A stretch of DNA of 64,000 nucleotides from Thermococcus guaymasensis DSM 11113 (GTDB lineage: Archaea; Methanobacteriota_B; Thermococci; Thermococcales; Thermococcaceae): assembly GCF_000816105.1 (NCBI RefSeq), contig NZ_CP007140.1:620001-684000 (forward strand), written 5' to 3'. Made by a program: the position numbers and the translations under genes. The notes under the pieces are model-generated. The model was not told where the DNA came from, did no database searches, and saw nothing but the letters and a program-made list of their open reading frames with translations. Shown piece by piece: positions 1-64,000 of the stretch (positions are counted from its first letter, which is position 1; the number at the start of each line of letters is the position of its first letter).

Positions 1-1
1 A

Positions 2-325
2 CTCGGTGACCAGCTCCTCGACGTTCTCCGCTTCTTCAAGCGGGGCGAGTTCCTCGTCGTTGCAACGCCCTCGAAGCTATCCCTCAACGTCGTGGAGAAG
101 CTCGTCCAGCTCCTGCTTGAGGAGAAGCACAAAGTCCTCGGCGTCGTTGAGAATATGAAACTAGATGAAGAAGAGGACGTGAAGAAACTGGCCGAGCGCT
201 ACGGCGCGCCCTACCTCATCGGCATACCTTTCTATCCTGGCCTCGACGCGAAGATTGGCAACGTGGACGAGCTCATGAAGACAGAGTTCGCCGAAAAGAC
301 CAGGGAGCTTGCTGAGAAGCTGTGA
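2..325 (+). CDS. hypB: HypB-type Mrp/MinD-family ATPase, C-terminal part (5' truncated)
   Basis: The reading frame is open from the window edge, so the N-terminus with the P-loop is missing; about 107 residues remain. The visible part has the VVENM motif of Mrp/NBP35 ATPases followed by a predicted helix and an IPFYPGLDAKIGN stretch matching the region after that motif. In Thermococcus kodakarensis the atypical HypB that works with HypA in nickel insertion is of this Mrp/MinD type and lies just upstream of hycI. hycI is found here at 1129, which supports the assignment by context. A general Mrp-type Fe-S carrier is the main alternative because the N-terminal region cannot be inspected. Confidence 0.72.
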   Translation, partial: LGDQLLDVLRFFKRGEFLVVATPSKLSLNVVEKLVQLLLEEKHKVLGVVENMKLDEEEDVKKLAERYGAPYLIGIPFYPGLDAKIGNVDELMKTEFAEKTRELAEKL

Positions 326-360
326 GTTTTCTTTTCCATTCATTTCAGGGAGGCGAAATC

Positions 361-370
361 CCTAAATATT
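361..370 (+). promoter_or_regulatory. TATA-like element upstream of the UPF0175 gene
   Basis: An A/T-rich CCTAAATATT stretch lies about 30 bp before the ATG at 400, followed by an AGGTGAG ribosome-binding site at 390-396. This suggests the antitoxin-toxin pair has its own promoter rather than relying only on read-through from hypB. Confidence 0.45.
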
Positions 371-399
371 TCTCCAAAGACTACACTTCAGGTGAGAAC

Positions 400-642
400 A
401 TGGAGGGTGTAACCTCTACCACGCTTCGCGAGTTCCTCGGCCCGAAACCTGAGCGGGAGCTTCTTCTGCTCGCGGCCATAGAACTATACCGCGAGGGTAG
501 GCTAAGCCTCGGGAAGGCCGCGGAATTCGCGGGCCTGAACCTAAGGGAATTCCTCTACGAGCTGAGAAAGAGGGACGTCCCAATAAACTACACGATGAAA
601 GAGGCAGAGGCAGATATAAAGACCATAGAGGGTCTGGAATGA
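400..642 (+). CDS. UPF0175 family antitoxin-like protein
   Basis: This 80-residue protein has the UPF0175 layout: a helical N-terminal half (REFLGPKPERELLLLAAIEL), then a short HTH-like segment (LSLGKAAEFAGLNLREFLYEL) and a KRDVPINY C-terminal stretch. The ATG at 400 was chosen over an upstream in-frame start because of the AGGTGAG site just before it. The stop overlaps the next gene's ATG (ATGA at 639-642), so the two are translationally coupled. UPF0175 proteins are usual partners of DUF3368 PIN-like toxins, so an antitoxin role is inferred. It sits between hypB and hycI, splitting the maturation genes. Confidence 0.82.
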   Translation: MEGVTSTTLREFLGPKPERELLLLAAIELYREGRLSLGKAAEFAGLNLREFLYELRKRDVPINYTMKEAEADIKTIEGLE

Positions 643-1097
643 AGGTGGTATCGAACACGAGTCCCCTGATAGGGTTGTCCAACATCGGAAAGCTCGGGAT
701 TCTCCACGAAGTTTTTGGAAAGGTCTTCATTACACCGGCAGTGCGCAGAGAGTTCGGGGAGGAGCTTCCGAAGTGGATAGAAGTCACGCCTCCGGAGAAC
801 CGACCCCTTGTCAGCGCCCTCTCGAAGCTTCTCGGAGCCGGTGAATCCGAGGCAATAGCCCTCGCAATTGACCTCGGGGCGGACTTTTTGATACTCGATG
901 ACCTTAAGGCTCGAAAAATCGCGAGGGAACTCGGAATCAACGTAATTGGAACGGCGGGCGTTCTACTGCTCGCAAAGAAGCGGGGTATTGTTGATGAAAT
1001 AAAGCCACTTCTCACACTGCTTGTTGAGAAAGGGTTTAGAATCTCCGATGATGTCATACGGGTAATCCTCAAGGCGGCAGGAGAACTCAATGAGTGA
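639..1097 (+). CDS. DUF3368 PIN-like putative toxin nuclease
   Basis: This 152-residue protein begins with the SNTSPLI motif of the DUF3368 branch of PIN-like domains. It carries further acidic residues typical of the metal site in GAGESEAIAL (about residues 67-76) and ILDDLKARK (about 86-94). By family it is expected to be an RNase toxin neutralised by the coupled UPF0175 protein upstream. The 4-nt overlap with that gene and the following hycI start 31 nt downstream suggest co-transcription with hycI. Activity is inferred only from the family. Confidence 0.82.
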   Translation: MKVVSNTSPLIGLSNIGKLGILHEVFGKVFITPAVRREFGEELPKWIEVTPPENRPLVSALSKLLGAGESEAIALAIDLGADFLILDDLKARKIARELGINVIGTAGVLLLAKKRGIVDEIKPLLTLLVEKGFRISDDVIRVILKAAGELNE

Positions 1098-1128
1098 TAG
1101 CCAATCAAACTGTCAATGGGGTGAAAAC

Positions 1129-1611
1129 ATGAACCTCGAAGAACTCTTCCAAAACGCGAAGAGGGTCGTAATCTGCGGAATCGGGAACGACATAAGGGGA
1201 GATGACGCCTTTGGAGTTCTAGTAGCGGAGAAACTGAAGAAGTTGCTCAACAATCCAAACGTCCTCGTGCTGAACTGCGGGGAGGTTCCGGAGAACTACA
1301 CTGGGAAAATAGCGCGCTTTAATCCCGACTTGGTAGTTTTTGTAGATGCGGTGGACTTTGGTGGTGAGGTCGGTGAGTACATCATAGCCGACCCGGAGGG
1401 AACGCTCGGCGAAGCGGTCTCCACCCACGGCCTCCCTCTGAAGTTCGTCACCCAGTTCATGAAGACGATGATTAAGGCGGAGTTCGTTCTCATAGGCTGT
1501 CAGCCGGGCTCGACCGGCCTGTTTCAGGAGCCGAGCGAGCTGATAAAGAAGCGCGCGGAGAGGTTAGCGGAACTGCTGGCGGGGATTCTGGGAAAGGAAG
1601 GGGCAGGTTAA
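1129..1611 (+). CDS. hycI: HycI-type hydrogenase maturation endopeptidase
   Basis: This 160-residue protein starts with RVVICGIGNDIRGDDAFG, the N-terminal motif of [NiFe] hydrogenase maturation proteases, with conserved acidic residues (IRGDD, FVDAVDF) and a late STHGLPL segment holding the conserved histidine. The enzyme clips the C-terminal tail of the hydrogenase large subunit after nickel insertion. The ATG at 1129 follows a GGGGTGAAA site and was preferred over an in-frame start at 1090. Its likely substrate is the large subunit at 14754-12955, which keeps a tail of about 30 residues after its last nickel-ligand cysteine motif. Confidence 0.92.
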   Translation: MNLEELFQNAKRVVICGIGNDIRGDDAFGVLVAEKLKKLLNNPNVLVLNCGEVPENYTGKIARFNPDLVVFVDAVDFGGEVGEYIIADPEGTLGEAVSTHGLPLKFVTQFMKTMIKAEFVLIGCQPGSTGLFQEPSELIKKRAERLAELLAGILGKEGAG

Positions 1612-1674
1612 CGATTGTCGGGTTGCCAATTTTCGAGTAGCAGGAAACATTAAAGTTATTTTACTCTCTCCGCT

Positions 1675-2092
1675 TTACATTTTTCTTTTGAGAGCCTCGC
1701 CCTTTAGGGCGGGGATGCAGTAAACAACCCAACGGGCATTAAACAGTCGAAACCCTTTAAACTCTTGCAATGTAATAGGGCCTCGAAGAGGCCACCGTAA
1801 GGTAACTCAATGAGATGAGGGGTTTCACGTTACCCTCCAGTGTTGGAGGGTTGACGCTGTTAAGCGTCCTTTCAAAAAACCGCCCCTGAGTGGTTGGAAA
1901 CTCTGAACGGTGGCCTTTGAGCAATAACCCCAATCCGCTCTGCGGTAGGGGTAACGGGCCCAAGACCGGGCCTGCGGGCTGAACCGAAAGTGGCAACACG
2001 AGTAGGTTATGAGCCCGCAAACCTTCCCGCCAGTGGCGAGGGGTTAACTCGTTGTAACCCTCAGCTAAGGCGGGGAAGAGGTCAGCTCTTCC
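1675..2092 (+). mobile_element. Noncoding IS200/IS605-like element (PATE/omega-RNA-like), no transposase
   Basis: A stretch of about 470 nt without a credible gene starts directly after TTAC (1675-1678), the kind of tetranucleotide targeted by many IS200/IS605 elements. The left end is a T-rich run and a stem-loop (1695-1702 with 1707-1714, TTTA loop), nearly identical to 60541-60582. Inside are further stem-loops, for example 1834-1853. The right end folds as 2023-2031 with 2069-2078 enclosing a hairpin at 2039-2061, then a perfect 7-bp inverted repeat (2074-2080/2086-2092). No TnpA or TnpB reading frame is visible. I infer a non-autonomous or decayed transposon end pair; the exact right boundary is unknown. 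Confidence 0.55.
1695..1714 (+). repeat. Left-end stem-loop of the dispersed repeat (copy 1)
   Basis: The stem is 8 bp with one G-T wobble and a TTTA loop. Upstream bases 1679-1694 match the second copy at 60541-60582 with a single difference, so the conserved unit covers about 38 bp including the flanking T-rich run. Confidence 0.75.
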
Positions 2093-2303
2093 GCAGTTCT
2101 CCTTTTATCTTCAGGTACTCTTCCTTACTCAGAGGAAAACTCTTGGCCGAGGTTAGAAAAGAGTTCACCAACCTTACCTGCTGCCTGAAGACCTCATTGG
2201 GATTCTCCTTTAACCTCTTCACGTAAAGCCGGATGAAGGCAAACCTCTCCTCCAAATCCCGCTTAGAATGGAACCTCGGTACCGAGTCGTTTTGCATACT
2301 CAT
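2082..2303 (-). CDS. Small conserved-looking protein, possible 3' half of a frameshifted gene
   Basis: This 73-residue charged, helical protein (RDLEERFAFIRLYVKRLKENPNE in its middle) has codon use like its neighbours. It overlaps the 39-residue frame at 2263-2382 on the same strand by 41 nt. The upstream frame ends with TTC TAA, and a +1 slip there would continue directly into KRDLEERF of this frame, giving one protein of about 98 residues. It could therefore be the downstream part of a disrupted or programmed-frameshift gene. Its 3' end abuts the right end of the noncoding element at 1675-2092. I do not recognise the family. Confidence 0.5.
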   Translation of the reverse strand: MSMQNDSVPRFHSKRDLEERFAFIRLYVKRLKENPNEVFRQQVRLVNSFLTSAKSFPLSKEEYLKIKGELRKS

Positions 2304-2382
2304 TTAGGATCCTCCTGTCGATTTCTTCCTTGAACAGCTCGTAGAGGAAAAAGGCATCTTCCATGCTAATTGTTTCCCCCAT
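2263..2382 (-). CDS. 39-residue small ORF, possible 5' half of a frameshifted gene
   Basis: The frame encodes MGETISMEDAFFLYELFKEE followed by a basic, helical stretch and ends TEVPF-stop. It starts 21 nt after the mobA stop on the same strand. No strong ribosome-binding site is seen; an internal ATG at 2364 is an alternative start. Its amphipathic character and its junction with the next frame (see 2082-2303) suggest one ancestral gene of roughly 100 residues. Function is unknown. Confidence 0.42.
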   Translation of the reverse strand: MGETISMEDAFFLYELFKEEIDRRILNEYAKRLGTEVPF

Positions 2383-2403
2383 TGAACTTTGACAGGAGAG
2401 TAT

Positions 2404-2979
2404 TTAGCCCTTTTGTAGCCTCCTCAGATCCTCCCTCGTGTTCACGTTGAAGAAGCTCTCGCGCCATTCCTCTGGAAGCGACTCAATAGGAATGTAGCAG
2501 ACGTCTGTCTCGCGGATTGCCCGATTCAAAGCGTAGTTTCCATCCTTTATTCTCTCCTCAAGAACCTCCCGGAAAGCCCGGGAATAGGCCGCGTGGAGGG
2601 GTTCAAGGTAGCCATTTTCCCACCTCGGCACGCAGGCGATTTTTCCGCTCTTTTTGAAGTTAGAGACAATGAAATCAACGAACTCGGGAACGATGAGGGG
2701 CATGTCGCCGGCAACGACGAAGGCATCGCCGAGGCTCAAGGCCGTGTAAACTCCTCCCATTGGGCCGATGAGAAGTTCATCCACAACAACACGGTAGCCC
2801 AGCTTCCTTAGCCTTTCCGCGTTGTCCTTTGACGCGATTAAAACTATCTCGTCTATCGTCTTAGCCATTTCAAGATTTTCGATGGTGTAAAGAACCAAAG
2901 GCTTGCCGTTGATTTTGTAGAGTAGCTTATCGTCGCCGAAGCGTCTGCCCCTTCCACCCGCAAGGACTGCCCCGATCAT
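2404..2979 (-). CDS. mobA: MobA-like molybdenum cofactor guanylyltransferase
   Basis: This 191-residue protein opens with [17 protein letters not shown], the nucleotide-binding signature of MobA-type transferases. It continues with [10 protein letters not shown] and [10 protein letters not shown], the GDMP motif that binds GTP and magnesium. MobA attaches GMP to molybdopterin to form the dinucleotide cofactor used by formate dehydrogenases. Its start overlaps the stop of the antiporter gene upstream by 4 nt, making it the last gene of the Mrp-type operon. It would then be expressed with the complex whose catalytic subunit (fdhA) needs the cofactor. Distantly related sugar nucleotidyltransferases are less likely given the motifs. 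Confidence 0.88.
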
Positions 2980-4553
2980 CCGAACACCACCTTTGAGTAG
3001 TTAAGCACCGCGTCAATGTAGCCCTGGTAGTTCATCGCCTGAACTGCGGCGGGGTTGAAGAACTTGTCTATTATCACCGGGGCCAGAACGCCGAGGACGA
3101 CAACAAGAATTCCGAGGACTAAGTTCACAGCCACGAAGAGAGGAACATCATGTCTCTCTGACTCCCCTCCTTCGTGGCCATCGTGCTCATGGTGGTGACC
3201 CTCTACGGGCTTTCCGCGCCACAGGGTCACGAAGAGCTGGAAGTAAGCCCACGCGGCTATAGCGCTCGTTATTACCACCACCGAAGCAGCCAGTGGGCTC
3301 ACCTGGAGGAGGGCGTTGAAGATGAGCATCTTGCTGAAGAAGACGTTGAGGGGTGGAACACCGACGAGGCTGAGCGTTGCTAGGGCGAAGAGCGCCGTTG
3401 TGAGCGGCATCTCCCTGCCGATTCCGGCGAGTTCATCTATCTTTCTCGTCCCCGCGTGGTGTATGAAGGCCCCCACTGTGAGGAAGAGCATGCCCTTGGC
3501 TATGGCGTGGTTGACGGTGTGGTAGAGGAAAGCGGTCAGTGGCAGCTGGGTTCCCACTCCGAGCGCCATTACGAGGTACCCCATGTGGAGTATCGTTGAG
3601 TAGGCCACCAGCCTCTTCACGTCCTTCTGAACCACCATCATTATTGAGGATAGCAGGGCTGAGGCGGCTCCGATGGTCAGAAGCACGATTGAAAGCGTTT
3701 TCCAGAACGGGAGGCCATAGAAAACCGTGTAGAGATAGCGCGCGAGCAGGTAAACCCCACCGCTGACGACGAGTCCGCTCAGTAAAGCCGAGACGGGAGA
3801 TGGAGCCGCCGAGTGGGCGTAGGGAAGCCAGTAGTGGCCGGGGAAGATGGCGCTCTTGATCATCACCATTGCAAGGGTTAAGGCGAAGAAAATCCCCAGC
3901 GCAAGCGTCGGGTCGCCGAAGAGCTTGGTAGTTACAGGGAAGGAAATCCCGTGGAACTTGGCGCTTAAGTCGGCCATGTTGAGGGTCCCGAAGGAGGCGT
4001 AGATGAAGCCGAGGGCAAGGAAGTAGAGAGTAGTGGCCGTTGCACCGCTGATTCCGTACTTAAAGGCCCCCTCAACGGCCTCGCTCCTGCTCCTGTAAAA
4101 GCCCACGAGGGCGTAGGCGCTCGCCCCCGTGACCTCGAGCATGACGAAGGTGTTGAAGGCATCCCCCGTCATGAACAGGCCGATGAGTCCTGCTTCAAGG
4201 CCGAGGAGGGAAGTATAGAAGAACTCAATGCCGTGATCGTGCGAAAGATACTCGACGGCGTAAATTCCCGCCATGAGGAAAAGGAAGGCCGTTAAAAGAA
4301 CCAAGATTGCCCCCATTAAATCCACTTCGAGGACTATGCCGATGGGCGCTATCCAGTTGCCGAAGGCATATACCAAGGGCTCATTTGAGGAGTAGACCTC
4401 ATTGAACAGCCACAGGGCAGATATGAACGTCGCCAACAGGCCCACCAATGAATAGGCTATCACAACGCCCCTTCTCCTGCCCGTTATGAAGGCCGTGAAC
4501 GGCAGGAAGAAGGCGAAGCCGAGCGGTATGACTGGAACGAGTCCTACCTCCAT
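2976..4553 (-). CDS. mrpD: MrpD-like antiporter subunit (NuoM/N family)
   Basis: This 525-residue, highly hydrophobic protein has about 14 predicted membrane spans. It keeps the key charged residues of antiporter-like subunits: a glutamate in [13 protein letters not shown] (TM5) and a lysine in [14 protein letters not shown] (TM7), and [17 protein letters not shown] follows. Near the C-terminus is a His-rich loop, [19 protein letters not shown], encoded around 3145-3210, which is unusual and might bind metal. It is the last membrane subunit of the Mrp module and overlaps mobA by 4 nt. By family it conducts protons or sodium ions across the membrane. Confidence 0.9.
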
Positions 4554-4562
4554 GCTATCACC

Positions 4563-5063
4563 TCAGTCAAAGATTTTCTTCGCGTAGTCCTCGAAGTAAG
4601 CAACCACGTTTTCTTTCACTTCCTTCTCGTCGAGCGTGGAAACGTCAATCCAGTGGACGTAGAGCCACTTACCGTCGTCGCTTATGTCAACGACAACCGT
4701 TCCAGGCGTGTTGGTTATCGAGTTGGCAACGAGGACCTTTCCATAGTCGTTTTCCACTTCAAGAGGGATCCTCACGATGCCTGGGTTGGCCTTGAGGGTG
4801 AAGACCCTCTTCGCGACATCAATGTGCGTCTTGGTCTCCTCGATGAAGAAGTAGCGGAGGAAGTATACGATTGCGTAGAGCCACCTCTTCGGCGAGAAGA
4901 ACTTGAGGTCGTTCTTCACGAGCCAGTGGCCCACTATTACGGAAACTATAAACGCAACTATACTGCCTGTTATCAGGTCGTACTCCGTCGCCGAGCCAGT
5001 GTAGAACAGATAGGTGGCGAGGACTATGAAGAAGGTCGCTGGAGAAAACCTCCTCACGTTCAT
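4563..5063 (-). CDS. mrpE: MrpE-like antiporter subunit
   Basis: This 166-residue protein has two or three N-terminal membrane spans (residues about 8-45) followed by a basic segment and a soluble domain containing TKTHIDVAKRVFTLKANPGI and the ANSITNTPGTVVVDIS motif typical of MrpE/MnhE. It overlaps the MrpC-like gene by 4 nt. It is separated by 9 nt from the MrpD-like gene, which has its own GAGGTGAT site. It is a small structural subunit of the Mrp-type sodium/proton antiporter. Confidence 0.92.
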   Translation of the reverse strand: MNVRRFSPATFFIVLATYLFYTGSATEYDLITGSIVAFIVSVIVGHWLVKNDLKFFSPKRWLYAIVYFLRYFFIEETKTHIDVAKRVFTLKANPGIVRIPLEVENDYGKVLVANSITNTPGTVVVDISDDGKWLYVHWIDVSTLDEKEVKENVVAYFEDYAKKIFD

Positions 5064-5446
5064 TCGTTCTCACCCCCCATTATCTCGGCTATGTCCCTCG
5101 CGTCAACCGTCCCGTGAAGGCGGTAGAACTGTATGGCGTAGGTTGTAAGCAGTATGTTCATTGCCATTCCAATGACTATTGCCGTCAGAACCAGAGCCTG
5201 GGGGACGGGATCAACTGCCCTGCTCAGGAACTCTTCAAAGCTCAAGTGCTCCTCGTAGATAGGGGGAAACACTGGAAAGACGAGGCGGTAGCCGATCAGG
5301 ATGAAGAGCATGTTCACCGCGTCGCCCAGGACGTTGAGCATTATGATCTTCTTGATTAAGTTGGAGCGCGTAACCACGCCGTATATCCCAAGGAACACCA
5401 TGCCGAAGAGCGTCAGGGTAATGTACGCAAGGAGAAAGTCAATCAT
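5060..5446 (-). CDS. mrpC: MrpC-like subunit (NuoK family)
   Basis: This 128-residue protein has three predicted membrane spans and the PVPQALVLTAIVIGMA motif that marks MrpC/NuoK homologues. The ATG at 5446 gives MIDFLLAYITLT and overlaps the upstream mrpB-like stop by 8 nt; a longer in-frame extension upstream lies inside the preceding gene and was rejected. A loop between helices 2 and 3 (YEEHLSFEEFLSRAVDPV) is somewhat longer than usual. It forms part of the ion-translocating core with MrpD and MrpA-like subunits. Confidence 0.9.
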   Translation of the reverse strand: MIDFLLAYITLTLFGMVFLGIYGVVTRSNLIKKIIMLNVLGDAVNMLFILIGYRLVFPVFPPIYEEHLSFEEFLSRAVDPVPQALVLTAIVIGMAMNILLTTYAIQFYRLHGTVDARDIAEIMGGENE

Positions 5447-6206
5447 CCACCTCCCCCCTGAGGACTGTTTTGAATATCCACTCCGAAACGCCGAGCACGA
5501 GGAACACCGTGAGAAAGCCAAAGGTCACCGCCAAGTACTCACCGACGTCGAGGTTGAAGAGACCCATTTCCCCAGGCAGGAGGTTTATTTCGAGCACCTT
5601 ACCGCCGTAGAGGAAGACGGGGGCGAGGACGGTGGCTAGGATTAAAGCCAGGCCGAGGGCGTAAGCCGAAACCGTGTGCTTCACGGTGAGGCCCTTTCTC
5701 TCAATGGTGAACTTCGAGAAGACCGCGAAGAGGAGCAGCGAGGCAACGGCCATTGCCGAGCCTCCCTGGAACCCACCACCTGGAGTTAAATGACCGTGGA
5801 GCGCTATCGAGGCAGATATGGCCACTATCATGACAACCACTAGCTTGGTAATTGCCCTTGTTATCAAATCCATATGCCTGTGCGGTTCACTGGCCTCAAG
5901 CTCCTTTACTATCTTCTCCTGCTCGCTCGTCAGCCTCAGCACGCTGAAGGCACCCATAATCGCTAGGAAGAAAACGAATGTCTCGAAGAGCGTATCAAAG
6001 CCACGGTAGTTCCAGACTATGGCCGTAACTACTTCGGGACTGTGGCTGGTCAGGCCCTCGTGGGCGAAGGAATGGCTTAGATAAAACTCCCCGAGGGGCC
6101 TGAGCTCGGTTCCCCCCAAACCGAGGACATTCTCCACAGTCACCGCGTAGGCTATGAACAGGAAGGCAAGCAGGAATGAGACGGCAACGATAACGTCCCT
6201 CTTCAT
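5439..6206 (-). CDS. mrpB: MbhE-MrpB fusion antiporter subunit
   Basis: The 255-residue protein fuses two modules. Residues about 1-95 resemble MbhE (equivalent to the last part of MrpA): SPEVVTAIVWNYRGFDTLFET is the diagnostic stretch. Residues about 110-250 form an MrpB/MnhB domain with SIALHGHLTPGGGFQGGSAMA. In Pyrococcus Mbh these are the separate genes mbhE and mbhF. The start overlaps the DUF4040 gene by 4 nt. Its place between the DUF4040 protein and MrpC reproduces the order of an Mrp operon in which MrpA has been split. Confidence 0.9.
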   Translation of the reverse strand: MKRDVIVAVSFLLAFLFIAYAVTVENVLGLGGTELRPLGEFYLSHSFAHEGLTSHSPEVVTAIVWNYRGFDTLFETFVFFLAIMGAFSVLRLTSEQEKIVKELEASEPHRHMDLITRAITKLVVVMIVAISASIALHGHLTPGGGFQGGSAMAVASLLLFAVFSKFTIERKGLTVKHTVSAYALGLALILATVLAPVFLYGGKVLEINLLPGEMGLFNLDVGEYLAVTFGFLTVFLVLGVSEWIFKTVLRGEVDD

Positions 6207-6460
6207 TCTCCCACCTCGTAGCGCTCCGTTTTGCTTATGGCAAGGATTACAAGGGCAGTATAGGCACCGACGGCTATCGCAAGGTAAGCTAGAACGATAT
6301 CGGGGGCCGCAAGGATGTAAAAGCCGAGGGCGAAGAAGGTTGACTGTACTGAACTCAAAGCTAAGGCCTTTAGCAGGTCATGCTCCTTCATTGCCAGGTA
6401 GCTGAAGACGAAGCCGAAGGAAACGACTATCGCCAAGATTAGGAGGTGTAGCTCAATCAT
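6203..6460 (-). CDS. MbhD-like DUF4040 membrane subunit
   Basis: This 85-residue protein has three predicted helices. SSVQSTFFALGFYILAAPDIVLAYLAIAVG has the character of the MbhD/DUF4040 unit that corresponds to the middle of bacterial MrpA. It overlaps both neighbours by 4 nt. With the fused MbhE domain in the next gene it supplies the MrpA C-terminal part missing from the large subunit at 7193-9082. Confidence 0.86.
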   Translation of the reverse strand: MIELHLLILAIVVSFGFVFSYLAMKEHDLLKALALSSVQSTFFALGFYILAAPDIVLAYLAIAVGAYTALVILAISKTERYEVGE

Positions 6461-6915
6461 TTCATCAACCTCCTGAATGTGAACTTCGGCTCCTCTTCCT
6501 CACCGGGCAGTTCCTCGTGCTCGTGAACGAGCTCTGCAACGTCCTCTCTCTTCGGCAGGTCTTCCTCAAGCTGGTCGACGACCAGCGGCGGCTTCTTTCC
6601 GACCCTTCCGAAGTAAACCGCTGAAACTATTGAGTGCGTTCCGGTGGGCGCTATCAGAAGGATAAGGACACCCACGGTAAACGCTATTCCGGCCATAAAG
6701 AACCTCTGGGAGCCAAGGGGGTGGTAGACGAGCGCCACCAGTCCCGCCCCGAAGACGGGCAACACCGCACCTCCAATCGTCCCAACGGTGGCGGCGTGAG
6801 TCCTCATGTAGAAGTCGGGGAAGCGGAGCAGACCTATCGCCGCTATGAGGTCGTAAACCGCCCCGAGAAGTATGGCGATTGAGCCGATTATGAAGACGAT
6901 GTTCTCTAGGATCAT
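6457..6915 (-). CDS. mrpG: MrpG-like antiporter subunit
   Basis: The first 95 or so residues contain three membrane spans with AIGLLRFPDFYMRTHAATVG, the MrpG/MnhG signature. A charged cytosolic tail of about 50 residues (DQLEEDLPKREDVAELVHEH) follows, as in some archaeal MrpG/MbhC proteins. It overlaps the MrpF-like gene upstream and the DUF4040 gene downstream by 4 nt each, so translation is coupled throughout. It has a structural role in the sodium/proton antiporter module. Confidence 0.92.
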   Translation of the reverse strand: MILENIVFIIGSIAILLGAVYDLIAAIGLLRFPDFYMRTHAATVGTIGGAVLPVFGAGLVALVYHPLGSQRFFMAGIAFTVGVLILLIAPTGTHSIVSAVYFGRVGKKPPLVVDQLEEDLPKREDVAELVHEHEELPGEEEEPKFTFRRLMK

Positions 6916-7196
6916 ACCTCCACCTCCCCGTAGAGGACGTATTTGGTGTAGTAGATGTCCAGCATGAAGGCCCAGAGGGTGAGTATTATCGCACCGCTCG
7001 CGAGCATTATTGACTTGAAGTAAATCCCAAGCACAACCATAAAGGCTGCCATATCGAAGGAGAGACAGTCAACGGCAAGGATAATATCAGCGGTCGTCGG
7101 CCCCTTAATTGCCCGAATTCCGTAGAGGACGAAGGCAAGGGTGTAAATGACAGCGGCGAAGTACAGGACGTTAAGGAAAACGGCCTCAACGTTCAT
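6912..7196 (-). CDS. mrpF: MrpF-like antiporter subunit
   Basis: This 94-residue protein has three predicted helices and the IRAIKGPTTADIILAVDCLS motif, matching the RxxxGPtxxDRilaldxl pattern of MrpF/MnhF. It overlaps both neighbouring genes by 4 nt. In the Mrp complex the F and G subunits pack beside MrpA/MrpE; the motif is well conserved here. Confidence 0.93.
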   Translation of the reverse strand: MNVEAVFLNVLYFAAVIYTLAFVLYGIRAIKGPTTADIILAVDCLSFDMAAFMVVLGIYFKSIMLASGAIILTLWAFMLDIYYTKYVLYGEVEV

Positions 7197-9082
7197 GCAA
7201 ACACCCCCAGGAGGATTATCAGGATGGCTATAGCTATGGCAAATCCACTCATAAGCGCGTTCATGTCGGGGTTCTGTGATTTGCCCCAGCGCGCGAGCCT
7301 CTCAACGGCCCTTATGAGGGGCATAAACATGGCCTCGTCGAGGTGCCTCACGGGGTAGTCGAGCGCGTCGTCGTAGTCCTTGATGAGGGGTAACTCGTGC
7401 TTGGGGACGACCTTTATGATGGGGAGTATGCGTTTGAGGTAAAACTCCTTGCCAGTTGAGAGGAAATAGTCGGCGGTAAAGCGCAGTATGTCGCCCATGT
7501 TGTAAAATATGAGGAGGAGCTCGCTGACGCGCTCGGTTGGCATCTTTCCGATTTTCCACCCGATGAGCGCCATGGCAACGAGCGTAAAGAGCGCTAAGAA
7601 CGAAGCAGGGCTCCCAAAGAACAGCTCAGCGGGGTTCTCAGGTAAAGGATAACCAAGCCCTTCAATTGACCCCGTAAGCCAGGGGAGCAGGATAAACGGG
7701 AACACCGATACGGTGAAGCTTACTAGTGCAACAGCTCCGGTTACCGCCCTCATCACAAAGGGAACCTCTTCCCTCTCTACCTCTCTCTTACAGAGGAGCC
7801 TGTTTACCCTCCTGACCTGGATTATCGAAGCCAGCGGGAATATCCCAAGGAAAGCCACCGTGACGACCATGAGCCAGAGGAGGACGTTGGTCGTGCCCAT
7901 CGGAGCGGTGTAGATCAGCCACTTGCTCATGAACGCCGAAAGCGGCGGGACTCCTGCCATTGAGAACACGGAGAGCGAGACGAGAAAAGCCATGACGTGG
8001 CCCTTAAGGAGCTTCCTTATTGAGCATATGTTGGGCTCCTCGCCGTGGTGCTCTATTGCGCCGAGGCCGAAGAAGAAGGCGCTCTTGTAGAGGATCTGGT
8101 AGAGGACGTGAAGCAACGCTCCGAGGAGGGCAACGGTTCCGAGGAAACTTCCTTTGAGCACGAGGGAGCTACCGAGGGCGAAGTAGGCTATTCCAACGTC
8201 CATGACGCTGTGGTATGCGAACTTGCGCTTGAGCTTTATCTCCCTGAAGGAGTAGAGGGTGGCGAAGGCCGTTACCGTCCCTATGAACGCAACGATGTAT
8301 CCGAAGGCCTCACCCGTCGGAATGATGAAGTGGGCAACCCTCAGGAGCATGTAGACCCCAAGACCCTCACCGATGAGGAAGACCGGAATAAATGGGCTTG
8401 GAAGTGAGCGGTAAACCCTCGGAACCCAGACGTGGAACGGAAAGGCCCCGCTCCTCACGAGGGAGGCGGAAAGGAAGAGGGCTAGGAGAAACGCAGGTCT
8501 CACGGGGAGCTTTCCAAGGTTTTCGTGAAGCTCATGGAAAGTCAGGTGGTGGAGGTCTCCCACTGCACCGCAAGCCAAGCCATTCGCTATGAGGAGAGGG
8601 ATTATCCCGAAGACCTGCGTGAGAACCAGGTAACGCCAGGTGGCCTTTGTTGAACCTCTCGTCTCGGACGCGAGAACCATGACAGCGGTAAACACCGCAA
8701 AGAGCTCGTAAGCGAGGGTAAGCCTCTCAACGTTGTCAGTAACCAGGAAGAGCACCGCCGAGAGGAGCGCCATGTTGGTTGCCATTGTCAGAAATCTGAC
8801 GTTGCCCTTGACCTCGTAGGAGGGGACGTAGAGTGAAAGAGAGAGTGTTGTAAAGGCCAAGACAAGGAGGAAGAGAGCCGAGAGAGGGTCTATCCTAACC
8901 GTCGTCGGGAGGAAAGGGATTATCTCGCCCTCAAGACCACTGAGGCCTTCAATTGAGACCCCGAAGAGCGCCAGTGAAGAGATGAACGTGAAGGCATAGG
9001 CTACCCTCTTTCCGGTGAATAGGCCGACCAAGGCCGCTATGAAGAGCAGTCCGAGGGCCAGCTCCAGGAAGTAGAGACTCAT
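7193..9082 (-). CDS. MrpA/NuoL-like large antiporter subunit with altered channel residues
   Basis: This 629-residue membrane protein has about 16 predicted spans. It ends in a NuoL-like extension: an amphipathic segment (HLDEAMFMPLIRAVERLARW) and a final membrane anchor. The TM5 glutamate is present (LAYELFAVFTAV). The TM7 region reads LVRSGAFPFHVWVPRVYRSL, with Arg in place of the usual Lys. The following helix (SPFIPVFLIGEGLGVYMLL) lacks the His of the usual LHAATMV. The central Lys of LKRKFAYHSVMDVG remains. It overlaps both neighbours by 4 nt. It is the MrpA-like member of the module, perhaps with changed ion coupling. Confidence 0.86.
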   Translation of the reverse strand: MSLYFLELALGLLFIAALVGLFTGKRVAYAFTFISSLALFGVSIEGLSGLEGEIIPFLPTTVRIDPLSALFLLVLAFTTLSLSLYVPSYEVKGNVRFLTMATNMALLSAVLFLVTDNVERLTLAYELFAVFTAVMVLASETRGSTKATWRYLVLTQVFGIIPLLIANGLACGAVGDLHHLTFHELHENLGKLPVRPAFLLALFLSASLVRSGAFPFHVWVPRVYRSLPSPFIPVFLIGEGLGVYMLLRVAHFIIPTGEAFGYIVAFIGTVTAFATLYSFREIKLKRKFAYHSVMDVGIAYFALGSSLVLKGSFLGTVALLGALLHVLYQILYKSAFFFGLGAIEHHGEEPNICSIRKLLKGHVMAFLVSLSVFSMAGVPPLSAFMSKWLIYTAPMGTTNVLLWLMVVTVAFLGIFPLASIIQVRRVNRLLCKREVEREEVPFVMRAVTGAVALVSFTVSVFPFILLPWLTGSIEGLGYPLPENPAELFFGSPASFLALFTLVAMALIGWKIGKMPTERVSELLLIFYNMGDILRFTADYFLSTGKEFYLKRILPIIKVVPKHELPLIKDYDDALDYPVRHLDEAMFMPLIRAVERLARWGKSQNPDMNALMSGFAIAIAILIILLGVFA

Positions 9083-10566
9083 GGTACCACCCCGTAGAAT
9101 GTTATCTCCTCAACGAGCGGGTAGGCGAGGTAAGCTGAAACGAGGCTCAGGACTATCAGTGCAATGAGAGAGGCTGAGATTATAGGGTGGGTATGAACTC
9201 TTACCACGTTTGGCTTTCCAAAGACGTTTCTCGTTATCCACTTGAGGCCGACCCAGAGGAAGACGGCCGAATCCGCCAGCACCATCAGTATCGGGAGCCA
9301 GGCCAGAGCGGAAACCCTGACGAGGCTCAGGTTAGTCAGCAGTTCTGCCTTACTGAATGCTATTCCCATAGGAGGTAGGCCCGCTAAACCGAGGAGTGCA
9401 ACGGTCCAAGCGAGGCCGTTTATCGGCAGTATTTCCCTGAGACCGCTTATCCGCCTCAAGTCGAGGGTTCCGAGGGAGTACGTGAAGGTTCCAGCGGTGA
9501 GGAATGCCAAGCCCTTGACGAAGGCGTGCGTTGTCAGCTGGAACATCGCGGCTTTAAGGCCGATGTCGAAGCCAGGGGCCTTGCCAGTAAGGCCTAGCAC
9601 GGCGTAGGTCAGGCCAACGAACATTATTCCCGCCTCTGCCACCGTCGAGTAAGCGAGCAGTCTCTTCGCGTCCTTCTGGACGGGGTAGTTGAGTATCGGG
9701 ATTAGGAGCGTGAGCGAGACCATTACGGCCATGAAGTAGAAAATCCAGACTGGCAAGGGCCCTATGAACTGAATAACCCTCGCGACGAGGTAAACGCCCA
9801 TCTCAACCATCGCCGCGCCGTGGAGGAAAGCGGAAGCGGGAGTCGGCGCCTCCATCGCGTCCGGAATCCAAGAGTAGGTCGGGAACTGGGCGCTCTTGGT
9901 GTAGCCTGCTATGAGCAGGGCGAGGAAGAGCCAGGGCTTAACCTCTGGTGAGACCTTCGAGAGCGAGAACAGGCTCAGGTCGTGGAGCTGGGTGAGGCCG
10001 ATGTAGATGGCCGTGTAGAAGCCTATCATGGCCCCTACGTTCGGGATTATGAAGGCCTTGAAGCCCGCCCTCCTTCCAGCGGGGGTGTTGTAGAAGCTCA
10101 CGACACCCCAGCAGGCAAGACCCATAAGCTCGAAGAAGATGAGCAGGCCGAGGAAGGTCGAGGAGTAGATAAAGCCGAGGGTGGCACCTTCAAAGAGGGT
10201 CATCCAGGCGTAGAAAAGGCCCCTTCCCTTTCCTCCGGGGTGGCCGACGTTCCTCTCGCTCATGTACTCGACGCCGTAGAACATGAAGATGAAGCCAGCG
10301 ACCGCCACGACGGTGCCTATTAAAACGCTCATTGGATCTATTATTATCCCGTAAACCTCACCGAACTGGGTGCTCTTGAGGTAGGTAATGTGAATCAGCT
10401 CCTCGTGGCCGAGGATGTAAATGACGGCAACGCCGAGCTGGAGGAGCATCGCCGTTATGAATGAGGTGAGCATTACCACGTCCGCTTTTCTCTCGTCGAG
10501 CTTGAAGAGGATTAGCCCGCCAATGAGAGGGACAGTGAACGCTAAGGTTGCGAGAAGGTCTATCAT
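9079..10566 (-). CDS. NuoM/MrpD-like antiporter subunit, first gene of the Mrp-type operon
   Basis: This 495-residue protein has about 14 spans and all usual channel residues: Glu in LIFFELMGLACWG, Lys in AGYTKSAQFPTYSWIPDAMEAP, His in ASAFLHGAAMVEMG and Lys in KDAKRLLAYSTVAEAG. The ATG at 10566 follows a GGGGGGTCA site; a start ten codons upstream has none. It overlaps the next gene by 4 nt. A TATA element about 50 bp upstream (10614-10627) makes it the head of the antiporter operon. It is one of three large antiporter subunits in this module, in addition to two in the hydrogenase module. Confidence 0.9.
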   Translation of the reverse strand: MIDLLATLAFTVPLIGGLILFKLDERKADVVMLTSFITAMLLQLGVAVIYILGHEELIHITYLKSTQFGEVYGIIIDPMSVLIGTVVAVAGFIFMFYGVEYMSERNVGHPGGKGRGLFYAWMTLFEGATLGFIYSSTFLGLLIFFELMGLACWGVVSFYNTPAGRRAGFKAFIIPNVGAMIGFYTAIYIGLTQLHDLSLFSLSKVSPEVKPWLFLALLIAGYTKSAQFPTYSWIPDAMEAPTPASAFLHGAAMVEMGVYLVARVIQFIGPLPVWIFYFMAVMVSLTLLIPILNYPVQKDAKRLLAYSTVAEAGIMFVGLTYAVLGLTGKAPGFDIGLKAAMFQLTTHAFVKGLAFLTAGTFTYSLGTLDLRRISGLREILPINGLAWTVALLGLAGLPPMGIAFSKAELLTNLSLVRVSALAWLPILMVLADSAVFLWVGLKWITRNVFGKPNVVRVHTHPIISASLIALIVLSLVSAYLAYPLVEEITFYGVVP

Positions 10567-10582
10567 GACTGACCCCCCAGTC
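10567..10582 (-). promoter_or_regulatory. Inverted repeat around the ribosome-binding site of the antiporter operon
   Basis: GACTG and CAGTC flank the G-rich ribosome-binding site directly before the ATG at 10566, so the mRNA could form a 5-bp hairpin showing the site in its loop. The half-sites resemble the TetR palindrome near fdhA, but their spacing is 8 rather than 4, so I do not call it an operator. Confidence 0.35.
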
Positions 10583-10613
10583 GGGTTAAAGTCCATTCGG
10601 TTTGTCTAACGAA

Positions 10614-10627
10614 CCTTTTTAAAGTTT
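10614..10627 (-). promoter_or_regulatory. TATA box for the Mrp-type operon
   Basis: On the minus strand AAACTTTAAAAAGG lies about 25 bp upstream of a predicted start near 10590, preceded by an A-rich BRE-like run. The 145-nt gap between the upstream gene and the antiporter start fits a separate transcript. Confidence 0.6.
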
Positions 10628-10711
10628 TTCGTTTTTCTTCGAAAGGTCTTTAGGCAAAAGTTAAATTAGAGCTAAAATTTGAGGAATGCTCAGAAGGCCT
10701 TTCGACTGATT

Positions 10712-11158
10712 TTAATCGTTCCTCTCCTCGTCGACTTGGATGTACTCGATGGTGCTGATGTACTTCACGTAGTCCATTGCTTTCTTGGGGTTCAGCATGT
10801 CGCTCATGAGGTTCTGGAAGTAGTTGTTTTTATCGTAGGCGACCTCGTAGTTCACAACCACGTCAAGGTAGCCGGAGTGGAAGTTCTCCGCCTCCTCACG
10901 CGTGTATAGCTCGAAGGAGACGTGATAGCCGTACTTCTCCTCTATCGGGTCGCGAATGTTCTCCACGAAGTCCGCCATACGGTTCATCTTCACCGGGTCG
11001 TAGGGTTTATCGATGATTACGACAACGTCTATCTCTGGGAACTCTGGGTCTCGGAGATGCCTTCCGTAGAAGACTATCGAGAGAAGGTTGTCGCCGTAGA
11101 AGTCTCTCACGCGCCTGATTAACTCCTCCTTGGCTGCCTTTAGGGTCTCCCCGTCCAT
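10712..11158 (-). CDS. Degenerate nucleotidyltransferase-domain protein
   Basis: This 148-residue protein resembles a minimal nucleotidyltransferase: a helix followed by LLSIVFYGRHLRDPEFPEIDVVVIIDKP. The active-site GS is replaced by GR, and the usual SDxD aspartate pair appears as EID, so catalysis is doubtful. The C-terminal half has no recognisable partner domain and no HEPN gene lies next to it. It follows the hydrogenase operon after 39 nt, with its own GAGGTGAGAAG ribosome-binding site. In T. onnurineus a formate transporter gene lies in the comparable part of the cluster. A regulatory or binding role is possible but unproven. Confidence 0.7.
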   Translation of the reverse strand: MDGETLKAAKEELIRRVRDFYGDNLLSIVFYGRHLRDPEFPEIDVVVIIDKPYDPVKMNRMADFVENIRDPIEEKYGYHVSFELYTREEAENFHSGYLDVVVNYEVAYDKNNYFQNLMSDMLNPKKAMDYVKYISTIEYIQVDEERND

Positions 11159-11197
11159 CTTCTCACCTCACTTGAAATAAGTTTGGAAAATAAAAGT

Positions 11198-11524
11198 TTA
11201 GTCGAAGCTCGGCCGATAGCGGTACTCTATGTGGAGCTTGCTCTCTGCGTCGAGCTTTCCTGCTGCTTCAAGCAGGACCTTCCGGTCTTTCTCGGGCAAC
11301 TCTTTAATCGGGAGCCTCAGCACGTCCCTGACTTCTATGTCGAAGGCCCTCGCGTTCTCGTCTATTCCGAGAGCGGACTTTATGAACTTCACAGCCTCCT
11401 CGCTGAGCTCGCCCTCCTCCTCTATGATGAGCAGGTCGCCGGCGTAGTGGCCCGTAATCCTCGCCGAGTACTCGGGGTAGTCCTCGTACTTGAAGCGGTA
11501 GAGCTTCCAGGGCACCTCAGACAC
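11198..11524 (-). CDS. Small conserved protein of the hydrogenase operon
   Basis: This 108-residue soluble protein (VPWKLYRFKYEDYPEYSARI near its start, EVRDVLRLPIKELPEKDRK in its middle) has no membrane span and no cysteines. I chose the GTG at 11524, which overlaps the end of the NuoB-like gene by 8 nt; a second GTG three codons later is possible. Its place at the end of the hydrogenase genes suggests an accessory or assembly part, or a small peripheral subunit. I do not recognise a named family. Confidence 0.7.
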   Translation of the reverse strand: MSEVPWKLYRFKYEDYPEYSARITGHYAGDLLIIEEEGELSEEAVKFIKSALGIDENARAFDIEVRDVLRLPIKELPEKDRKVLLEAAGKLDAESKLHIEYRYRPSFD

Positions 11525-12350
11525 CCGCTGTAACCGGATACTTCCTCTTAAGAGCCTCACCGAGGGAGTGGTACTCGTCGTAGAGGCGCCAGAACTCGTT
11601 CTCAAGGAAGCGCATGGCTACCTTTACCCTGGAGTCCTTCTCCTTGAGGAAGTAGCCCGTGACGAGGTCGTGGAGCTTCTCCCTCGGGTTCTCGGGGCTT
11701 TCTTTGAAGGCCCTGTCAACGAGCTCGATGAAGTCGTTGAGGACGGCCTCCCTGTCGTAGTAGCCTATGACGCGCCTGAGCTCCTCCCTCAAGGTTAGCC
11801 AGTAGCGGAGCGGTATAGGTCTCTCTGGGATTCTGAACTCGACCTCGTTCTCTTTGCTCGGCGTTTCCTTCGGCGGGAGCGCGACCCAGTACTCACCCTT
11901 CATCTTCTTCTCCTTGATGCCGAGCAGTTGAGCGACGCCGTAGAGTATCTCCTCCGGGCTCGGCGGACAGCCCGGGATGTACATGTCTATCGGCACTATC
12001 ATCTCGGGCCCGCCGCTCCTGAGCCTGTCCCTGCCGCGCTGGGGGGAGGTGTTGTAGAGGGCGTAGCTGTTGTAGAAGATTCCACCGCTCGAGGCGCACG
12101 TACCCACGGCGACCACTATCCTAGGCTTGGGGGGCATGGCCTCGTAGGCCTTCTTGAGCGCTATCCTCGTCTGCCTTGTGAGCGGGCCGGTGATGAAGAG
12201 CGCATCCGCGTGCCTCGGGTTGGGAACGACCTTGACACCGAGCCTCTCGAGGTCGTAGTAGGGGCTGAGTACATCGAGCACCTCGATGTCACAGCCGTTA
12301 CACGAACCGGCATCAACGTGATAGACCCAGACGGACTTGAGCTTGGCCAT
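11517..12350 (-). CDS. hycG: [NiFe] hydrogenase small subunit (HycG/NuoB-like)
   Basis: This 277-residue protein carries the cysteines of the proximal [4Fe-4S] cluster: SCNGCDIEVLD near residue 20, VGTCASSGG near 98 and PGCPPSPEE near 140. This matches group 4 hydrogenase small subunits and NuoB. Compared with NuoB it has a long helical C-terminal extension of about 110 residues rich in charged residues. The ATG at 12350 overlaps the stop of the ferredoxin-like gene (TGATG) and follows a GGGGTGAG site. It passes electrons between the polyferredoxin and the nickel site in the large subunit. Confidence 0.93.
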   Translation of the reverse strand: MAKLKSVWVYHVDAGSCNGCDIEVLDVLSPYYDLERLGVKVVPNPRHADALFITGPLTRQTRIALKKAYEAMPPKPRIVVAVGTCASSGGIFYNSYALYNTSPQRGRDRLRSGGPEMIVPIDMYIPGCPPSPEEILYGVAQLLGIKEKKMKGEYWVALPPKETPSKENEVEFRIPERPIPLRYWLTLREELRRVIGYYDREAVLNDFIELVDRAFKESPENPREKLHDLVTGYFLKEKDSRVKVAMRFLENEFWRLYDEYHSLGEALKRKYPVTAGV

Positions 12351-12955
12351 CACTCCTCACCCCCTTTCTTCACGAGCATGAAAGCTGAAAGCGGGACTCC
12401 CTCTGTCTCCCTGAGTTTCTCGACGGTTCTGCGCATCTTCTCTTCCTGCGTCAGCTTAATCCTGTCTTCGAGCGCGTACATATCGATGATTTCCTTGGGC
12501 AGGATGTTCTTGACGTACTCAATCTGCCTCTCTGTGAAGTCGAGGTACTCGCCACACTCCTCGCAGTAGGCCAGCTTGTGCTCAACGACCTCGACGAGAT
12601 CCTCCTTGTTGTTGGTTGCTATTTCGAAGATGTTAGTCGGCTCCATCGCGCCGGTCGGGCAGACCTCAACACAGCGGTGGCACCTTATACAGCGAGCCGC
12701 GTTGAAGGTGAGCCTCTTGACGCCTCTCTTTTTGTCCCACTCAAGGATTAACGCATCGGGCGGGCAGGCGTTGACGCAGGCTCCACAGCCTATGCACTTC
12801 TCCGGGTTTATGTGCGGGATTCCCCTGTACTCGGGTGGCTTCTCGACCTCAATAAAAGGATAGGGAGTGGTGACGGGGGCCTTTTCGCTGAACTTCTCGA
12901 CCTCGAAGCGGTCCCACTTCTTGAGCTTCTCGGTGTAGGAGAGGCTCTCGGCCAT
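12350..12955 (-). CDS. hycF: HycF/NuoI-like two-cluster ferredoxin subunit
   Basis: This 201-residue protein has two classical [4Fe-4S] motifs, CIGCGACVNACP (about residues 55-66) and CIRCHRCVEVCP (about 90-101), as in NuoI/HycF. About 35 residues later there is an extra CEECGEYLDF pair that may bind a further metal. The start shares one base with the stop of the large subunit gene, and its stop overlaps the small subunit start. It carries electrons from the formate dehydrogenase ferredoxin subunit to the hydrogenase. Confidence 0.92.
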   Translation of the reverse strand: MAESLSYTEKLKKWDRFEVEKFSEKAPVTTPYPFIEVEKPPEYRGIPHINPEKCIGCGACVNACPPDALILEWDKKRGVKRLTFNAARCIRCHRCVEVCPTGAMEPTNIFEIATNNKEDLVEVVEHKLAYCEECGEYLDFTERQIEYVKNILPKEIIDMYALEDRIKLTQEEKMRRTVEKLRETEGVPLSAFMLVKKGGEE

Positions 12956-14754
12956 CAGAACACCCCCTTGTACTTAATGGAGAGCTCGTTGAACTCAGCC
13001 TCGGTGAGAACCCTAACTTTACCCGTCTCCACGTTAACGAACTGAACCCTCTCGGTACAGGAGTAGCACGGGTCAATGCTCGCTATGATGAGCGGTGCGT
13101 CTGCAACGTGGTAGCCCTTGAGCATCTCCGGCACGGCGGGCAGGTTATTGTAAGTAGGCGCACGAACCTTCCAGCGGTAGACCTTGTTCTTCTCGCCGGT
13201 CATGACGTAGTGAACCACCTCACCGCGGTGGGCCTCGGTGAAGCCCAAAGCTTCTTCGTACTCGGGCAGGCTTCCTATCGGCGTGAATATGTCGCCGCCC
13301 GGCATCTGGTCTATGAGCTGCTCAACAATCCAGATGCTCTCGAAGAGCTCGTCCATCCTGACGAGAACCCTAGCTAAAACGTCGCCCTCCTTGTAAACTG
13401 GAACCTTGAAGTCAACCTCGTTGTAGGCAGTAGCGGTCTTCGTTGCCTGGTCGAGCCTCGCATCGATCTTCCTTCCGCTGGCCCTCGCCGTAGGTCCGAG
13501 GACGGAGTAGGCCTTGGCCACCTTGTACGGCAGGATTCCAACCCCTTCGGCGCGCTTGATGAAGGTGTTGGTGTTCAGAGCGATGTCGAGGAACTTCTTG
13601 GTCTCCTCACGTATCTGCTTGACGACCTTGAGTATCTCCTCCTTGCGGTAGTCCAGGAGGTCTCTCCTGACACCGCCGACGATGTTCATCCCGTACTGCT
13701 TCCTGTTTCCTGTAAGCCTCTCAACGAGCCACATGACCGGCTCACGGATTCTCCACGCGTGCATGAAGCCCGTATCGTAGCCGACGAGGTGAGCGGCAAT
13801 GCCGACCCAGAGAAGGTGGTTGTGAATCCTCTCCAGCTCAAGCATCAGAGTCCTTATGTAACGCGCCCTGTCAGGGATTTCCACGTCGGCCAGGCGCTCG
13901 ACGGCCATCGCGTAGCTGACGGAGTGCTGGTAGCCACAGATTCCGCAGATTCTCTCGGCAAGGAAGAGCACCTGGTTGTAGGTCAGCCTTCCCTCTCCAG
14001 TCTTCTCTATTCCGCGGTGGGAGTAGAACCCGCGGTAATCGACGTCGACTATCTCCTCGCCCTTGACGAAGAGCCTGAAGTGGGCCGGCTCCTCTATGCC
14101 CGCGTGAACGGGACCCATCGGGACGAGCGTCGTTCCCTCTGGTGTCTCTCTGTACTCCGTCTTGGGCTCTGTGACCGGCGAGTGCCTGTAGTCCATGTCC
14201 TTTCTAAGCGGATAAACTCCTTCGGGCCAGTCCTCAGGCAGAATAAGCCTCCTCGGGTCTGGATGACCAACGGGGTTGAAGCCGAGTAGGTCCTTGACTT
14301 CCCTCTCTATCCAGAGGGCAGCGGGGAGCTTTGCCGCGACGCTAGGGAAGCTGGGGTCGTCAGCTGGCATATATGCCTTGAGGAAGACCCAGTAGTTCTC
14401 GTCCATGTTGAAGGGCTCAACCTGAACGTTGAGGAAGGGCATATAGACAAAGTGGCCGTTGAGCGGTCTCTCGTCGGTTCCAACGGCGGTCGAGAGGTGG
14501 GTCTCCTTGAACTCGGGGTGGTTGTGCCACCAGAGCACCGCCTCAGGAAGAACTTCCCTGTCGATGACGAACATGTACTGCCCGTAGGTCATCCTCTTGC
14601 ACTCTCTAATGTGCTCCTTGAAGGCCTCATAAAACTCCCTCAGGCCCTTCCTTTCAGCCAGGATTTCGTTAACGTCCGCCTTTTTGCAATGGCCGTTTTC
14701 ACAGGCCCTGCACTCAAACTCGAAATGAGCTTCCAAATCCTTCGTCCTAACCAT
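12955..14754 (-). CDS. hycE: Group 4 [NiFe] hydrogenase large subunit, NuoC-NuoD fusion (HycE-like)
   Basis: The 599-residue protein joins a NuoC-like domain (residues about 1-170) to a NuoD/HycE domain. Both nickel-binding motifs are intact: RICGICGYQHS in the middle and DPCYSCTER near the C-terminus, so an active hydrogenase is expected. About 30 residues follow the CTER motif, the kind of tail removed by HycI (1129-1611). The N-terminus has ECRACENGHC, a cysteine cluster not needed for the nickel site. The ATG at 14754 follows a GGTGGTGA site, 2 nt after the hycD-like stop. It makes H2 using electrons from formate, or the reverse. Confidence 0.94.
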   Translation of the reverse strand: MVRTKDLEAHFEFECRACENGHCKKADVNEILAERKGLREFYEAFKEHIRECKRMTYGQYMFVIDREVLPEAVLWWHNHPEFKETHLSTAVGTDERPLNGHFVYMPFLNVQVEPFNMDENYWVFLKAYMPADDPSFPSVAAKLPAALWIEREVKDLLGFNPVGHPDPRRLILPEDWPEGVYPLRKDMDYRHSPVTEPKTEYRETPEGTTLVPMGPVHAGIEEPAHFRLFVKGEEIVDVDYRGFYSHRGIEKTGEGRLTYNQVLFLAERICGICGYQHSVSYAMAVERLADVEIPDRARYIRTLMLELERIHNHLLWVGIAAHLVGYDTGFMHAWRIREPVMWLVERLTGNRKQYGMNIVGGVRRDLLDYRKEEILKVVKQIREETKKFLDIALNTNTFIKRAEGVGILPYKVAKAYSVLGPTARASGRKIDARLDQATKTATAYNEVDFKVPVYKEGDVLARVLVRMDELFESIWIVEQLIDQMPGGDIFTPIGSLPEYEEALGFTEAHRGEVVHYVMTGEKNKVYRWKVRAPTYNNLPAVPEMLKGYHVADAPLIIASIDPCYSCTERVQFVNVETGKVRVLTEAEFNELSIKYKGVF

Positions 14755-14756
14755 CT

Positions 14757-15677
14757 TCACCACCCCATGAACGCCATTGCGAGGATTACAATTCCCGCAA
14801 AGAAAGCCCTCGTGTTCATCTTAATGACGTGGTCTATCCTAAGCCTTGCGTTGGTGGCTTCCAGAGCCGCTATAATGGGGTAGAACGCTATCGTCAGCAG
14901 GAACTGAAGGGCCAGCACCAGTGCTGCCTTCTCCGCCGTGTCTACTGGTCCGACCCACGGGAGGACGAGCATGCTGACGAAGAACCACAGCAGGGCGAAG
15001 CGCTTGATGTAGATGGCGTAGTAGAAGACTCCGAGGAGCCTTCCGCTGTACTCAGCTAAAGGACCGCCTATGACCTCCTGCTCTGCCTCGGCTATGTCGA
15101 AGGGCACGAAGCCGCTCTCAACGTAGAGCGCGTAAGCGAGCAAGACGTAGGTCATGACGAGTGAGGGCGTGAGGTGAAGGTTCGCTATTATGTCCGCTAT
15201 GTTGAGCGAACCCGCGTTGTAAGCAAGGACGCCATAGAGTATCGCTATTAGCGGTTCGACGGTGAGGACGATCTGCATCTCCCTCGACGAACCTATGTGG
15301 CTGAAGGCGTTCTGGACGCTGAGGCCCGCCAGGATGAGGAAGACGCTGACCATCAGCACCACGTAGAAGAACACCACTAGGTTGAATCCGAAGTCAACGG
15401 GAACTACGTTGCCGTATGGCAGGAGCAGAGCCGCCGATATCGCCGAAGCGAGTGCAAGGTATGGCGCCCATGTAAAGATGGCGCTGGTAGTTGGCTTGAC
15501 CGAGGGGAGGGCAAAGAGCTTGTTGAGATCGTACCACGTCTGCATGAGGGGTGGACCGCGCCTGTACTGGAGTCTCGCCTTGACCCTCCTAGCTATACCG
15601 TCGAGGAAAGGAGGCAGGAACAGCAGCAGGATGATGCCCGCAAGGCTGAACCCAAGTTTGACCGCGTCTATCTCCAT
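14757..15677 (-). CDS. hycD: HycD/NuoH-like membrane subunit
   Basis: This 306-residue protein has about 8 membrane spans. RRVKARLQYRRGPPLMQTWYDL near the N-terminus and the FDIAEAEQEVIGGPLAEYSG loop are the NuoH/HycD signatures. The ATG at 15677 follows GAGGTGAGGGAG and was preferred over a slightly upstream GTG. NuoH-type subunits anchor the peripheral arm and link it to the antiporter-like subunits. The gene sits between the NuoL-like and large subunit genes with gaps of 10 and 2 nt. Confidence 0.94.
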   Translation of the reverse strand: MEIDAVKLGFSLAGIILLLFLPPFLDGIARRVKARLQYRRGPPLMQTWYDLNKLFALPSVKPTTSAIFTWAPYLALASAISAALLLPYGNVVPVDFGFNLVVFFYVVLMVSVFLILAGLSVQNAFSHIGSSREMQIVLTVEPLIAILYGVLAYNAGSLNIADIIANLHLTPSLVMTYVLLAYALYVESGFVPFDIAEAEQEVIGGPLAEYSGRLLGVFYYAIYIKRFALLWFFVSMLVLPWVGPVDTAEKAALVLALQFLLTIAFYPIIAALEATNARLRIDHVIKMNTRAFFAGIVILAMAFMGW

Positions 15678-15687
15678 CTCCCTCACC

Positions 15688-17706
15688 TCACAGCACTATC
15701 AGTATCCCAATAATCGCCCCCACTACCACAAGGGCCAGCACGACGAAGGTGCCGAGCCTTATTCCCGGGATGACATCCCTCGCTATGTTGAGGAACCTGA
15801 TGAGTGGCTTGAAGACCTCCTCGTCTATGTGCATGATTTCCCTTTCGCGGAGGTCATCGAGGGTCTCAACCTTTGTGTACGGAGTGTCAACTATCTTGGT
15901 GAAGTAGCTCGCCATCCAGAGGTAGGCTCTAACGAGGTAGTGGATTGCCCCAGCCCCAACGCGGTAGAACCAGTCGCCAAGGTGGTAGAACGAGCCTATC
16001 TTCTCCTCGTACCAGTTGTAGTAGCCCTCGGCGTTCGTCCTGTACTCGTCCTCGTCTATCTCTGTTGAACCGCAGTCCCAGGGTCTAGCGGTTTTGCCGT
16101 ACTCCGGCCTGAAGGAGAAGTACAGACCCACGGCAAGGGCGCCGAGGAGGATAACGAACATCACAGGCGAGAACATCACTGACTGGAACCCTATCTTGTA
16201 GATGTTGTCCTCTATTGGGGCGTTGAAGACGTTGGGGATTTCGGTGACAGCGTCATTGAGGATTCCCGTTACAGTTCTGGGAAAGACGCCGATGAGAAGA
16301 GTTAAACCAGCAAGAATCCACTGGCCAATGAGCATGCTCACAGGGGCCTCCTGAACGTTCTCGTAGCGCTTCATCTCACCGCCGAACTGGGTTCCGTAGA
16401 ACTTGATGAACGAGGCAAGCGTTGCCGCGCTGATGAATGCCGCTAGGACCGCACCGAGGGCTAAGATGTAGCTGTTGGAATAGTAGCCTGAGACATAGAT
16501 GAGCCACTTGCTTATGAAGCCGTTGAAGGGCGGAACGCCGCTTATGGCGAGCGAGGCGAAGAGCGCCGCCAAGGCTGTTCCTTTCATGGTCTTTCCGAGG
16601 CCGCCGAGCTCGTTGAGGTCAACGGTTCCGGTTCTGTACTCAACCGCTCCGGCTGAAAGGAAGAGCGAGGCCTTGAATATCGCGTGGTTGAGGGCGTGGA
16701 ATAGGCCGGCGAATGCTCCAAGAGCTCCAACGGCTCCAAGGAAGCCACCCTTCGGGATGAGGGCCATTCCTATGCCTATTCCGAGCCATATGTAGCCCAT
16801 CTGGCCAATTGAGTGGTAGGCGAGCAGTCTCTTGGCGTTGGTCTCCCTGAGCGCGTAGAGGGTTCCAACGGTGAGGGTTATGGCACCGAGGGTGGCAACG
16901 AAGAGGCCGAGGCTGTAACTCGTTCCGACGGTTCTCCAGATGAGGGCTATAAGGCCATAAATGGCCACTTTCTCCATTGCACCGGCCATAACCGCTGAAA
17001 CGCTGGTCGGGGCTGCGCGGTAGGTCTCCGCAACCCAGAACTGGAAGGGCACAATTCCAGCTTTTGCCATGAATGCCACCATGAGGAGCGCGGTAAGAAC
17101 CCACTTGGTGCTCTCCGGGGCGGTCAGGAGGGCGGTGTGTATGTTCTCAAAGGTGAGTTCCTCAAAGCTCCCCACGAGGGAGTAAGCGGTTCCCAGGGCG
17201 AGGAAGAGCGGTATCGTGTCAAGGAAGTGCATGGTGATGTAGTACTTGACGCTCGCGTTGACGTCCCTCGCTTTTTCGCTGAAGAAGACTAGTATGAACG
17301 AGCTGAGCGTCATGAGCTCCCAGCTCATTACGAAGTACTCCATGCTGTCAACGGTGACGACGAGGACCATGCTCGCGAGGAACGTGTTGTAGGCCACCGC
17401 GTAGACCCATCCCTTTCCGACCTTCTCGAAGAGCTCCATGTAGTTTATCGCGTAGAGCGAAGCCGCCGCTCCAACGAGGCCGATTATGAGGAGGAACACT
17501 ATCGAGAGGTCGTCTATCCTAACGGGAATTCCGAAGAGGTCGCCCGAGACAGGGCCATTGGTGTAGACTGCGTAAACCTGCCAGAGGAGCGCGAGTGAAC
17601 CGAGGAAGGCGATGAAGCTCGACGCCTTAACACTGGCTTTGTAGTCCCTAATTAGGCCGATTAGACCACCGAGGATGAACGCTCCAATCGCGTATTCGAG
17701 TATCAT
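15688..17706 (-). CDS. HycC/NuoL-like antiporter subunit of the hydrogenase
   Basis: This 672-residue protein has about 16 spans and a NuoL-style C-terminal extension: HIDEEVFKPLIRFLNIARDV followed by a last membrane helix. The TM5 Glu (FVMSWELMTLSSF) and TM7 Lys (VAFMAKAGIVPFQFWV) are present, as is the central Lys in TNAKRLLAYHSIGQMGY. It matches HycC/HyfB-type proton-pumping subunits. It lies 6 nt downstream of the other NuoM-like gene and 10 nt upstream of the hycD-like gene. It probably helps to convert redox energy into an ion gradient. Confidence 0.9.
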   Translation of the reverse strand: MILEYAIGAFILGGLIGLIRDYKASVKASSFIAFLGSLALLWQVYAVYTNGPVSGDLFGIPVRIDDLSIVFLLIIGLVGAAASLYAINYMELFEKVGKGWVYAVAYNTFLASMVLVVTVDSMEYFVMSWELMTLSSFILVFFSEKARDVNASVKYYITMHFLDTIPLFLALGTAYSLVGSFEELTFENIHTALLTAPESTKWVLTALLMVAFMAKAGIVPFQFWVAETYRAAPTSVSAVMAGAMEKVAIYGLIALIWRTVGTSYSLGLFVATLGAITLTVGTLYALRETNAKRLLAYHSIGQMGYIWLGIGIGMALIPKGGFLGAVGALGAFAGLFHALNHAIFKASLFLSAGAVEYRTGTVDLNELGGLGKTMKGTALAALFASLAISGVPPFNGFISKWLIYVSGYYSNSYILALGAVLAAFISAATLASFIKFYGTQFGGEMKRYENVQEAPVSMLIGQWILAGLTLLIGVFPRTVTGILNDAVTEIPNVFNAPIEDNIYKIGFQSVMFSPVMFVILLGALAVGLYFSFRPEYGKTARPWDCGSTEIDEDEYRTNAEGYYNWYEEKIGSFYHLGDWFYRVGAGAIHYLVRAYLWMASYFTKIVDTPYTKVETLDDLREREIMHIDEEVFKPLIRFLNIARDVIPGIRLGTFVVLALVVVGAIIGILIVL

Positions 17707-17712
17707 CTCACA

Positions 17713-19092
17713 TCACCCCGCAAAGCCTATCTTCATCACAACGTCGAGGCTTACCCAGGGCATTACTATGCCAACGATTATGAGGACGACCAGCACTGCA
17801 ACGATGACTTTCGGCTCCTTCTTGGCTTCGCCCTCGCCGAAAAAGCTCTCCCTGAACCAGAGGAGAACGACCACGAGCAGTATTGCGGCATCTATAAGAA
17901 CAACTCCTGGAAAGAGCCACGAGGCAATTCCCTTGGCGTGGCTGGTGCTCATGATTGTGAAGGCCTTGCTGAAGAACAGTCCGAGAGGTAAGACACCCGA
18001 GAGACCAAGGAAGCTGAGGAACCAGGCTATGCTCGTCCACGGGACGGTTCTCCTCATGCCCTTAATGAGCTTGAGGTCGGTCGTGCCGTAGGCGAGCGCA
18101 AGCCCGCCAACGGAAGCGAAGGCGAGGGCCTTAACGACGGCGTGGTTGACGACCTGGTAGAGGGCAATCTGAATTCCCTCCACGTGACCGAGGAGCGCGT
18201 AGGCGAGGGTTATGTAGGCAACCCCAGTCTGAGCTATGGTGGAATAGGCAATGAGCCTCTTTGCATCGCGCTGGAGCGGGTAGTAAATCATCATCAGGAT
18301 TACGAGAGCAACGCTCAAACCACCGAGAACCCAGAAGTACTCATCGTTTGGCTTCATGTACTGAATGACACGGAAGAGCATGTAGGCACCGAGCGGGACG
18401 ATTGAGGCGGAGTGGACGTAAGCACTTGCTGGAACCGGTGAAGCGGTTGAATCTGGGAGCCATGAGTAGAACGGGAGCTGGGAGCTCATCATGAAGGCGG
18501 CGAAAATTAGCAGCAGGAAGGCTGTGCCGTCGTAGGTGGCCTTGGTCAAATCCTGTCCCGCGCCGAGGACGGCCACGGCCCCAAGTATGAGGAGCACGCC
18601 AACGTTGAGGACGAGGAAGGCCTTGAGGGCGTCGGTCTTGGCGCCGCCGAGCTCAACTAAGAAGAGCATCGCTATCGCCATCAGCTCAAGGGCAACCGCA
18701 AACTGGACGAGGTTTGTGGAGTATATGAAGACCATGCTGGCCCCTGCAAGCAGGCCGAAGAGCGCGTAGAACTTTCCTTTTCCGGAGTCGAGGAACTTGC
18801 TCGTATAAACGGCCATCAAGAACGCAATCAGTATCGAGACGAAGCCCATGAGCATTGAAGCGACGTCCACGTTTATCCCAAAGACCTCGCCGAGGTTGCC
18901 GGTGGTAACGTAGCTCGTATGATAGACTTTCTCGGAGCCCTTTGAGAAGAAGTCATAGACCGCTACGCCATTGAGGAGCAGGGAAACGCCGAGGACCGAG
19001 TTCGCTATGAGGTCGGCCGTTCTTCCTTCGAACTTCCAGACGAGCAGGAGCGCAAAGGGGATGAGCGCTGAAACCAGCACCAGTTCGATCAT
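17713..19092 (-). CDS. NuoM/HyfF-like antiporter subunit lacking the TM7 lysine
   Basis: This 459-residue protein has about 14 spans. The TM5 Glu is kept (FAVALELMAIAML), but the TM7 stretch reads AAFMMSSQLPFYSWLPDSTASP, with Met/Ser where most homologues have Lys. The next His (SAYVHSASIVPLG) and the central Lys (DAKRLIAYSTIAQTG) are present. The ATG at 19092 follows GAGGTGAT with four bases between, so it was chosen over ATGs up to nine bases upstream. It is the first membrane gene after the ferredoxin subunit; the 50-nt gap before it is the largest within the formate-hydrogenase operon. Confidence 0.88.
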   Translation of the reverse strand: MIELVLVSALIPFALLLVWKFEGRTADLIANSVLGVSLLLNGVAVYDFFSKGSEKVYHTSYVTTGNLGEVFGINVDVASMLMGFVSILIAFLMAVYTSKFLDSGKGKFYALFGLLAGASMVFIYSTNLVQFAVALELMAIAMLFLVELGGAKTDALKAFLVLNVGVLLILGAVAVLGAGQDLTKATYDGTAFLLLIFAAFMMSSQLPFYSWLPDSTASPVPASAYVHSASIVPLGAYMLFRVIQYMKPNDEYFWVLGGLSVALVILMMIYYPLQRDAKRLIAYSTIAQTGVAYITLAYALLGHVEGIQIALYQVVNHAVVKALAFASVGGLALAYGTTDLKLIKGMRRTVPWTSIAWFLSFLGLSGVLPLGLFFSKAFTIMSTSHAKGIASWLFPGVVLIDAAILLVVVLLWFRESFFGEGEAKKEPKVIVAVLVVLIIVGIVMPWVSLDVVMKIGFAG

Positions 19093-19142
19093 CAACATCA
19101 CCTCTTGTTTTTAACCCTTGGTTTTCATTGCAAAAAAGAAGG

Positions 19143-19640
19143 TCAAAGGACGATGTACGCCTTCTCGCCCTCTCCCTTCTCGGCTGACTCCTTCAGGTTG
19201 GCAACTACCCTTCCTTCCCTGTTCCAGAGTATCTCGTTCACATCGCCGAACTTGAGTGCCTCAGTTGGGCAGGCCGAGACACAGGCCGGAAGCTTTCCTT
19301 CGGCTCTCCTGTCGGCACAGAGGTCGCACTTGTCCATAATCTTGTTCTCCTCGTCGAGCTTGGGGACACCGAAGGGACAGGCGACAGCACACATGAGACA
19401 GCCGATACACTTGAGGGGGTCGAAGGCAACAGCGCCATCCTCGTCCCTGAAGAGGGCTCCGGTCGGACAGACGTTGAGACAGGGAGCCTTTTCACAGTGG
19501 CGGCAGTTGAAGGGGACGGTGAAGAGGTCGGGGAACTCGAAGACCCTGATGCGGGCTTCGCCGTGAGTCATTTCACAGGCCACTTCACAGGCCTTACAGC
19601 CGATACAGCGCTTATAGTCGAGGAAAATCTTCTTGCTCAT
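19143..19640 (-). CDS. fdhB: Formate dehydrogenase-associated four-cluster ferredoxin
   Basis: This 165-residue protein has 16 cysteines in four [4Fe-4S] groups: CIGCKACEVAC, CRHCEKAPCLNVC, CIGCLMCAVAC and CDLCADRR with ACVSAC. This is the arrangement of HycB/FdhB-type electron carriers. It has no membrane anchor. The ATG at 19640 follows GAGGTGGT and lies 10 nt after the fdhA stop. It would take electrons from the molybdopterin subunit and pass them to the hydrogenase arm. Confidence 0.93.
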   Translation of the reverse strand: MSKKIFLDYKRCIGCKACEVACEMTHGEARIRVFEFPDLFTVPFNCRHCEKAPCLNVCPTGALFRDEDGAVAFDPLKCIGCLMCAVACPFGVPKLDEENKIMDKCDLCADRRAEGKLPACVSACPTEALKFGDVNEILWNREGRVVANLKESAEKGEGEKAYIVL

Positions 19641-19650
19641 TCCAACCACC

Positions 19651-21705
19651 TCACTCCTCCACCTTCCTAACCCTGGCCGCGACGGCCTTGAGCTCGGCCA
19701 TCTTGGTCTTCTCGTGAATTACATCAAGTGTCAGGAAGTTGACGTTCCAGTGCCACGGCATCGCTATGACACCCTCTCTCACGTGCTCGGTAACCTCTGC
19801 CCTGACGAGAATGCTTCCGCGCCTCGTCTCGACCTTGACGAGGTCTCCGCTCCTTATGCCGTACTTCTCGGCGTCCTTCGGGTTGATCATTACGTACTCC
19901 TCTGGCCAGCGCTTCTCAAGGCTGGGGCTCTCGAAGGTCATGGTTCCTGTGTGCCAGTGGCCAACTTCCCTGAAGTTGGTGAGCCAGAGCGGGTACTCTT
20001 CGTCGGGCATCTCCGGCGGCTCGCGCCACTTGACGGGCTGGAGGTGGGCCTTTCCATCGGCGGTCTTGAAGCCCTTCTTGAAGAGAACCTTCGTTCCCTC
20101 ACCGGGCTCGGTGCACGGGAAGAAGCATCCCTCGGGGTGCTCGGCGAGATATTCCGGAGTCGCGCCCTTGAAGACCGGGATGACGCTGTTTATCTCCCTG
20201 AGAATCTCATCGGGGTGCTCGTACTTGAAGTACTCGCCGAGGCCGAGCTCCTTAGCCAGCTCAACGATGATGAGCCAGTCCGGCTTGGCCTCCCCTGGAG
20301 CTTCAGCGGCCTTGTAAGTTCTCTGTACGCGCCTCTCGGCACTTATTGCGGTTCCGGTCTTCTCAAACCACGCTGCCGCTGGAAGGACTATATCAGCGTA
20401 TTTGGCCGTCTCGGTGAGGAATATGTCCTGAACGACGAGGAAGTCGAGCTTCTTGAGCTGTTCTCTAACCCACCCGCTGTTCGGGGCAGACTTGGCGATG
20501 TTGCCGGCGACGATGTACATCATGCGTATCTTGTTACCAGCCTCCCGTATCATCGTCGTCAGGTCGAAGCCAACCCAGTCCGGTATCTTGAAGCCCCAGA
20601 GCCTCTCAAGCTCGGCCCTCGCGGCCTCGTCGGTGACGAGCTTTCCTGTCGGGAGCTTGTTGGGGGCGATACCGCTCATCGCCGCACAGAATCCGCACTG
20701 CGCTCCTGGGAAGACACCGCTCCATACGCCCTCTTTGCCTATGTTGCCGGTGATCGCTATGAGGTTCGCGAGGGCGACTGCCATCTCAAAGCCGTTGACG
20801 TGCTGGTTCATTCCCTCGTTGACGAGAAGGGCCGTTCTCTTCGTCGCTATTAGCCTCGCGACCTTTCTTATGTCTTCAGCAGGAACACCGCTTATCTTCT
20901 CGGCCCACTCAGGGGTGTAGTCCTTAACAGCCTCTTTGAGCTCCTCGAAGCCAGTGGTTCTCTCCTGGACGAACTCCCTGTCGTAGAGCTCCTCGCTTAT
21001 GACGACGTTGAGCAGGGCTAAGGCTATCGCGAGGTCGGTTCCGGGGTAGGGCTTGAGGTGCATGCTCGCGTACTTGTGGCCCCTCGTGGCGCGCGGGTCT
21101 ATGACGACCATCTCGGCGCCGTTATCAAGGGCCTTCTCGATGTACTGGCCGAAGAACACCGGCGCGGTTTCAGCCGGGTTGTGGCCCCAGATGACTATCA
21201 GCTCGGCCTTGGCGACGTCCTCGAAGGGGTTTGTAGCTGGAGCGCTTCCAAAAACCGCCATTCTGGCAGGGCTGTTGGAGTACTGGCAGTATCTGCCCGG
21301 GAAGTCGAGGTGGTTGGTTCCTATGGCCTTGGACAGCTTGTGGACTAGGTAGTTCTCCTCGAGGGTTATCTTCTCGCTTCCGAGGAACGCTATCGCTTCT
21401 GGGCCGTATGTCTCTTTGATTTCCTTAATCTTCTCGGCGATTATTCTGTAGGCCTCATCCCAGCTTATCTCCTCGAACTTCCCTTCTCCCTTCTCTCCAA
21501 CGCGCTTGAGGGGCTTCTTGAGTCTCTTGGAGCTGTTGATGAACTGGTAGGAAGCAACGCCCTTGGGGCAGAGCTTTCCGCGGTTGACGGTGGGGTGGTC
21601 GTAGTCGAATTCAATCCTCCTGATGTATCCATTGACACTGACTGCGTAGAACCTGCAGCCGACGGAACACCAGGGGCACACAACCGGCACGAGCTTTTCA
21701 GCCAC
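19651..21705 (-). CDS. fdhA: Molybdopterin oxidoreductase, formate dehydrogenase alpha-like
   Basis: The 684-residue protein has an N-terminal [4Fe-4S] site (CPWCSVGC, then LCPKG) and molybdopterin dinucleotide-binding regions. The GTG at 21705 lies four bases after GAGGTGAT; the ATG at 21711 overlaps that site, and 21741 lies upstream of the predicted transcript start. With this start the metal ligand is Cys140 (GRYCQYSNSPAR) instead of selenocysteine. E. coli FdhF has His141 and Arg333; here they are Gln141 and Pro333 in a gap-free stretch (TGNIGKEGVWSGVFPGAQCG). The operon context points to formate oxidation for a hydrogenase, but the substrate deserves a test. Confidence 0.88.
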   Translation of the reverse strand: MAEKLVPVVCPWCSVGCRFYAVSVNGYIRRIEFDYDHPTVNRGKLCPKGVASYQFINSSKRLKKPLKRVGEKGEGKFEEISWDEAYRIIAEKIKEIKETYGPEAIAFLGSEKITLEENYLVHKLSKAIGTNHLDFPGRYCQYSNSPARMAVFGSAPATNPFEDVAKAELIVIWGHNPAETAPVFFGQYIEKALDNGAEMVVIDPRATRGHKYASMHLKPYPGTDLAIALALLNVVISEELYDREFVQERTTGFEELKEAVKDYTPEWAEKISGVPAEDIRKVARLIATKRTALLVNEGMNQHVNGFEMAVALANLIAITGNIGKEGVWSGVFPGAQCGFCAAMSGIAPNKLPTGKLVTDEAARAELERLWGFKIPDWVGFDLTTMIREAGNKIRMMYIVAGNIAKSAPNSGWVREQLKKLDFLVVQDIFLTETAKYADIVLPAAAWFEKTGTAISAERRVQRTYKAAEAPGEAKPDWLIIVELAKELGLGEYFKYEHPDEILREINSVIPVFKGATPEYLAEHPEGCFFPCTEPGEGTKVLFKKGFKTADGKAHLQPVKWREPPEMPDEEYPLWLTNFREVGHWHTGTMTFESPSLEKRWPEEYVMINPKDAEKYGIRSGDLVKVETRRGSILVRAEVTEHVREGVIAMPWHWNVNFLTLDVIHEKTKMAELKAVAARVRKVEE

Positions 21706-21726
21706 GTTCATCACCTCTGAATATAT

Positions 21727-21740
21727 TGACTGACTAGTCA
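21727..21740. promoter_or_regulatory. TetR-type palindrome at the fdhA transcript start
   Basis: TGACTGACTAGTCA fits TGACT-N4-RGTCA, shared with 22452-22465 and 22628-22641. It covers the predicted fdhA transcription start, about 25 bp downstream of the TATA box, so a bound regulator would block initiation (inference). Confidence 0.7.
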
Positions 21741-21752
21741 TTTGCTCTTGTA

Positions 21753-21766
21753 CCTTAAATATCTTT
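21753..21766 (-). promoter_or_regulatory. fdhA promoter (BRE/TATA)
   Basis: On the minus strand GAAAGATATTTAAGG combines a BRE-like GAAAG with the TATA sequence ATATTTAA. The expected start near 21735 leaves a leader of about 30 nt to the GTG at 21705. Confidence 0.65.
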
Positions 21767-21846
21767 CGTGCACACGGTTAAACACCTGTGTAAACAGAAC
21801 AGCAGGGATAAAACGCAAAATGTTTCACGGAGGTCGTGCTGGGGGC

Positions 21847-22434
21847 TCATATCTCAGCAGATAACTTAAGGTACGATGTAACAACATCCACCAAGTGGTT
21901 TAGGTACTCCTCGTCGCTGAAACCAACGCACTCCTTCGCGTGTAGATAGTGGAGCAAGGAACCAATGAAGACCTGAAAGGCTACGAGGGCCTGAGCAAAC
22001 CCGACTTTCGTATAAACCATTATTCTGCGGGCCCCAGTTCTAAGGAGCTCGGAGCAGGACTCACGATAAAGTAAATCGAGGGATTTACTCCGTTTTCTAA
22101 AGGCTAAGAGGCTGAAGAATATCTCACGGCGGTAGTTTTTGCCGTAGAATTCCAAAAACTCCCTGCCCAAGGCCAGAAGAAATTCCCTGAGAGTGGGGTA
22201 CGAAACAGTGATGTAAGGGTCTTGAAGGGAGGGAAACGCAGCTATGGGCATGGCATCAACGGCAATCTCCTTTATGAGGTCATCCTTGCTCTTAAAGTAG
22301 AGGTAGAACGTGCCCTTTGCGACCCCGGCACGATTCACTATCTCATCTACAGTGGCCTTATCGAAGCCCTTCTTCGCAAAGAGCTCCATTGCCGCGGAGA
22401 CGAGTTTCTCGCGGGTTTTACCCGGGGATTTCAT
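21847..22434 (-). CDS. TetR-family regulator, probable controller of the formate-hydrogenase and hyp genes
   Basis: This 195-residue protein has a typical TetR DNA-binding domain at about residues 8-55, including ATVDEIVNRAGVAKGTFYLY and YFKSKDDL, followed by a helical ligand or dimer domain. The ATG at 22434 follows GAGGGTGT; a GTG two codons upstream is less likely. It lies between fdhA (same strand, downstream) and the hypC-like gene (divergent). One 14-bp palindrome occurs in the promoters of all three genes. This suggests autoregulation and co-control of enzyme and maturation genes. The ligand is unknown; no surrounding gene identifies it. Confidence 0.9.
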   Translation of the reverse strand: MKSPGKTREKLVSAAMELFAKKGFDKATVDEIVNRAGVAKGTFYLYFKSKDDLIKEIAVDAMPIAAFPSLQDPYITVSYPTLREFLLALGREFLEFYGKNYRREIFFSLLAFRKRSKSLDLLYRESCSELLRTGARRIMVYTKVGFAQALVAFQVFIGSLLHYLHAKECVGFSDEEYLNHLVDVVTSYLKLSAEI

Positions 22435-22451
22435 GGGCACACCCTCGCTTC

Positions 22452-22465
22452 TGACTACTCAGTCA
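22452..22465. promoter_or_regulatory. TetR-type palindrome in the tetR promoter
   Basis: TGACTACTCAGTCA, a perfect TGACT-N4-AGTCA palindrome, overlaps the predicted tetR transcript start about 25 bp downstream of its TATA box. This is the usual place for self-repression. Confidence 0.7.
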
Positions 22466-22480
22466 CTTATCTCATTGGGG

Positions 22481-22490
22481 TTATATACCC
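22481..22490 (-). promoter_or_regulatory. tetR TATA box
   Basis: On the minus strand GGGTATATAA follows TTTTC and an A-rich stretch. The expected transcript start is near 22457, leaving a leader of about 23 nt to the ATG at 22434. Confidence 0.65.
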
Positions 22491-22567
22491 GAAAAGAATT
22501 TAAACTTTCCGCTTCAGGGCACGGTTAACCAAAAAATTCCATAATCTCGACTTTCAAGTGGTACATC

Positions 22568-22584
22568 CCACATTGTTTATGTGG
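22568..22584. repeat. Short inverted repeat between tetR and the hypC-like gene
   Basis: CCACAT and ATGTGG are separated by five bases. The repeat lies in the 252-bp divergent spacer away from both TATA boxes. It could be a second regulator's site or a hairpin; nothing further can be said. Confidence 0.4.
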
Positions 22585-22627
22585 AATTGTCAGGCGCGTA
22601 CTAGCCTTTCACAGCCATGTCCTTCTC

Positions 22628-22641
22628 TGACTGACTGGTCA
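22628..22641. promoter_or_regulatory. TetR-type palindrome upstream of the hypC-like promoter
   Basis: TGACTGACTGGTCA is the third copy, with one change in the right half-site (GGTCA). Unlike the other two it lies just upstream of the BRE/TATA at 22642-22658, a position where archaeal regulators may activate or hinder. Confidence 0.65.
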
Positions 22642-22658
22642 GGAAAAGGTCTATAAAT
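22642..22658 (+). promoter_or_regulatory. Promoter of the hypC-like gene (BRE/TATA)
   Basis: GGAAAAGGT followed by CTATAAAT places a transcript start near 22682, only a few bases before the ATG at 22687, so the mRNA is nearly leaderless. Confidence 0.6.
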
Positions 22659-22686
22659 CGTTTTCCTTCACCTTTGGTTGATAGCT

Positions 22687-22941
22687 ATGGCCCTGATGCT
22701 GGCAGGAAGGGTCGTTGAAGTCAGGGACGGGAAGGCAATAGTCGACGTTGATGGCAAGCTCAAGGAGGCGAGACTGGACTTCCTGAGGGACGTAAAACCG
22801 GGGGACTACGTGAAGATTTACTACGGCATAGTCCTTGAGAAGGTCAGTAAAGAAGAGGCCGAGGAGACCCTTGCAAGGTGTTCTTATCATCGCTCAAGGA
22901 AGCTCGAACTGACCTTCACGGTTTCAAACCGGAGGTTTTAG
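22687..22941 (+). CDS. HypC/HupF-family paralogue lacking the N-terminal cysteine
   Basis: This 84-residue protein has the HypC fold signature: VVEVRDGKAIVDVDGKLKEA, VKPGDYVKIYYGIVLEKVS. It begins MALMLAGR instead of MCL, so Cys2, which binds iron and the partner HypD in HypC proteins, is absent. The only cysteine is near the end (LARCSYH). The C-terminal tail (SRKLELTFTVSNRRF) is basic. The gene heads the maturation genes, 45 nt before a normal hypC. It may be a specialised chaperone or a regulatory relative; loss of function is possible but codon use looks normal. Confidence 0.82.
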   Translation: MALMLAGRVVEVRDGKAIVDVDGKLKEARLDFLRDVKPGDYVKIYYGIVLEKVSKEEAEETLARCSYHRSRKLELTFTVSNRRF

Positions 22942-22986
22942 AAAAGCTAAATAGCCCTGTTTGAGAACCCAAGGTAGGTGAAGCTC

Positions 22987-23247
22987 ATGTGCTTAGCAAC
23001 CGTCGCTAAGGTTTTGGAGGTTAACAGAGAGAAGGGAACCGCGTGGGTTGACTTCGGCGGCGTTAGGAGAGAGGCGAGGATTGATCTGATGCCCGACGTC
23101 AAGCCCGGCGAGTACGTGCTGATTCACACGGGTTTCATAATAGAGAAGGTGGATGAGCAAACGGCCAGAGAGATACTTAGTGCCTGGGAGGAGGTCTTCA
23201 AAGCCGAGGAGAACGCACTTGGAGGCTATTACTACCCGGGTGATTGA
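22987..23247 (+). CDS. hypC: HypC hydrogenase maturation chaperone
   Basis: This 86-residue protein begins MCLATVAKVLEV, so the essential Cys2 is present. ARIDLMPDVKPGEYVLIHTG and EKVDEQTAREILSAWEE follow, as in HypC/HupF. The ATG at 22987 was chosen over a GTG three codons upstream because Cys2 must follow the initiator Met. It lies 1 nt before hypD, its usual partner in building the Fe(CN)2CO group. A weak TATA-like AAAGCTAAATAG stretch near 22943-22955 might give an additional promoter. Confidence 0.95.
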   Translation: MCLATVAKVLEVNREKGTAWVDFGGVRREARIDLMPDVKPGEYVLIHTGFIIEKVDEQTAREILSAWEEVFKAEENALGGYYYPGD

Positions 23248-23248
23248 G

Positions 23249-24376
23249 ATGGAGAGTGTCGAGTCGGTTCTGACCCCTTACAGAGACAGGGGAATAGCCC
23301 AGAAGCTCGTGGAAAAGATTAGGGAAGAGGCAAAAACCCTCGACGGGGAGATAAGGATAATGCACGTCTGCGGAACCCACGAGGACACAATTACCCGCTC
23401 TGGAATACGCTCCCTCTTACCCGAGAACGTCAAAGTCGTCAGCGGGCCCGGCTGTCCCGTCTGCATAACCCCCGTTGAGGACATCGTGGCGATGCAGCTC
23501 ATAATGAAAAAGGCCCGTGAGGAAGGGGATGAGATAATCCTCACGACCTTCGGCGACATGTACAAGATCCCGACGCCAATGGGAAGCTTTGCCGATTTGA
23601 AGGGCGAGGGCTACGACGTGAGGGTGGTTTACTCCATCTACGACGCCTACAAGATGGCCAAGGAAAACCCCGACAAAACTGTCGTCCACTTCAGCCCTGG
23701 CTTCGAAACGACAACCGCCCCAACGGCAGGGATGCTCAACGCCGTCGTCAACGAGGGCCTTGAGAACTTCAAGATTTATTCAGTGCATCGGCTCACGCCC
23801 CAGGGAATAGAGGTCCTCATAAAGCAGAAGAGCAGGATAGACGCGCTCATAGATGCCGGCCACGTCTCGACGATAATAGGCGTCAGGGGCTGGGAGTTTC
23901 TGAGCGAGAAATACGGGATTCCGCAGGTCGTAGCTGGCTTCGAGCCAAACGACGTCCTCCTCGCGATTCTGCTCCTCATACGGATGTACAAGGAAGGAGA
24001 CGCAAGGGTGGTGAACGAGTACAAGCGCGCCGTTAAGTACGAGGGCAATGTTGTCGCGCAAGAACTCATGAACAGGTATTTCAAGGTGGTCGATGCGAAG
24101 TGGCGCGCCCTTGGAATTCTTCCAAGGACAGGGCTGGAGGTCAGGGATGAGTTCAAAGAGCTCGAAATAAGGAACTTCTACCACGTCGAGGTTCCCAAGA
24201 ACCTGCCTGACCTTGAGAAGGGTTGCCTTTGCGGCGCCGTGCTGAGGGGATTAGCGATGCCAACAGACTGCCCTCACTTCGGAAAGACCTGCACACCGAG
24301 GAGCCCCGTCGGCCCGTGCATGGTGTCATACGAGGGGACATGCCACATATTCTACAAGTACGGGGCGCTGTTTTAG
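23249..24376 (+). CDS. hypD: HypD hydrogenase maturation protein
   Basis: This 375-residue protein has the HypD motifs in order: HVCGTHEDTITRSG, GPGCPVC, FSPGFETTTAPTAG, and a C-terminal cysteine-rich region (CLCGAVLRG, CPHFGKTC, GPCMVSYEGTC) that binds the [4Fe-4S] cluster. The ATG at 23249 sits one base after the hypC stop and agrees with the usual length of about 372 residues; upstream in-frame codons lie within hypC. With HypC it is the scaffold on which the cyanide and CO ligands are attached to iron. Confidence 0.96.
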   Translation: MESVESVLTPYRDRGIAQKLVEKIREEAKTLDGEIRIMHVCGTHEDTITRSGIRSLLPENVKVVSGPGCPVCITPVEDIVAMQLIMKKAREEGDEIILTTFGDMYKIPTPMGSFADLKGEGYDVRVVYSIYDAYKMAKENPDKTVVHFSPGFETTTAPTAGMLNAVVNEGLENFKIYSVHRLTPQGIEVLIKQKSRIDALIDAGHVSTIIGVRGWEFLSEKYGIPQVVAGFEPNDVLLAILLLIRMYKEGDARVVNEYKRAVKYEGNVVAQELMNRYFKVVDAKWRALGILPRTGLEVRDEFKELEIRNFYHVEVPKNLPDLEKGCLCGAVLRGLAMPTDCPHFGKTCTPRSPVGPCMVSYEGTCHIFYKYGALF

Positions 24377-24385
24377 GTGAGGGCC

Positions 24386-24481
24386 ATGAAAGCCCCAAGG
24401 AAGTACTTCGGCCTTTTCCCACGTGAAAAAGTGGAACGGGTCATCGAGGAGATAGAGGCAGGGGTTATCTGCGAGGTGTGA
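24386..24481 (+). CDS. 31-residue small ORF following hypD
   Basis: The frame encodes a short basic-to-acidic peptide (MKAPRKYFGLFPREKVERVI then EEIEAGVICEV). It begins 10 nt after the hypD stop with an AGGTGA site at the right distance, so it may be translated. No family is recognised and it could be a remnant of a longer gene; the following 70 nt are noncoding up to the hypF promoter. Confidence 0.35.
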   Translation: MKAPRKYFGLFPREKVERVIEEIEAGVICEV

Positions 24482-24550
24482 CCCTAAACTAACCCCCTAT
24501 GACACCAAAGGTTCAAAACTCCCCTCTCGTTTTCAACTTTTGGTTTTGGA

Positions 24551-24560
24551 AATCTATAAA
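24551..24560 (+). promoter_or_regulatory. hypF TATA box
   Basis: AATCTATAAA lies about 35 bp before the ATG at 24594 and is followed by a GGTGAAAG ribosome-binding site, indicating a separate hypF transcript with a very short leader. No copy of the TetR palindrome is seen here. Confidence 0.5.
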
Positions 24561-24593
24561 GGCTTCAAATACCGAGAAAAAGCGGTGAAAGCT

Positions 24594-26912
24594 ATGAAGG
24601 CTTACCGCATTCACGTTCAAGGCATCGTCCAGGCCGTCGGGTTCAGGCCTTTCATCTACCGGATAGCTCACGAGCATAACCTGAGAGGTTACGTCAAGAA
24701 CCTCGGGGATGCGGGAGTCGAGATAGTCGTGGAGGGGCGAGAGGAGGATATAGAGGCCTTCATACGGGACATCCACCGCAAGAAGCCCCCACTCGCAAGG
24801 ATTGATAGGCTTGAGAAGAAAGAAATCCCGCCCCAGGGGTTCGACCGCTTTTACATCGAGAAGAGCTCCAAGGGCGGAAAGGGAGGGGACTCGATAATCC
24901 CGCCCGACATAGCAATCTGTGAGGACTGCCTGAGGGAGCTCTTCGACCCCACTAACAAGCGCTACATGTACCCCTTCATCGTCTGCACCAACTGCGGACC
25001 GAGGTTCACAATCATCGAGGACCTGCCCTACGACCGCGAGAACACGACCATGAGAGAGTTCCCGATGTGCGACTTCTGTGAGAGTGAGTACAAAGACCCG
25101 CTCAACAGGCGCTACCACGCCGAGCCCGTCTGCTGTCCGGTCTGCGGGCCGAGCTACAGGCTCTACACGAGTGACGGCGAGGAGATAACCGGAGACCCGC
25201 TCAGGAAGGCGGCAGAGCTGATAGACAGGGGCTACATCGTCGCCATCAAGGGAATCGGTGGCATTCACTTAGCGTGCGACGCGACCAACGAGGAGGTCGT
25301 TGCCGAGCTGAGGAAGAGGACTTTCCGGCCCCAGAAGCCCTTTGCAATAATGGCGGACTCAATTGAGACGATCAAAGAATTCGCCTACGTCAGTGAAGCC
25401 GAGGAAGAGGAGTTGACAAGCTACAGGAGACCAATCGTGACGCTCCGCAAGAGGGAGCCCTTCCCGCTCCCAGAGAACCTCGCACCGGGTTTGCACACCA
25501 TCGGCGTCATGTTGCCCTACGCGGGAACGCACTACATCCTCTTCCACTGGAGCAAAACGAAGGTCTACGTCATGACCTCGGCGAACTACCCTGGAATGCC
25601 GATGGTCAAGGACAACGAGAGGGCCTTTGAAGAGCTGAGGGAGATGGCCGACTACCTGCTCCTCCACAACAGGAAGATACTCAACCGCGCGGACGACAGC
25701 GTGATTCGCTTTGTTGACGGAAGGAGGGCAGTGATAAGGAGGAGCAGAGGTTTCGTCCCGCTTCCGATAGAGATTCCCTTCAACTACCGCGGTTTAGCCG
25801 TTGGCGCCGAGCTGATGAACGCCTTCGGCGTGGCCAAGAACGGAAAGGTCTACCCGAGCCAGTACATCGGCAACACCGGAAAGGTTGAAGTCCTTGAGTT
25901 CATGAGGGAAGCCATAGGGCACTTCAAAAAGATACTCCGCGTTAGGGAGCTCGATTTAATCGTTGCCGACCTCCACCCGAGCTACAACACGACGAAATTG
26001 GCTATGGAGCTTGCGAACGAGATGGGAGTTGAGCTCCTCCAGGTTCAGCACCACTACGCCCACATAGCGAGCGTTTTGGCGGAGAAGAACCTTGAGAGTG
26101 CCGTGGGAATAGCGGTTGATGGAGTGGGCTACGGGACGGACGGAAACGTGTGGGGCGGTGAGGTAATTTATCTTTCATACGAGGATGTCGAGAGGCTGGC
26201 ACACATAGACTACTACCCGCTCCCCGGCGGAGATCTGGCGAGCTACTACCCGCTCAGGGCTTTAATGGGAATTCTGAGCAAGATATACAGCGTTGAGGAG
26301 CTGGAGGGAATCATAACAAGGTGCTGCCCAAAGGCCATCGAGAGCCTCCGCTACGGAAAGGTTGAGTTCAACGTCGTACTGACCCAGCTGGCGAAGGGCA
26401 TCAACACGAGCTACGCGTCCTCAACTGGAAGGGTTCTCGACGCCCTGGCAGTCCTGCTAAACGTCGCCTACAGGAGGCACTACGAGGGAGAGCCTGCAAT
26501 GAAGCTTGAGAGCTTCGCGATAAAGGGCAAGAACGACCTCGGCTTTACCGTCCCGGTTGAAGGCGAGCTAATAAGGGTTGAAGAGCTCTTCACCCAGGCT
26601 CTCGATGTCCTCGAAAAGGCCTCACCAGCGGACATAGCCTACTCAGTTCACCTGGCATTGGCGAGGGCCTTCGCAGAGGTCGCGATTGAGAAGGCAAGGG
26701 AGTTCGGCGTGAAGGACGTGGTCATGAGCGGGGGTGTTGCCTACAACGAGCTTATAGTGAAAACCGTGAGGAAGGCGGTTGAGGCGTCGGGCCTTAAGTT
26801 CCACGTCACGACGGAAGTCCCACGCGGAGACAACGGAATAAACGTCGGCCAGGCCTTCCTCGGCGGGCTGTATCTGGAGGGCTACCTGACGAGGGAGGAC
26901 TTGATGCTCTAA
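24594..26912 (+). CDS. hypF: HypF carbamoyltransferase
   Basis: This 772-residue protein has the HypF domain order: acylphosphatase (residues about 1-90, GIVQAVGFRPFIYRIA), zinc-finger pairs (CEDC, CTNCG, CDFC, CCPVCG at about 105-185), a YrdC-like domain (about 200-380, GIGGIHLACDAT) and a Kae1-like domain (QVQHHYAHIASV; AVDGVGYGTDG). It makes the thiocarboxamide on HypE that becomes cyanide. The ATG at 24594 begins MKAYRIHVQG, the correct start of the acylphosphatase fold. It is separated from hypE by about 2.7 kb of unrelated genes. Confidence 0.96.
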   Translation: MKAYRIHVQGIVQAVGFRPFIYRIAHEHNLRGYVKNLGDAGVEIVVEGREEDIEAFIRDIHRKKPPLARIDRLEKKEIPPQGFDRFYIEKSSKGGKGGDSIIPPDIAICEDCLRELFDPTNKRYMYPFIVCTNCGPRFTIIEDLPYDRENTTMREFPMCDFCESEYKDPLNRRYHAEPVCCPVCGPSYRLYTSDGEEITGDPLRKAAELIDRGYIVAIKGIGGIHLACDATNEEVVAELRKRTFRPQKPFAIMADSIETIKEFAYVSEAEEEELTSYRRPIVTLRKREPFPLPENLAPGLHTIGVMLPYAGTHYILFHWSKTKVYVMTSANYPGMPMVKDNERAFEELREMADYLLLHNRKILNRADDSVIRFVDGRRAVIRRSRGFVPLPIEIPFNYRGLAVGAELMNAFGVAKNGKVYPSQYIGNTGKVEVLEFMREAIGHFKKILRVRELDLIVADLHPSYNTTKLAMELANEMGVELLQVQHHYAHIASVLAEKNLESAVGIAVDGVGYGTDGNVWGGEVIYLSYEDVERLAHIDYYPLPGGDLASYYPLRALMGILSKIYSVEELEGIITRCCPKAIESLRYGKVEFNVVLTQLAKGINTSYASSTGRVLDALAVLLNVAYRRHYEGEPAMKLESFAIKGKNDLGFTVPVEGELIRVEELFTQALDVLEKASPADIAYSVHLALARAFAEVAIEKAREFGVKDVVMSGGVAYNELIVKTVRKAVEASGLKFHVTTEVPRGDNGINVGQAFLGGLYLEGYLTREDLML

Positions 26913-27361
26913 AACTTTCTCCTCTCTGTTATCCTTTCATTCGTTCTGCCTGTACCAAGCAAAAAAGGAAATGTTACCCAATCATGGCCTCATGAACTAA
27001 AATCTCCGCCTTCTCTATAAGCTCAACCGGAATCTCAAGCCTCCTCCATGCGTAGCTTTATCTGCCCCCTCAACTCCTCGAACTGGGCTTTAAGTCCTCC
27101 CGAAGTCATCTTTGTAAACTAAATACAGAAGAAAAAGCCACTTTCGTACATATTCCAATCTCTTTGCTCTCTTGAGCTTGTCCAGAAGTTCGACGTCCAC
27201 GGAGCACCACCTAACGTCGAAATACGACAAATTATGGATTTCGTTTTGTGGTGCGTTGCGGTTGGTTTTTGAGAACGCTGGCGTTCTCCACCAGCCCAGT
27301 TTATAAGACTGTTCCACAAACAGTCCAAACATTTATAAATAATCTGGACTACTCATAGAAC
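26913..27361. other. 449-bp spacer with hairpins and a possible antitoxin remnant
   Basis: No complete gene is convincing. On the minus strand, 26972-27052 reads RRLEIPVELIEKAEILVHEA, like part of a small VapB-type antitoxin, but stop codons lie just upstream. A minus frame at 27090-27332 has an unlikely composition and runs through the plus-strand promoter. Two perfect 7-bp inverted repeats occur: 27271-27277 with 27282-27288, and 27307-27313 with 27319-27325. The stretch looks like decayed accessory DNA next to the ATPase and toxin-antitoxin genes. Confidence 0.4.
27322..27350 (+). promoter_or_regulatory. Promoter of the DUF4143 ATPase with flanking inverted repeat
   Basis: The TATA box ATTTATAAAT (27331-27340) would place the start at the ATG at 27362, so the transcript is probably leaderless. 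AGTCCA (27322-27327) and TGGACT (27345-27350) form an inverted repeat around it, a possible autoregulatory site. Confidence 0.5.
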
Positions 27362-28639
27362 ATGATTGAAAAAGAGGTTTGGGGAAGGATAATCAAGGAC
27401 CACCTCGAACACCGCGCCGAGGTCATCGAGAGGGACGTAACCGTCAAATTCCCGAAAACGCCGAGAGCCATCTCAATAATCGGGCCGAGAAGGGCCGGCA
27501 AAACCTACCTCATGTTCCAGCTCATAAACCGGCTTACTTCCGGCGGACTGCCGAGGGAGAAAACGGTCTACGTGAACTTTGAAGACCCCAGGTTGCTCGG
27601 TGCAGAGCTCAAAGACCTCCTAACCTTCCTCGACGTTTACTACGAAATGTTCCCCGAGAACGCCAGGGGGGAATGCCACTTCTTCCTCGACGAGGTTCAG
27701 AACGTTCCCGATTGGGAGAGGTTCGTCAGGTTCCTCCTCGACAGAAACCAGCGCGTCGTGGTCTCTGGCTCCTCTTCAAAGCTCCTCTCGAAGGAAATTG
27801 CAACGTCCCTCAGGGGAAGGAGCTTAAGCGTGAGGGTTTATCCCTTCTCCTTCAGGGAAGTCCTGAGGGCAAACGGGCTCAAGGTCGAGAAGTTCTATTC
27901 AACCTATGAAAAGGCAAAGATAAACAAACTCCTCCGCGAGTACCTGCACTGGGGTGGCTACCCCGAAGTGGTTTTAAACCCTCACCTGAGGGCTGAGATT
28001 CTGAGGGAGATAATCGACCTCACAATCTACCGCGACATCGTGGAGAGGTGGGGGGCCGAAAACCTGAAGGCCCTGAGGCTCCTCCTCAGGATGCTGGCCT
28101 TCTCCTCTCACCTTTCTGCATCCAAAGCCTACCGCAATCTGAAGAGCCTTGGCATCGGGGTTGGCAAGGCAACCGTGGCCAACTACATCGAGTACTTCTC
28201 GGACTCGATGATTCTCCACCCCCTGAGGCCCTACGTGAAGTCATACAAACTGCAGGAGCGGATGGGGTTTAAGCCCTATCTCGTCGATAACGGACTGCTT
28301 AAGGTGATGGGCGTCGAGGACGAGGGCAGGCTCTTGGAAAACCTCGTCTTCACGGAGCTTCTTAAACGGGGGTATGAGCCCAACGGGGAGCTGTTCTACT
28401 ACGTGACGAGGAACGGGCGCGAGGTTGACTTTGTAATCAAAGGAAGGGAGCTCATTCAGGTCACCGCGGAGCTTCACGAGAAAAACCGTGAGAGAGAACT
28501 CAGGGCTTTGATTGAAGCGGGTAGAGAATTGGGCATCGGAAAGCTAACGATAGTAACCTTGGAGCAAGATGACGTTGTAAAGACGGCGGGAAAGGAGGTA
28601 AAGGTGACCAGCCTGAAGAAATGGCTGCTGGGTCTTTAA
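27362..28639 (+). CDS. AAA-type ATPase with DUF4143 domain
   Basis: This 425-residue protein has a Walker A motif in SIIGPRRAGKTYLMFQ (about residues 38-52), a Walker B in CHFFLDEVQNVPDWERFV (about 103-120) and a sensor-like VVVSGSSSKLLSKEIATSLRG. The C-terminal DUF4143 domain has the nuclease-like NGREVDFVIKGRELIQVTAEL end. Such ATPases are common, mobile-looking genes in Thermococcales with no settled function. It lies between hypF and hypE, with its own promoter. A defence or toxin-antitoxin-linked role is speculative. Confidence 0.88.
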   Translation: MIEKEVWGRIIKDHLEHRAEVIERDVTVKFPKTPRAISIIGPRRAGKTYLMFQLINRLTSGGLPREKTVYVNFEDPRLLGAELKDLLTFLDVYYEMFPENARGECHFFLDEVQNVPDWERFVRFLLDRNQRVVVSGSSSKLLSKEIATSLRGRSLSVRVYPFSFREVLRANGLKVEKFYSTYEKAKINKLLREYLHWGGYPEVVLNPHLRAEILREIIDLTIYRDIVERWGAENLKALRLLLRMLAFSSHLSASKAYRNLKSLGIGVGKATVANYIEYFSDSMILHPLRPYVKSYKLQERMGFKPYLVDNGLLKVMGVEDEGRLLENLVFTELLKRGYEPNGELFYYVTRNGREVDFVIKGRELIQVTAELHEKNRERELRALIEAGRELGIGKLTIVTLEQDDVVKTAGKEVKVTSLKKWLLGL

Positions 28640-28703
28640 TAGGAACACTGGGTACCCAGGAAGGGTTTTAAGGGTTAAAATCAAACGCGCAATGGGTGAG
28701 GAA

Positions 28704-28916
28704 ATGGGCAGGGTGATCACGATTAGGGTTCCGGACTGGGCCGGCGACGACTTCATCAGGCGGATAGAGCGTATGGTTGAGGAAGAGATAGAGAAGACCT
28801 TCGCTTCCGGTAGGGTGGACAAAGAGACGTACCTCCGCTTCGTTGAGACCTACAACACTACCAAGGACGTTCTCCTTGAAAACGATGAGGAACTGCTCGC
28901 GGAGATGAGGTGCTAA
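28704..28916 (+). CDS. Small ribbon-helix-helix-like protein beside the MNT-HEPN pair
   Basis: This 70-residue protein begins MGRVITIRVPDWAGDDFIRR, a beta-strand then helix pattern typical of small antitoxin or CopG-like DNA-binding proteins. It continues with a charged helical part. The ATG at 28704 follows GGGTGAGGA and was preferred over the ATG at 28692; a TATA-like GGGTTTTAAG near 28663 fits. It ends 3 nt before the nucleotidyltransferase gene, so it may be the first gene of a three-gene cassette. It could regulate that cassette or be an orphan antitoxin. Confidence 0.68.
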   Translation: MGRVITIRVPDWAGDDFIRRIERMVEEEIEKTFASGRVDKETYLRFVETYNTTKDVLLENDEELLAEMRC

Positions 28917-28919
28917 TCA

Positions 28920-29246
28920 ATGCCCGTAATCCCAAGGGAAGAGCTCCTTGAAATCCTTCGCGAGGTGAAGGAAAGGCTGAGGAAAATCCTCGGCGACGAC
29001 TTAGTCGAGGTTATCCTCTTCGGCTCGTACGCGAGGGACGAAGCCAGGGAAGACAGCGACGTTGACGTTTTAGTTGTGGTGAAGAGGTGGCCAGACCCGG
29101 AGAAAGAATGGGAAATCGGGGAACTCATGACGGATTTGGTGCTGGAGTATGGGGTTGTGTTCTCAATAATCACCTATCCGCAGAAACCCGAGATGTTTCA
29201 TGACCCTCTAATCATAGCCGCGAGGAAGGAAGGTGTCAAAGTATGA
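28920..29246 (+). CDS. MNT-type nucleotidyltransferase antitoxin
   Basis: This 108-residue protein has the minimal nucleotidyltransferase signature EVILFGSYARDEAREDSDVDVLVVV (about residues 31-55), with the GS and the D-x-D metal ligands present. MNT proteins pair with HEPN toxins and can silence them by adding nucleotides. Its stop overlaps the HEPN start by 4 nt. This contrasts with the degenerate relative at 10712-11158. Confidence 0.9.
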   Translation: MPVIPREELLEILREVKERLRKILGDDLVEVILFGSYARDEAREDSDVDVLVVVKRWPDPEKEWEIGELMTDLVLEYGVVFSIITYPQKPEMFHDPLIIAARKEGVKV

Positions 29247-29641
29247 GCTGCAGGGATTATGAGAAGATACTCAGAAAGGCGGAAAAAAGCCTGCTCGCGG
29301 CAAAAAAGTTACTCGAAGAAAACCTACCCGAGTTCGCGGTGTCGAGAGCTTACTACACGATGTTCTACTGTGTGGAGGCCTTTCTTAGAACGAGAGGCAT
29401 AGAAGTTTCAAAGCATTCATCGGCAATAGCACTATTTGGCAGGGATTTTGTCAAAACGGGGGAAGTCCCCAGAAAATATCTCACATACGTGAACCTTGCG
29501 TTTAGGGCAAGACAGGTTGCGGATTATTCTTTCGGGCTGGAGGTATCTGAAGAAGAGGCCGCCGAGGAAATCCGGCGCGCTGAAGAATTCCTCGAATTTA
29601 CGAGGCGCTATCTCTCATCGAAGGGTTTTCTGGAGGGTTGA
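29243..29641 (+). CDS. HEPN-domain protein (putative RNase toxin)
   Basis: This 132-residue helical protein has the HEPN features AVSRAYYTMFYCVEAFLRTRG (about residues 34-54) and FRARQVADYSFGLEVSEEEA (about 90-109). The RxxxADY form stands in place of the RX4-6H of catalytic HEPN RNases, as in many MNT-paired proteins. It is coupled to the upstream MNT gene and ends 2 nt before the hypE start codon. The cassette therefore shares a possible transcript with hypE. Confidence 0.88.
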   Translation: MSCRDYEKILRKAEKSLLAAKKLLEENLPEFAVSRAYYTMFYCVEAFLRTRGIEVSKHSSAIALFGRDFVKTGEVPRKYLTYVNLAFRARQVADYSFGLEVSEEEAAEEIRRAEEFLEFTRRYLSSKGFLEG

Positions 29642-29643
29642 AG

Positions 29644-30660
29644 ATGGGCGAAAAGATAAAACTCGAACACGGGGCCGGCGGAGAGATAATGGAGGAGCTC
29701 CTCAGGGACGTTATATTGAAAACTCTGACCCTGAAGAGCGCGGGTGGAATAGGGCTGGACGCCCTTGACGACGGTGCGACGATACCGCTTGGGGACAAAC
29801 ACCTCGTCTTCACGATAGACGGCCACACTGTTAAGCCGCTTTTCTTCCCGGGCGGAGACATCGGCCGCTTAGCCGTAAGCGGGACGGTCAACGATTTAGC
29901 CGTGATGGGCGCAAAGCCCCTGGCCCTGGCAAACTCGATGATAATTGGCGAAGGCCTCGACATGGAAGTCCTTGAGAGGGTTCTCCGCTCGATGGACGAA
30001 ACCGCCAAAGAAGTTCCCGTTCCAATAGTCACGGGCGACACGAAGGTCGTGGAGGACCCCATAGAGATGTTCGTGATTACAGCGGGAATTGGAATCGCAG
30101 AAAAGCCAGTAAGTGACGCTGGAGCGAAGGTCGGCGACGTTGTTCTGGTCAGCGGGACGATAGGCGACCACGGGATAGCTCTGATGAGCCACAGGGAGGG
30201 GATAGCCTTCGAGACCGAGCTGAAGAGCGACGTAGCTCCCATATGGGAGGTCGTTGAAGCCGTCGCCAAGGCCATCGGCTGGGAGAAGATACACGCGATG
30301 AAGGACCCTACGAGGGCTGGATTAAGCAACGCCCTCAACGAGATAGCGAGGAAGAGCAACGTCGGAATCCTCGTGAGGGAAGCAGATATACCCGTGAAGC
30401 CAGAGGTGAAGGCCGCGAGCGAGATGCTGGGAATCAGTCCCTACGATGTTGCGAACGAGGGCAAGGTCGTTGTGGTTGTTGCCAAGGAGTATGCGGAAGA
30501 GGCACTTGAAGCAATGAGGAAGACGAAGAGGGGCAGGAACGCAGCGATAATCGGTGAGGTCATAGAGGAGTACAGGGGAAAGGTCATCCTCGAAACCGGA
30601 ATCGGCGGAAAGCGCTTTATGGAGCCGCCCGAGGGCGACCCCGTGCCGAGGATATGCTAA
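29644..30660 (+). CDS. hypE: HypE hydrogenase maturation dehydratase
   Basis: This 338-residue protein of the PurM/AIR synthetase family has LEHGAGGEIMEELL at the N-terminus, DDGATIPLGD, DPTRAGLSNALNEIA, and ends in DPVPRIC. The C-terminal cysteine is the site that receives the carbamoyl group from HypF and is dehydrated to thiocyanate. The ATG at 29644 follows GGAGGGTTGA. Length and ends match Thermococcus HypE. It follows the HEPN gene directly and its last four bases overlap the convergent ATPase gene. Confidence 0.96.
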   Translation: MGEKIKLEHGAGGEIMEELLRDVILKTLTLKSAGGIGLDALDDGATIPLGDKHLVFTIDGHTVKPLFFPGGDIGRLAVSGTVNDLAVMGAKPLALANSMIIGEGLDMEVLERVLRSMDETAKEVPVPIVTGDTKVVEDPIEMFVITAGIGIAEKPVSDAGAKVGDVVLVSGTIGDHGIALMSHREGIAFETELKSDVAPIWEVVEAVAKAIGWEKIHAMKDPTRAGLSNALNEIARKSNVGILVREADIPVKPEVKAASEMLGISPYDVANEGKVVVVVAKEYAEEALEAMRKTKRGRNAAIIGEVIEEYRGKVILETGIGGKRFMEPPEGDPVPRIC

Positions 30661-31391
30661 GGGGAACTCTCAACTTTTTTCCACAGCTCTTCTATCTGCG
30701 GTATCGGCTCAACCTCCCTGCCCTTCAGGCTCCCGAGTATGAAGTTCTGGTCGAAGGGTATGACAACGTCGGGTTTAACCGGGAGCTCTTCCTCGACGCC
30801 AGGCAGGGCTTTGTTGAGAACCAAAATGTGCTTCAATCTAAGGCTCTCGCTCAGGGCGGCTATCTTCTTTGAGAGCTCTATGGACTCAGCGGAGGGTTCC
30901 GCAACATCGATGACAACATCAACGTACTTATCAATACCCCTGCCGAAGTGCTCTATGCCCGCCTCGGTGTCAACTATAATGATTTCGCCATCTTTCAGCG
31001 TTATGCCTTCGAGGAGCTTTCTCGCCAGGAATCCGTAGGGGCAGGCACAGCCTTCCTCGGCCTCTTCAATCTTCCCGATGGTCAGGACGGCGAGGTTTCC
31101 TTTTTTGGCCAGAATCTCCCCGGGGATATCGTCAAGCGTCCAGTTGAAGAGCTCTTCATCGAGCTCACCTTTTCCTTCCGCCGCCATGAGGATTTTGGCC
31201 CTCTTCTTCCCGCCGAGGTGCTCGGCGAGGGTTTTCACTTTCGGGAGCCCAAGCATCCTGTAGAGGCCAGGATTCGACTCGTCGGCGTCTATGATGAGAA
31301 CGCGGTAGCCCTTACCTGCGAGGTACTTGCCGAGCATCGCGCTTATTGTGCTCTTCCCACAACCTCCCTTACCGCTTACGAGAACCTTCAT
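30657..31391 (-). CDS. CooC/MinD-like P-loop ATPase
   Basis: This 244-residue protein has the deviant Walker A motif SGKGGCGKSTISAMLGKYLA, DADESNPGL for nucleotide sensing, and a CACPYGFLARKLLEG motif with two cysteines like the metal-binding CxC of CooC proteins. CooC inserts nickel into carbon monoxide dehydrogenase, but no CODH gene is present in this window. It may serve another metalloenzyme such as the hydrogenase, since it is convergent with hypE. The ATG at 31391 follows GGTGATA. A TATA-like CCTTATAAG at about 31421-31430 precedes it. Confidence 0.85.
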   Translation of the reverse strand: MKVLVSGKGGCGKSTISAMLGKYLAGKGYRVLIIDADESNPGLYRMLGLPKVKTLAEHLGGKKRAKILMAAEGKGELDEELFNWTLDDIPGEILAKKGNLAVLTIGKIEEAEEGCACPYGFLARKLLEGITLKDGEIIIVDTEAGIEHFGRGIDKYVDVVIDVAEPSAESIELSKKIAALSESLRLKHILVLNKALPGVEEELPVKPDVVIPFDQNFILGSLKGREVEPIPQIEELWKKVESSP

Positions 31392-31579
31392 CAGTATCAC
31401 CATCTAGCAAAAAAGTAGCACGACTTATAAGGGCTTTGGTTCATTTTTGTCGTCTTCAACATCTGGCTCAGGAGAAGTGGAATGCGAAACTCCTTATCCA
31501 ATAAACGGCAAGATTTTTGCTGCGAGGCTTTGTCTTGCAAGCTCAGTTGTGGGAAATATAGATAGAAGGGATAAAGGAT

Positions 31580-32575
31580 TCACTCCTCCGGCTTCGGGAG
31601 GGTGACATCGACGCCGAGAACCTTCCACATGGCCTTGATCTGCTCGCGCATGACGTCTATAGCCTCGGGCTGCTTGAAGAGGTGCTTGAACCTGCCCTGG
31701 AGCTTGAGGTACTCCTCGATGGGCTTCTTGAACTCGATGGCGACGATCCTTCCGCCTTCACGGGTGACCTTGGCGCCTCCTCCAGGCGGCTGTATCTTGA
31801 TGTTGTGGAAGTCGCCGTTCTCGATCTCGAAGAGCGGCCAGACACCGGTCTCGATGGCGAGCCTCGCTATCTCGACGCCCTTCTCAAGCGGGCTCTTCCA
31901 TCCGGTGGGGCAGGTACAGTGAACCTGGACGAAGGCAGGGCCGTCCACCTTGGCGGCCTTCTTCATCTTCCTGACGAAGTCGAAGGGATTGCCTATGCTG
32001 GCGGTCGCGACGTAGGGCACCTGGTGGGCTGCAGCTATAAGCGCGACCCACTTCTTGGGCTTGTCCTCACCGATGGAGTACTTGCCGGGCGGGCTGGTGG
32101 TGGTCCAGGCACCGTAGGGGGTCGAGCTTGACCTCTGGATTCCGGTGTTCATGTAGGCCTCGTTGTCGTACATGAGATAAACCACGTTGTGCCTCCTCTC
32201 AAGCATACCGCTGAGGGCCTGCATACCGATGTCGGCGGTACCACCGTCTCCACCGATGGCCAGTATCTTGCCCTTCCTTCCGAGCTTCTTCCAAGCAGCT
32301 TCGACACCGCTTGCAGCTGCCGCGGCGTTCTCGAAGGCGACGTGCACCCACGGGACCTTCCAAGCGGTGTACGGGAAGACGGCACTAACAACTTCCATAC
32401 ATCCTGTGGCCTGGGCTATGGCGAAGGCGTTCGGGTCGCCGTACTTCTCCTCCATGGCCTCGCTGAAGGCCTTTGTGGCGAGCTTAAGAGCGATGGCACA
32501 GCCACAGCCGGCACACGCGGCGTGGCCCGGCGCCCAGTACTCGCGAGTGGTAATAGGGGGCTTCCTAACGGCCAT
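31580..32575 (-). CDS. porB: Pyruvate ferredoxin oxidoreductase subunit beta
   Basis: This 331-residue protein begins [20 protein letters not shown], matching Pyrococcus PorB. It has the cysteines CAGCGC for an Fe-S cluster and the thiamin diphosphate-binding region [12 protein letters not shown] through [13 protein letters not shown]. The ATG at 32575 follows GAGGTGAGG. It is the last gene of the por set, 10 nt after porA. The complex oxidises pyruvate to acetyl-CoA and CO2, reducing ferredoxin. Confidence 0.96.
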
Positions 32576-32585
32576 TTTCCTCACC

Positions 32586-33770
32586 TCACAGGATCTCCTT
32601 CCTAAGTCCTATCCAGTTGACCTCATCAACCTTCTCTCCGTTTAGGGCCTTCTGAGCGATCGCGAGGGCCTCGTCGAGGTCCTTGAAGGTGACGTCCCTT
32701 CCTCCAAGGCCGAGGATGAAGTCAACGATCTTCGGCTTCTCCTCCTGGTTGATGAGGGCCCTGCTGAAGTCCTGGAAGAGAGCTCCACCGACGCTGAAGG
32801 TGACGTTCTTCTCGAGGAGAGCCAAGACCTTGGCCTTCTTGGCGAGCTCCCTGACCTCCTCAATTGGGAACGGTCTGTAAACGGTGAGCTTCGCAGCACC
32901 GGCCTTGATGCCCTTCTCGCGGAGGTGGTCAACGTACTCCTTGACGGTTCCGGCGAGGGAGCCCATGGTGACGAAGATTATCTCGGCGTCGTCAGTCCTG
33001 TACTCCTCAACCTTCTGGTACTTTCTACCAAAGCGCTTCTCGAACTCAGCAAAGACCTCGTCGATGACCTTCTTGGCGTTCTCGTTGGCCTGCCAGACGG
33101 TGTATCTAGCTTCCATGTAGTGGGCCGGGAAGGCGAGCGTACCCTGAGTGATCGGCCTGGCCGGGTCGAGATAGGCGTGCTTCGGCTCGTACTCGCCGAG
33201 GAACTCGTCAACGAGCTCCTGGTCGGGTATCTCGACGGGCTCGACGGTGTGAGTCAGGATGAAGGCGTCGAAGCCGACCATCGCTGGGAGGAGAACGCGC
33301 TCGTCCTCGGCGACCTTGTAGGCTATCAGAATAAGGTCCAGAGCTTCCTGGTTGTTCTCGGCGTAGAACTGGAGCCATCCCGTGTCGCGCTCGCTTATGC
33401 TGTCCTGCCAGTCGTTCCAGATGTTGATCGGAGCGCTAAGAGAACGGTTTCCAATGGCCATTACTATAGGAAGCCTCATTCCGGCGGCGATGAAGAGCAC
33501 CTCGTGCATCAGGGCTAGACCCTGAGAAGCGGTAGCGGTGAATGTCCTAACGCCGGCGGCGGAAGCACCAACACAGGCGGAAATAGCGGAGTGCTCGCTC
33601 TCGACCTTGATGAACTCCGCATCGAGCTCTCCGTTGGCGACGAACTCACTTATCTTCTCGGGGACGAGGGTTGACGGGGTAATGGGGAACGCGGCTATAA
33701 CCTTCGGCTTGGCAAGCTTCGCGGCCCAGGCAGCAGCTTCATTTGCCTTCATAACGGTCCTAATCGGCAT
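32586..33770 (-). CDS. porA: Pyruvate ferredoxin oxidoreductase subunit alpha
   Basis: This 394-residue protein has [48 protein letters not shown] and [20 protein letters not shown], all typical of 2-oxoacid ferredoxin oxidoreductase alpha subunits. Its length equals that of Pyrococcus PorA. The ATG at 33770 follows GAGGTGGTGA. It lies between porD and porB with gaps of about 10 nt, so the three are co-transcribed. Confidence 0.96.
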
Positions 33771-33780
33771 CTTCACCACC

Positions 33781-34098
33781 TCACTTGGTCTCCCTAACCA
33801 TAACTATGGCACCAACAGGGCACTCGTTCGCACAAACTCCACAGCCCTTACAGTAGTCGTAGTCAAAGACCGGGTAGCCTTCCTCGTCAAGGTAGATCGC
33901 CGGCTCGGGGCAGTAGATGTAGCAGAGGTAGCACCTGGTGCACTTCTCCCTGTTGAACTCAGGCATGAAGACTCTCCAGCTTCCGGTCTTGTTAATTACG
34001 CTACTTCCTGGGATGTATGCGATGGCTCCCGGCGTCATCTTTTCGCTATACTCCTTCTGAACCCTCTCTATGTCGGCCTTAAACGGGCTCTCAGCCAT
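33781..34098 (-). CDS. porD: Pyruvate ferredoxin oxidoreductase delta (2[4Fe-4S] ferredoxin)
   Basis: This 105-residue protein has two cluster motifs, CTRCYLCYIYCP and CKGCGVCANECP. The ATG at 34098 gives MAESPFKADIERVQKEY and follows GAGGTGAT; a longer in-frame extension upstream crosses the promoter and was dropped. A TATA-like AGGTTTAAGT on the minus strand (34131-34140) gives porDAB its own promoter. It carries electrons out of the complex. Confidence 0.95.
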   Translation of the reverse strand: MAESPFKADIERVQKEYSEKMTPGAIAYIPGSSVINKTGSWRVFMPEFNREKCTRCYLCYIYCPEPAIYLDEEGYPVFDYDYCKGCGVCANECPVGAIVMVRETK

Positions 34099-34130
34099 AT
34101 GTATCACCTCTGGTGAGTTATCAGCGGGGA

Positions 34131-34140
34131 ACTTAAACCT
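34131..34140 (-). promoter_or_regulatory. porD TATA box
   Basis: Minus-strand AGGTTTAAGT lies about 35 bp before the porD ATG in the 71-bp gap after vorB. The transcript would have a leader of about 10 nt holding the ribosome-binding site. Confidence 0.5.
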
Positions 34141-34169
34141 TATGGAAACCCAAAGTTGAAAAGGAAAGA

Positions 34170-35105
34170 TCAGCCGAAGACCTCGGCAAGCTTCTTGAGT
34201 TTCTCCCACTCGCGGAGCACCCAGCTCTGGAGGATCTCAATGTCCTCTCTGGTCATGTACTTGAACCTGCCCTGGAGTTTGAGGAACTCTTCAATGGGTT
34301 TAGGCTCTTTCTTCGGGTTGGGCATGTTTATCTTGTACTTGCCGTTCTCGTACTCGAAGAGCGGGAAGTATGCGGTCTGGACTGCCAAGCGGGCAAGCTC
34401 GATGCTCTTGTCGGTCGGGGCGCGCCAACCGGTCGGGCACGGGGCGAAGAGCTGGATGAAGCTCGGGCCCGGTATCTTCTGAGCCTTCTTTAGCTTCCTT
34501 ATGAAGTCCTCTGGATAGGCCACGCTGGCGGTTGCAGCGTATGGCGGGTTGTGGGCTATGACTATGTCGATGACCTTTTTCTTCTGCCTCTTCTCAAGGA
34601 AGTGCTTCTTTCCGCCCGGAGTGTTGGTTGTCCAGGCACCGTAGGGGGTCGAGCTCGACCTCTGGATTCCGGTGTTCATGTAGGCCTCGTTGTCGTACAT
34701 TATGTAGACCGCGTCGTGGCCCCTCTCAAGGAAGCCTGAAAGCGCCTGGAGACCAATGTCGGCGGTACCACCGTCGCCGGCCCAGCCGACGACCATGACT
34801 CCGTCCTCGCCCTTGACCTTGATTCCCCTCGCCTTCAGGGCGGCCTCTATACCGCCAAGGACGGCACCGGTCGTCTCGAACGCGGTGTGGAAGAGGTTCG
34901 CATCAAGGGCGGTGTAAGGCCAGGGGCCGGCTATGATGGTCGAACAGCAAGCCGGGATGGTGAAGATGGTCTTCCTCCCGTAGGCCTTGAGGACGTAACG
35001 GAGGCCCAGGGCAGCACCACAGCCCTGGCAGGCGGTGTGGCCGGAGTAAAAGTGCTCCTCAGCGGGAATGCTCAACCTCTTCTTAACGTTCTCGGGAATC
35101 TCCAT
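34170..35105 (-). CDS. vorB: 2-ketoisovalerate ferredoxin oxidoreductase subunit beta
   Basis: This 311-residue protein is a paralogue of porB: CQGCGAALGLRYVLKA near the N-terminus, [20 protein letters not shown] and [20 protein letters not shown] for thiamin diphosphate binding. It has the length of Pyrococcus VorB. The ATG at 35105 follows GAGGTGAGAACG. With vorA, vorD and the shared gamma subunit it oxidises branched-chain 2-oxoacids to acyl-CoA. Confidence 0.95.
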   Translation of the reverse strand: MEIPENVKKRLSIPAEEHFYSGHTACQGCGAALGLRYVLKAYGRKTIFTIPACCSTIIAGPWPYTALDANLFHTAFETTGAVLGGIEAALKARGIKVKGEDGVMVVGWAGDGGTADIGLQALSGFLERGHDAVYIMYDNEAYMNTGIQRSSSTPYGAWTTNTPGGKKHFLEKRQKKKVIDIVIAHNPPYAATASVAYPEDFIRKLKKAQKIPGPSFIQLFAPCPTGWRAPTDKSIELARLAVQTAYFPLFEYENGKYKINMPNPKKEPKPIEEFLKLQGRFKYMTREDIEILQSWVLREWEKLKKLAEVFG

Positions 35106-35110
35106 CGTTC

Positions 35111-36301
35111 TCACCTCTTAAGGTGGTACCAGTCCACCTCTACATCAAGCTCGCCTTTCTCAATGATTGCCTTCATGTTCTCTGCGACCTTCTTGACGTC
35201 CGGAACTGTGAAGTCCCTGCCTCCGAGACCGACGATGTAGTTCTTCATTATCGGCCTCGCCGAGGTGTTGTAGAGCGCTCCCTTGGCCTCGTTGAAGAGT
35301 ATGCCCTCCTGGCCGAAGGAGAAGTTCCTGTCGAGGACCGCTATTCCCTTAACACTCTCGGCTATCTCCCTGAGCTCCTCCTTCGGGAACGGGCGGAACC
35401 ACCTGACCTTGGCGTAGCCGACCTTGTAGCCCTCCTTCCTGAGGAGCTCGACGGCCTCCTTGACGGTTCCCATGAGGGAGCCCATACCCATGAAGACGAA
35501 GTCGGCATCATCGACGTAGCCCTTCTCAATCATGTCGCTGTAGTCCCTGCCGAAGCGCTCACCGAACTCCTTACCGACGTCCTTGATGACCTTCTTTGCA
35601 TCTTCCATGGCCTTGGCTATCTTGTAGCGGAACTCGTAGTAGTCAGCCGGGGTTCCAAGGGCGCCGACTGAGAACGGCCTGCTGAAGTCGGCCAGGTCGT
35701 AGAGAGGCTTTCTCGGCGGGAGGAACTCGTCAACGAGCTCCTGCGGGATCATCTCGACGACGTCATAGGTGTGGCTCAGGATGAAGGCGCTCTCAACGAT
35801 CATAGCGGGCAGGTTAACGGTCTCGGCTATCTTGAAGGCCATCAGGACGCCGTCGTAGACCTCCTGGTTGTTCTCGGCGTAGAACTGCATCCAGCCAGTA
35901 TCGCGCTGGGCAAGGCTGTCTGTCTGGTCGTCCCAGACGCTCCACGGCGGAGCCATGGCACGGTTAACGTCAACCATAACTATCGGCAGTCTCGCACCGC
36001 TCGCCCAGTGGAGCATCTCGTGCATGAGGGCAAGGCCCTGGGCAGAAGTGGCCGTGAAGGCTCTCGCACCGGCCGCGGAGGCGCCTATGCACGCGGCCAT
36101 AGCGGAGTGCTCGCTCTCCACCGGAACGTACTGGAGGTTCTCGACCTCGCCGTTGGCTATGAACTCGGCAACCTTCTCAATGATGCTGGTCTGGGGGGTT
36201 ATCGGGTAAGCGGCAACTACCTGGACGCGGGCGTGCTTGACGGCGTAAGCGGCCGCGTAGTTACCACTCACAACCTTCCTAATAGGCTTGTACTCGGCCA
36301 T
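35111..36301 (-). CDS. vorA: 2-ketoisovalerate ferredoxin oxidoreductase subunit alpha
   Basis: This 396-residue protein has AAYPITPQTSIIEKVAEFIA, ESEHSAMAACIGASAAGARA and [20 protein letters not shown], clearly paralogous to porA at 32586-33770. It is separated by 1 nt from vorD and 5 nt from vorB. Substrate preference for branched-chain acids is inferred from gene order and similarity to Pyrococcus VorA. Confidence 0.95.
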   Translation of the reverse strand: MAEYKPIRKVVSGNYAAAYAVKHARVQVVAAYPITPQTSIIEKVAEFIANGEVENLQYVPVESEHSAMAACIGASAAGARAFTATSAQGLALMHEMLHWASGARLPIVMVDVNRAMAPPWSVWDDQTDSLAQRDTGWMQFYAENNQEVYDGVLMAFKIAETVNLPAMIVESAFILSHTYDVVEMIPQELVDEFLPPRKPLYDLADFSRPFSVGALGTPADYYEFRYKIAKAMEDAKKVIKDVGKEFGERFGRDYSDMIEKGYVDDADFVFMGMGSLMGTVKEAVELLRKEGYKVGYAKVRWFRPFPKEELREIAESVKGIAVLDRNFSFGQEGILFNEAKGALYNTSARPIMKNYIVGLGGRDFTVPDVKKVAENMKAIIEKGELDVEVDWYHLKR

Positions 36302-36302
36302 A

Positions 36303-36620
36303 TCACTTCTCCTCCTTCTCCATTGTTATGGCCTTAGTCGGGCACTCGTTCGCACAAATACCACAGCCCTTACAGTAGTCGTAGTCTACGGCCACGTATC
36401 CATCGGGTTTGATGTATATCGCTGGCTCTGGGCAGAACTTCCAGCAAATGTAGCACTTGACACACTTCTCCTCGTTGATAACAGGCATAAAAGTCCTCCA
36501 GTCACCTGTAAAATTGCTGAGCGTCGTTCCAAGGCTTATGGGGGCCTCTGGGTACTGCTCTGCTGACGTGAAGACGAGTTTCCTCGCCTCGACCTTCTTC
36601 TCACCAAACAGCGTGTTCAA
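36303..36620 (-). CDS. vorD: 2-ketoisovalerate ferredoxin oxidoreductase delta (ferredoxin)
   Basis: This 105-residue protein has CVKCYICWKFCP and CKGCGICANECP clusters. It begins MNTLFGEKK, as in Pyrococcus VorD, using a TTG start at 36620 preceded by a strong GGAGGGGAGGAG site. It follows porG after a 35-nt gap and is probably co-transcribed with it. Confidence 0.93.
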   Translation of the reverse strand: MNTLFGEKKVEARKLVFTSAEQYPEAPISLGTTLSNFTGDWRTFMPVINEEKCVKCYICWKFCPEPAIYIKPDGYVAVDYDYCKGCGICANECPTKAITMEKEEK

Positions 36621-36655
36621 ACTCCTCCCCTCCTCCTAAAAGGATTAAAGTAAAA

Positions 36656-37213
36656 TCAGAGCTCATAGATAACGGTCTTGTTGAACGCTTCCTCGGCGGC
36701 CTTGGCGTTCTTCTCGCCGAGGGCTCCCGAGAAGGTCTCCTTGATGGCCTCCTTGACGTAGTCGAGCTCGACTATGCCGGTAGCCTTGGCGACGGCACCG
36801 AGGATAGCGGTGTTGGTGATCGGGAGACCGAGTACGTCAAGGGCTATGGTGGTAGCATCAACGAGGGCCAGCTTGGCCGGCTTCTTCTTGAGTTTCCCAA
36901 GGACTTCCTCCTTGCTCTTCTCGGTGTTGATGATAACTATTCCGTCATCCTTGAGACCGGCGGTGACATCAACGGTGTCGAGAAGGCTCGGGTCGAGGAC
37001 GACCACAATGTCCGGCTCGTAAATCTGGGTCTTAATCCTTATCGGCTTGTCGTCAATCCTGGTGAAAGCCGTAACCGGCGCTCCACGCCTCTCAACACCG
37101 AAGAACGGGAACGCCTGGACGTACTTGCCGGCTTTGAAGGCTGCAGCGGCTAGAATGTTGGCGGCCGTAACGGCACCCTGTCCACCCCTACCATGAAAAC
37201 GTATCTCAATCAT
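36656..37213 (-). CDS. porG: Shared gamma subunit of pyruvate and 2-ketoisovalerate ferredoxin oxidoreductases
   Basis: This 185-residue protein begins [20 protein letters not shown], the gamma-subunit signature, followed by [19 protein letters not shown]. In Pyrococcus furiosus one gamma subunit serves both complexes and its gene heads the vorDAB-porDAB set, as here. It follows a GGAGGCAG-type site and a TATA box enclosed in a perfect inverted repeat (37251-37274). Confidence 0.95.
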
Positions 37214-37250
37214 CTTCCTGCCTCCTTGAGATTTTTCATCCGTAGTTAAT

Positions 37251-37274
37251 CCGAAACATTTATTTAGGTTTCGG
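37251..37274 (-). promoter_or_regulatory. porG promoter: TATA box inside a 7-bp inverted repeat
   Basis: CCGAAAC (37251-37257) and GTTTCGG (37268-37274) flank ATTTATTTAG, which on the minus strand is the TATA box CTAAATAAAT. A factor binding the repeat would compete with TBP/TFB for the whole oxidoreductase set. The factor is unknown. Confidence 0.55.
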
Positions 37275-37380
37275 TATCGTGTTAAGGAACCCTAAATGGG
37301 GGATTTTTGGGTAAAGGTGAACTTTAGGCTCCCCCAATGGTTTTTTTCGCTCATTAGTTCTCGAAAACTTTTTTAATCGA

Positions 37381-37397
37381 CTATATAGACTATATAG
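37381..37397 (+). promoter_or_regulatory. Tandem CTATATAG palindromes before the permease gene
   Basis: Two copies of the self-complementary octamer CTATATAG (37381-37388, 37390-37397) lie 12 bp before the ATG at 37410. A TTTTTTAAT element at 37370-37378 may be the TATA box, in which case the octamers cover the transcript start. Confidence 0.45.
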
Positions 37398-37409
37398 CCA
37401 GTGAGGGAT

Positions 37410-38372
37410 ATGGATGCGGTAGGAGTGGCAGTAATAGCAGTGGCATTTTATATAGCCTGGAACATTGGTTCAAATGACTCCGCCAATGCTATGGGGACCG
37501 CGGTTGGGGCAGGAATACTGAGCTTCCGCCAGGCAACGCTCACGATAGCTATATTCACCCTCCTGGGAGCATACCTTAAGGGATACAAGGTCATGAAGAC
37601 CGTTGGAAAAGGTATCGTTCCCTCTGGATACCTAACGATTGAACTTGCCGTTATAGCACTTCTCTCGGCGGGGGTATGGGTTACCATAGCCACCGTCAAG
37701 GGACTCCCCGTCTCAACAACGCAGGCGATAGTTGGGGGGGTTCTGGGCGTTGGCCTCAGCATAGGTGCCCCAATCAACTGGGCAACGATGGGAAAAATAG
37801 CTGGAGCATGGGTTTTCTCGCCGGTTCTATCGGGAATCTTCGCGGCGATTCTCTACAAGTTCTATTCGTATGTAGTCTCCAACATCAAAACCATCTCGAC
37901 AATCGAAACTCTTTACAAAGCCCTTGCAATTCTGGGCGGCTCTTATATGGCCTTCAACTTTGGGACGAACGAGGTGGCCAACGCCTCCGGCCCAATAGTT
38001 GGGGCTGGCGTCCTTGAGCCCAAAACGGCAGGTGTTCTTGTAGCCCTTAGCCTCGCCATGGGTGCCCTTACCTTCAGCTACGCGGTAATGCACACGGTCG
38101 GCAAGAAGATAACCGCCCTCGGCCCCATCTCAGCTTTTGCCGCCCAGTTCGGATCGGCAATGTCGGTAAGCTTGGCAAACATCTTCGGCCTGCCAGTCAG
38201 CTCCAGCCAGGCGATAGTTGGAGGGGTTTTGGGCGTTGGCATCATAGCGGGAGAGAAGATCGACAAAAGGGTAATCAAGGACATAATCTTCGGATGGGTT
38301 GCGACACCAACGGTGGCCGTTCTTATATCCATCATTGTCTTCAGGCTCTTCCACTTAGTCGGCCTTGTTTGA
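37410..38372 (+). CDS. PiT-family inorganic phosphate (or sulfate) permease
   Basis: This 320-residue protein has about 10 membrane spans and the duplicated PiT signature: NIGSNDSANAMGTAVGAG near residue 20 and FGTNEVANASGPIVGAG near 180. Each half also has a VSTTQAIVGG or VSSSQAIVGG motif. PiT transporters use H+ or Na+ to import phosphate; close relatives carry sulfate, and the sequence alone does not decide. The ATG at 37410 follows GTGAGGGA. The 3' end overlaps the convergent hflX gene by 18 nt. Confidence 0.9.
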   Translation: MDAVGVAVIAVAFYIAWNIGSNDSANAMGTAVGAGILSFRQATLTIAIFTLLGAYLKGYKVMKTVGKGIVPSGYLTIELAVIALLSAGVWVTIATVKGLPVSTTQAIVGGVLGVGLSIGAPINWATMGKIAGAWVFSPVLSGIFAAILYKFYSYVVSNIKTISTIETLYKALAILGGSYMAFNFGTNEVANASGPIVGAGVLEPKTAGVLVALSLAMGALTFSYAVMHTVGKKITALGPISAFAAQFGSAMSVSLANIFGLPVSSSQAIVGGVLGVGIIAGEKIDKRVIKDIIFGWVATPTVAVLISIIVFRLFHLVGLV

Positions 38373-39641
38373 GGGGTGCTCAAGTGTTATCCCCAGCCTT
38401 GTCAGTTCCTTTATCATTCCAACCTGGATCAGGGCCTCAACCTCGACCTTATCTCCGTAAGAAACGCTGAGGACTTCCCCTATGGACTCCAAAAGTCCGA
38501 GGATCTTCCCTGGATCAACTGTAGGTGGAATTACAATCCTAAACCTCTTGTACTTCGGAAGGGTGGGGATTATCTCCTCCAAAGCCCGCTTTAACTCTTC
38601 AAGGATCCCCATCTTGGCAGAGATCTTTACCACGGCTCTAACACTCGGTGCGACTTCCTCAACGATTTCCTCTATAAGTTTCTTTTTCTCCTCAACGTCT
38701 TCCGCTGTGGTCAGATCTATCTTATTCATGACTACAATTATTGGCTTGTCAAGAGCCTTAAGGTCCCTCAGGACATTTATAGATGCAAGGAGCTTTCTCC
38801 GGACTTCCCCCCAGGGCTCACTGATGTCCAAAACGAGCAGAACAACGTCAGCTTTCACTATTTCTTCAAGGGTTGAGTGGAAGGCCTCCACTATGAACGG
38901 AGGCAGATTATCAATGAAGCCAACCGTATCAGTGAGCAGAACCCTCTTTCTCCCGAGCTTAAAGCGCCTGGTCGTTGTGTCGAGAGTCGTGAACATCTGG
39001 TTCTTTGCCTCGATGTCTTCTCCAGCCAGGGCGTTGAGCAGGGTGGACTTTCCAGCGTTTGTGTATCCCGCCAAGGCTATGAGAATAAACCCCAGCCCTT
39101 CTCTCCTCTTCCGCTTTACTTCTCTGTCGGCCCTGACGCGTTCCAGCTCTTCCCTTATCTTCCCCATCCTGTAACGGACGTGCTTCAGATACTGCCGGGT
39201 CTGATACTCACCCATTCCTTTAAAACCCGCCCTATCGCCGAGTTTTATCCGCCTTATTGCCTCCTTGACGAGCGGAACCTCGTACTGAAGAGAGGCCAGC
39301 TCAACCTGAAGCTTAGCCTCTTTCGAGTGAGCCCTCTTCTCAAAGATCTCAAGGACAAGCTGCCAGCGGTCTATGATTTCAACCCGAAGCTCCTTCCAGA
39401 GGTTGTAGGCCTGAGAAGGGGTTAAGCGGTTTGCAAAGATCACCTTGTCCGGTCTGAGCTCCTTGACGAGCTCTTTGAGCTCCTCGAGCTTCCCCCTTCC
39501 GATGTTGTAGCGCGGGTGCTCCTCTCGGTTCTGCTCAAGAACGGCAAGAACCTCATAACCCGCGCTCCTCAAAAGCTCCTCAAACTCCTCCCTGCTGAGC
39601 CTCTCCCTTCGCGAGTACCTTATGACTCCTATGGCCTTCAT
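38355..39641 (-). CDS. hflX: GTPase HflX
   Basis: This 428-residue protein has an N-terminal HflX domain (EHPRYNIGRGKLEELKELVK), a coiled linker with IRRIKLGDRAGFKGMGEYQT, and a G domain with ALAGYTNAGKSTLLNAL, DTVGFIDNLPPFIVEAFHS and VMNKIDL. HflX binds ribosomes, especially under stress. The C-terminal part (RFRIVIPPTVDPGKILGLLE) is the short domain seen in archaeal homologues. It is divergent from the gene at 39740 and convergent with the permease. Confidence 0.94.
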   Translation of the reverse strand: MKAIGVIRYSRRERLSREEFEELLRSAGYEVLAVLEQNREEHPRYNIGRGKLEELKELVKELRPDKVIFANRLTPSQAYNLWKELRVEIIDRWQLVLEIFEKRAHSKEAKLQVELASLQYEVPLVKEAIRRIKLGDRAGFKGMGEYQTRQYLKHVRYRMGKIREELERVRADREVKRKRREGLGFILIALAGYTNAGKSTLLNALAGEDIEAKNQMFTTLDTTTRRFKLGRKRVLLTDTVGFIDNLPPFIVEAFHSTLEEIVKADVVLLVLDISEPWGEVRRKLLASINVLRDLKALDKPIIVVMNKIDLTTAEDVEEKKKLIEEIVEEVAPSVRAVVKISAKMGILEELKRALEEIIPTLPKYKRFRIVIPPTVDPGKILGLLESIGEVLSVSYGDKVEVEALIQVGMIKELTRLGITLEHPSNKAD

Positions 39642-39739
39642 AGTTTCTCATCCTCAGTTTGCTGGAGTGTTTAAAAAGTCATCCCTTACTATCGCAAGAT
39701 TTATAAATTTCTTTGAACCTCTAGAGTTGGTGGGTACTA

Positions 39740-42437
<2,698 letters not shown>

Positions 42438-42446
42438 GGGTCTCCC

Positions 42447-42926
42447 ATGAGAAAGCCCTACCGCAAGGTCGTGGTTGGTGGGACATTTGACAGGCTTCAC
42501 CTCGGCCACAAAGCACTTCTAAGAAAGGCCTTTGAAGTTGGAAAGTACGTTTATGTCGGCCTTACCTCAGACGAGATGATCAGGAACAAGCCCTATGCCG
42601 ACAAGATACTCCCCTACGAACTCCGCCTTGCGGATCTGCTCAAGTTCTTTGAGGTGAACGGTTACACTAACTACCGCGTCATCAAGATAAACACCGCCAT
42701 AGGCTTCGCTGATAAGATAAAGAGCCTCGAAGCAATTGTCGTCAGCGAGGAGACGTACAAGGGGGCCCTGATTGTAAACCGTGCCAGAGAAGAGAAAGGG
42801 CTCAAACCGCTGGATATAGTCACAATAAAGCTCGTGAAGAGCAGGATAGGCTCAAAAATAAGCTCGACCCTCATCAGGGCAGGACTCATCGACCCCTTTG
42901 GAAACCCCCTAAAGAAAAAGGACTAA
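42447..42926 (+). CDS. coaD: Archaeal phosphopantetheine adenylyltransferase
   Basis: This 159-residue nucleotidyltransferase has VVVGGTFDRLHLGHKALLRK (residues about 8-27, with the catalytic HxGH) and RIGSKISSTLIRAG near the C-terminus, the ISSTxIR motif. These mark the archaeal CoaD-like enzyme that makes dephospho-CoA. Its 3' end overlaps the convergent NIF3-like gene by 4 nt. Confidence 0.95.
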   Translation: MRKPYRKVVVGGTFDRLHLGHKALLRKAFEVGKYVYVGLTSDEMIRNKPYADKILPYELRLADLLKFFEVNGYTNYRVIKINTAIGFADKIKSLEAIVVSEETYKGALIVNRAREEKGLKPLDIVTIKLVKSRIGSKISSTLIRAGLIDPFGNPLKKKD

Positions 42927-43675
42927 AGTCCGGTCGGATCGTCTATGAAGAAGACATCGAGATCAAAGCGCTCCCTCACGACTTCCATGAGAGCCTTAAC
43001 GCCCAGAGTCTCCGTCTTGTAGTGTCCAGCCACAAGGACGCTCTGGGGCAGGTCGAGGGCAGTTAAGTAATCCGCGTGGCCGAATTCGCCCGTTACGAGC
43101 AGGTCAATCCCCTTCCTGTGGGCCTCCTCAAGTGCGAAGGCCCCGGCACCGCTTATCACTCCGACGGTCTTTATTTCCCTCTTTCCGAACTCGTAGGTCC
43201 TGACCGTTGTGTCGAGCTTTTCGGCTAAGACCTGTGCGACCTTCTCGATCGGCTGCGGCTCGTCAAACTCGCCCCAGAATCCTATGCTCAGGCCTCTGTA
43301 CTCCCCGAACGGCCCCTTCGGCTCAAGGCCGAGCAGTTTCAAAAGCCCAACGTTGTTCCCGACTTCAGGGTGTGCGTCCAGCGGGAGGTGGGCCGCGTAG
43401 AGGTTCAGGCCGCTCTCTATGAGGGCTTTTAGCCGCCTGTAGTGTATTCCCGTGATGTAGTCCAGCCCGCCCCATATCATGCCGTGGTGGACGACCAGCA
43501 TGTCGGCTCTTCCCCCAACGGCCCTCTCGATGGTTCTCAGCGTCGTATCAACGGCAAAGGCTACCCTCTCAACTTCCTCTTTCCCCTCAACCTGGAGGCC
43601 GTTGCTCGACTTGTCTGGATAGGCCGAAATCTGGAGGTAATCGTTGAGAAAAGACACAAGCTCGTCGCGGTTCAT
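42923..43675 (-). CDS. NIF3-family (DUF34) metal-binding protein
   Basis: This 250-residue protein has the NIF3 motifs SNGLQVEG, MLVVHHGMIWGG (metal-binding His), NLYAAHLPLDAHPEVGNN and VTGEFGHADYLTA. The family binds two metal ions; suggested roles include GTP cyclohydrolase-like or repair functions, but none is certain. The ATG at 43675 follows GGGGTGAGAAA. It shares an intergenic region with divergent elp3 containing repeated ATTCAC half-sites. Confidence 0.9.
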   Translation of the reverse strand: MNRDELVSFLNDYLQISAYPDKSSNGLQVEGKEEVERVAFAVDTTLRTIERAVGGRADMLVVHHGMIWGGLDYITGIHYRRLKALIESGLNLYAAHLPLDAHPEVGNNVGLLKLLGLEPKGPFGEYRGLSIGFWGEFDEPQPIEKVAQVLAEKLDTTVRTYEFGKREIKTVGVISGAGAFALEEAHRKGIDLLVTGEFGHADYLTALDLPQSVLVAGHYKTETLGVKALMEVVRERFDLDVFFIDDPTGL

Positions 43676-43687
43676 TTTCTCACCCCT

Positions 43688-43717
43688 ATTCACTTGGTGA
43701 ATTATTCACTAACTGAA
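43688..43717. promoter_or_regulatory. Cluster of ATTCAC/GTGAAT inverted repeats between the NIF3-like gene and elp3
   Basis: ATTCAC-TTG-GTGAAT, then GTGAAT-T-ATTCAC, then ATTCAC-TAA-CTGAAT overlap in about 30 bp directly upstream of the minus-strand start. Successive half-sites alternate, suggesting cooperative binding of a dimeric regulator. Confidence 0.55.
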
Positions 43718-43773
43718 TATGTCCAGCAAACCCTTTTAAAACCGAGCCCCAACTCCGGCCCAGAGGTGTTGGG

Positions 43774-45546
43774 ATGGAGGATAACTTCCGGAAGGCCGTC
43801 GAGGAGCTTGCGAGACTCGTGATAAGCGGCGAGATAAAGACCCGCGAGGAGCTTAACAGGTACAAGATAGCCGTGTCCAGGAAGTATCGCCTCTCAAAGA
43901 TTCCCGGTAATTCTGACATTCTCAAGGCCATTCCCGAAGAGAGAAGGGAGGAGTTCAGGGATTTGCTGAAGAGGAAGCCGACGAGGACGATAAGCGGTGT
44001 CGCTGTCGTCGCCATGATGACAAAGCCCTTCCCCTGCCCCCACGGGCGCTGTATCTACTGCCCCGGCGGGCCGGCAGTGGGTTCGCCTCAAAGCTACACC
44101 GGGAGAGAGCCTTCCGCCCTGAGGGCAATCCAGAGCGCCTACCATCCATACATCATCATGATGCGCAGGTTAAAGCAGCTCACCGACATAGGCCACGACG
44201 TGGACAAGGTCGAGGTTATAATTCAGGGCGGGACTTTTCCAGCGGTTGACCTGGACTACCAGGAGTGGTTCGTCAAGTGCGCCTTCAAGGCGATGAACGA
44301 CTTTCCGCACTTTAAGGATATAGAAAACCTCGAAGAGAAGCTGATAAGGCTGATAGTGAAGAAGGACGAGTCCGTTTTTGAGGAAGACCCTAAGTTCCGC
44401 GAGGCCTGGCTTAAAACGCACTCAAAGCCCTACTACTACCTCGAAGACGAGCAGAGGAAGAACGAGAGGGCAAAGGTGAGGATGGTCGGCCTAACCATAG
44501 AGACCCGTCCGGACTGGGCATTCGAGAGGCACATAGACAGAATGCTCAAGCTGGGAACTACGCGCGTTGAGCTTGGCGTCCAGACGGTTTTCAACTTCAT
44601 CCACGAGAGGACGAGGCGCGGTCACGGCGTCGAGGAGATAGTTAGAGCTACACAGCTTCTCCGCGATGCCGGGTTGAAGATAAACTACCACATAATGCCC
44701 GGTCTGCCGGGGAGCAACTTCGAGCGCGACCTCTACACCTTCCACACAATCTTTGAAGATCCGCGTTTCAGGCCTGACATGCTCAAGATATACCCGACGC
44801 TCGTTACGAGGGACGCCCCCCTCTACCGCTGGTGGAAAGAGGGCAAATACCGCCCCTACCGCACGGAGGAGGCCGTGGAGCTCCTCGTCGAGGCCTACAA
44901 GCTCTTCCCGAAGTGGGTCCGCGTCATGAGAATTCAGCGCGACATTCCAGTCCAGCTCATCGTTGACGGTGTCAAGCACTCCAACTTGGGCCAGCTTGTA
45001 TTCAACGAGCTCATCAGGCGGGGCATAAGGCCGAGAGAGATTAGGTTTAGAGAAGTCGGCCACATGATGGAGAAGTTTGGAATCCAGCCGGAAGTTGAGC
45101 ACATCAGGCTCCTCCGCGAGGACTACGAGGCGGCTGGCGGAAAGGAGATTTTCCTCAGCTTTGAAGATACCAAGAACGACATCCTCATAGGCTTCCTCCG
45201 CCTGAGGATTCCGAGCGAGAGGGCCCACAGGAAGGAGATAAACTGCTGTCCTTCAGCCATAGTCAGGGAGCTCCACGTTTACGGCCCGCTCGTGCCGATA
45301 GGCGGAAAGCCGAAGTACGAGTGGCAGCACCGCGGCTACGGAAGGGAGCTGCTGGCAGAGGCCGAGAGAATAGCGAGGGAGGAGTTCGACGTTAAGAAAA
45401 TGCTCGTCATAAGCGGCGTTGGGGTCAGGGAGTACTACAGGAAGTTCGGCTACAGAAAGAACGGGCCCTATGTTGCAAAGAGGCTCGACAGGGGCTACGC
45501 CGATTACAAAAAGAGTAAAGAATTCGACGCCCACCTGAACACGTGA
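43774..45546 (+). CDS. elp3: Elp3-type tRNA uridine acetyltransferase (radical SAM/GNAT)
   Basis: The 590-residue protein joins an N-terminal extension, a radical SAM domain with the cluster motif FPCPHGRCIYCPGG (about residues 88-101), and a C-terminal GNAT domain (RELHVYGPLVPIG; WQHRGYGRELLAEAERIAR; VISGVGVREYYRKFGYR). It modifies the wobble uridine of tRNAs, in archaea without other Elongator subunits. A TATA-like CCTTTTAAAACC at about 43731 and a GAGGTGTTGGG site precede the ATG. Confidence 0.96.
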   Translation: MEDNFRKAVEELARLVISGEIKTREELNRYKIAVSRKYRLSKIPGNSDILKAIPEERREEFRDLLKRKPTRTISGVAVVAMMTKPFPCPHGRCIYCPGGPAVGSPQSYTGREPSALRAIQSAYHPYIIMMRRLKQLTDIGHDVDKVEVIIQGGTFPAVDLDYQEWFVKCAFKAMNDFPHFKDIENLEEKLIRLIVKKDESVFEEDPKFREAWLKTHSKPYYYLEDEQRKNERAKVRMVGLTIETRPDWAFERHIDRMLKLGTTRVELGVQTVFNFIHERTRRGHGVEEIVRATQLLRDAGLKINYHIMPGLPGSNFERDLYTFHTIFEDPRFRPDMLKIYPTLVTRDAPLYRWWKEGKYRPYRTEEAVELLVEAYKLFPKWVRVMRIQRDIPVQLIVDGVKHSNLGQLVFNELIRRGIRPREIRFREVGHMMEKFGIQPEVEHIRLLREDYEAAGGKEIFLSFEDTKNDILIGFLRLRIPSERAHRKEINCCPSAIVRELHVYGPLVPIGGKPKYEWQHRGYGRELLAEAERIAREEFDVKKMLVISGVGVREYYRKFGYRKNGPYVAKRLDRGYADYKKSKEFDAHLNT

Positions 45547-45555
45547 GGTGATTTT

Positions 45556-46071
45556 ATGCGCTTCAAACCGAGACCCTTCAACGAACCCGCTGGCTTCCGC
45601 TGTCTCTACTGCCTCGACTGCTGCAGGGGGAGGCACATCTACCTGACCCTGAAGGATATAGAGAGAATTGCTAGGGCCGGCCATGACCCTCAGGACTTCG
45701 TGACGTTTTCCATTGAGGGCGACAAGGTGCGCTTCGTCCTCGCCGTGAGGGAGTGGGATTTGGGCTGCGTTTTCCACGACCCCGAGACCGGGAAGTGCAC
45801 AATCCACAAAGTTAGGCCTCTCATATGCCGCATCTATCCTTTCATGGTCTCAAGAAAGCCCCTCGGAGTTGAGGGCGAGAAACCGTTCCACTACAAGGGC
45901 AAAGAGCTATGGCTCTACTACGACGAGAGCTGTCCCGGAGTAAACGCCGACGAGCCTGAAACAATGATAACACCGGAGGAGATAGCAGAGCTTGGCCTTG
46001 AGTTTGAAGAAGAGTTTGAGAGAACCGATATAGAGGGCTTTGCGGAGCTTTTGGCGGGGCTCGAAGGCTAA
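45556..46071 (+). CDS. YkgJ-family cysteine-cluster protein
   Basis: This 171-residue protein has [22 protein letters not shown] near the N-terminus, [28 protein letters not shown] in the middle, and a later ESCPG. This is the cysteine pattern of the YkgJ (CxxCxxCC) family, thought to bind zinc or iron. It follows elp3 after 9 nt with a GAGGTGAT site, so it is probably co-transcribed. Its role is unknown; the linkage suggests nothing firm. Confidence 0.88.
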
Positions 46072-46102
46072 GCTTTTAAGCCCCCCCACCAATTCCAAAA
46101 AC

Positions 46103-46609
46103 ATGAGCGAGGAACTCCGCTACCGCCGTGCCTCCGCATGGGAGTACGACCTCATACTCCGCGAGGCCGAGAAGTACGGTGAGCTTGAGCACCACTTCTT
46201 TGCCGTCGTTGAGGGCAAGTTTAGGGACGTTTACGCCGTCAACGAAAGGGTATGGGCCGAGCTTGAGGGCCTAAAAATCAAACCCTACGCCTATGGGACG
46301 TTTGTGGGCACGATAAAGGTCGATAGGAACCTCGTGGAGAAGTTCTATCCCAACGTCGAGTTCTTCTACTTCGTGAAGGTTGAGAAGAACTACGCAGTTC
46401 TGAGCCCAAAGGCAGGCTTCCTCTTCACCACTGGAAAAGACGTACCGAGGAGCGGCGTCCGAAAATACGTCTGGCAGGGGACGAAGAAGCTGGTAATATA
46501 CGACGAGAACGGCGTTATCCTCGGCATCGGCAGGATAAACCCTGAAAGCAGCCGGAAGTTCATTCTCAACGTTACTGACATCGGGGAGTTTTTGAGGAGG
46601 AGGCGCTGA
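46103..46609 (+). CDS. NIP7-like pre-PUA/PUA domain protein
   Basis: This 168-residue protein has an N-terminal pre-PUA region ([20 protein letters not shown]) and a C-terminal PUA domain with [30 protein letters not shown] and [12 protein letters not shown], as in NIP7. NIP7 takes part in ribosome assembly in eukaryotes; the archaeal protein binds RNA. The ATG at 46103 is about 25 bp after a GCTTTTAAGC TATA element, so the mRNA is probably leaderless and the longer frame from 46040 was rejected. Confidence 0.8.
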
Positions 46610-46661
46610 CTTTTCTAACCTTGCGTAATCTTTTTAAGCTCTTCTGCCGCACACAATAATG

Positions 46662-46676
46662 GTAACTAAAGGTTAC
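46662..46676. promoter_or_regulatory. Inverted repeat before the KaiC-like gene
   Basis: GTAAC-TAAAG-GTTAC lies about 25-40 bp after a CTTTTTAAG TATA element (near 46630) and just before the ribosome-binding site. It probably covers the transcript start; the HTH protein encoded at 47462 is a candidate binder. Confidence 0.5.
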
Positions 46677-46693
46677 TAAAGGGGGTGACGCTC

Positions 46694-47440
46694 ATGGTCA
46701 GGAAAGTCAAGACTGGGATTCCCGGAATGGACGAAATTCTCCACGGGGGAATCCCCGAGAGAAACGCTGTTCTTCTCAGCGGCGGGCCGGGAACAGGAAA
46801 GACGATATTCAGCCAGCAGTTCCTCTGGAACGGCCTCCAAATGGGTGAGCCCGGCATCTACGTTGCCCTTGAGGAGCACCCGGTTCAGGTAAGGCAGAAC
46901 ATGGCCGGGTTCGGCTGGGACGTCAGGAAGTACGAGGAAGAGGGTCTCTTCGCGATGGTCGATGCCTTCACCGCTGGGATAGGCAAGAGCAAGGAGTACG
47001 AGAAGTACATCGTCCACGACCTGACCGACATAAGGGAGTTCATAGACGTCCTCAGGATGGCCGTTAAAGACCTTGGCGCCAAGCGCGTTGTTATCGACTC
47101 CGTCACGACGCTCTACATCAACAAGCCGGCGATGGCGAGGGGCATCGTCATGCAGCTCAAGCGTGTTCTAGCTGGCCTCGGAGTCACGAGCATCCTCGTG
47201 AGCCAGATAAGCGTTGGCGAGCGCGGGTTCGGCGGGCCCGGCGTCGAGCACGGCGTTGACGGCATAATAAGGCTCGACCTTGACGAGATTGACGGCGAGC
47301 TCAAGCGCTCGTTAATAGTCTGGAAGATGCGCGGAACGAGCCACAGTATGAGGAGGCACCCGTTCGATATCACCGACAGGGGAATCGTCGTTTATCCGGA
47401 CAAAGTTCTCAAGAGGAAGACCGTTGTTGAGGTTGAGTGA
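46694..47440 (+). CDS. KaiC-like single-domain RecA-fold ATPase
   Basis: This 248-residue protein has [20 protein letters not shown], a Walker A motif [18 protein letters not shown] (about residues 28-45), the acidic ALEEHP, and Walker B-like [11 protein letters not shown]. It has one domain only, unlike the double-domain clock KaiC; archaeal members are called KaiC-like or aRadC-type and may act in signalling or repair. The ATG at 46694 follows GGGGTGAC. The downstream HTH gene follows after 21 nt and is its usual companion. Confidence 0.9.
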
Positions 47441-47461
47441 AAACTGAAAGGGGGTGAGAAA

Positions 47462-48007
47462 ATGGAGGTTCCGCTGAACCCGGTCGGGAGGGGGGAGATA
47501 CACAGGCTTGAGAGCATACTCCTATTCGCGACGCTCTTCAGGCCCGAGGTCATAGAGCTCATAAAGGACCCGGCGGAGAGACTGACCTGGGTTGACAGCC
47601 TTGCAGTCGCTGCGGGCGCCATAGCGAGGGAGAAGGGTGGCATGACCACCAGCGAAATCGCCGAGGAGCTCGGCAGGACGGAGGCAACGATAAGGAAGCA
47701 CCTCAAGGGTGAGACCAAGGCGGGCCAGCTCGTCAGAGAAACTTATGAGCTCATAAAGCAGGGCAAGCTCGACGAGCTCGTCAGGAACGTCGAGGTTCTG
47801 GCAAAAGGCGGTCAGCTCGTCGCGATGGAGGAGTACGAGAAGCTCAGGAAGGAGAAAGAGGAGCTTGAGGCAAAGCTCAAGGAGCTCGAAGAGAAGGTCA
47901 AGAGCCTCGAAGAGGAGAACCGGACGCTCAAGGCGAAGCTTGAGAACGTCAGGAAGATACTGGGAGATACCCTCGAAAGGATAAAAGAGATAGAGAAACT
48001 ACTGTAA
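47462..48007 (+). CDS. KaiC-associated HTH regulator with C-terminal coiled coil
   Basis: This 181-residue protein has a helical N-terminal part (RLESILLFATLFRPEVIELI), an HTH (TTSEIAEELGRTEATIRKHL, about residues 62-81) and a long coiled coil from about residue 120 (EEYEKLRKEKEELEAKLKEL) to the end. It is always found next to such KaiC-like ATPases in Thermococcales, to my knowledge, and may be controlled by them. It may bind the inverted repeat at 46662-46676. Confidence 0.85.
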   Translation: MEVPLNPVGRGEIHRLESILLFATLFRPEVIELIKDPAERLTWVDSLAVAAGAIAREKGGMTTSEIAEELGRTEATIRKHLKGETKAGQLVRETYELIKQGKLDELVRNVEVLAKGGQLVAMEEYEKLRKEKEELEAKLKELEEKVKSLEEENRTLKAKLENVRKILGDTLERIKEIEKLL

Positions 48008-48008
48008 C

Positions 48009-48440
48009 TTACCCTCCTCCGTTCCCATTTCTTCTCAGGGCCTCTTCCCATGTCATTATCATGTGGGTGAAGGTGTCGTCGTCCTCTTCTATGCCGCGCT
48101 TTATCTCACTAACATGGGCGTACTTTGCCTTGAACTGCTCAAGGATATAATCGACTGCCTTCTCCGGGTCAGCCTTAGTGCCGCAGGTGTAAACATCGAG
48201 GGCAGCATAACCCTTCTCCGGCCAGGTGTGGACTGAGATATGGCTCTCGGCGACGATAACGACACCACTAACGCCAGTCGGTGAGAACTTGAAGAAGTAG
48301 CTGGATTTGACTTCCATGTTGCCGACCTTCGCCGCCTCAAGGAATATCTGCCTTATCTTATCAGCGTTACCGAGCACCTCAGGATCACAGCCAGCTGCCT
48401 CAACAACGTAGTGGAACCCTATAGTCTCGATCTCACCCAT
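48009..48440 (-). CDS. speH: S-adenosylmethionine decarboxylase proenzyme (SpeH type)
   Basis: This 143-residue protein has VVIVAESHISVHTWPEKGYA, in which cleavage between Glu65 and Ser66 makes the pyruvoyl group, and LDVYTCG with the catalytic cysteine. It supplies the aminopropyl donor for polyamines, which are abundant in hyperthermophiles. The ATG at 48440 follows GGGTGAGAG. An ACTTTAAAAAGG TATA element precedes it at about 48470. Archaeal arginine decarboxylases of the same fold exist but are mainly crenarchaeal. Confidence 0.92.
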   Translation of the reverse strand: MGEIETIGFHYVVEAAGCDPEVLGNADKIRQIFLEAAKVGNMEVKSSYFFKFSPTGVSGVVIVAESHISVHTWPEKGYAALDVYTCGTKADPEKAVDYILEQFKAKYAHVSEIKRGIEEDDDTFTHMIMTWEEALRRNGNGGG

Positions 48441-48762
48441 GGCTCTCACCCGGGGAGATGCTATGACGTACCCTTTTTAAAGTTAATCCAAAATCGAAGA
48501 GTTCTGAACTGCCTTTTTTGGTTTTAACCGGTTGAGACCTGGCCGGTAATCTATAGAACTGTTAGTTTCTGACAGTTTTTGAAATTTAATGGAAGTTTTG
48601 GATCAAACGCCAATATTACCCGCCATATGGCTCAGTTTTGAGTTTAGCACCCTACTTCTTGGCCGATCCCAACCACTAATTTTAAAACCAGCCGGCCTTC
48701 ATTATCCGTAGTGGTTCAGAGTGTGATCACCGCTCTTTAGAAAAGGGCAGCGGGGTGTTGAT
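48441..48762. other. 322-bp divergent spacer between speH and secF
   Basis: It contains the minus-strand speH promoter near 48470-48482 and, for secF, a TAATTTTAAAACC TATA element near 48678 with a leader of about 50 nt. A hairpin lies in that leader (48730-48753). The middle part (about 48500-48660) shows no reading frame or clear repeat, and I found no C/D-box pattern. Confidence 0.5.
48730..48753 (+). promoter_or_regulatory. Hairpin in the secF 5' leader
   Basis: CCGCT pairs with AGCGG and CTTT with AAAG, with GGC bulged on the 3' side and a three-base loop. It ends directly before the GGGGTGTTGAT ribosome-binding region of secF and could affect initiation. Confidence 0.4.
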
Positions 48763-49698
48763 ATGGGAACCAAAAAGCAGAAAACCAATAAGAAACCCTC
48801 CGATAAGGTACTCGAAACAAAGAGGAAGCGGCTTTCATTCCTTGCAAAGATGGAGCCGCGAAAAATGATACTCTACCCGTTGGTGGTGTTTCTGCTGGCC
48901 GCACTGATTCTGGCCCTCCACCCTCCGGAGAAGGGCATCGACCTGAAGGGTGGCGTGGTTATAACAGTCTACCAAGTTTCCGCATCTCCTGACGAGCTTG
49001 AAAGCTACGTTGAGGAGAAAACCGGAATAAATGTTAGAGCAGAGGAATTCAAGGACCCCGTGACAGGTCTATCTGGGATTAGGCTCTACGCCCCAGCGGG
49101 TTCGGATTATGGTAAAATCTCAGACGTCATACAATCGAAATACAAAGACGCGGACATAATCCCCAGAGTTGTCGACCCAACCTTCGGAGAGATAGCACAA
49201 AAGCAGGGAATTAAGGCAATAATCTACGCGTTCCTCGGAATGGCCGTGGTAGTCTTCCTGTTCTTCAGAGACCCTGTTCCGTCAGGCACTATTATCTTCT
49301 CTGCCTTCTCCGATATGCTCATAGCGCTTGCGATGATGGGAATCCTTGGCATAGAACTAACCACCGCGACGATAGCGGCGCTCTTAATGCTCATAGGTTA
49401 TACCGTTGACAGCAACATCCTCCTGACTACCAGGCTGCTCAGGAGAAAGGAAGACACCGTGGAGGACGCGTATCTTTCTGCGGTTTCGACGGGGTTCACA
49501 ATGAGCACCACCACACTGGGCGCACTCATTATCCTCTGGCTCGTCTCGACTTCAGAAGTTATAGATAGTATAACCATCGTCCTCATCTTCGGCCTGCTAG
49601 CCGACTTCATGAACACTTGGATTTTCAACGCCGGTGTGTTGAGGTGGTACATAGCCAGTCCTTACAAGTTCACCATAAAACTTAGGAGGGGTAAGTGA
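48763..49698 (+). CDS. secF: Protein translocase subunit SecF
   Basis: This 311-residue protein has a basic N-terminus, one membrane span (about 37-55), GIDLKGGVVITVY marking the start of the first periplasmic-type domain, and five C-terminal spans with IGYTVDSNILLTTRLLRRK. These are SecF hallmarks. As usual in Euryarchaeota, secF precedes secD; the two overlap by one base. With SecD it assists protein export driven by the ion gradient. Confidence 0.95.
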   Translation: MGTKKQKTNKKPSDKVLETKRKRLSFLAKMEPRKMILYPLVVFLLAALILALHPPEKGIDLKGGVVITVYQVSASPDELESYVEEKTGINVRAEEFKDPVTGLSGIRLYAPAGSDYGKISDVIQSKYKDADIIPRVVDPTFGEIAQKQGIKAIIYAFLGMAVVVFLFFRDPVPSGTIIFSAFSDMLIALAMMGILGIELTTATIAALLMLIGYTVDSNILLTTRLLRRKEDTVEDAYLSAVSTGFTMSTTTLGALIILWLVSTSEVIDSITIVLIFGLLADFMNTWIFNAGVLRWYIASPYKFTIKLRRGK

Positions 49699-51287
49699 TG
49701 GCCCGAAAAAAAGGTGTTAAAGCTTTGATACTCAACTGGAGGGTTATCCTTCTCATACTCTTCCTAATCGGCTCTATAGCCTCAATTTCAACAAGGGGAT
49801 TAACGTATGGTATAGACATAGGGGGAGGAGTTGCCCTCGTGGCAGAGCCCGAGAAATCCGTCAGCAAAGATACCCTAAACGGCATAATGACCTCCCTCCA
49901 GAACAGGCTGAACACATTCGGCGTCAAGGACATCACAATCGAGGCCCAGCATGACCCAGAAACCGGCCAGAGTCTCATCGTGGTTAAGGTCGCCAACGTC
50001 ACCCTCGATGAAGCCAAGCAGATAAAAGATCTGATAGAGAGCCAGGGTGTCCTCTACATGGAGTTCAACGGAGTGGTTTTCGCAACGGGTGCCGACATTA
50101 CAGTCTACTCGAGTAATTACGGTCTAAATCTGGATCCCCGCTATGGAGGTTGCCCTACCTGCTGGTACGTTGGGTTCGAGCTGTCCGGAAAGGCACAGAA
50201 CAAGTTCAAGGAAATTGCGGCTGGTAAGTTGGGATGGCCGGTTGATATTTACCTTGACCCGCCGGTGAACTCGCTCATGGTTGTCTCGGACAGGGTTTAC
50301 AACGAGATGCAGGACTTCTTGGGTGAGCCGGAGTCTGGGACGGGGACTCCAAAGCCCCTTGTCCAGAGGATCAGCGAGGCGTTTAACATCACCGTCATTA
50401 AATACGAAAACCAGAGTGCTGAGGAAATCGTTGAGAACGCTACAGCATTGGGCAAGGACAAGATTGTTTTTGCGGACGTCCCGGAGGAGATTTACAGCGA
50501 AGTCAAGGACTTGGTTGTCTCAAAGGATTTGGACTTGAGGGTCTCTTATTACACTCCATACCAGGGCGAGGATTTGAAAGACTTCGTCAAAAGAACCCTC
50601 AACCTCTACGGACCTTATGTGCTGCACTTCGACCCAGCAGAGGGAGGCAGCAATGGACTCCAGCTCAGCGGGAGTGCTCCCACAAAGGAGGAAGCCCTGC
50701 AGGAAGCTAAAAAAATTTACAGTGTTCTAAGGAGCGGTTCCCTCACAGTGAAGCTCCATGTAGTCAACGAGGAGTACATCTCCCCAACCCTAGGAGCCAG
50801 CTTCAAGAAGCAAGCGATTATAGCGGGAATCGGCGCGCTGATAGCGGTTCTCCTCATTGTCTACTTCCACTACAGGCGCTGGAAGATCGCCATACCAGTT
50901 GCGAGCACGAGCCTCTTTGAGGTCATCATAATCCTCGGAATAGCTGCTCTGATACGGTGGAACCTCGACCTTCCGAGTATCGCCGGTATCATAGCCGCGA
51001 TCGGTACCGGGGTTGACCAGCAGGTCGTTATTACCGACGAACTGCTCGGTGGCACCTCTGGTGGCGTTACAAGAAGGATGAGCACCCTTCGCAGAATGGC
51101 AAGGGCCTTCTTCGTCATATTCGCATCGGCAGCAACTACCATAGTGGCCATGAGCTTCCTGTTGGTTTACTTCGTTGGAACGCTCAAGGGCTTCGCGGTT
51201 ACGACAATACTCGGTGTCCTCGTAGGTGTCTTTATCACGAGACCTGCCTACGCCGAGATAGCCAAATACCTCCTCTCGCTTGAGTGA
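49698..51287 (+). CDS. secD: Protein translocase subunit SecD
   Basis: This 529-residue protein has an N-terminal span, TYGIDIGGGVALVAEP near the start of the extracytoplasmic domain, and C-terminal spans with IAAIGTGVDQQVVITDELLGG and FFVIFASAATTIVAMSFLLVYF, as in SecD. The ATG at 49698 overlaps the secF stop and follows GGAGGGG; a GTG one codon earlier is also possible. A long insertion in the external domain is typical of archaeal SecD. Confidence 0.95.
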   Translation: MARKKGVKALILNWRVILLILFLIGSIASISTRGLTYGIDIGGGVALVAEPEKSVSKDTLNGIMTSLQNRLNTFGVKDITIEAQHDPETGQSLIVVKVANVTLDEAKQIKDLIESQGVLYMEFNGVVFATGADITVYSSNYGLNLDPRYGGCPTCWYVGFELSGKAQNKFKEIAAGKLGWPVDIYLDPPVNSLMVVSDRVYNEMQDFLGEPESGTGTPKPLVQRISEAFNITVIKYENQSAEEIVENATALGKDKIVFADVPEEIYSEVKDLVVSKDLDLRVSYYTPYQGEDLKDFVKRTLNLYGPYVLHFDPAEGGSNGLQLSGSAPTKEEALQEAKKIYSVLRSGSLTVKLHVVNEEYISPTLGASFKKQAIIAGIGALIAVLLIVYFHYRRWKIAIPVASTSLFEVIIILGIAALIRWNLDLPSIAGIIAAIGTGVDQQVVITDELLGGTSGGVTRRMSTLRRMARAFFVIFASAATTIVAMSFLLVYFVGTLKGFAVTTILGVLVGVFITRPAYAEIAKYLLSLE

Positions 51288-51326
51288 TCCTTTCTTTTTT
51301 CTCATGTCTCGACGGTGGTGATGTTC

Positions 51327-52004
51327 ATGTTCGTCGTGATAATGGGTGCTGGAAGGGTCGGTTATCTCGTGGCCAAGATGCTGGAGGAGAGCGGTCACGA
51401 TGTAACCATAATCGAACAGGATCGGAGGCGGGCTCAAGATCTGTCCCTTGAGATAAACGGGTTAGTGATACAGGGCGACGCAACAGACCCAAAGACCCTT
51501 GAGGAGGCAAACATAAAGCAGGCCCACGCCTTTGCTGCTTTAACCGGAAAGGACGATGCCAATATACTCGCCTGCATACTGGCCAAGAACCTCAATCCCA
51601 ACATCTACACCGCGCTGAGGATAAGCAACCCAAAGAACAAGAGGATCTTCGAGAGGGTCGAAGACCTCAAGAAGTACTTCAACTTTATAATATCCCCCGA
51701 AGAGATCGCCGCCGAGTACATCTCACGCAACCTCTCAACTCCGGGCTTCGACAGAGTTCTGTTCCCAAGAGAGGGCGCGGAGATAGTCAGGTTCGAGATA
51801 ACACCCCAGAGCTGGGTGGCAGGAAAGGCCGTTAGAGAACTCGGCCTCCCCAAGGACGCGCTCATAGTTGCTGTTTACGACAAGAAGGGCAACCTAATGA
51901 TTCCCTCCGGGGACACCAAACTCCCTGAGGAAGGATCCATCATAATCTTCGCCAAAGCTGGAGTCCTCGACAAGGTAAAGGAGCTATTTGAAAAAACGAA
52001 ATAA
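51327..52004 (+). CDS. trkA: TrkA-type potassium channel regulatory subunit
   Basis: This 225-residue protein has an RCK-N Rossmann fold with VVIMGAGRVGYLVAKMLEES and GDATDPKTLEEANI (NAD binding), then an RCK-C domain with GKAVRELGLPKDALIVAVY and EGSIIIFAK. It gates potassium uptake through a TrkH-type channel, whose gene is not in this window. The ATG at 51327 follows GGTGGTGA and was chosen over two upstream starts. Confidence 0.92.
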   Translation: MFVVIMGAGRVGYLVAKMLEESGHDVTIIEQDRRRAQDLSLEINGLVIQGDATDPKTLEEANIKQAHAFAALTGKDDANILACILAKNLNPNIYTALRISNPKNKRIFERVEDLKKYFNFIISPEEIAAEYISRNLSTPGFDRVLFPREGAEIVRFEITPQSWVAGKAVRELGLPKDALIVAVYDKKGNLMIPSGDTKLPEEGSIIIFAKAGVLDKVKELFEKTK

Positions 52005-52016
52005 GGACGACCAGCT

Positions 52017-53348
52017 TCACTCCTTTTTCCTCATTGAGAGCCACTTCAAAGCTCTAGCGGCACGCTCTGGTGTGGGGAAGTTTTTAATTCCGTGTCTTTC
52101 AAGAAGCTCAACTCCACCGCGGACGAGCTCACCGGCCATGAAGTTGACGATGACCGGCTTGTCGCAGTCGGTCTCTATCACAGCCCTCGCTATCTCCTCG
52201 CTCGGAATGAAAATCGGCGGGACACAGATCACCAGAATTGAATCAACGTTCTCGTCCCGGCAGACCGTCTCAATCGTCTTCTTGTAGCGCTCGTAGTCCG
52301 CATCGGCGATGAGGTCAATCGGGTTCTTGACGGAGCACTGGGGCGGGAGGAAGGAGCGGAGCTCCTCGACAGTCTCATCGCTCAGCCTCGCGATCTCAAG
52401 ACCCAGCCTTTCGAGCTTGTCAGTTGCAAGGACGCCGGGCCCGCCGGAGTTTGTGATGACCGCCACGCGCTTTCCGGCCCTAGAATACATCTCGAAGGCC
52501 TTCGCCGCATCGAAGAGCTCCTCCATCTCCTCGACCTCTATAGCACCGGTTTGCTTGAAGGCCGCGCGGTAGATTTCGTAACTTCCTGCGAGCGAGCCGG
52601 TGTGAGAAGCGGCCGCTTTGGCACCGCTGGCGCTCTTGCCGGCCTTAAGGACTATCACGGGCTTCCTCTCACTCGCGTAGCGGAGAGCCTTCAAAAAGCG
52701 CCTGCCGTCCTTAACACCCTCTATGTAGAGCGCTATGACCTTTGTGTTCTCGTCGTCGGCAAAGTACTCAAGGAAGTCGCTCTCGTTCAAATCCGCGGCG
52801 TTTCCGTAGGAAACGAAGGCCGAGAAGCCTATGCCCTCGTCGTTGCCCATCGCAAGGGCCGCACCGCCGAAGGCACCGCTCTGGCTGATGAGGGCGAGTC
52901 CGCCGGGACTGACGCGAACCTCAAAGGAGCCGAAGAACTTCCCGTGGACGCCGAAGATGCCGGCGCAGTTGGGGCCGATGATTCTAACGCCGTGCTTTTT
53001 AGCCTTCTCGATCAGCTCGCGCTCAAGCTCCTCGTTCCCGACCTCCGAGAAGCCGGCGCTTATCACAACGGCGCCCTTGATGAGCGGGCCGATTTCATCA
53101 ATGAGACCTGGAACGAACTTCGCTGGTATGGCTATTATGGCTGTGTCAACCGGCTCGTCAAGTTTTTCCCGGACTTCAAAGGTCTTCCCTGCGACCTCAA
53201 CGGTGCCACCCCTGGGGTTGACCGGGATTGTTTTGCCCTCAAAGCCCCCCTCAACGATGTTCCTGAGAATCTCGTAGGCTATAGCTCCTTTCTTGAACGA
53301 ACCGAACACCGCAACACTTTCTGGATAGAAAAAACAGTCGAGGTTCAT
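52017..53348 (-). CDS. ADP-forming acetyl-CoA synthetase (acyl-CoA synthetase) alpha subunit
   Basis: This 443-residue protein has an N-terminal CoA-binding domain (VAVFGSFKKGAIAYEILRNI), GPNCAGIFGVHGKFFG, and KAGKSASGAKAAASHTGSLA with the histidine phosphorylated during catalysis. These are features of the alpha subunit of ACD enzymes that make ATP from acyl-CoA. Thermococcales have several paralogues with different acyl preferences, and which this is cannot be decided. No beta subunit is adjacent. The start overlaps the upstream gene by 4 nt. Confidence 0.9.
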   Translation of the reverse strand: MNLDCFFYPESVAVFGSFKKGAIAYEILRNIVEGGFEGKTIPVNPRGGTVEVAGKTFEVREKLDEPVDTAIIAIPAKFVPGLIDEIGPLIKGAVVISAGFSEVGNEELERELIEKAKKHGVRIIGPNCAGIFGVHGKFFGSFEVRVSPGGLALISQSGAFGGAALAMGNDEGIGFSAFVSYGNAADLNESDFLEYFADDENTKVIALYIEGVKDGRRFLKALRYASERKPVIVLKAGKSASGAKAAASHTGSLAGSYEIYRAAFKQTGAIEVEEMEELFDAAKAFEMYSRAGKRVAVITNSGGPGVLATDKLERLGLEIARLSDETVEELRSFLPPQCSVKNPIDLIADADYERYKKTIETVCRDENVDSILVICVPPIFIPSEEIARAVIETDCDKPVIVNFMAGELVRGGVELLERHGIKNFPTPERAARALKWLSMRKKE

Positions 53349-54328
53349 TTTCTCCACCTCCAGACTGCAATGAGACCTACTCCAACGATGAGCGGTATCA
53401 CCACCGAATAGTTCACGGCAGACTTCTTGACGATTATTTCAACGGTTCCGTTGCCCTTATTGGAGCCCCCCACCACCTCCGGGAACTCCGCAGGGAGCTT
53501 TACCTCAGCCTTCCATTCCTTTCCAAAGAGCCACTCATGATACTCAACCCGGGGAGCTAAGTACCCAACGATCTCTGTGATGTTACCGCTTTTGAAATAG
53601 GTGACGTTTTTAGCCCCCGGTATGTGGGGAAAACCCGACTCACAGATGTAAGTCGCGTTGAAGAACACTTTTCCTTCCTCTGGAGAGTACCTGAGCTCTA
53701 TTCTCAGGGGCTTGCAAAGGGAAGTTTCATTTGTGCTTTCGTTTGGTGCTGCTTGACGGACTCCCAGCATGGGGAGGTAGTCAGCGTTCTCCCATATAAG
53801 GACGTTTTCAGCCCTATCGTCCGGATCAGGGAACGTGTAGACAAGAGTCCAGTTCTTGGGCAGTATGAGGATTATTCTGCTAAACTTGAATGAGTACACC
53901 CTCCCTCCGGCTACAAAATCCAAAGGGCCAGAATAGGGACATTCAAGGCCCCTCTTGCCCTCCACGAAGAAAGGTGCTATGTAAAAGCTCACCCTCGCGG
54001 TCCAGTTGCCCACGACCTCAACCGGGCCAGTGGGGGAGACATAAACCGTGAAGTTCGCATACCTCCTGTGGAAATTATCAAGGAGATTCCTGTACACCAG
54101 CTCCTCCACAAGCCTCTGAAAGTCCGCCCCGTTCCGTATCTTCTCCCTGTAAACCTCGCTCGTAAGTGTCACCGAGAGCTCGAAGCGTGCATTGCCATCC
54201 GGCTTGACCCACACCATCATAACCGCATCAAAGACATCCTGTGGGCTCTTTCCGCTAACTCCGGGGAGCCAGAACGTTCCAAGGACAACCACTGCAAGGA
54301 CCAAGGCCGTTTTGGTTTTTGAGTTCAT
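53345..54328 (-). CDS. Secreted, C-terminally membrane-anchored protein of unknown function
   Basis: This 327-residue protein has a signal peptide (TKTALVLAVVVLGTFWLPGVSG), an extracellular domain with many sequons (NFT, NWT, NES, NET, NAT, NVT, NIT) and a C-terminal membrane anchor (SVVIPLIVGVGLIAVW) followed by basic residues. No enzymatic motif was seen. It overlaps the acetyl-CoA synthetase gene by 4 nt, so the two are coupled although their functions look unrelated. Its promoter overlaps that of divergent NAD kinase. Confidence 0.75.
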   Translation of the reverse strand: MNSKTKTALVLAVVVLGTFWLPGVSGKSPQDVFDAVMMVWVKPDGNARFELSVTLTSEVYREKIRNGADFQRLVEELVYRNLLDNFHRRYANFTVYVSPTGPVEVVGNWTARVSFYIAPFFVEGKRGLECPYSGPLDFVAGGRVYSFKFSRIILILPKNWTLVYTFPDPDDRAENVLIWENADYLPMLGVRQAAPNESTNETSLCKPLRIELRYSPEEGKVFFNATYICESGFPHIPGAKNVTYFKSGNITEIVGYLAPRVEYHEWLFGKEWKAEVKLPAEFPEVVGGSNKGNGTVEIIVKKSAVNYSVVIPLIVGVGLIAVWRWRK

Positions 54329-54415
54329 CACAGGGTGTTGTACAGGCTCCACAAAAACTTTGCGGGTCGAAAATCTTAAAGGGGTAGGGCGCTATCTCTA
54401 CAGTCAGGTGGGGCG

Positions 54416-55252
54416 ATGAGATTCGGTGTAGTTGCCAGACGAGATCGAGAGGCCGCCTTAAAGCTGGCTTACAGGGTCTATGACTTTCTGAAAGTGAGCG
54501 GCTACGATGTCGTCGTTGATGTGGACACGTTCAAGAACCTTCCGGAGTTCGACGAAGGGGACGTAGTGCCCCTTGAGGAGTTCGACGTCGATTTTATAAT
54601 CGCCATCGGCGGAGACGGAACCATACTGCGGATCGAGCACAAGACGAAGAAAGACCTCCCGATCCTCGGTGTGAACATGGGCACCCTGGGCTTCCTAACA
54701 GAGGTAGAGCCCCATGAAACTTTCTTTGCCTTAAGCCGGCTCCTTGAAGGCGAGTATTGGATAGACGAGAGGATGAAGCTCAGAACGTACCTGAACGGGG
54801 AGAACTCAGTCCCCGATGCCCTCAACGAGGACGCCATTCTAACGGGCATCCCGGGCAAGATTATCCACCTCAAATACTACGTGGACGGTGGCCTGGCGGA
54901 TGAGATAAGATCGGACGGACTGATAGTATCAACCCCCACCGGCTCAACAGGCTATGCGCTTTCGGTGGGCGGTCCCTTTGTCGACCCAAGGCTTGAGCTC
55001 TTTGTGATAGCCCCTATAAACCCGATAGCCCTCGGATCCCGGCCGATGGTTGTCCCATCCTACAGCGAGATAGAGCTCGTTGCCCTTCCCCCCGAGAGGG
55101 AACTCATACTCACCATAGACGGCCAGTTCTATACCCGCATCAGCCCTGACACAGAGATCAAAATAAAGAAATCGCCGCGGAAGGCCCGTTTTGTCCGCTT
55201 CTCCTGCGAGATATATCCAAAATATCCGTTCCGGATCAAGAAGCGGTTTTAG
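54416..55252 (+). CDS. nadK: NAD kinase
   Basis: This 278-residue protein has the [13 protein letters not shown] motif (residues about 60-72), GTLGFLTE, and the [22 protein letters not shown] motif with the conserved NAD-binding residues. It makes NADP from NAD, in archaea often with polyphosphate or ATP. The ATG at 54416 lies 30-35 bp after an ATCTTAAAG TATA element, giving a very short leader. Its end overlaps the convergent gene by 4 nt. Confidence 0.95.
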
Positions 55253-56259
55253 GCCTTTTCTTTTGGTTTCAAGCCAAAATGCGCCGCCATAACAGTCCCA
55301 AGCAGAAGGGGTAGCCAGAATGAGATTATCCTGTCCAGTATACTTGAAGTTACCGCCATTTCCTTCGTGACGCCCAAGACCACATAAGTTCCAGAAGTCA
55401 CTGCCTCGATTATTCCCGCACCCCCGGGGATCACGCTTATTATCCCGACGGTAGTCGCTATCATCTGCACAGTGACGACCGCGAGGAGGCCTATCTTACA
55501 GCCAAGGCTCAGGAATATGAAATAGTTTCTCAACACAACAAACGTCCACGTTACAAAGGAATAGAAAACAGACAGAACGAAAGTTTTTCTGTTTTTCACG
55601 ACTATCCTAAGGCCGACCGTGAAATGGGGAATGTTAGTGTCCACCAAACTGTGGAACTTTTCCTCATGCTTTTTTACCCTGGTCGGAACAAGCCGGGCCA
55701 GGAAATTGAATATCGCATAAAGCACCTTCCTGACTCTCCGTTCGCTGACCATTACCACGGTAGCGAGCCCGGTCAGCCCAGCCAGCATAAGAGTGAGCAG
55801 GAGAATCAGGAAAAACAACTCCTTGAAGCCCAGCGAGTAGACGTAGATTGAAGAGAAAATGAGCATTGTCATGACGGGAATTAAGTCCAATATCCTGTCC
55901 GCGGTAACGCTCGCGAAAAGCTGGCCGTAGCTACCTTTGGAACGTTTTACCAGATAATACACTCGAACTGCCTCTCCCCCACCCCTTGCACCGGGTGTTA
56001 TATTGTTGAAGAGAAGGCCTATGAAGAGGGCCGCAAGCGTGTCACGGAACCTAACCTTTACCCCAAGTCCCTCAATTATGACCTGCCACCTCATCGCCCA
56101 CGTGATTATCCCCGCAAAGTACATCAGAAGGGCCGCAAAGAGGTAGTACACGTTGGCCCTCTTGAGAATCCGGACTACGTCTTCGGTCCCCGCCCACCAC
56201 ACGAGAGCGATGATGACGAGGACAGCTGCTACGAACGGTAGGACTTTCTTCCAGTCCAT
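55249..56259 (-). CDS. UPF0104/LPG synthase-like membrane protein (flippase-like)
   Basis: This 336-residue protein has about 8 membrane spans and the family motifs [19 protein letters not shown] (about residues 85-103) and [20 protein letters not shown] (about 277-296). Relatives include the membrane part of lysylphosphatidylglycerol synthases and putative lipid or polyprenol flippases. The exact substrate is unknown. It follows the methyltransferase gene after 3 nt, so the two are co-transcribed. Confidence 0.88.
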
Positions 56260-56262
56260 CCC

Positions 56263-57414
56263 TCACACCTTCCTTAGCCTGGCTATGAAGAAGCCCTGGG
56301 TCAGGTGCCTGTTGGGGTAGAAGCGCTGGACTTCCTCCAACCCAATACCCTCTGAGCCTATGAAGACCGCCTGCTCCTCAAGCTTTAAGCCTTTTTCCAG
56401 CATGAACTTGACGTTGGCCTCGTTCTCTTCATAACTCAGCGTGCAGGTGGAGTATACGAGGACTCCTCCCCTGCGGAGCGACTTTATTGCTGCCCAGATG
56501 AAGGCCCTCTGGTAGCGGGCCGTAGCGATTATATCCTTCGGCGTCCTGCTCTCCCAGAGCTTCGGCCTTATGCCGAGGGCTGTGCACGGCGCATCGAGGA
56601 GTATCTTGTCGGCTTGGAGCCCGAGCTCGGGAAGCTTTCTCGCGTCCATCCTGATGAGCTTCACGTTCTTCACTCCGAGCCTGTTGAGCTCAGTCTCCAT
56701 TTTCTTCAGTCTGTTCCTTGATTTGTCTATCGCTATTATCTCGCCCCTATTTTGAAGGAGCTGGGCGATGTGGCTCGTCTTCCCGCCGGGAGCGGCGGCC
56801 ATGTCTATTATCAGCTCCTCCTCGCTCGGCTCAAGAACCCTCGCGGTTACCATCGAAGGCAAACTTTGAGCGTAGAAGAGGCCCCCTTTGAAGCTCTCCA
56901 GCTCGTTCAGGCTCGGGAGCTTAAACTTCGGGAGGGTGACCTCTACTGCCAGGCCCCTCGTCGAGACGACCATCTCCTTTGCGCTCATTCTCGCGATTCC
57001 TATTCCGACGAGAAGGCCCTTGGGGTCTCTAATCTCGACCTCGTCGCCGGGCTTTATGTTCTTGTCCGCCTGAAGTACTCCGGGGGCATAGAGGTGAGCC
57101 CCCTGGTAGACGCTCTCGCTCGCGAACTTGTTTGCCCTCACCACCGGCAGGCCCGGCTCGTAGTCGTCGGGGAAGTTCGGGCCCTCACGCTCGAAGTAGA
57201 TGCCCTCCTTGAGGTAGGGGCTTCTCTTCGGCTTCAGCCCCTCGCGCCTGAGAATTCTCATCAGCTTTTCCCTGCTCGTCTTCAGTGTGTTGACGCGGAT
57301 ATAATATTTCTCGACGGGAGTCCTGAGCGACGCCATTATCTCCGCTGCCTCGCTTCCGAAGAGCTTCCGGTAGTACTCCCTGAGCTCCGCTGGAAACGCT
57401 TCCTCTGGATTCAT
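56263..57414 (-). CDS. NSUN-type RNA (cytosine-C5) methyltransferase with PUA domain
   Basis: This 383-residue protein has an N-terminal region, a PUA-like domain (GDEVEIRDPKGLLVGIGIARM, about residues 105-170) and a Rossmann methyltransferase domain with DMAAAPGGKTSHIAQLL for SAM. Both catalytic cysteines are present: LDAPCTALGIRPK (motif IV) and YSTCTLSYEENE (motif VI). It methylates tRNA or rRNA cytosines; the target cannot be read from sequence. It lies 9 nt after the gene at 57424-57939. Confidence 0.93.
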   Translation of the reverse strand: MNPEEAFPAELREYYRKLFGSEAAEIMASLRTPVEKYYIRVNTLKTSREKLMRILRREGLKPKRSPYLKEGIYFEREGPNFPDDYEPGLPVVRANKFASESVYQGAHLYAPGVLQADKNIKPGDEVEIRDPKGLLVGIGIARMSAKEMVVSTRGLAVEVTLPKFKLPSLNELESFKGGLFYAQSLPSMVTARVLEPSEEELIIDMAAAPGGKTSHIAQLLQNRGEIIAIDKSRNRLKKMETELNRLGVKNVKLIRMDARKLPELGLQADKILLDAPCTALGIRPKLWESRTPKDIIATARYQRAFIWAAIKSLRRGGVLVYSTCTLSYEENEANVKFMLEKGLKLEEQAVFIGSEGIGLEEVQRFYPNRHLTQGFFIARLRKV

Positions 57415-57423
57415 CGCGACACC

Positions 57424-57939
57424 TCACAGGTCAAAGATTTCAAAGCGCTTTCCTACCTCTATCAGCTTCTTAAGGCCCTTTTTGAGCTCATCAACGCTCT
57501 CAAAGTTAGCCTCAAACTGGAAGACATTCTCGCGGCTCTCTTTGATTTTTCTAAGGATTCCCCCCGGCGAGGCCTCCCCCCTCCTCCAGTTGTGGACGTC
57601 GCTCAGGAAGTCCTCGCTCCCGTAGATGAAGCTCCTCGGGAAGAGCTTAAGGAATGCCTCCAGGAAGCCCTCGCTTATCCTCTCCTTCGGAACTGCGACG
57701 ACGAAGTAGTAGCTCTCCGGCGTCGCCCCAACTTCAATCTGGGGTTTTACCTCAAAAGCAGGGTGGGGGTAGTCCATCCTAACCCACTCGCCTTCGAGGA
57801 ATATGTACGCTCCAAAGACCTCCTCGACGTCCTCCACCTTGAAGCCCTTCTCGGGGAGCTCGGCCTTAAGCTCCTCGTTGAGCGTGAAGATGTCGTTCCA
57901 CATCTTATTGAGGAACTCGTGAATTTCCTTAACGTTCAT
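57424..57939 (-). CDS. Uncharacterised soluble protein
   Basis: This 171-residue protein is mixed alpha/beta, acidic, and has no cysteine or membrane segment. Notable stretches are FGAYIFLEGEWVRMDYPHPA and FPRSFIYGSEDFLSDVHNWR. The ATG at 57939 follows GGTGGGAGAG. It precedes the methyltransferase gene by 9 nt and could be functionally linked. I do not recognise the family. Confidence 0.8.
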   Translation of the reverse strand: MNVKEIHEFLNKMWNDIFTLNEELKAELPEKGFKVEDVEEVFGAYIFLEGEWVRMDYPHPAFEVKPQIEVGATPESYYFVVAVPKERISEGFLEAFLKLFPRSFIYGSEDFLSDVHNWRRGEASPGGILRKIKESRENVFQFEANFESVDELKKGLKKLIEVGKRFEIFDL

Positions 57940-57985
57940 CTCTCCCACCGGAAGAAGAGGAAGAAAAGAGTTTAAAAATTTGAGC

Positions 57986-58900
57986 TCAGGCTTTGGAAAG
58001 TGCTCTGTTTATTTCACCAATGAGGTCGGTTTTCACGGTCTGGTTTATTGTCTTGAGGGTAACATCCTTCGTCCCCGAGAATCCGGGTATCGAGATCTGC
58101 AACCTCAGGAATATCTCTGCCCTCACCGTGCTCGTCTCATTGTTCCTCACGTGCATTTCCCACGCCTTGGGAATGTTTGAGAGGAGGACGTATGTCTTAA
58201 CCGGAACCCTCACCATCCCCCCTGCTGGAATGACGGTCGCTTTGAGGGATTCTCCATCTCCGAGCTTCAGTCCATTCACCCATACCTTGTAGCCCGTCTT
58301 AATCACGGGGATGGGATAGGGATTTGGGTTGTACAGGACGAGCTCAGTTATGAACACAGCCCTGTCCCCTTCTTTTCCCTCGTACCGCACTATGGTGTCT
58401 TTCAGCTCGGGGGTCTTGAGGAGGGAAAGCCCTGCTATTTCCTGGCTCTGGGCGGTGAGGTGGATCTTTTCGAGCACTTTTTCGTCTATTTCCTTGCTGA
58501 CATTAAACTCTCCAGAGAGGAAGAGCACCTTCGGTTTGGCAACAACCGTGAAGTCTCCCCTCTCTCCATTTTCAAGGTATTTGAGGAGGGCGTCCACTAC
58601 CTTTTCGTTGTCCAGCTCAAGGCTTGCCTTTATCTCAGTGCCGAAGGGCGAGTAGTCCAATTCAGCAAGCCTTCCAACCTGCTCATCCATAAAGAGAAAC
58701 CTGAGATCCTCCACGTCCAGAGGGGTAAGAAGGGGCCTCTGGAGATCCATACTGACTTTAATTTCGGTTGTTTTCTCAGAAACTGCTCCCCACTCAGCGG
58801 AGACCTTGGGAGAGGCAGTGCTCAGGGTGTAGGCAATGTACCCACCCCAGATCACGAGAACTATAAAAACTGCCCCAAGGATCTTTCTGATCGCACCCAT
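57986..58900 (-). CDS. LEA14/WHy-domain membrane-anchored protein
   Basis: This 304-residue protein has an N-terminal membrane anchor (KILGAVFIVLVIWGGYIAYT) and two WHy-type beta domains. The second contains ELVLYNPNPYPIPVIKTGYK and VWVNGLKLGDGESLKA, the NPN motif of LEA14-like proteins. Such proteins in plants bind stress ligands; the archaeal role is unknown. The ATG at 58900 follows GGTGAAGAG. Confidence 0.82.
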   Translation of the reverse strand: MGAIRKILGAVFIVLVIWGGYIAYTLSTASPKVSAEWGAVSEKTTEIKVSMDLQRPLLTPLDVEDLRFLFMDEQVGRLAELDYSPFGTEIKASLELDNEKVVDALLKYLENGERGDFTVVAKPKVLFLSGEFNVSKEIDEKVLEKIHLTAQSQEIAGLSLLKTPELKDTIVRYEGKEGDRAVFITELVLYNPNPYPIPVIKTGYKVWVNGLKLGDGESLKATVIPAGGMVRVPVKTYVLLSNIPKAWEMHVRNNETSTVRAEIFLRLQISIPGFSGTKDVTLKTINQTVKTDLIGEINRALSKA

Positions 58901-58953
58901 TCTCTTCACCTAAAACTTAAATTGAAGCCCGATCCAATTAAGGTTTTCGAAGC

Positions 58954-60417
58954 TCACTCCATTTCCTCGATCCTCGCCTTCCAGTTGCCCGGTTTCCTGA
59001 AGTCCTTCTCCGTGTAAAGGCCCTCCTTCTTCAGTATTCCGCGGGCGGCGAGGAGACCGGTAGCGGCGGCGTTCACTATGTCCCTACTCAGCCCGGCGCC
59101 GTCTCCAGCGGCAAAGATGCCCTCGATGCTTGTTTCGAGGTTCTCATCAACCTCGACCTTCATGGCATAGTACTTTATCTCCGGGGCGTACAGGAGCGTG
59201 TGGTCGCTTGCTACTCCAGGCAGAACCCTGTCGAGCTTCTCAAGGCCCTCTATGATGTTCGTAACGACGCGGTGCGGTAAAGCCATCGCTATGTCGCCGG
59301 GAGTTACGTTCTTCAGCGTCGGCTCTACGTCGCTCCTCCTTATCCTCGCCCACGTGCTCCGCCTCCCTCTCCTCAGATCTCCGAGGCGCTGGATGATGGG
59401 CTTTCCGCCGCCTATCGTCGTAGCTAACTGCGCTATGCTCTTTCCATATGCCGTTGTATCTTCAACGGGCTCGGTGAGCTCTATCCTGCTCAGGAAGGCG
59501 AAGTTGGTGTTGTTGCTCTTCTTCTCGTGCATCGAGTGGCCGTTTACTCCAACGTAGCCGTCGTAGCGCTCCTCGACGACGAAGCCGTTCGGGTTGGTGC
59601 AGAAAGTCCTCACGAAGTCGTCGTAGGTGTCGGTGTAGATGTGGAACTTAGGGTCGTGGTTTATGCTCGTTATCGGCTCCATGACTATCGCTGGAACCTC
59701 GACGCGGACACCAACGTCAATGGGCCCGTGACGAGCTTTGAGGCCTATCTTTTGAGCCACCTCGTGGAACCAGTCGGCTCCACCCCTTCCGGGGGCGACG
59801 ATAATGTAGCGGGCCTTGATGTCGAAGACGTCCTTCCCGCGTCTTACCTTCACCCGGCCCTTTTCAAACTTTAAAGCTTTCGTCCAGAGGAGGAACTTGA
59901 CTCCTTTGCTCTCCAGATACCGCTTTATGTCGTCTATGACCTCGGGCGTCCTGTCAGAGCCTATGTGCCTCTGGATTATGGGGATGAACTTCACCCCAGC
60001 CTGTGCCGCCCTCTGCTCCCAGTACTTCACCTGCTCAGGATTGCCCTTGAAGAGGTTTCCTGGGGCTTTGTGCTTCAGAAAAATCTGGTCAACTTCCCAT
60101 ACGAGCTGCCAGGCGTAGTTCTCATCGTTCGTCAGCTCGGTTAGGTCACCGCCAATGTCCGGACGGAGGTTTATCGTGCCGTCGCTCAGACCGCCGGCAC
60201 CGCCGACGCCACTCATTATGTGGCAGGGCTTGCACTCCACACAGTAGCCGACCTCGTACATCGGACAAACACGCTGCTTGACATCGCCGCCTTCATCTAT
60301 GACGAGAACGCTCAGGTCACTCTTCTCCGCCAGCTCGTAGGCCGCGAAAAGTCCGGCTGGGCCTGCTCCAACAATCACAACATCGTAGGTCTTTCCGTTT
60401 CCGGTTCCAGAAACCAT
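58954..60417 (-). CDS. Conserved FAD-dependent oxidoreductase with cysteine cluster
   Basis: This 487-residue protein has a Rossmann FAD motif, VVIVGAGPAGLFAAYELAEK, then CPMYEVGYCVECKPCHIMSG, a CxxCxxC-type cluster unusual beside the flavin site, and ends with GIFAAGDGAGLSRDIVNAAATGL. It resembles conserved archaeal FAD-dependent dehydrogenases of unknown substrate. A CTTTTTAAGG TATA element (about 60447-60456) and a GTAAGGGAA site precede the ATG at 60417. Confidence 0.85.
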   Translation of the reverse strand: MVSGTGNGKTYDVVIVGAGPAGLFAAYELAEKSDLSVLVIDEGGDVKQRVCPMYEVGYCVECKPCHIMSGVGGAGGLSDGTINLRPDIGGDLTELTNDENYAWQLVWEVDQIFLKHKAPGNLFKGNPEQVKYWEQRAAQAGVKFIPIIQRHIGSDRTPEVIDDIKRYLESKGVKFLLWTKALKFEKGRVKVRRGKDVFDIKARYIIVAPGRGGADWFHEVAQKIGLKARHGPIDVGVRVEVPAIVMEPITSINHDPKFHIYTDTYDDFVRTFCTNPNGFVVEERYDGYVGVNGHSMHEKKSNNTNFAFLSRIELTEPVEDTTAYGKSIAQLATTIGGGKPIIQRLGDLRRGRRSTWARIRRSDVEPTLKNVTPGDIAMALPHRVVTNIIEGLEKLDRVLPGVASDHTLLYAPEIKYYAMKVEVDENLETSIEGIFAAGDGAGLSRDIVNAAATGLLAARGILKKEGLYTEKDFRKPGNWKARIEEME

Positions 60418-60540
60418 ATTTCCCTTACCGAGATCTATGGCTTGAGCCTTAAAAAGTTTTTGGCAAATTTTTGGTTAATTATTGAAACCGGAACGGAGAA
60501 TATTAGCACAAAACTGTTAAAGCGCATGATAATCCATATC

Positions 60541-60582
60541 CTCCCCGCCCCGAAGGGCGAGGCTTTCAAAAGAAAAATGTAA
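60541..60582 (-). repeat. Solo copy of the IS200/IS605-like left-end stem-loop
   Basis: On the minus strand TTAC is followed by a T-rich run, an 8-bp stem with TTCG loop and GGGGAGGAT. The 38 bases after TTAC differ from 1679-1715 at only a few positions. It starts 4 nt after the stop of the DUF257 gene. No right end or internal element follows, so it is a solo end or a reduced element. Confidence 0.7.
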
Positions 60583-60585
60583 CGG

Positions 60586-61236
60586 TCACTCAAATAACTT
60601 GGAAACCTTGACCCTGTACTCCTTTCCGAGGAGCCCTGGGTTTGCCGCTTTGTGAACGGCCAGAACCAGTTCATCCCCCTCAAGGTACCACTCAGCGACA
60701 GTGGTGGCAATCTCCTCAAACATTGGCAGGAAAGCCGGCTCGCTGCTCTCAACGGCGTCTTCGTTTATGAAGTAGATGGCGATCCTTCTATCATCACCTA
60801 CAAACCCCGAGATACTGGTTAACAGGGAGAGTATCTCCCTTTTGGAGAAAAACATCGCGATCTTGTGAAGCCCTACAACCGGATTGAAATAGGGACCGTT
60901 GGCCTCCCTGAACTTGCTTATGGAATTTACATAGTGGCCAAAGGGGATGGAGTACTTATCCACCTCCATTCTCCCGATGATAATGCCCGCTTCACGCCTG
61001 CCGCCCCCGATCTTTATCACCGCGATCTCTGGAAGGCTGAGACCGAGGATCTCAAGGGACGTCACAAGACTTGGATATGTGTCAAGAATATCGTCCACAA
61101 GGATTCTGATGCCGTTGGCCGAGGCAAAATCATGAAGGGCCTTTAGAAGCAGTTCCGGATACGAGTTCGAGGCATACTCCACCAGTACAGTCTCACCAAA
61201 TTTGAGTCCTGAAAAGAAAGAGTCCAGCTCCCCCAT
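60586..61236 (-). CDS. DUF257 family protein
   Basis: This 216-residue soluble protein begins ELDSFFSGLKFGETVLVEYA and has SNSYPELLLKALHDFASANG and IRILVDDILDTYPSLVTSLE, resembling RecA-like folds without a P-loop, as in DUF257. The family is limited to Thermococcales and has no assigned function. The ATG at 61236 follows GGTGATA. The dispersed stem-loop at 60541-60582 follows its stop. Confidence 0.85.
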   Translation of the reverse strand: MGELDSFFSGLKFGETVLVEYASNSYPELLLKALHDFASANGIRILVDDILDTYPSLVTSLEILGLSLPEIAVIKIGGGRREAGIIIGRMEVDKYSIPFGHYVNSISKFREANGPYFNPVVGLHKIAMFFSKREILSLLTSISGFVGDDRRIAIYFINEDAVESSEPAFLPMFEEIATTVAEWYLEGDELVLAVHKAANPGLLGKEYRVKVSKLFE

Positions 61237-61322
61237 GTGTATCACCAAGTAAAAGAATTGATTTCCCGGCTTATTAAGGTTGTGTTTATAAATCTCCCCC
61301 CTTATCCCGGTTGGGTGGGATG

Positions 61323-62687
61323 ATGGAAGAGAACATCCTCAGGATCGCCGAGAAAACCGCAGAGAAACTGTCGGTGAGGTACTTTGAGATAAGAATTTCA
61401 AGGGTAACGACAACATCAGTTCTCGTACAGAACGGCCAGATAGACGAGCTATCAAACAACGTGGAAACCGGAATCGGTGTCAGAGCATTCAAAAACGGCT
61501 GGGGCTTTTCATCGGCCAACGACCTCTCAAGGGCGGAGAAAGCAATAAAGACCGCTATGAAGATGGCCGGGGTCTCAAGGGGGCCCGAGAAGATATACCT
61601 GGGAGACCCCATAAAAGACACCGCATTTCTGCTTGGGGAGAAGCGGGTTGATGAAGTTGATATTTCTGAAAAGCTTGAGATCACGAAGCTCGCCAACGAG
61701 CTCCTAAAAGGGGAGAACGTGAAAAACAGAACGACGAGCTACGGTGACGTCATCGTTGAGACAACATACCTGAACTCCCTGGGCAGCGAGATCAGGACTG
61801 CGACATCGAGGGTCAGGCTCAGGCTATCATCTATTGCCTTCGAGGGCGGAAAGACCGGGGAGTACTGGAAGAGTTTCGGCGGAACCGGAGGATGGGAGCT
61901 TATTGAACGGGTGGAGCTTGAAAAGTGGGCAAAATTCGTTTCCCGAAAGTCAAGGGATCTGCTGAGGGCCAAGGCTCCACCCTCCGGAAAGTTCGACGTG
62001 ATAATGGATCCCGAACTAACGGGGGTCTTCATTCATGAAGCGGTTGGCCACGCCACCGAGGCCGACGCAGTTAAGAACGGCGAGAGCATCTTTGCAGGAA
62101 AACTGGGAGAGAGAGTGAGCGTAGAGGAGCTGAACGTCGTGGACGACCCCACTCTTCCCGGCAAGTTCGGCTCGTATGCCTACGACGACGAGGGCATGCC
62201 GGGTAGGAGGGTTGAGATAATCAAAAACGGGGTTCTGAACGACTACATGAACGACAGGGAAACGTCAGCGCTTCTGGATCTTCCCCCCAACGGCCACGGC
62301 AGGGCTCAGAGCTACGCGCACCAGCCCCTCGTCAGGATGTCGAACACATACGTCGAGCCAGGGAACTGGGATCCGGAAGAGATATTCGAAGAAGTCAAGA
62401 GCGGCCTCTACATGATAGGGGACAAAGGAGGCGAGGTAGATGTTACCACCGGGACTTTCACGTTCGGGGCGAAGGAGGGCTACATAGTTGAAAACGGAGA
62501 GCTCAAAGCCCATCTCAGGGACGTCTCACTGTCCGGGAACCTCCTGGAAGTCCTGAAGAACATAAGGGCAATCGGCAGGGATGTAAAGATTCAATATCCC
62601 GGCTACTGCGGGAAGGGTCAGTGGGTTCCCGTTGACGACGGCGGGCCCCACGTGCTCACGAGGGCCCTCGTCGGCGGCATGAGGTGA
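61323..62687 (+). CDS. tldD: TldD metalloprotease
   Basis: This 454-residue protein has FIHEAVGHATEADAVKNGES (about residues 237-256), the HExxxH zinc motif that distinguishes TldD from TldE, and DDEGMPGRRVEIIKNGVLNDYM after it. The TldD/TldE heterodimer degrades unfolded peptides and, in bacteria, matures microcin-type peptides. A GTTTATAAAT element at about 61283 precedes a short leader; ATG at 61320 or 61323 is the start. The tldE gene follows after 5 nt. Confidence 0.94.
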   Translation: MEENILRIAEKTAEKLSVRYFEIRISRVTTTSVLVQNGQIDELSNNVETGIGVRAFKNGWGFSSANDLSRAEKAIKTAMKMAGVSRGPEKIYLGDPIKDTAFLLGEKRVDEVDISEKLEITKLANELLKGENVKNRTTSYGDVIVETTYLNSLGSEIRTATSRVRLRLSSIAFEGGKTGEYWKSFGGTGGWELIERVELEKWAKFVSRKSRDLLRAKAPPSGKFDVIMDPELTGVFIHEAVGHATEADAVKNGESIFAGKLGERVSVEELNVVDDPTLPGKFGSYAYDDEGMPGRRVEIIKNGVLNDYMNDRETSALLDLPPNGHGRAQSYAHQPLVRMSNTYVEPGNWDPEEIFEEVKSGLYMIGDKGGEVDVTTGTFTFGAKEGYIVENGELKAHLRDVSLSGNLLEVLKNIRAIGRDVKIQYPGYCGKGQWVPVDDGGPHVLTRALVGGMR

Positions 62688-62692
62688 TCGGA

Positions 62693-64000
62693 ATGGAGGC
62701 AATTGAAAAGCTCACGCGGATACTTCACAGAAAAAACGTGGAATGGGAAATCTACTGGGAAGCGGGAAGGAGCACATCATTCCGCGCGGAAAGGGAGAGA
62801 CTTGAGAGGGCACAGGAGAAGTTCTTCTCCGGAATTGGGCTGAGGATAGGCCTCAATGGACGGGTGGGATTTTCCTACATCACAGGGCTTCCAAAAGACG
62901 AAAAACGCCTTACCGAACTCGTTAAGAGAGCCGAAAAGCTTGCACGGGTCGGGTCAAAACCGTTCAAAGGATTTCCAGAGCCCAACGGGAAATTTCCCGA
63001 GATAAAAGGACTTTACGATCGGGCTATCGATGAGCTGGATTTCGACGAAGCGCACTCTCTCGCCAAGGAGTTTGTGGACGAGATGAAGGGAATAAAGGGG
63101 GAGCAGGAAGAGTACACCCTTTCCGGCGCGATGAGCTTCGGCACAGTAAATACCGGGATAGCGAATTCCAACGGCATTGAAGAGGAGGAACCCAGAACAG
63201 GCATGTCCATGTGGGTCTATGCGGTAAAGAAGGGCCAGAGGAGCGGGAGTGGCTACGCCTCGCAAACATACACAACACTTCAGGGGGTTCACGAGGGTGA
63301 GGAACTCATAAGGAGGGCCATGGAAGAGGCCGACTTGAGCCAGAAGGCCGAGAAAATTGAAGGTTTCAGTGGGGAGGTTCTGCTGGAGCCCCAAGCTGTC
63401 GAGGCACTTGTTTACCTTTTCCTGGAGAATCTCTACGGGGAGGGCGTCTATTACTCCCGCTCCTGCTTCTCCGTGGACGACCTTGGAAAGGAAGTGCTCT
63501 CTGAGAAGATCTCAATAGCGGACGACCCAACGATCGAGTTCTCCCCTGGAAGCTACTCATTTGACGGAGAGGGTGTCCCAGGTAAGAAAAAGGCTCTGGT
63601 CTCAACGGGCGAGCTGAAGTCGTTCCTGTTAGACCACACCTACGCAGCACTGCTGGGGCTTGAGAGCACTGGAAACGCGGTGAGGGACTTCAGATCGGTC
63701 CCAAAGATAGGGACGAGCAACGTCCTTGTCCAAAAAGGGGAAGAAAAGCTGGAAGATTGGGAGGGAATTATCGTCTCAAAGGTCTTCGGAGAGCACACGG
63801 CCAACCCGGTGACGGGGGAGTTCTCCCTCACGGTGGAGCTGGGTTACGTCGTCAGGAACGGCGAGGCCAAACCGTTCAGCGGGAACATGGTTTCAGGAAA
63901 CGTATTCGACGTCCTCAGAAAGGTGTCATGGGTCGGAAAGGAGGTTGAGAGAAGGGGAAGCTTTTACTCCCCAAAGATCGTCACCGAGGTAAGGCTGGTC
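62693..64000 (+). CDS. tldE: TldE/PmbA-like protein, 3' end outside the window
   Basis: The frame runs open from the ATG at 62693 (GAGGTGAT site at 62682-62689) to the window edge, 436 codons. This is close to the usual length, so only a few residues should be missing. FSPGSYSFDGEGVPGKKKAL and a final YSPKIVTEVRLV agree with TldE. No HExxxH motif is present, as expected for this partner of TldD. Confidence 0.92.
   Translation, partial: MEAIEKLTRILHRKNVEWEIYWEAGRSTSFRAERERLERAQEKFFSGIGLRIGLNGRVGFSYITGLPKDEKRLTELVKRAEKLARVGSKPFKGFPEPNGKFPEIKGLYDRAIDELDFDEAHSLAKEFVDEMKGIKGEQEEYTLSGAMSFGTVNTGIANSNGIEEEEPRTGMSMWVYAVKKGQRSGSGYASQTYTTLQGVHEGEELIRRAMEEADLSQKAEKIEGFSGEVLLEPQAVEALVYLFLENLYGEGVYYSRSCFSVDDLGKEVLSEKISIADDPTIEFSPGSYSFDGEGVPGKKKALVSTGELKSFLLDHTYAALLGLESTGNAVRDFRSVPKIGTSNVLVQKGEEKLEDWEGIIVSKVFGEHTANPVTGEFSLTVELGYVVRNGEAKPFSGNMVSGNVFDVLRKVSWVGKEVERRGSFYSPKIVTEVRLV

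Follow-up and report, generated by a model that had tools for sequence, protein, structure and literature searches.

What a HypC-family protein does once it has lost Cys2 is the question raised by a small gene in Thermococcus guaymasensis DSM 11113. In HypC, Cys2 holds the Fe(CN)2CO group together with Cys41 of HypD (PMC11565642), and the chaperone is described as partnering either HypD or the apo-large subunit, never both (PMC12134894). This protein, the Cys2-less HypC paralogue (PAR), bears on how a HypC-type chaperone chooses between HypD and a given large subunit. The relevant features of the window (the whole stretch of 64,000 nucleotides that was analysed) are as follows:

2976–19649, minus strand: FdhB, Mfh hydrogenase and Mnh antiporter modules of formate hydrogenlyase (Pfam matches)
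12955–14763, minus strand: MfhL, the Mfh large subunit (Pfam match)
19651–21741, minus strand: fdhA, formate dehydrogenase alpha (TIGR01591, 671 bits)
21727–21740, no strand: operator at the start of fdhA, exact palindrome
21847–22440, minus strand: TetR-family regulator (PF00440, 70 bits)
22452–22465, no strand: operator upstream of tetR, exact palindrome
22627–22642, no strand: operator CTGACTGACTGGTCAG in the PAR promoter, exact palindrome at 22628
22652–22657, plus strand: TATA box (TATAAA), 35 nt before the PAR ATG
22687–22941, plus strand: PAR, 84 amino acids (MALMLAG...CSYH...), sole cysteine C65
22987–23247, plus strand: hypC proper, of the HypC-B type (MCLATVAK; PF01455, 88 bits), with Cys2, His and Trp kept
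23249–24376, plus strand: hypD (PF01924, 450 bits; TIGR00075, 446 bits)
24540–26912, plus strand: hypF (TIGR00143, 877 bits)
29638–30660, plus strand: hypE-like gene (AIRS/AIRS_C; Pfam match)

The PAR reading frame opens with the ATG at 22687 and stops at 22941, encoding MALMLAGRVVEV...CSYHRSRKLELTFTVSNRRF. An earlier note on this DNA had remarked that the protein starts MALMLAG where HypC has MCL, that its only cysteine lies near the C-terminus, that an ordinary hypC follows directly, and that the gene heads the hyp maturation genes. These observations hold: residues 1–63 align without gaps to residues 1–63 of T. kodakarensis HypC (2z1c), placing Ala2 opposite Cys2; the lone cysteine is C65; and HypC-B, hypD and hypF come next. 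Sequence profiles and fold both place PAR in the HypC family. It scores 55.8 bits against PF01455 (cut-off 28.5) and 48.1 bits against TIGR00074, barely clearing the threshold of 48; as it passes by this 0.1 bit, databases probably call it a hydrogenase formation chaperone, a warning that automatic annotation assigns the HypC chaperone name even where Cys2 is missing. The AlphaFold model, built from a 26-row alignment of PAR sequences, adopts the HypC fold with a confident barrel and first helix, while residues 68–84 have pLDDT below 50, leaving the C-terminal tail effectively without a model. In a Foldseek search with this model the top PDB match is 2z1c (41% identity, E 5.5e-6), and the closest solved structures are T. 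kodakarensis HypC 2z1c and 3vyr.

An upstream start giving an M-C N-terminus, which the earlier note named as grounds for rejecting its reading, was looked for in 26 copies of the gene and found in none. In the window the frame 5' of the ATG translates as IVFLHLWLIA, with no M-C start, and across the 26 copies the upstream open frame holds a cysteine in two and M-C in none. The TATA box lies mostly 35 nt from the start in the aligned upstream regions, as in the window, so a longer PAR would need a start codon no further downstream than the expected start of the transcript. Among plasmid records, HypC matches align from residue 1 in the best 40 of 103. Between hypF and the hypE-like gene (27362–29641) lie an AAA_14/DUF4143 ATPase gene and small genes resembling a MNT-HEPN pair, a label taken from the look of the sequences, without a family match; at locus L088 the small MNT-HEPN-like pair is present and the AAA_14/DUF4143 ATPase was not found.

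Pocket residues, conservation and descent

Of 115 genomes of the phylum scanned with a PAR profile (A1), 26 contain the protein, all at 118.7 bits or above, the next best matches being ordinary HypCs at 63.1 bits and below. All 26 genomes belong to Thermococcus, the genus of the window, and a scan of a second genome collection yielded 11 loci, titled Thermococcus or Thermococci throughout. The survey proposed in the earlier note, which had named orthologues retaining Cys2 as a sign of recent decay, thus gives a uniform answer: Cys2 is present in none of the 26 copies. Each protein has exactly one cysteine, at position 65, inside a Cys-Ser-Tyr that is itself invariant (C65, S66 and Y67 in 26/26); 23 columns are invariant altogether. 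The tail beyond this motif is less constrained, with His68 missing from 4 of the 26 sequences.

Set in the same register as 40 HypCs (27 of the HypC-B type and 13 chosen ordinary ones), PAR departs from HypC at its most conserved positions. Cys2, Ala4, Phe21, His45, Thr46, Phe48 and Trp65 are invariant in 40/40 HypCs, and Cys2 is present in 52/52 when further sequences are counted (40 + 10 + 2). At these positions PAR has Ala2 (24 copies; Ser in one, position absent in L054), Met4, Val21, Tyr46, Ile48 and Cys65 (each 26/26), and Tyr45 in 25/26, L054 alone keeping the histidine that corresponds to H51 of E. coli. Compared with HypC (2z1c, 3vyr), PAR therefore keeps the same barrel and an operon with hypD and hypF, but it lacks Cys2 and the HypD-interface histidine, reads Tyr-Gly-Ile for Thr-Gly-Phe, has Cys-Ser-Tyr in place of the tryptophan of the C-terminal helix, and ends in a different tail. 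Two distinct invariant patterns at the same positions indicate a changed task rather than a relaxed constraint; judged from these columns, the former iron pocket is re-specified, not relaxed. Descent from the HypC family is plain, but classing PAR as a HypC chaperone would be wrong, given the absence of Cys2, the histidine and the helix tryptophan.

Substitution rates, calculated from pairs with dS below 1.5 only (223/325 for PAR, 104/300 for HypC-B), give a median dN/dS of 0.155 for PAR against 0.063 for the neighbouring HypC-B; within PAR the tail (0.284) evolves faster than the core (0.138). By this measure the PAR gene is under purifying selection, though less constrained than HypC-B. It is scarcely credible that PAR is a vestigial, decaying copy or a gene with a mis-annotated start: the missing Cys2 and the somewhat faster evolution are all that speaks for such a view, whereas the absence of Cys2 from every copy, the 23 invariant columns, the selection on the gene and the conservation of both promoter and start count against it and effectively rule out recent decay or a wrong start.

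In a tree of the PAR proteins with the same 40 HypCs, drawn from PF01455 matches, the 26 PAR rows form a clade of their own (support 100/100) on a stem of 3.17 changes per column, and the 27 HypC-B rows form another (100/99). The free tree does not group the two and so lends no support to an origin of PAR by recent duplication of the adjacent hypC, but a tree forced to unite them is not rejected (p-AU 0.33). The root of PAR is unsure because its stem is very long. HypC-B has features of its own: its MCLA(V/I)P motif has lost the Pro, two residues are inserted, and it ends in a GGYYYPGD-like tail; this tail is missing from the HypC-B of genome G012, which has no PAR.

Linkage to one formate hydrogenlyase lineage

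A PF01455 match of some kind occurs in 89 of 94 genomes of the family, at two types of hyp locus: those with a single ordinary HypC and those with PAR plus HypC-B. In the window and in 25/25 other loci PAR sits between fdhA-tetR and HypC-B, with tetR adjoining it throughout; like dedicated paralogues of the HybG and HupF type, it is confined to a single hydrogenase system and encoded next to it. Close relatives of FdhA (at least 78% identity) occur in 25/26 PAR genomes at the E-value used, those of G046 and G048 being in pieces; G051, the remaining genome, has only an edge fragment. G061, which is 73% complete, carries an FdhA fragment of at least 78% identity on a 3.3-kb contig, and PAR was not found in it. 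The next FdhA relatives are at most 61% identical, and several stand in an fdhA-tetR-hypC layout with a single ordinary HypC and no PAR. We take these PAR-free fdhA-TetR-hyp loci to be of the T. onnurineus NA1 kind. Because such loci share the layout without PAR, PAR belongs to only one of two sister lineages of formate hydrogenlyase. The association with FdhA-Mfh-Mnh clusters that the earlier note asked about is thus supported, but for one of the two lineages only; as the genes are neighbours, it amounts to one linked pattern rather than independent evidence. One genome, presumably P. abyssi-like, has an MfhL approximately 86% identical to that of the window with a single ordinary HypC and no PAR, and the MfhL of NA1-type loci, 71% identical, is likewise matured without it, so PAR cannot be generally required. 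In PAR loci MfhL has a longer N-terminus, with an ECxAC....C (CxxCx4C-like) stretch before the shared part. A search for an MfhL feature unique to these loci gave only this longer N-terminus, related cysteine patterns occurring in PAR-free loci too.

The promoter region points to the same system. Exact TGACT-N5-GTCA sites lie at 21727, 22452 and 22628 in the window, the last bearing out the third TetR-type palindrome that had been reported in the PAR promoter. With one mismatch allowed, 18 palindromes are found in the whole window against 11.7 expected, which is not significant; in the whole genome there are 15 distinct exact matches to the loose palindrome pattern, and the three in the window form the only cluster. 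Across PAR promoters TGACTGACYRGTCA is exact in 23/26, the remaining three carrying one mismatch, and related operator sites occur in 5/6 of the PAR-free loci examined, none being found in L096. A review places a TetR gene ahead of almost every 'Group 4' fhl operon and describes the regulation of these operons as unknown (PMC10025317); the TetR protein of the window may bind these candidate operators. The operator at 21727–21741 overlaps the opening codons of fdhA in its longest reading frame (ATG ACT AGT CAG TCA, or MTSQS), so that FdhA probably begins downstream (MNVAEKL..). Many FdhA orthologues match only from residue 4–14 onward.

Two natural rearrangements break up this gene order. On contig C90 of G046, PAR and HypC-B still stand beside tetR-fdhA, and hypD, hypF and hypE are gone from there; pyruvate oxidoreductase genes, located beyond hypE in the window, follow directly, and the genome's sole hypD is found on a different contig, beside a second, ordinary hypC. 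In G012, HycI and MobA run straight into HypC-B, hypD and hypF; the hydrogenlyase, TetR and PAR are all missing. These layouts indicate that PAR follows the hydrogenlyase, rather than hypDFE or HypC-B as such, each rearrangement being a single case and G046 a fragmented draft (contamination 4). The G012 layout might be ancestral rather than a deletion.

The HypDs of PAR loci, in a tree of 38 rows from 41 sources (L046 escaped the motif search, L056 is without hypD and L057 stops at a contig edge), form two separated lineages of 15 and 8 among the 23 read, and the HypD of one PAR-free genome falls in the first. A tie between PAR and one HypD type is thereby ruled out, and no particular HypD is needed. 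The adjacent genes do not track the split between these two well separated lineages within the genus (L033–L072), which suggests gene replacement of hypD within the operon.

Candidate functions

For the role of PAR we favour, at slightly under an even chance, that of a pseudo-HypC dedicated to one TetR-controlled formate hydrogenlyase lineage of Thermococcus, acting as an adaptor or holdase in the maturation of MfhL; the mechanism is one that we infer. Such a protein would be unable to hold Fe(CN)2CO in the HypC manner, would not form the normal HypC–HypD scaffold and would be made together with the hydrogenlyase. It could dock on apo MfhL through the remodelled pocket face and the C-terminal tail, keeping MfhL open and reserved for cofactor loading, or alternatively might pass MfhL to the companion HypC-B, which would bring the cofactor. 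The loss of the HypD-facing histidine, the compatibility with either HypD lineage and the two natural deletions together make a role in the HypD scaffold the least likely and a hydrogenlyase-specific accessory role the most likely. In E. coli, the HypC histidine aids HypD binding, and exchange of His52 of HybG for Ala gains an interaction with pre-HycE, the hydrogenlyase large subunit (PMC9002611). Cys2 of E. coli HypC is reported to be essential for binding apo-HycE (PMC12134894), which counts against PAR docking on a HycE-like subunit as HypC does. A bolder form of the proposal is possible, though doubtful: PAR would be the first protein of the HypC fold to be catalytically inactive by design. 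As a pseudo-chaperone it would bind one apo large subunit, its hydrophobic pocket being remodelled and its C65 essential, and would decide the timing and target of cofactor delivery. If true, it would represent a layer of maturation control without a described counterpart on the chaperone side.

Other readings give the remodelled protein a different task. PAR might be a chaperone for some other ligand, with C65 of the Cys-Ser-Tyr standing in for Cys2; the hydrogenlyase or FdhA would then receive iron, nickel, a persulfide or a further group from it. This is unlikely. The invariance of the motif ahead of a less constrained tail accords with it, but the lone cysteine has no other invariant metal ligands nearby, His68 being missing from four copies, and C65 aligns with the helix tryptophan of HypC rather than with the pocket. 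Nickel delivery does differ here generally, HypB exceeding the cut-off in 0/94 family genomes, but this absence is family-wide, with or without PAR, and already published (PMC2718504); a tie between PAR and HypB loss is thereby ruled out. A fold kept and active residues lost are also the usual make-up of a dominant-negative homologue, so PAR could be imagined as a decoy that competes for HypD or the large subunit and restrains maturation. That is very improbable, as PAR shares the operator class of the enzyme to be inhibited, heads the maturation operon, has lost the histidine facing HypD and tolerates two HypD lineages.

Two further readings, both rather improbable, look to the neighbouring genes. 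In the first, PAR is no hydrogenase chaperone at all and, despite its HypC barrel, serves the formate dehydrogenase side as a small subunit or an assembly factor: it lies next to fdhA in every locus, FdhA orthologues of at least 78% identity track it, and its distance matrix agrees best with those of FdhA (r 0.64) and HypC-B (0.60) and least with that of HypD (0.32; mirror-tree over 24 of the 25 loci entered, L057 not being among the 25). These correlations, however, are weak and confounded by linkage, and the mirror-tree was set aside; moreover, PAR is transcribed with hypC, away from fdhA, and its first helix and whole barrel remain HypC-like, with 41% identity to a true HypC. The second reading divides the ancestral HypC function between PAR and HypC-B as two chains of a heterodimer. 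PAR always adjoins HypC-B, which carries its own insert and a tail that the HypC-B of PAR-less G012 does not have, and the tree uniting the two is not rejected; on the other hand, the free tree keeps them apart, HypC-B retains every catalytic residue, and the argument from the tail is one negative case.

The hydrogenlyase-specific accessory role has partial likenesses among known systems. In E. coli, HybG serves particular hydrogenases as a second chaperone of the HypC family (PMC9002611), but unlike PAR it retains its histidine (H52) and carries Fe(CN)2CO (PMC8692609). HupF of Rhizobium leguminosarum and HoxL are HypC paralogues encoded beside hydrogenase genes and have an extra C-terminal part, and HupF binds and protects the hydrogenase large subunit (PMC3534401). 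HupF occurs alongside HupK in bacteria producing hydrogenase in the presence of oxygen (PMC3534401), whereas the PAR cluster belongs to strictly anaerobic archaea. Among the window proteins scanned with profiles there was no HupK. Both HupF and HoxL retain Cys2. HoxV and HupK offer a likeness of another kind, a pseudo form of a maturation partner serving as an accessory scaffold (PMC12134894); these imitate the large subunit, whereas PAR imitates the chaperone.

PAR offers a ready-made separation-of-function tool, having lost both key residues and yet being selected beside one hydrogenase, and can reveal which HypC regions recognise the client when no cofactor is passed on. As Thermococcus formate hydrogenlyases are used for biohydrogen, an extra maturation factor also matters when clusters are moved between hosts. 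A PAR copy stands at locus L047 of G019, which we take to be T. gammatolerans. Two HypC-like genes are noted for T. gammatolerans (PMC2718504), in a section that mentions neither a missing Cys2 nor a role. That remark is the only one found in the open-access literature searched, in which no mention of the missing Cys2 was seen. At L100 (16869–17968) of G025, presumably T. onnurineus NA1, hypD is broken into two overlapping pieces in different frames. The 'two hypD copies' given for T. onnurineus NA1 in the 2009 paper (PMC2718504) may be this split hypD.
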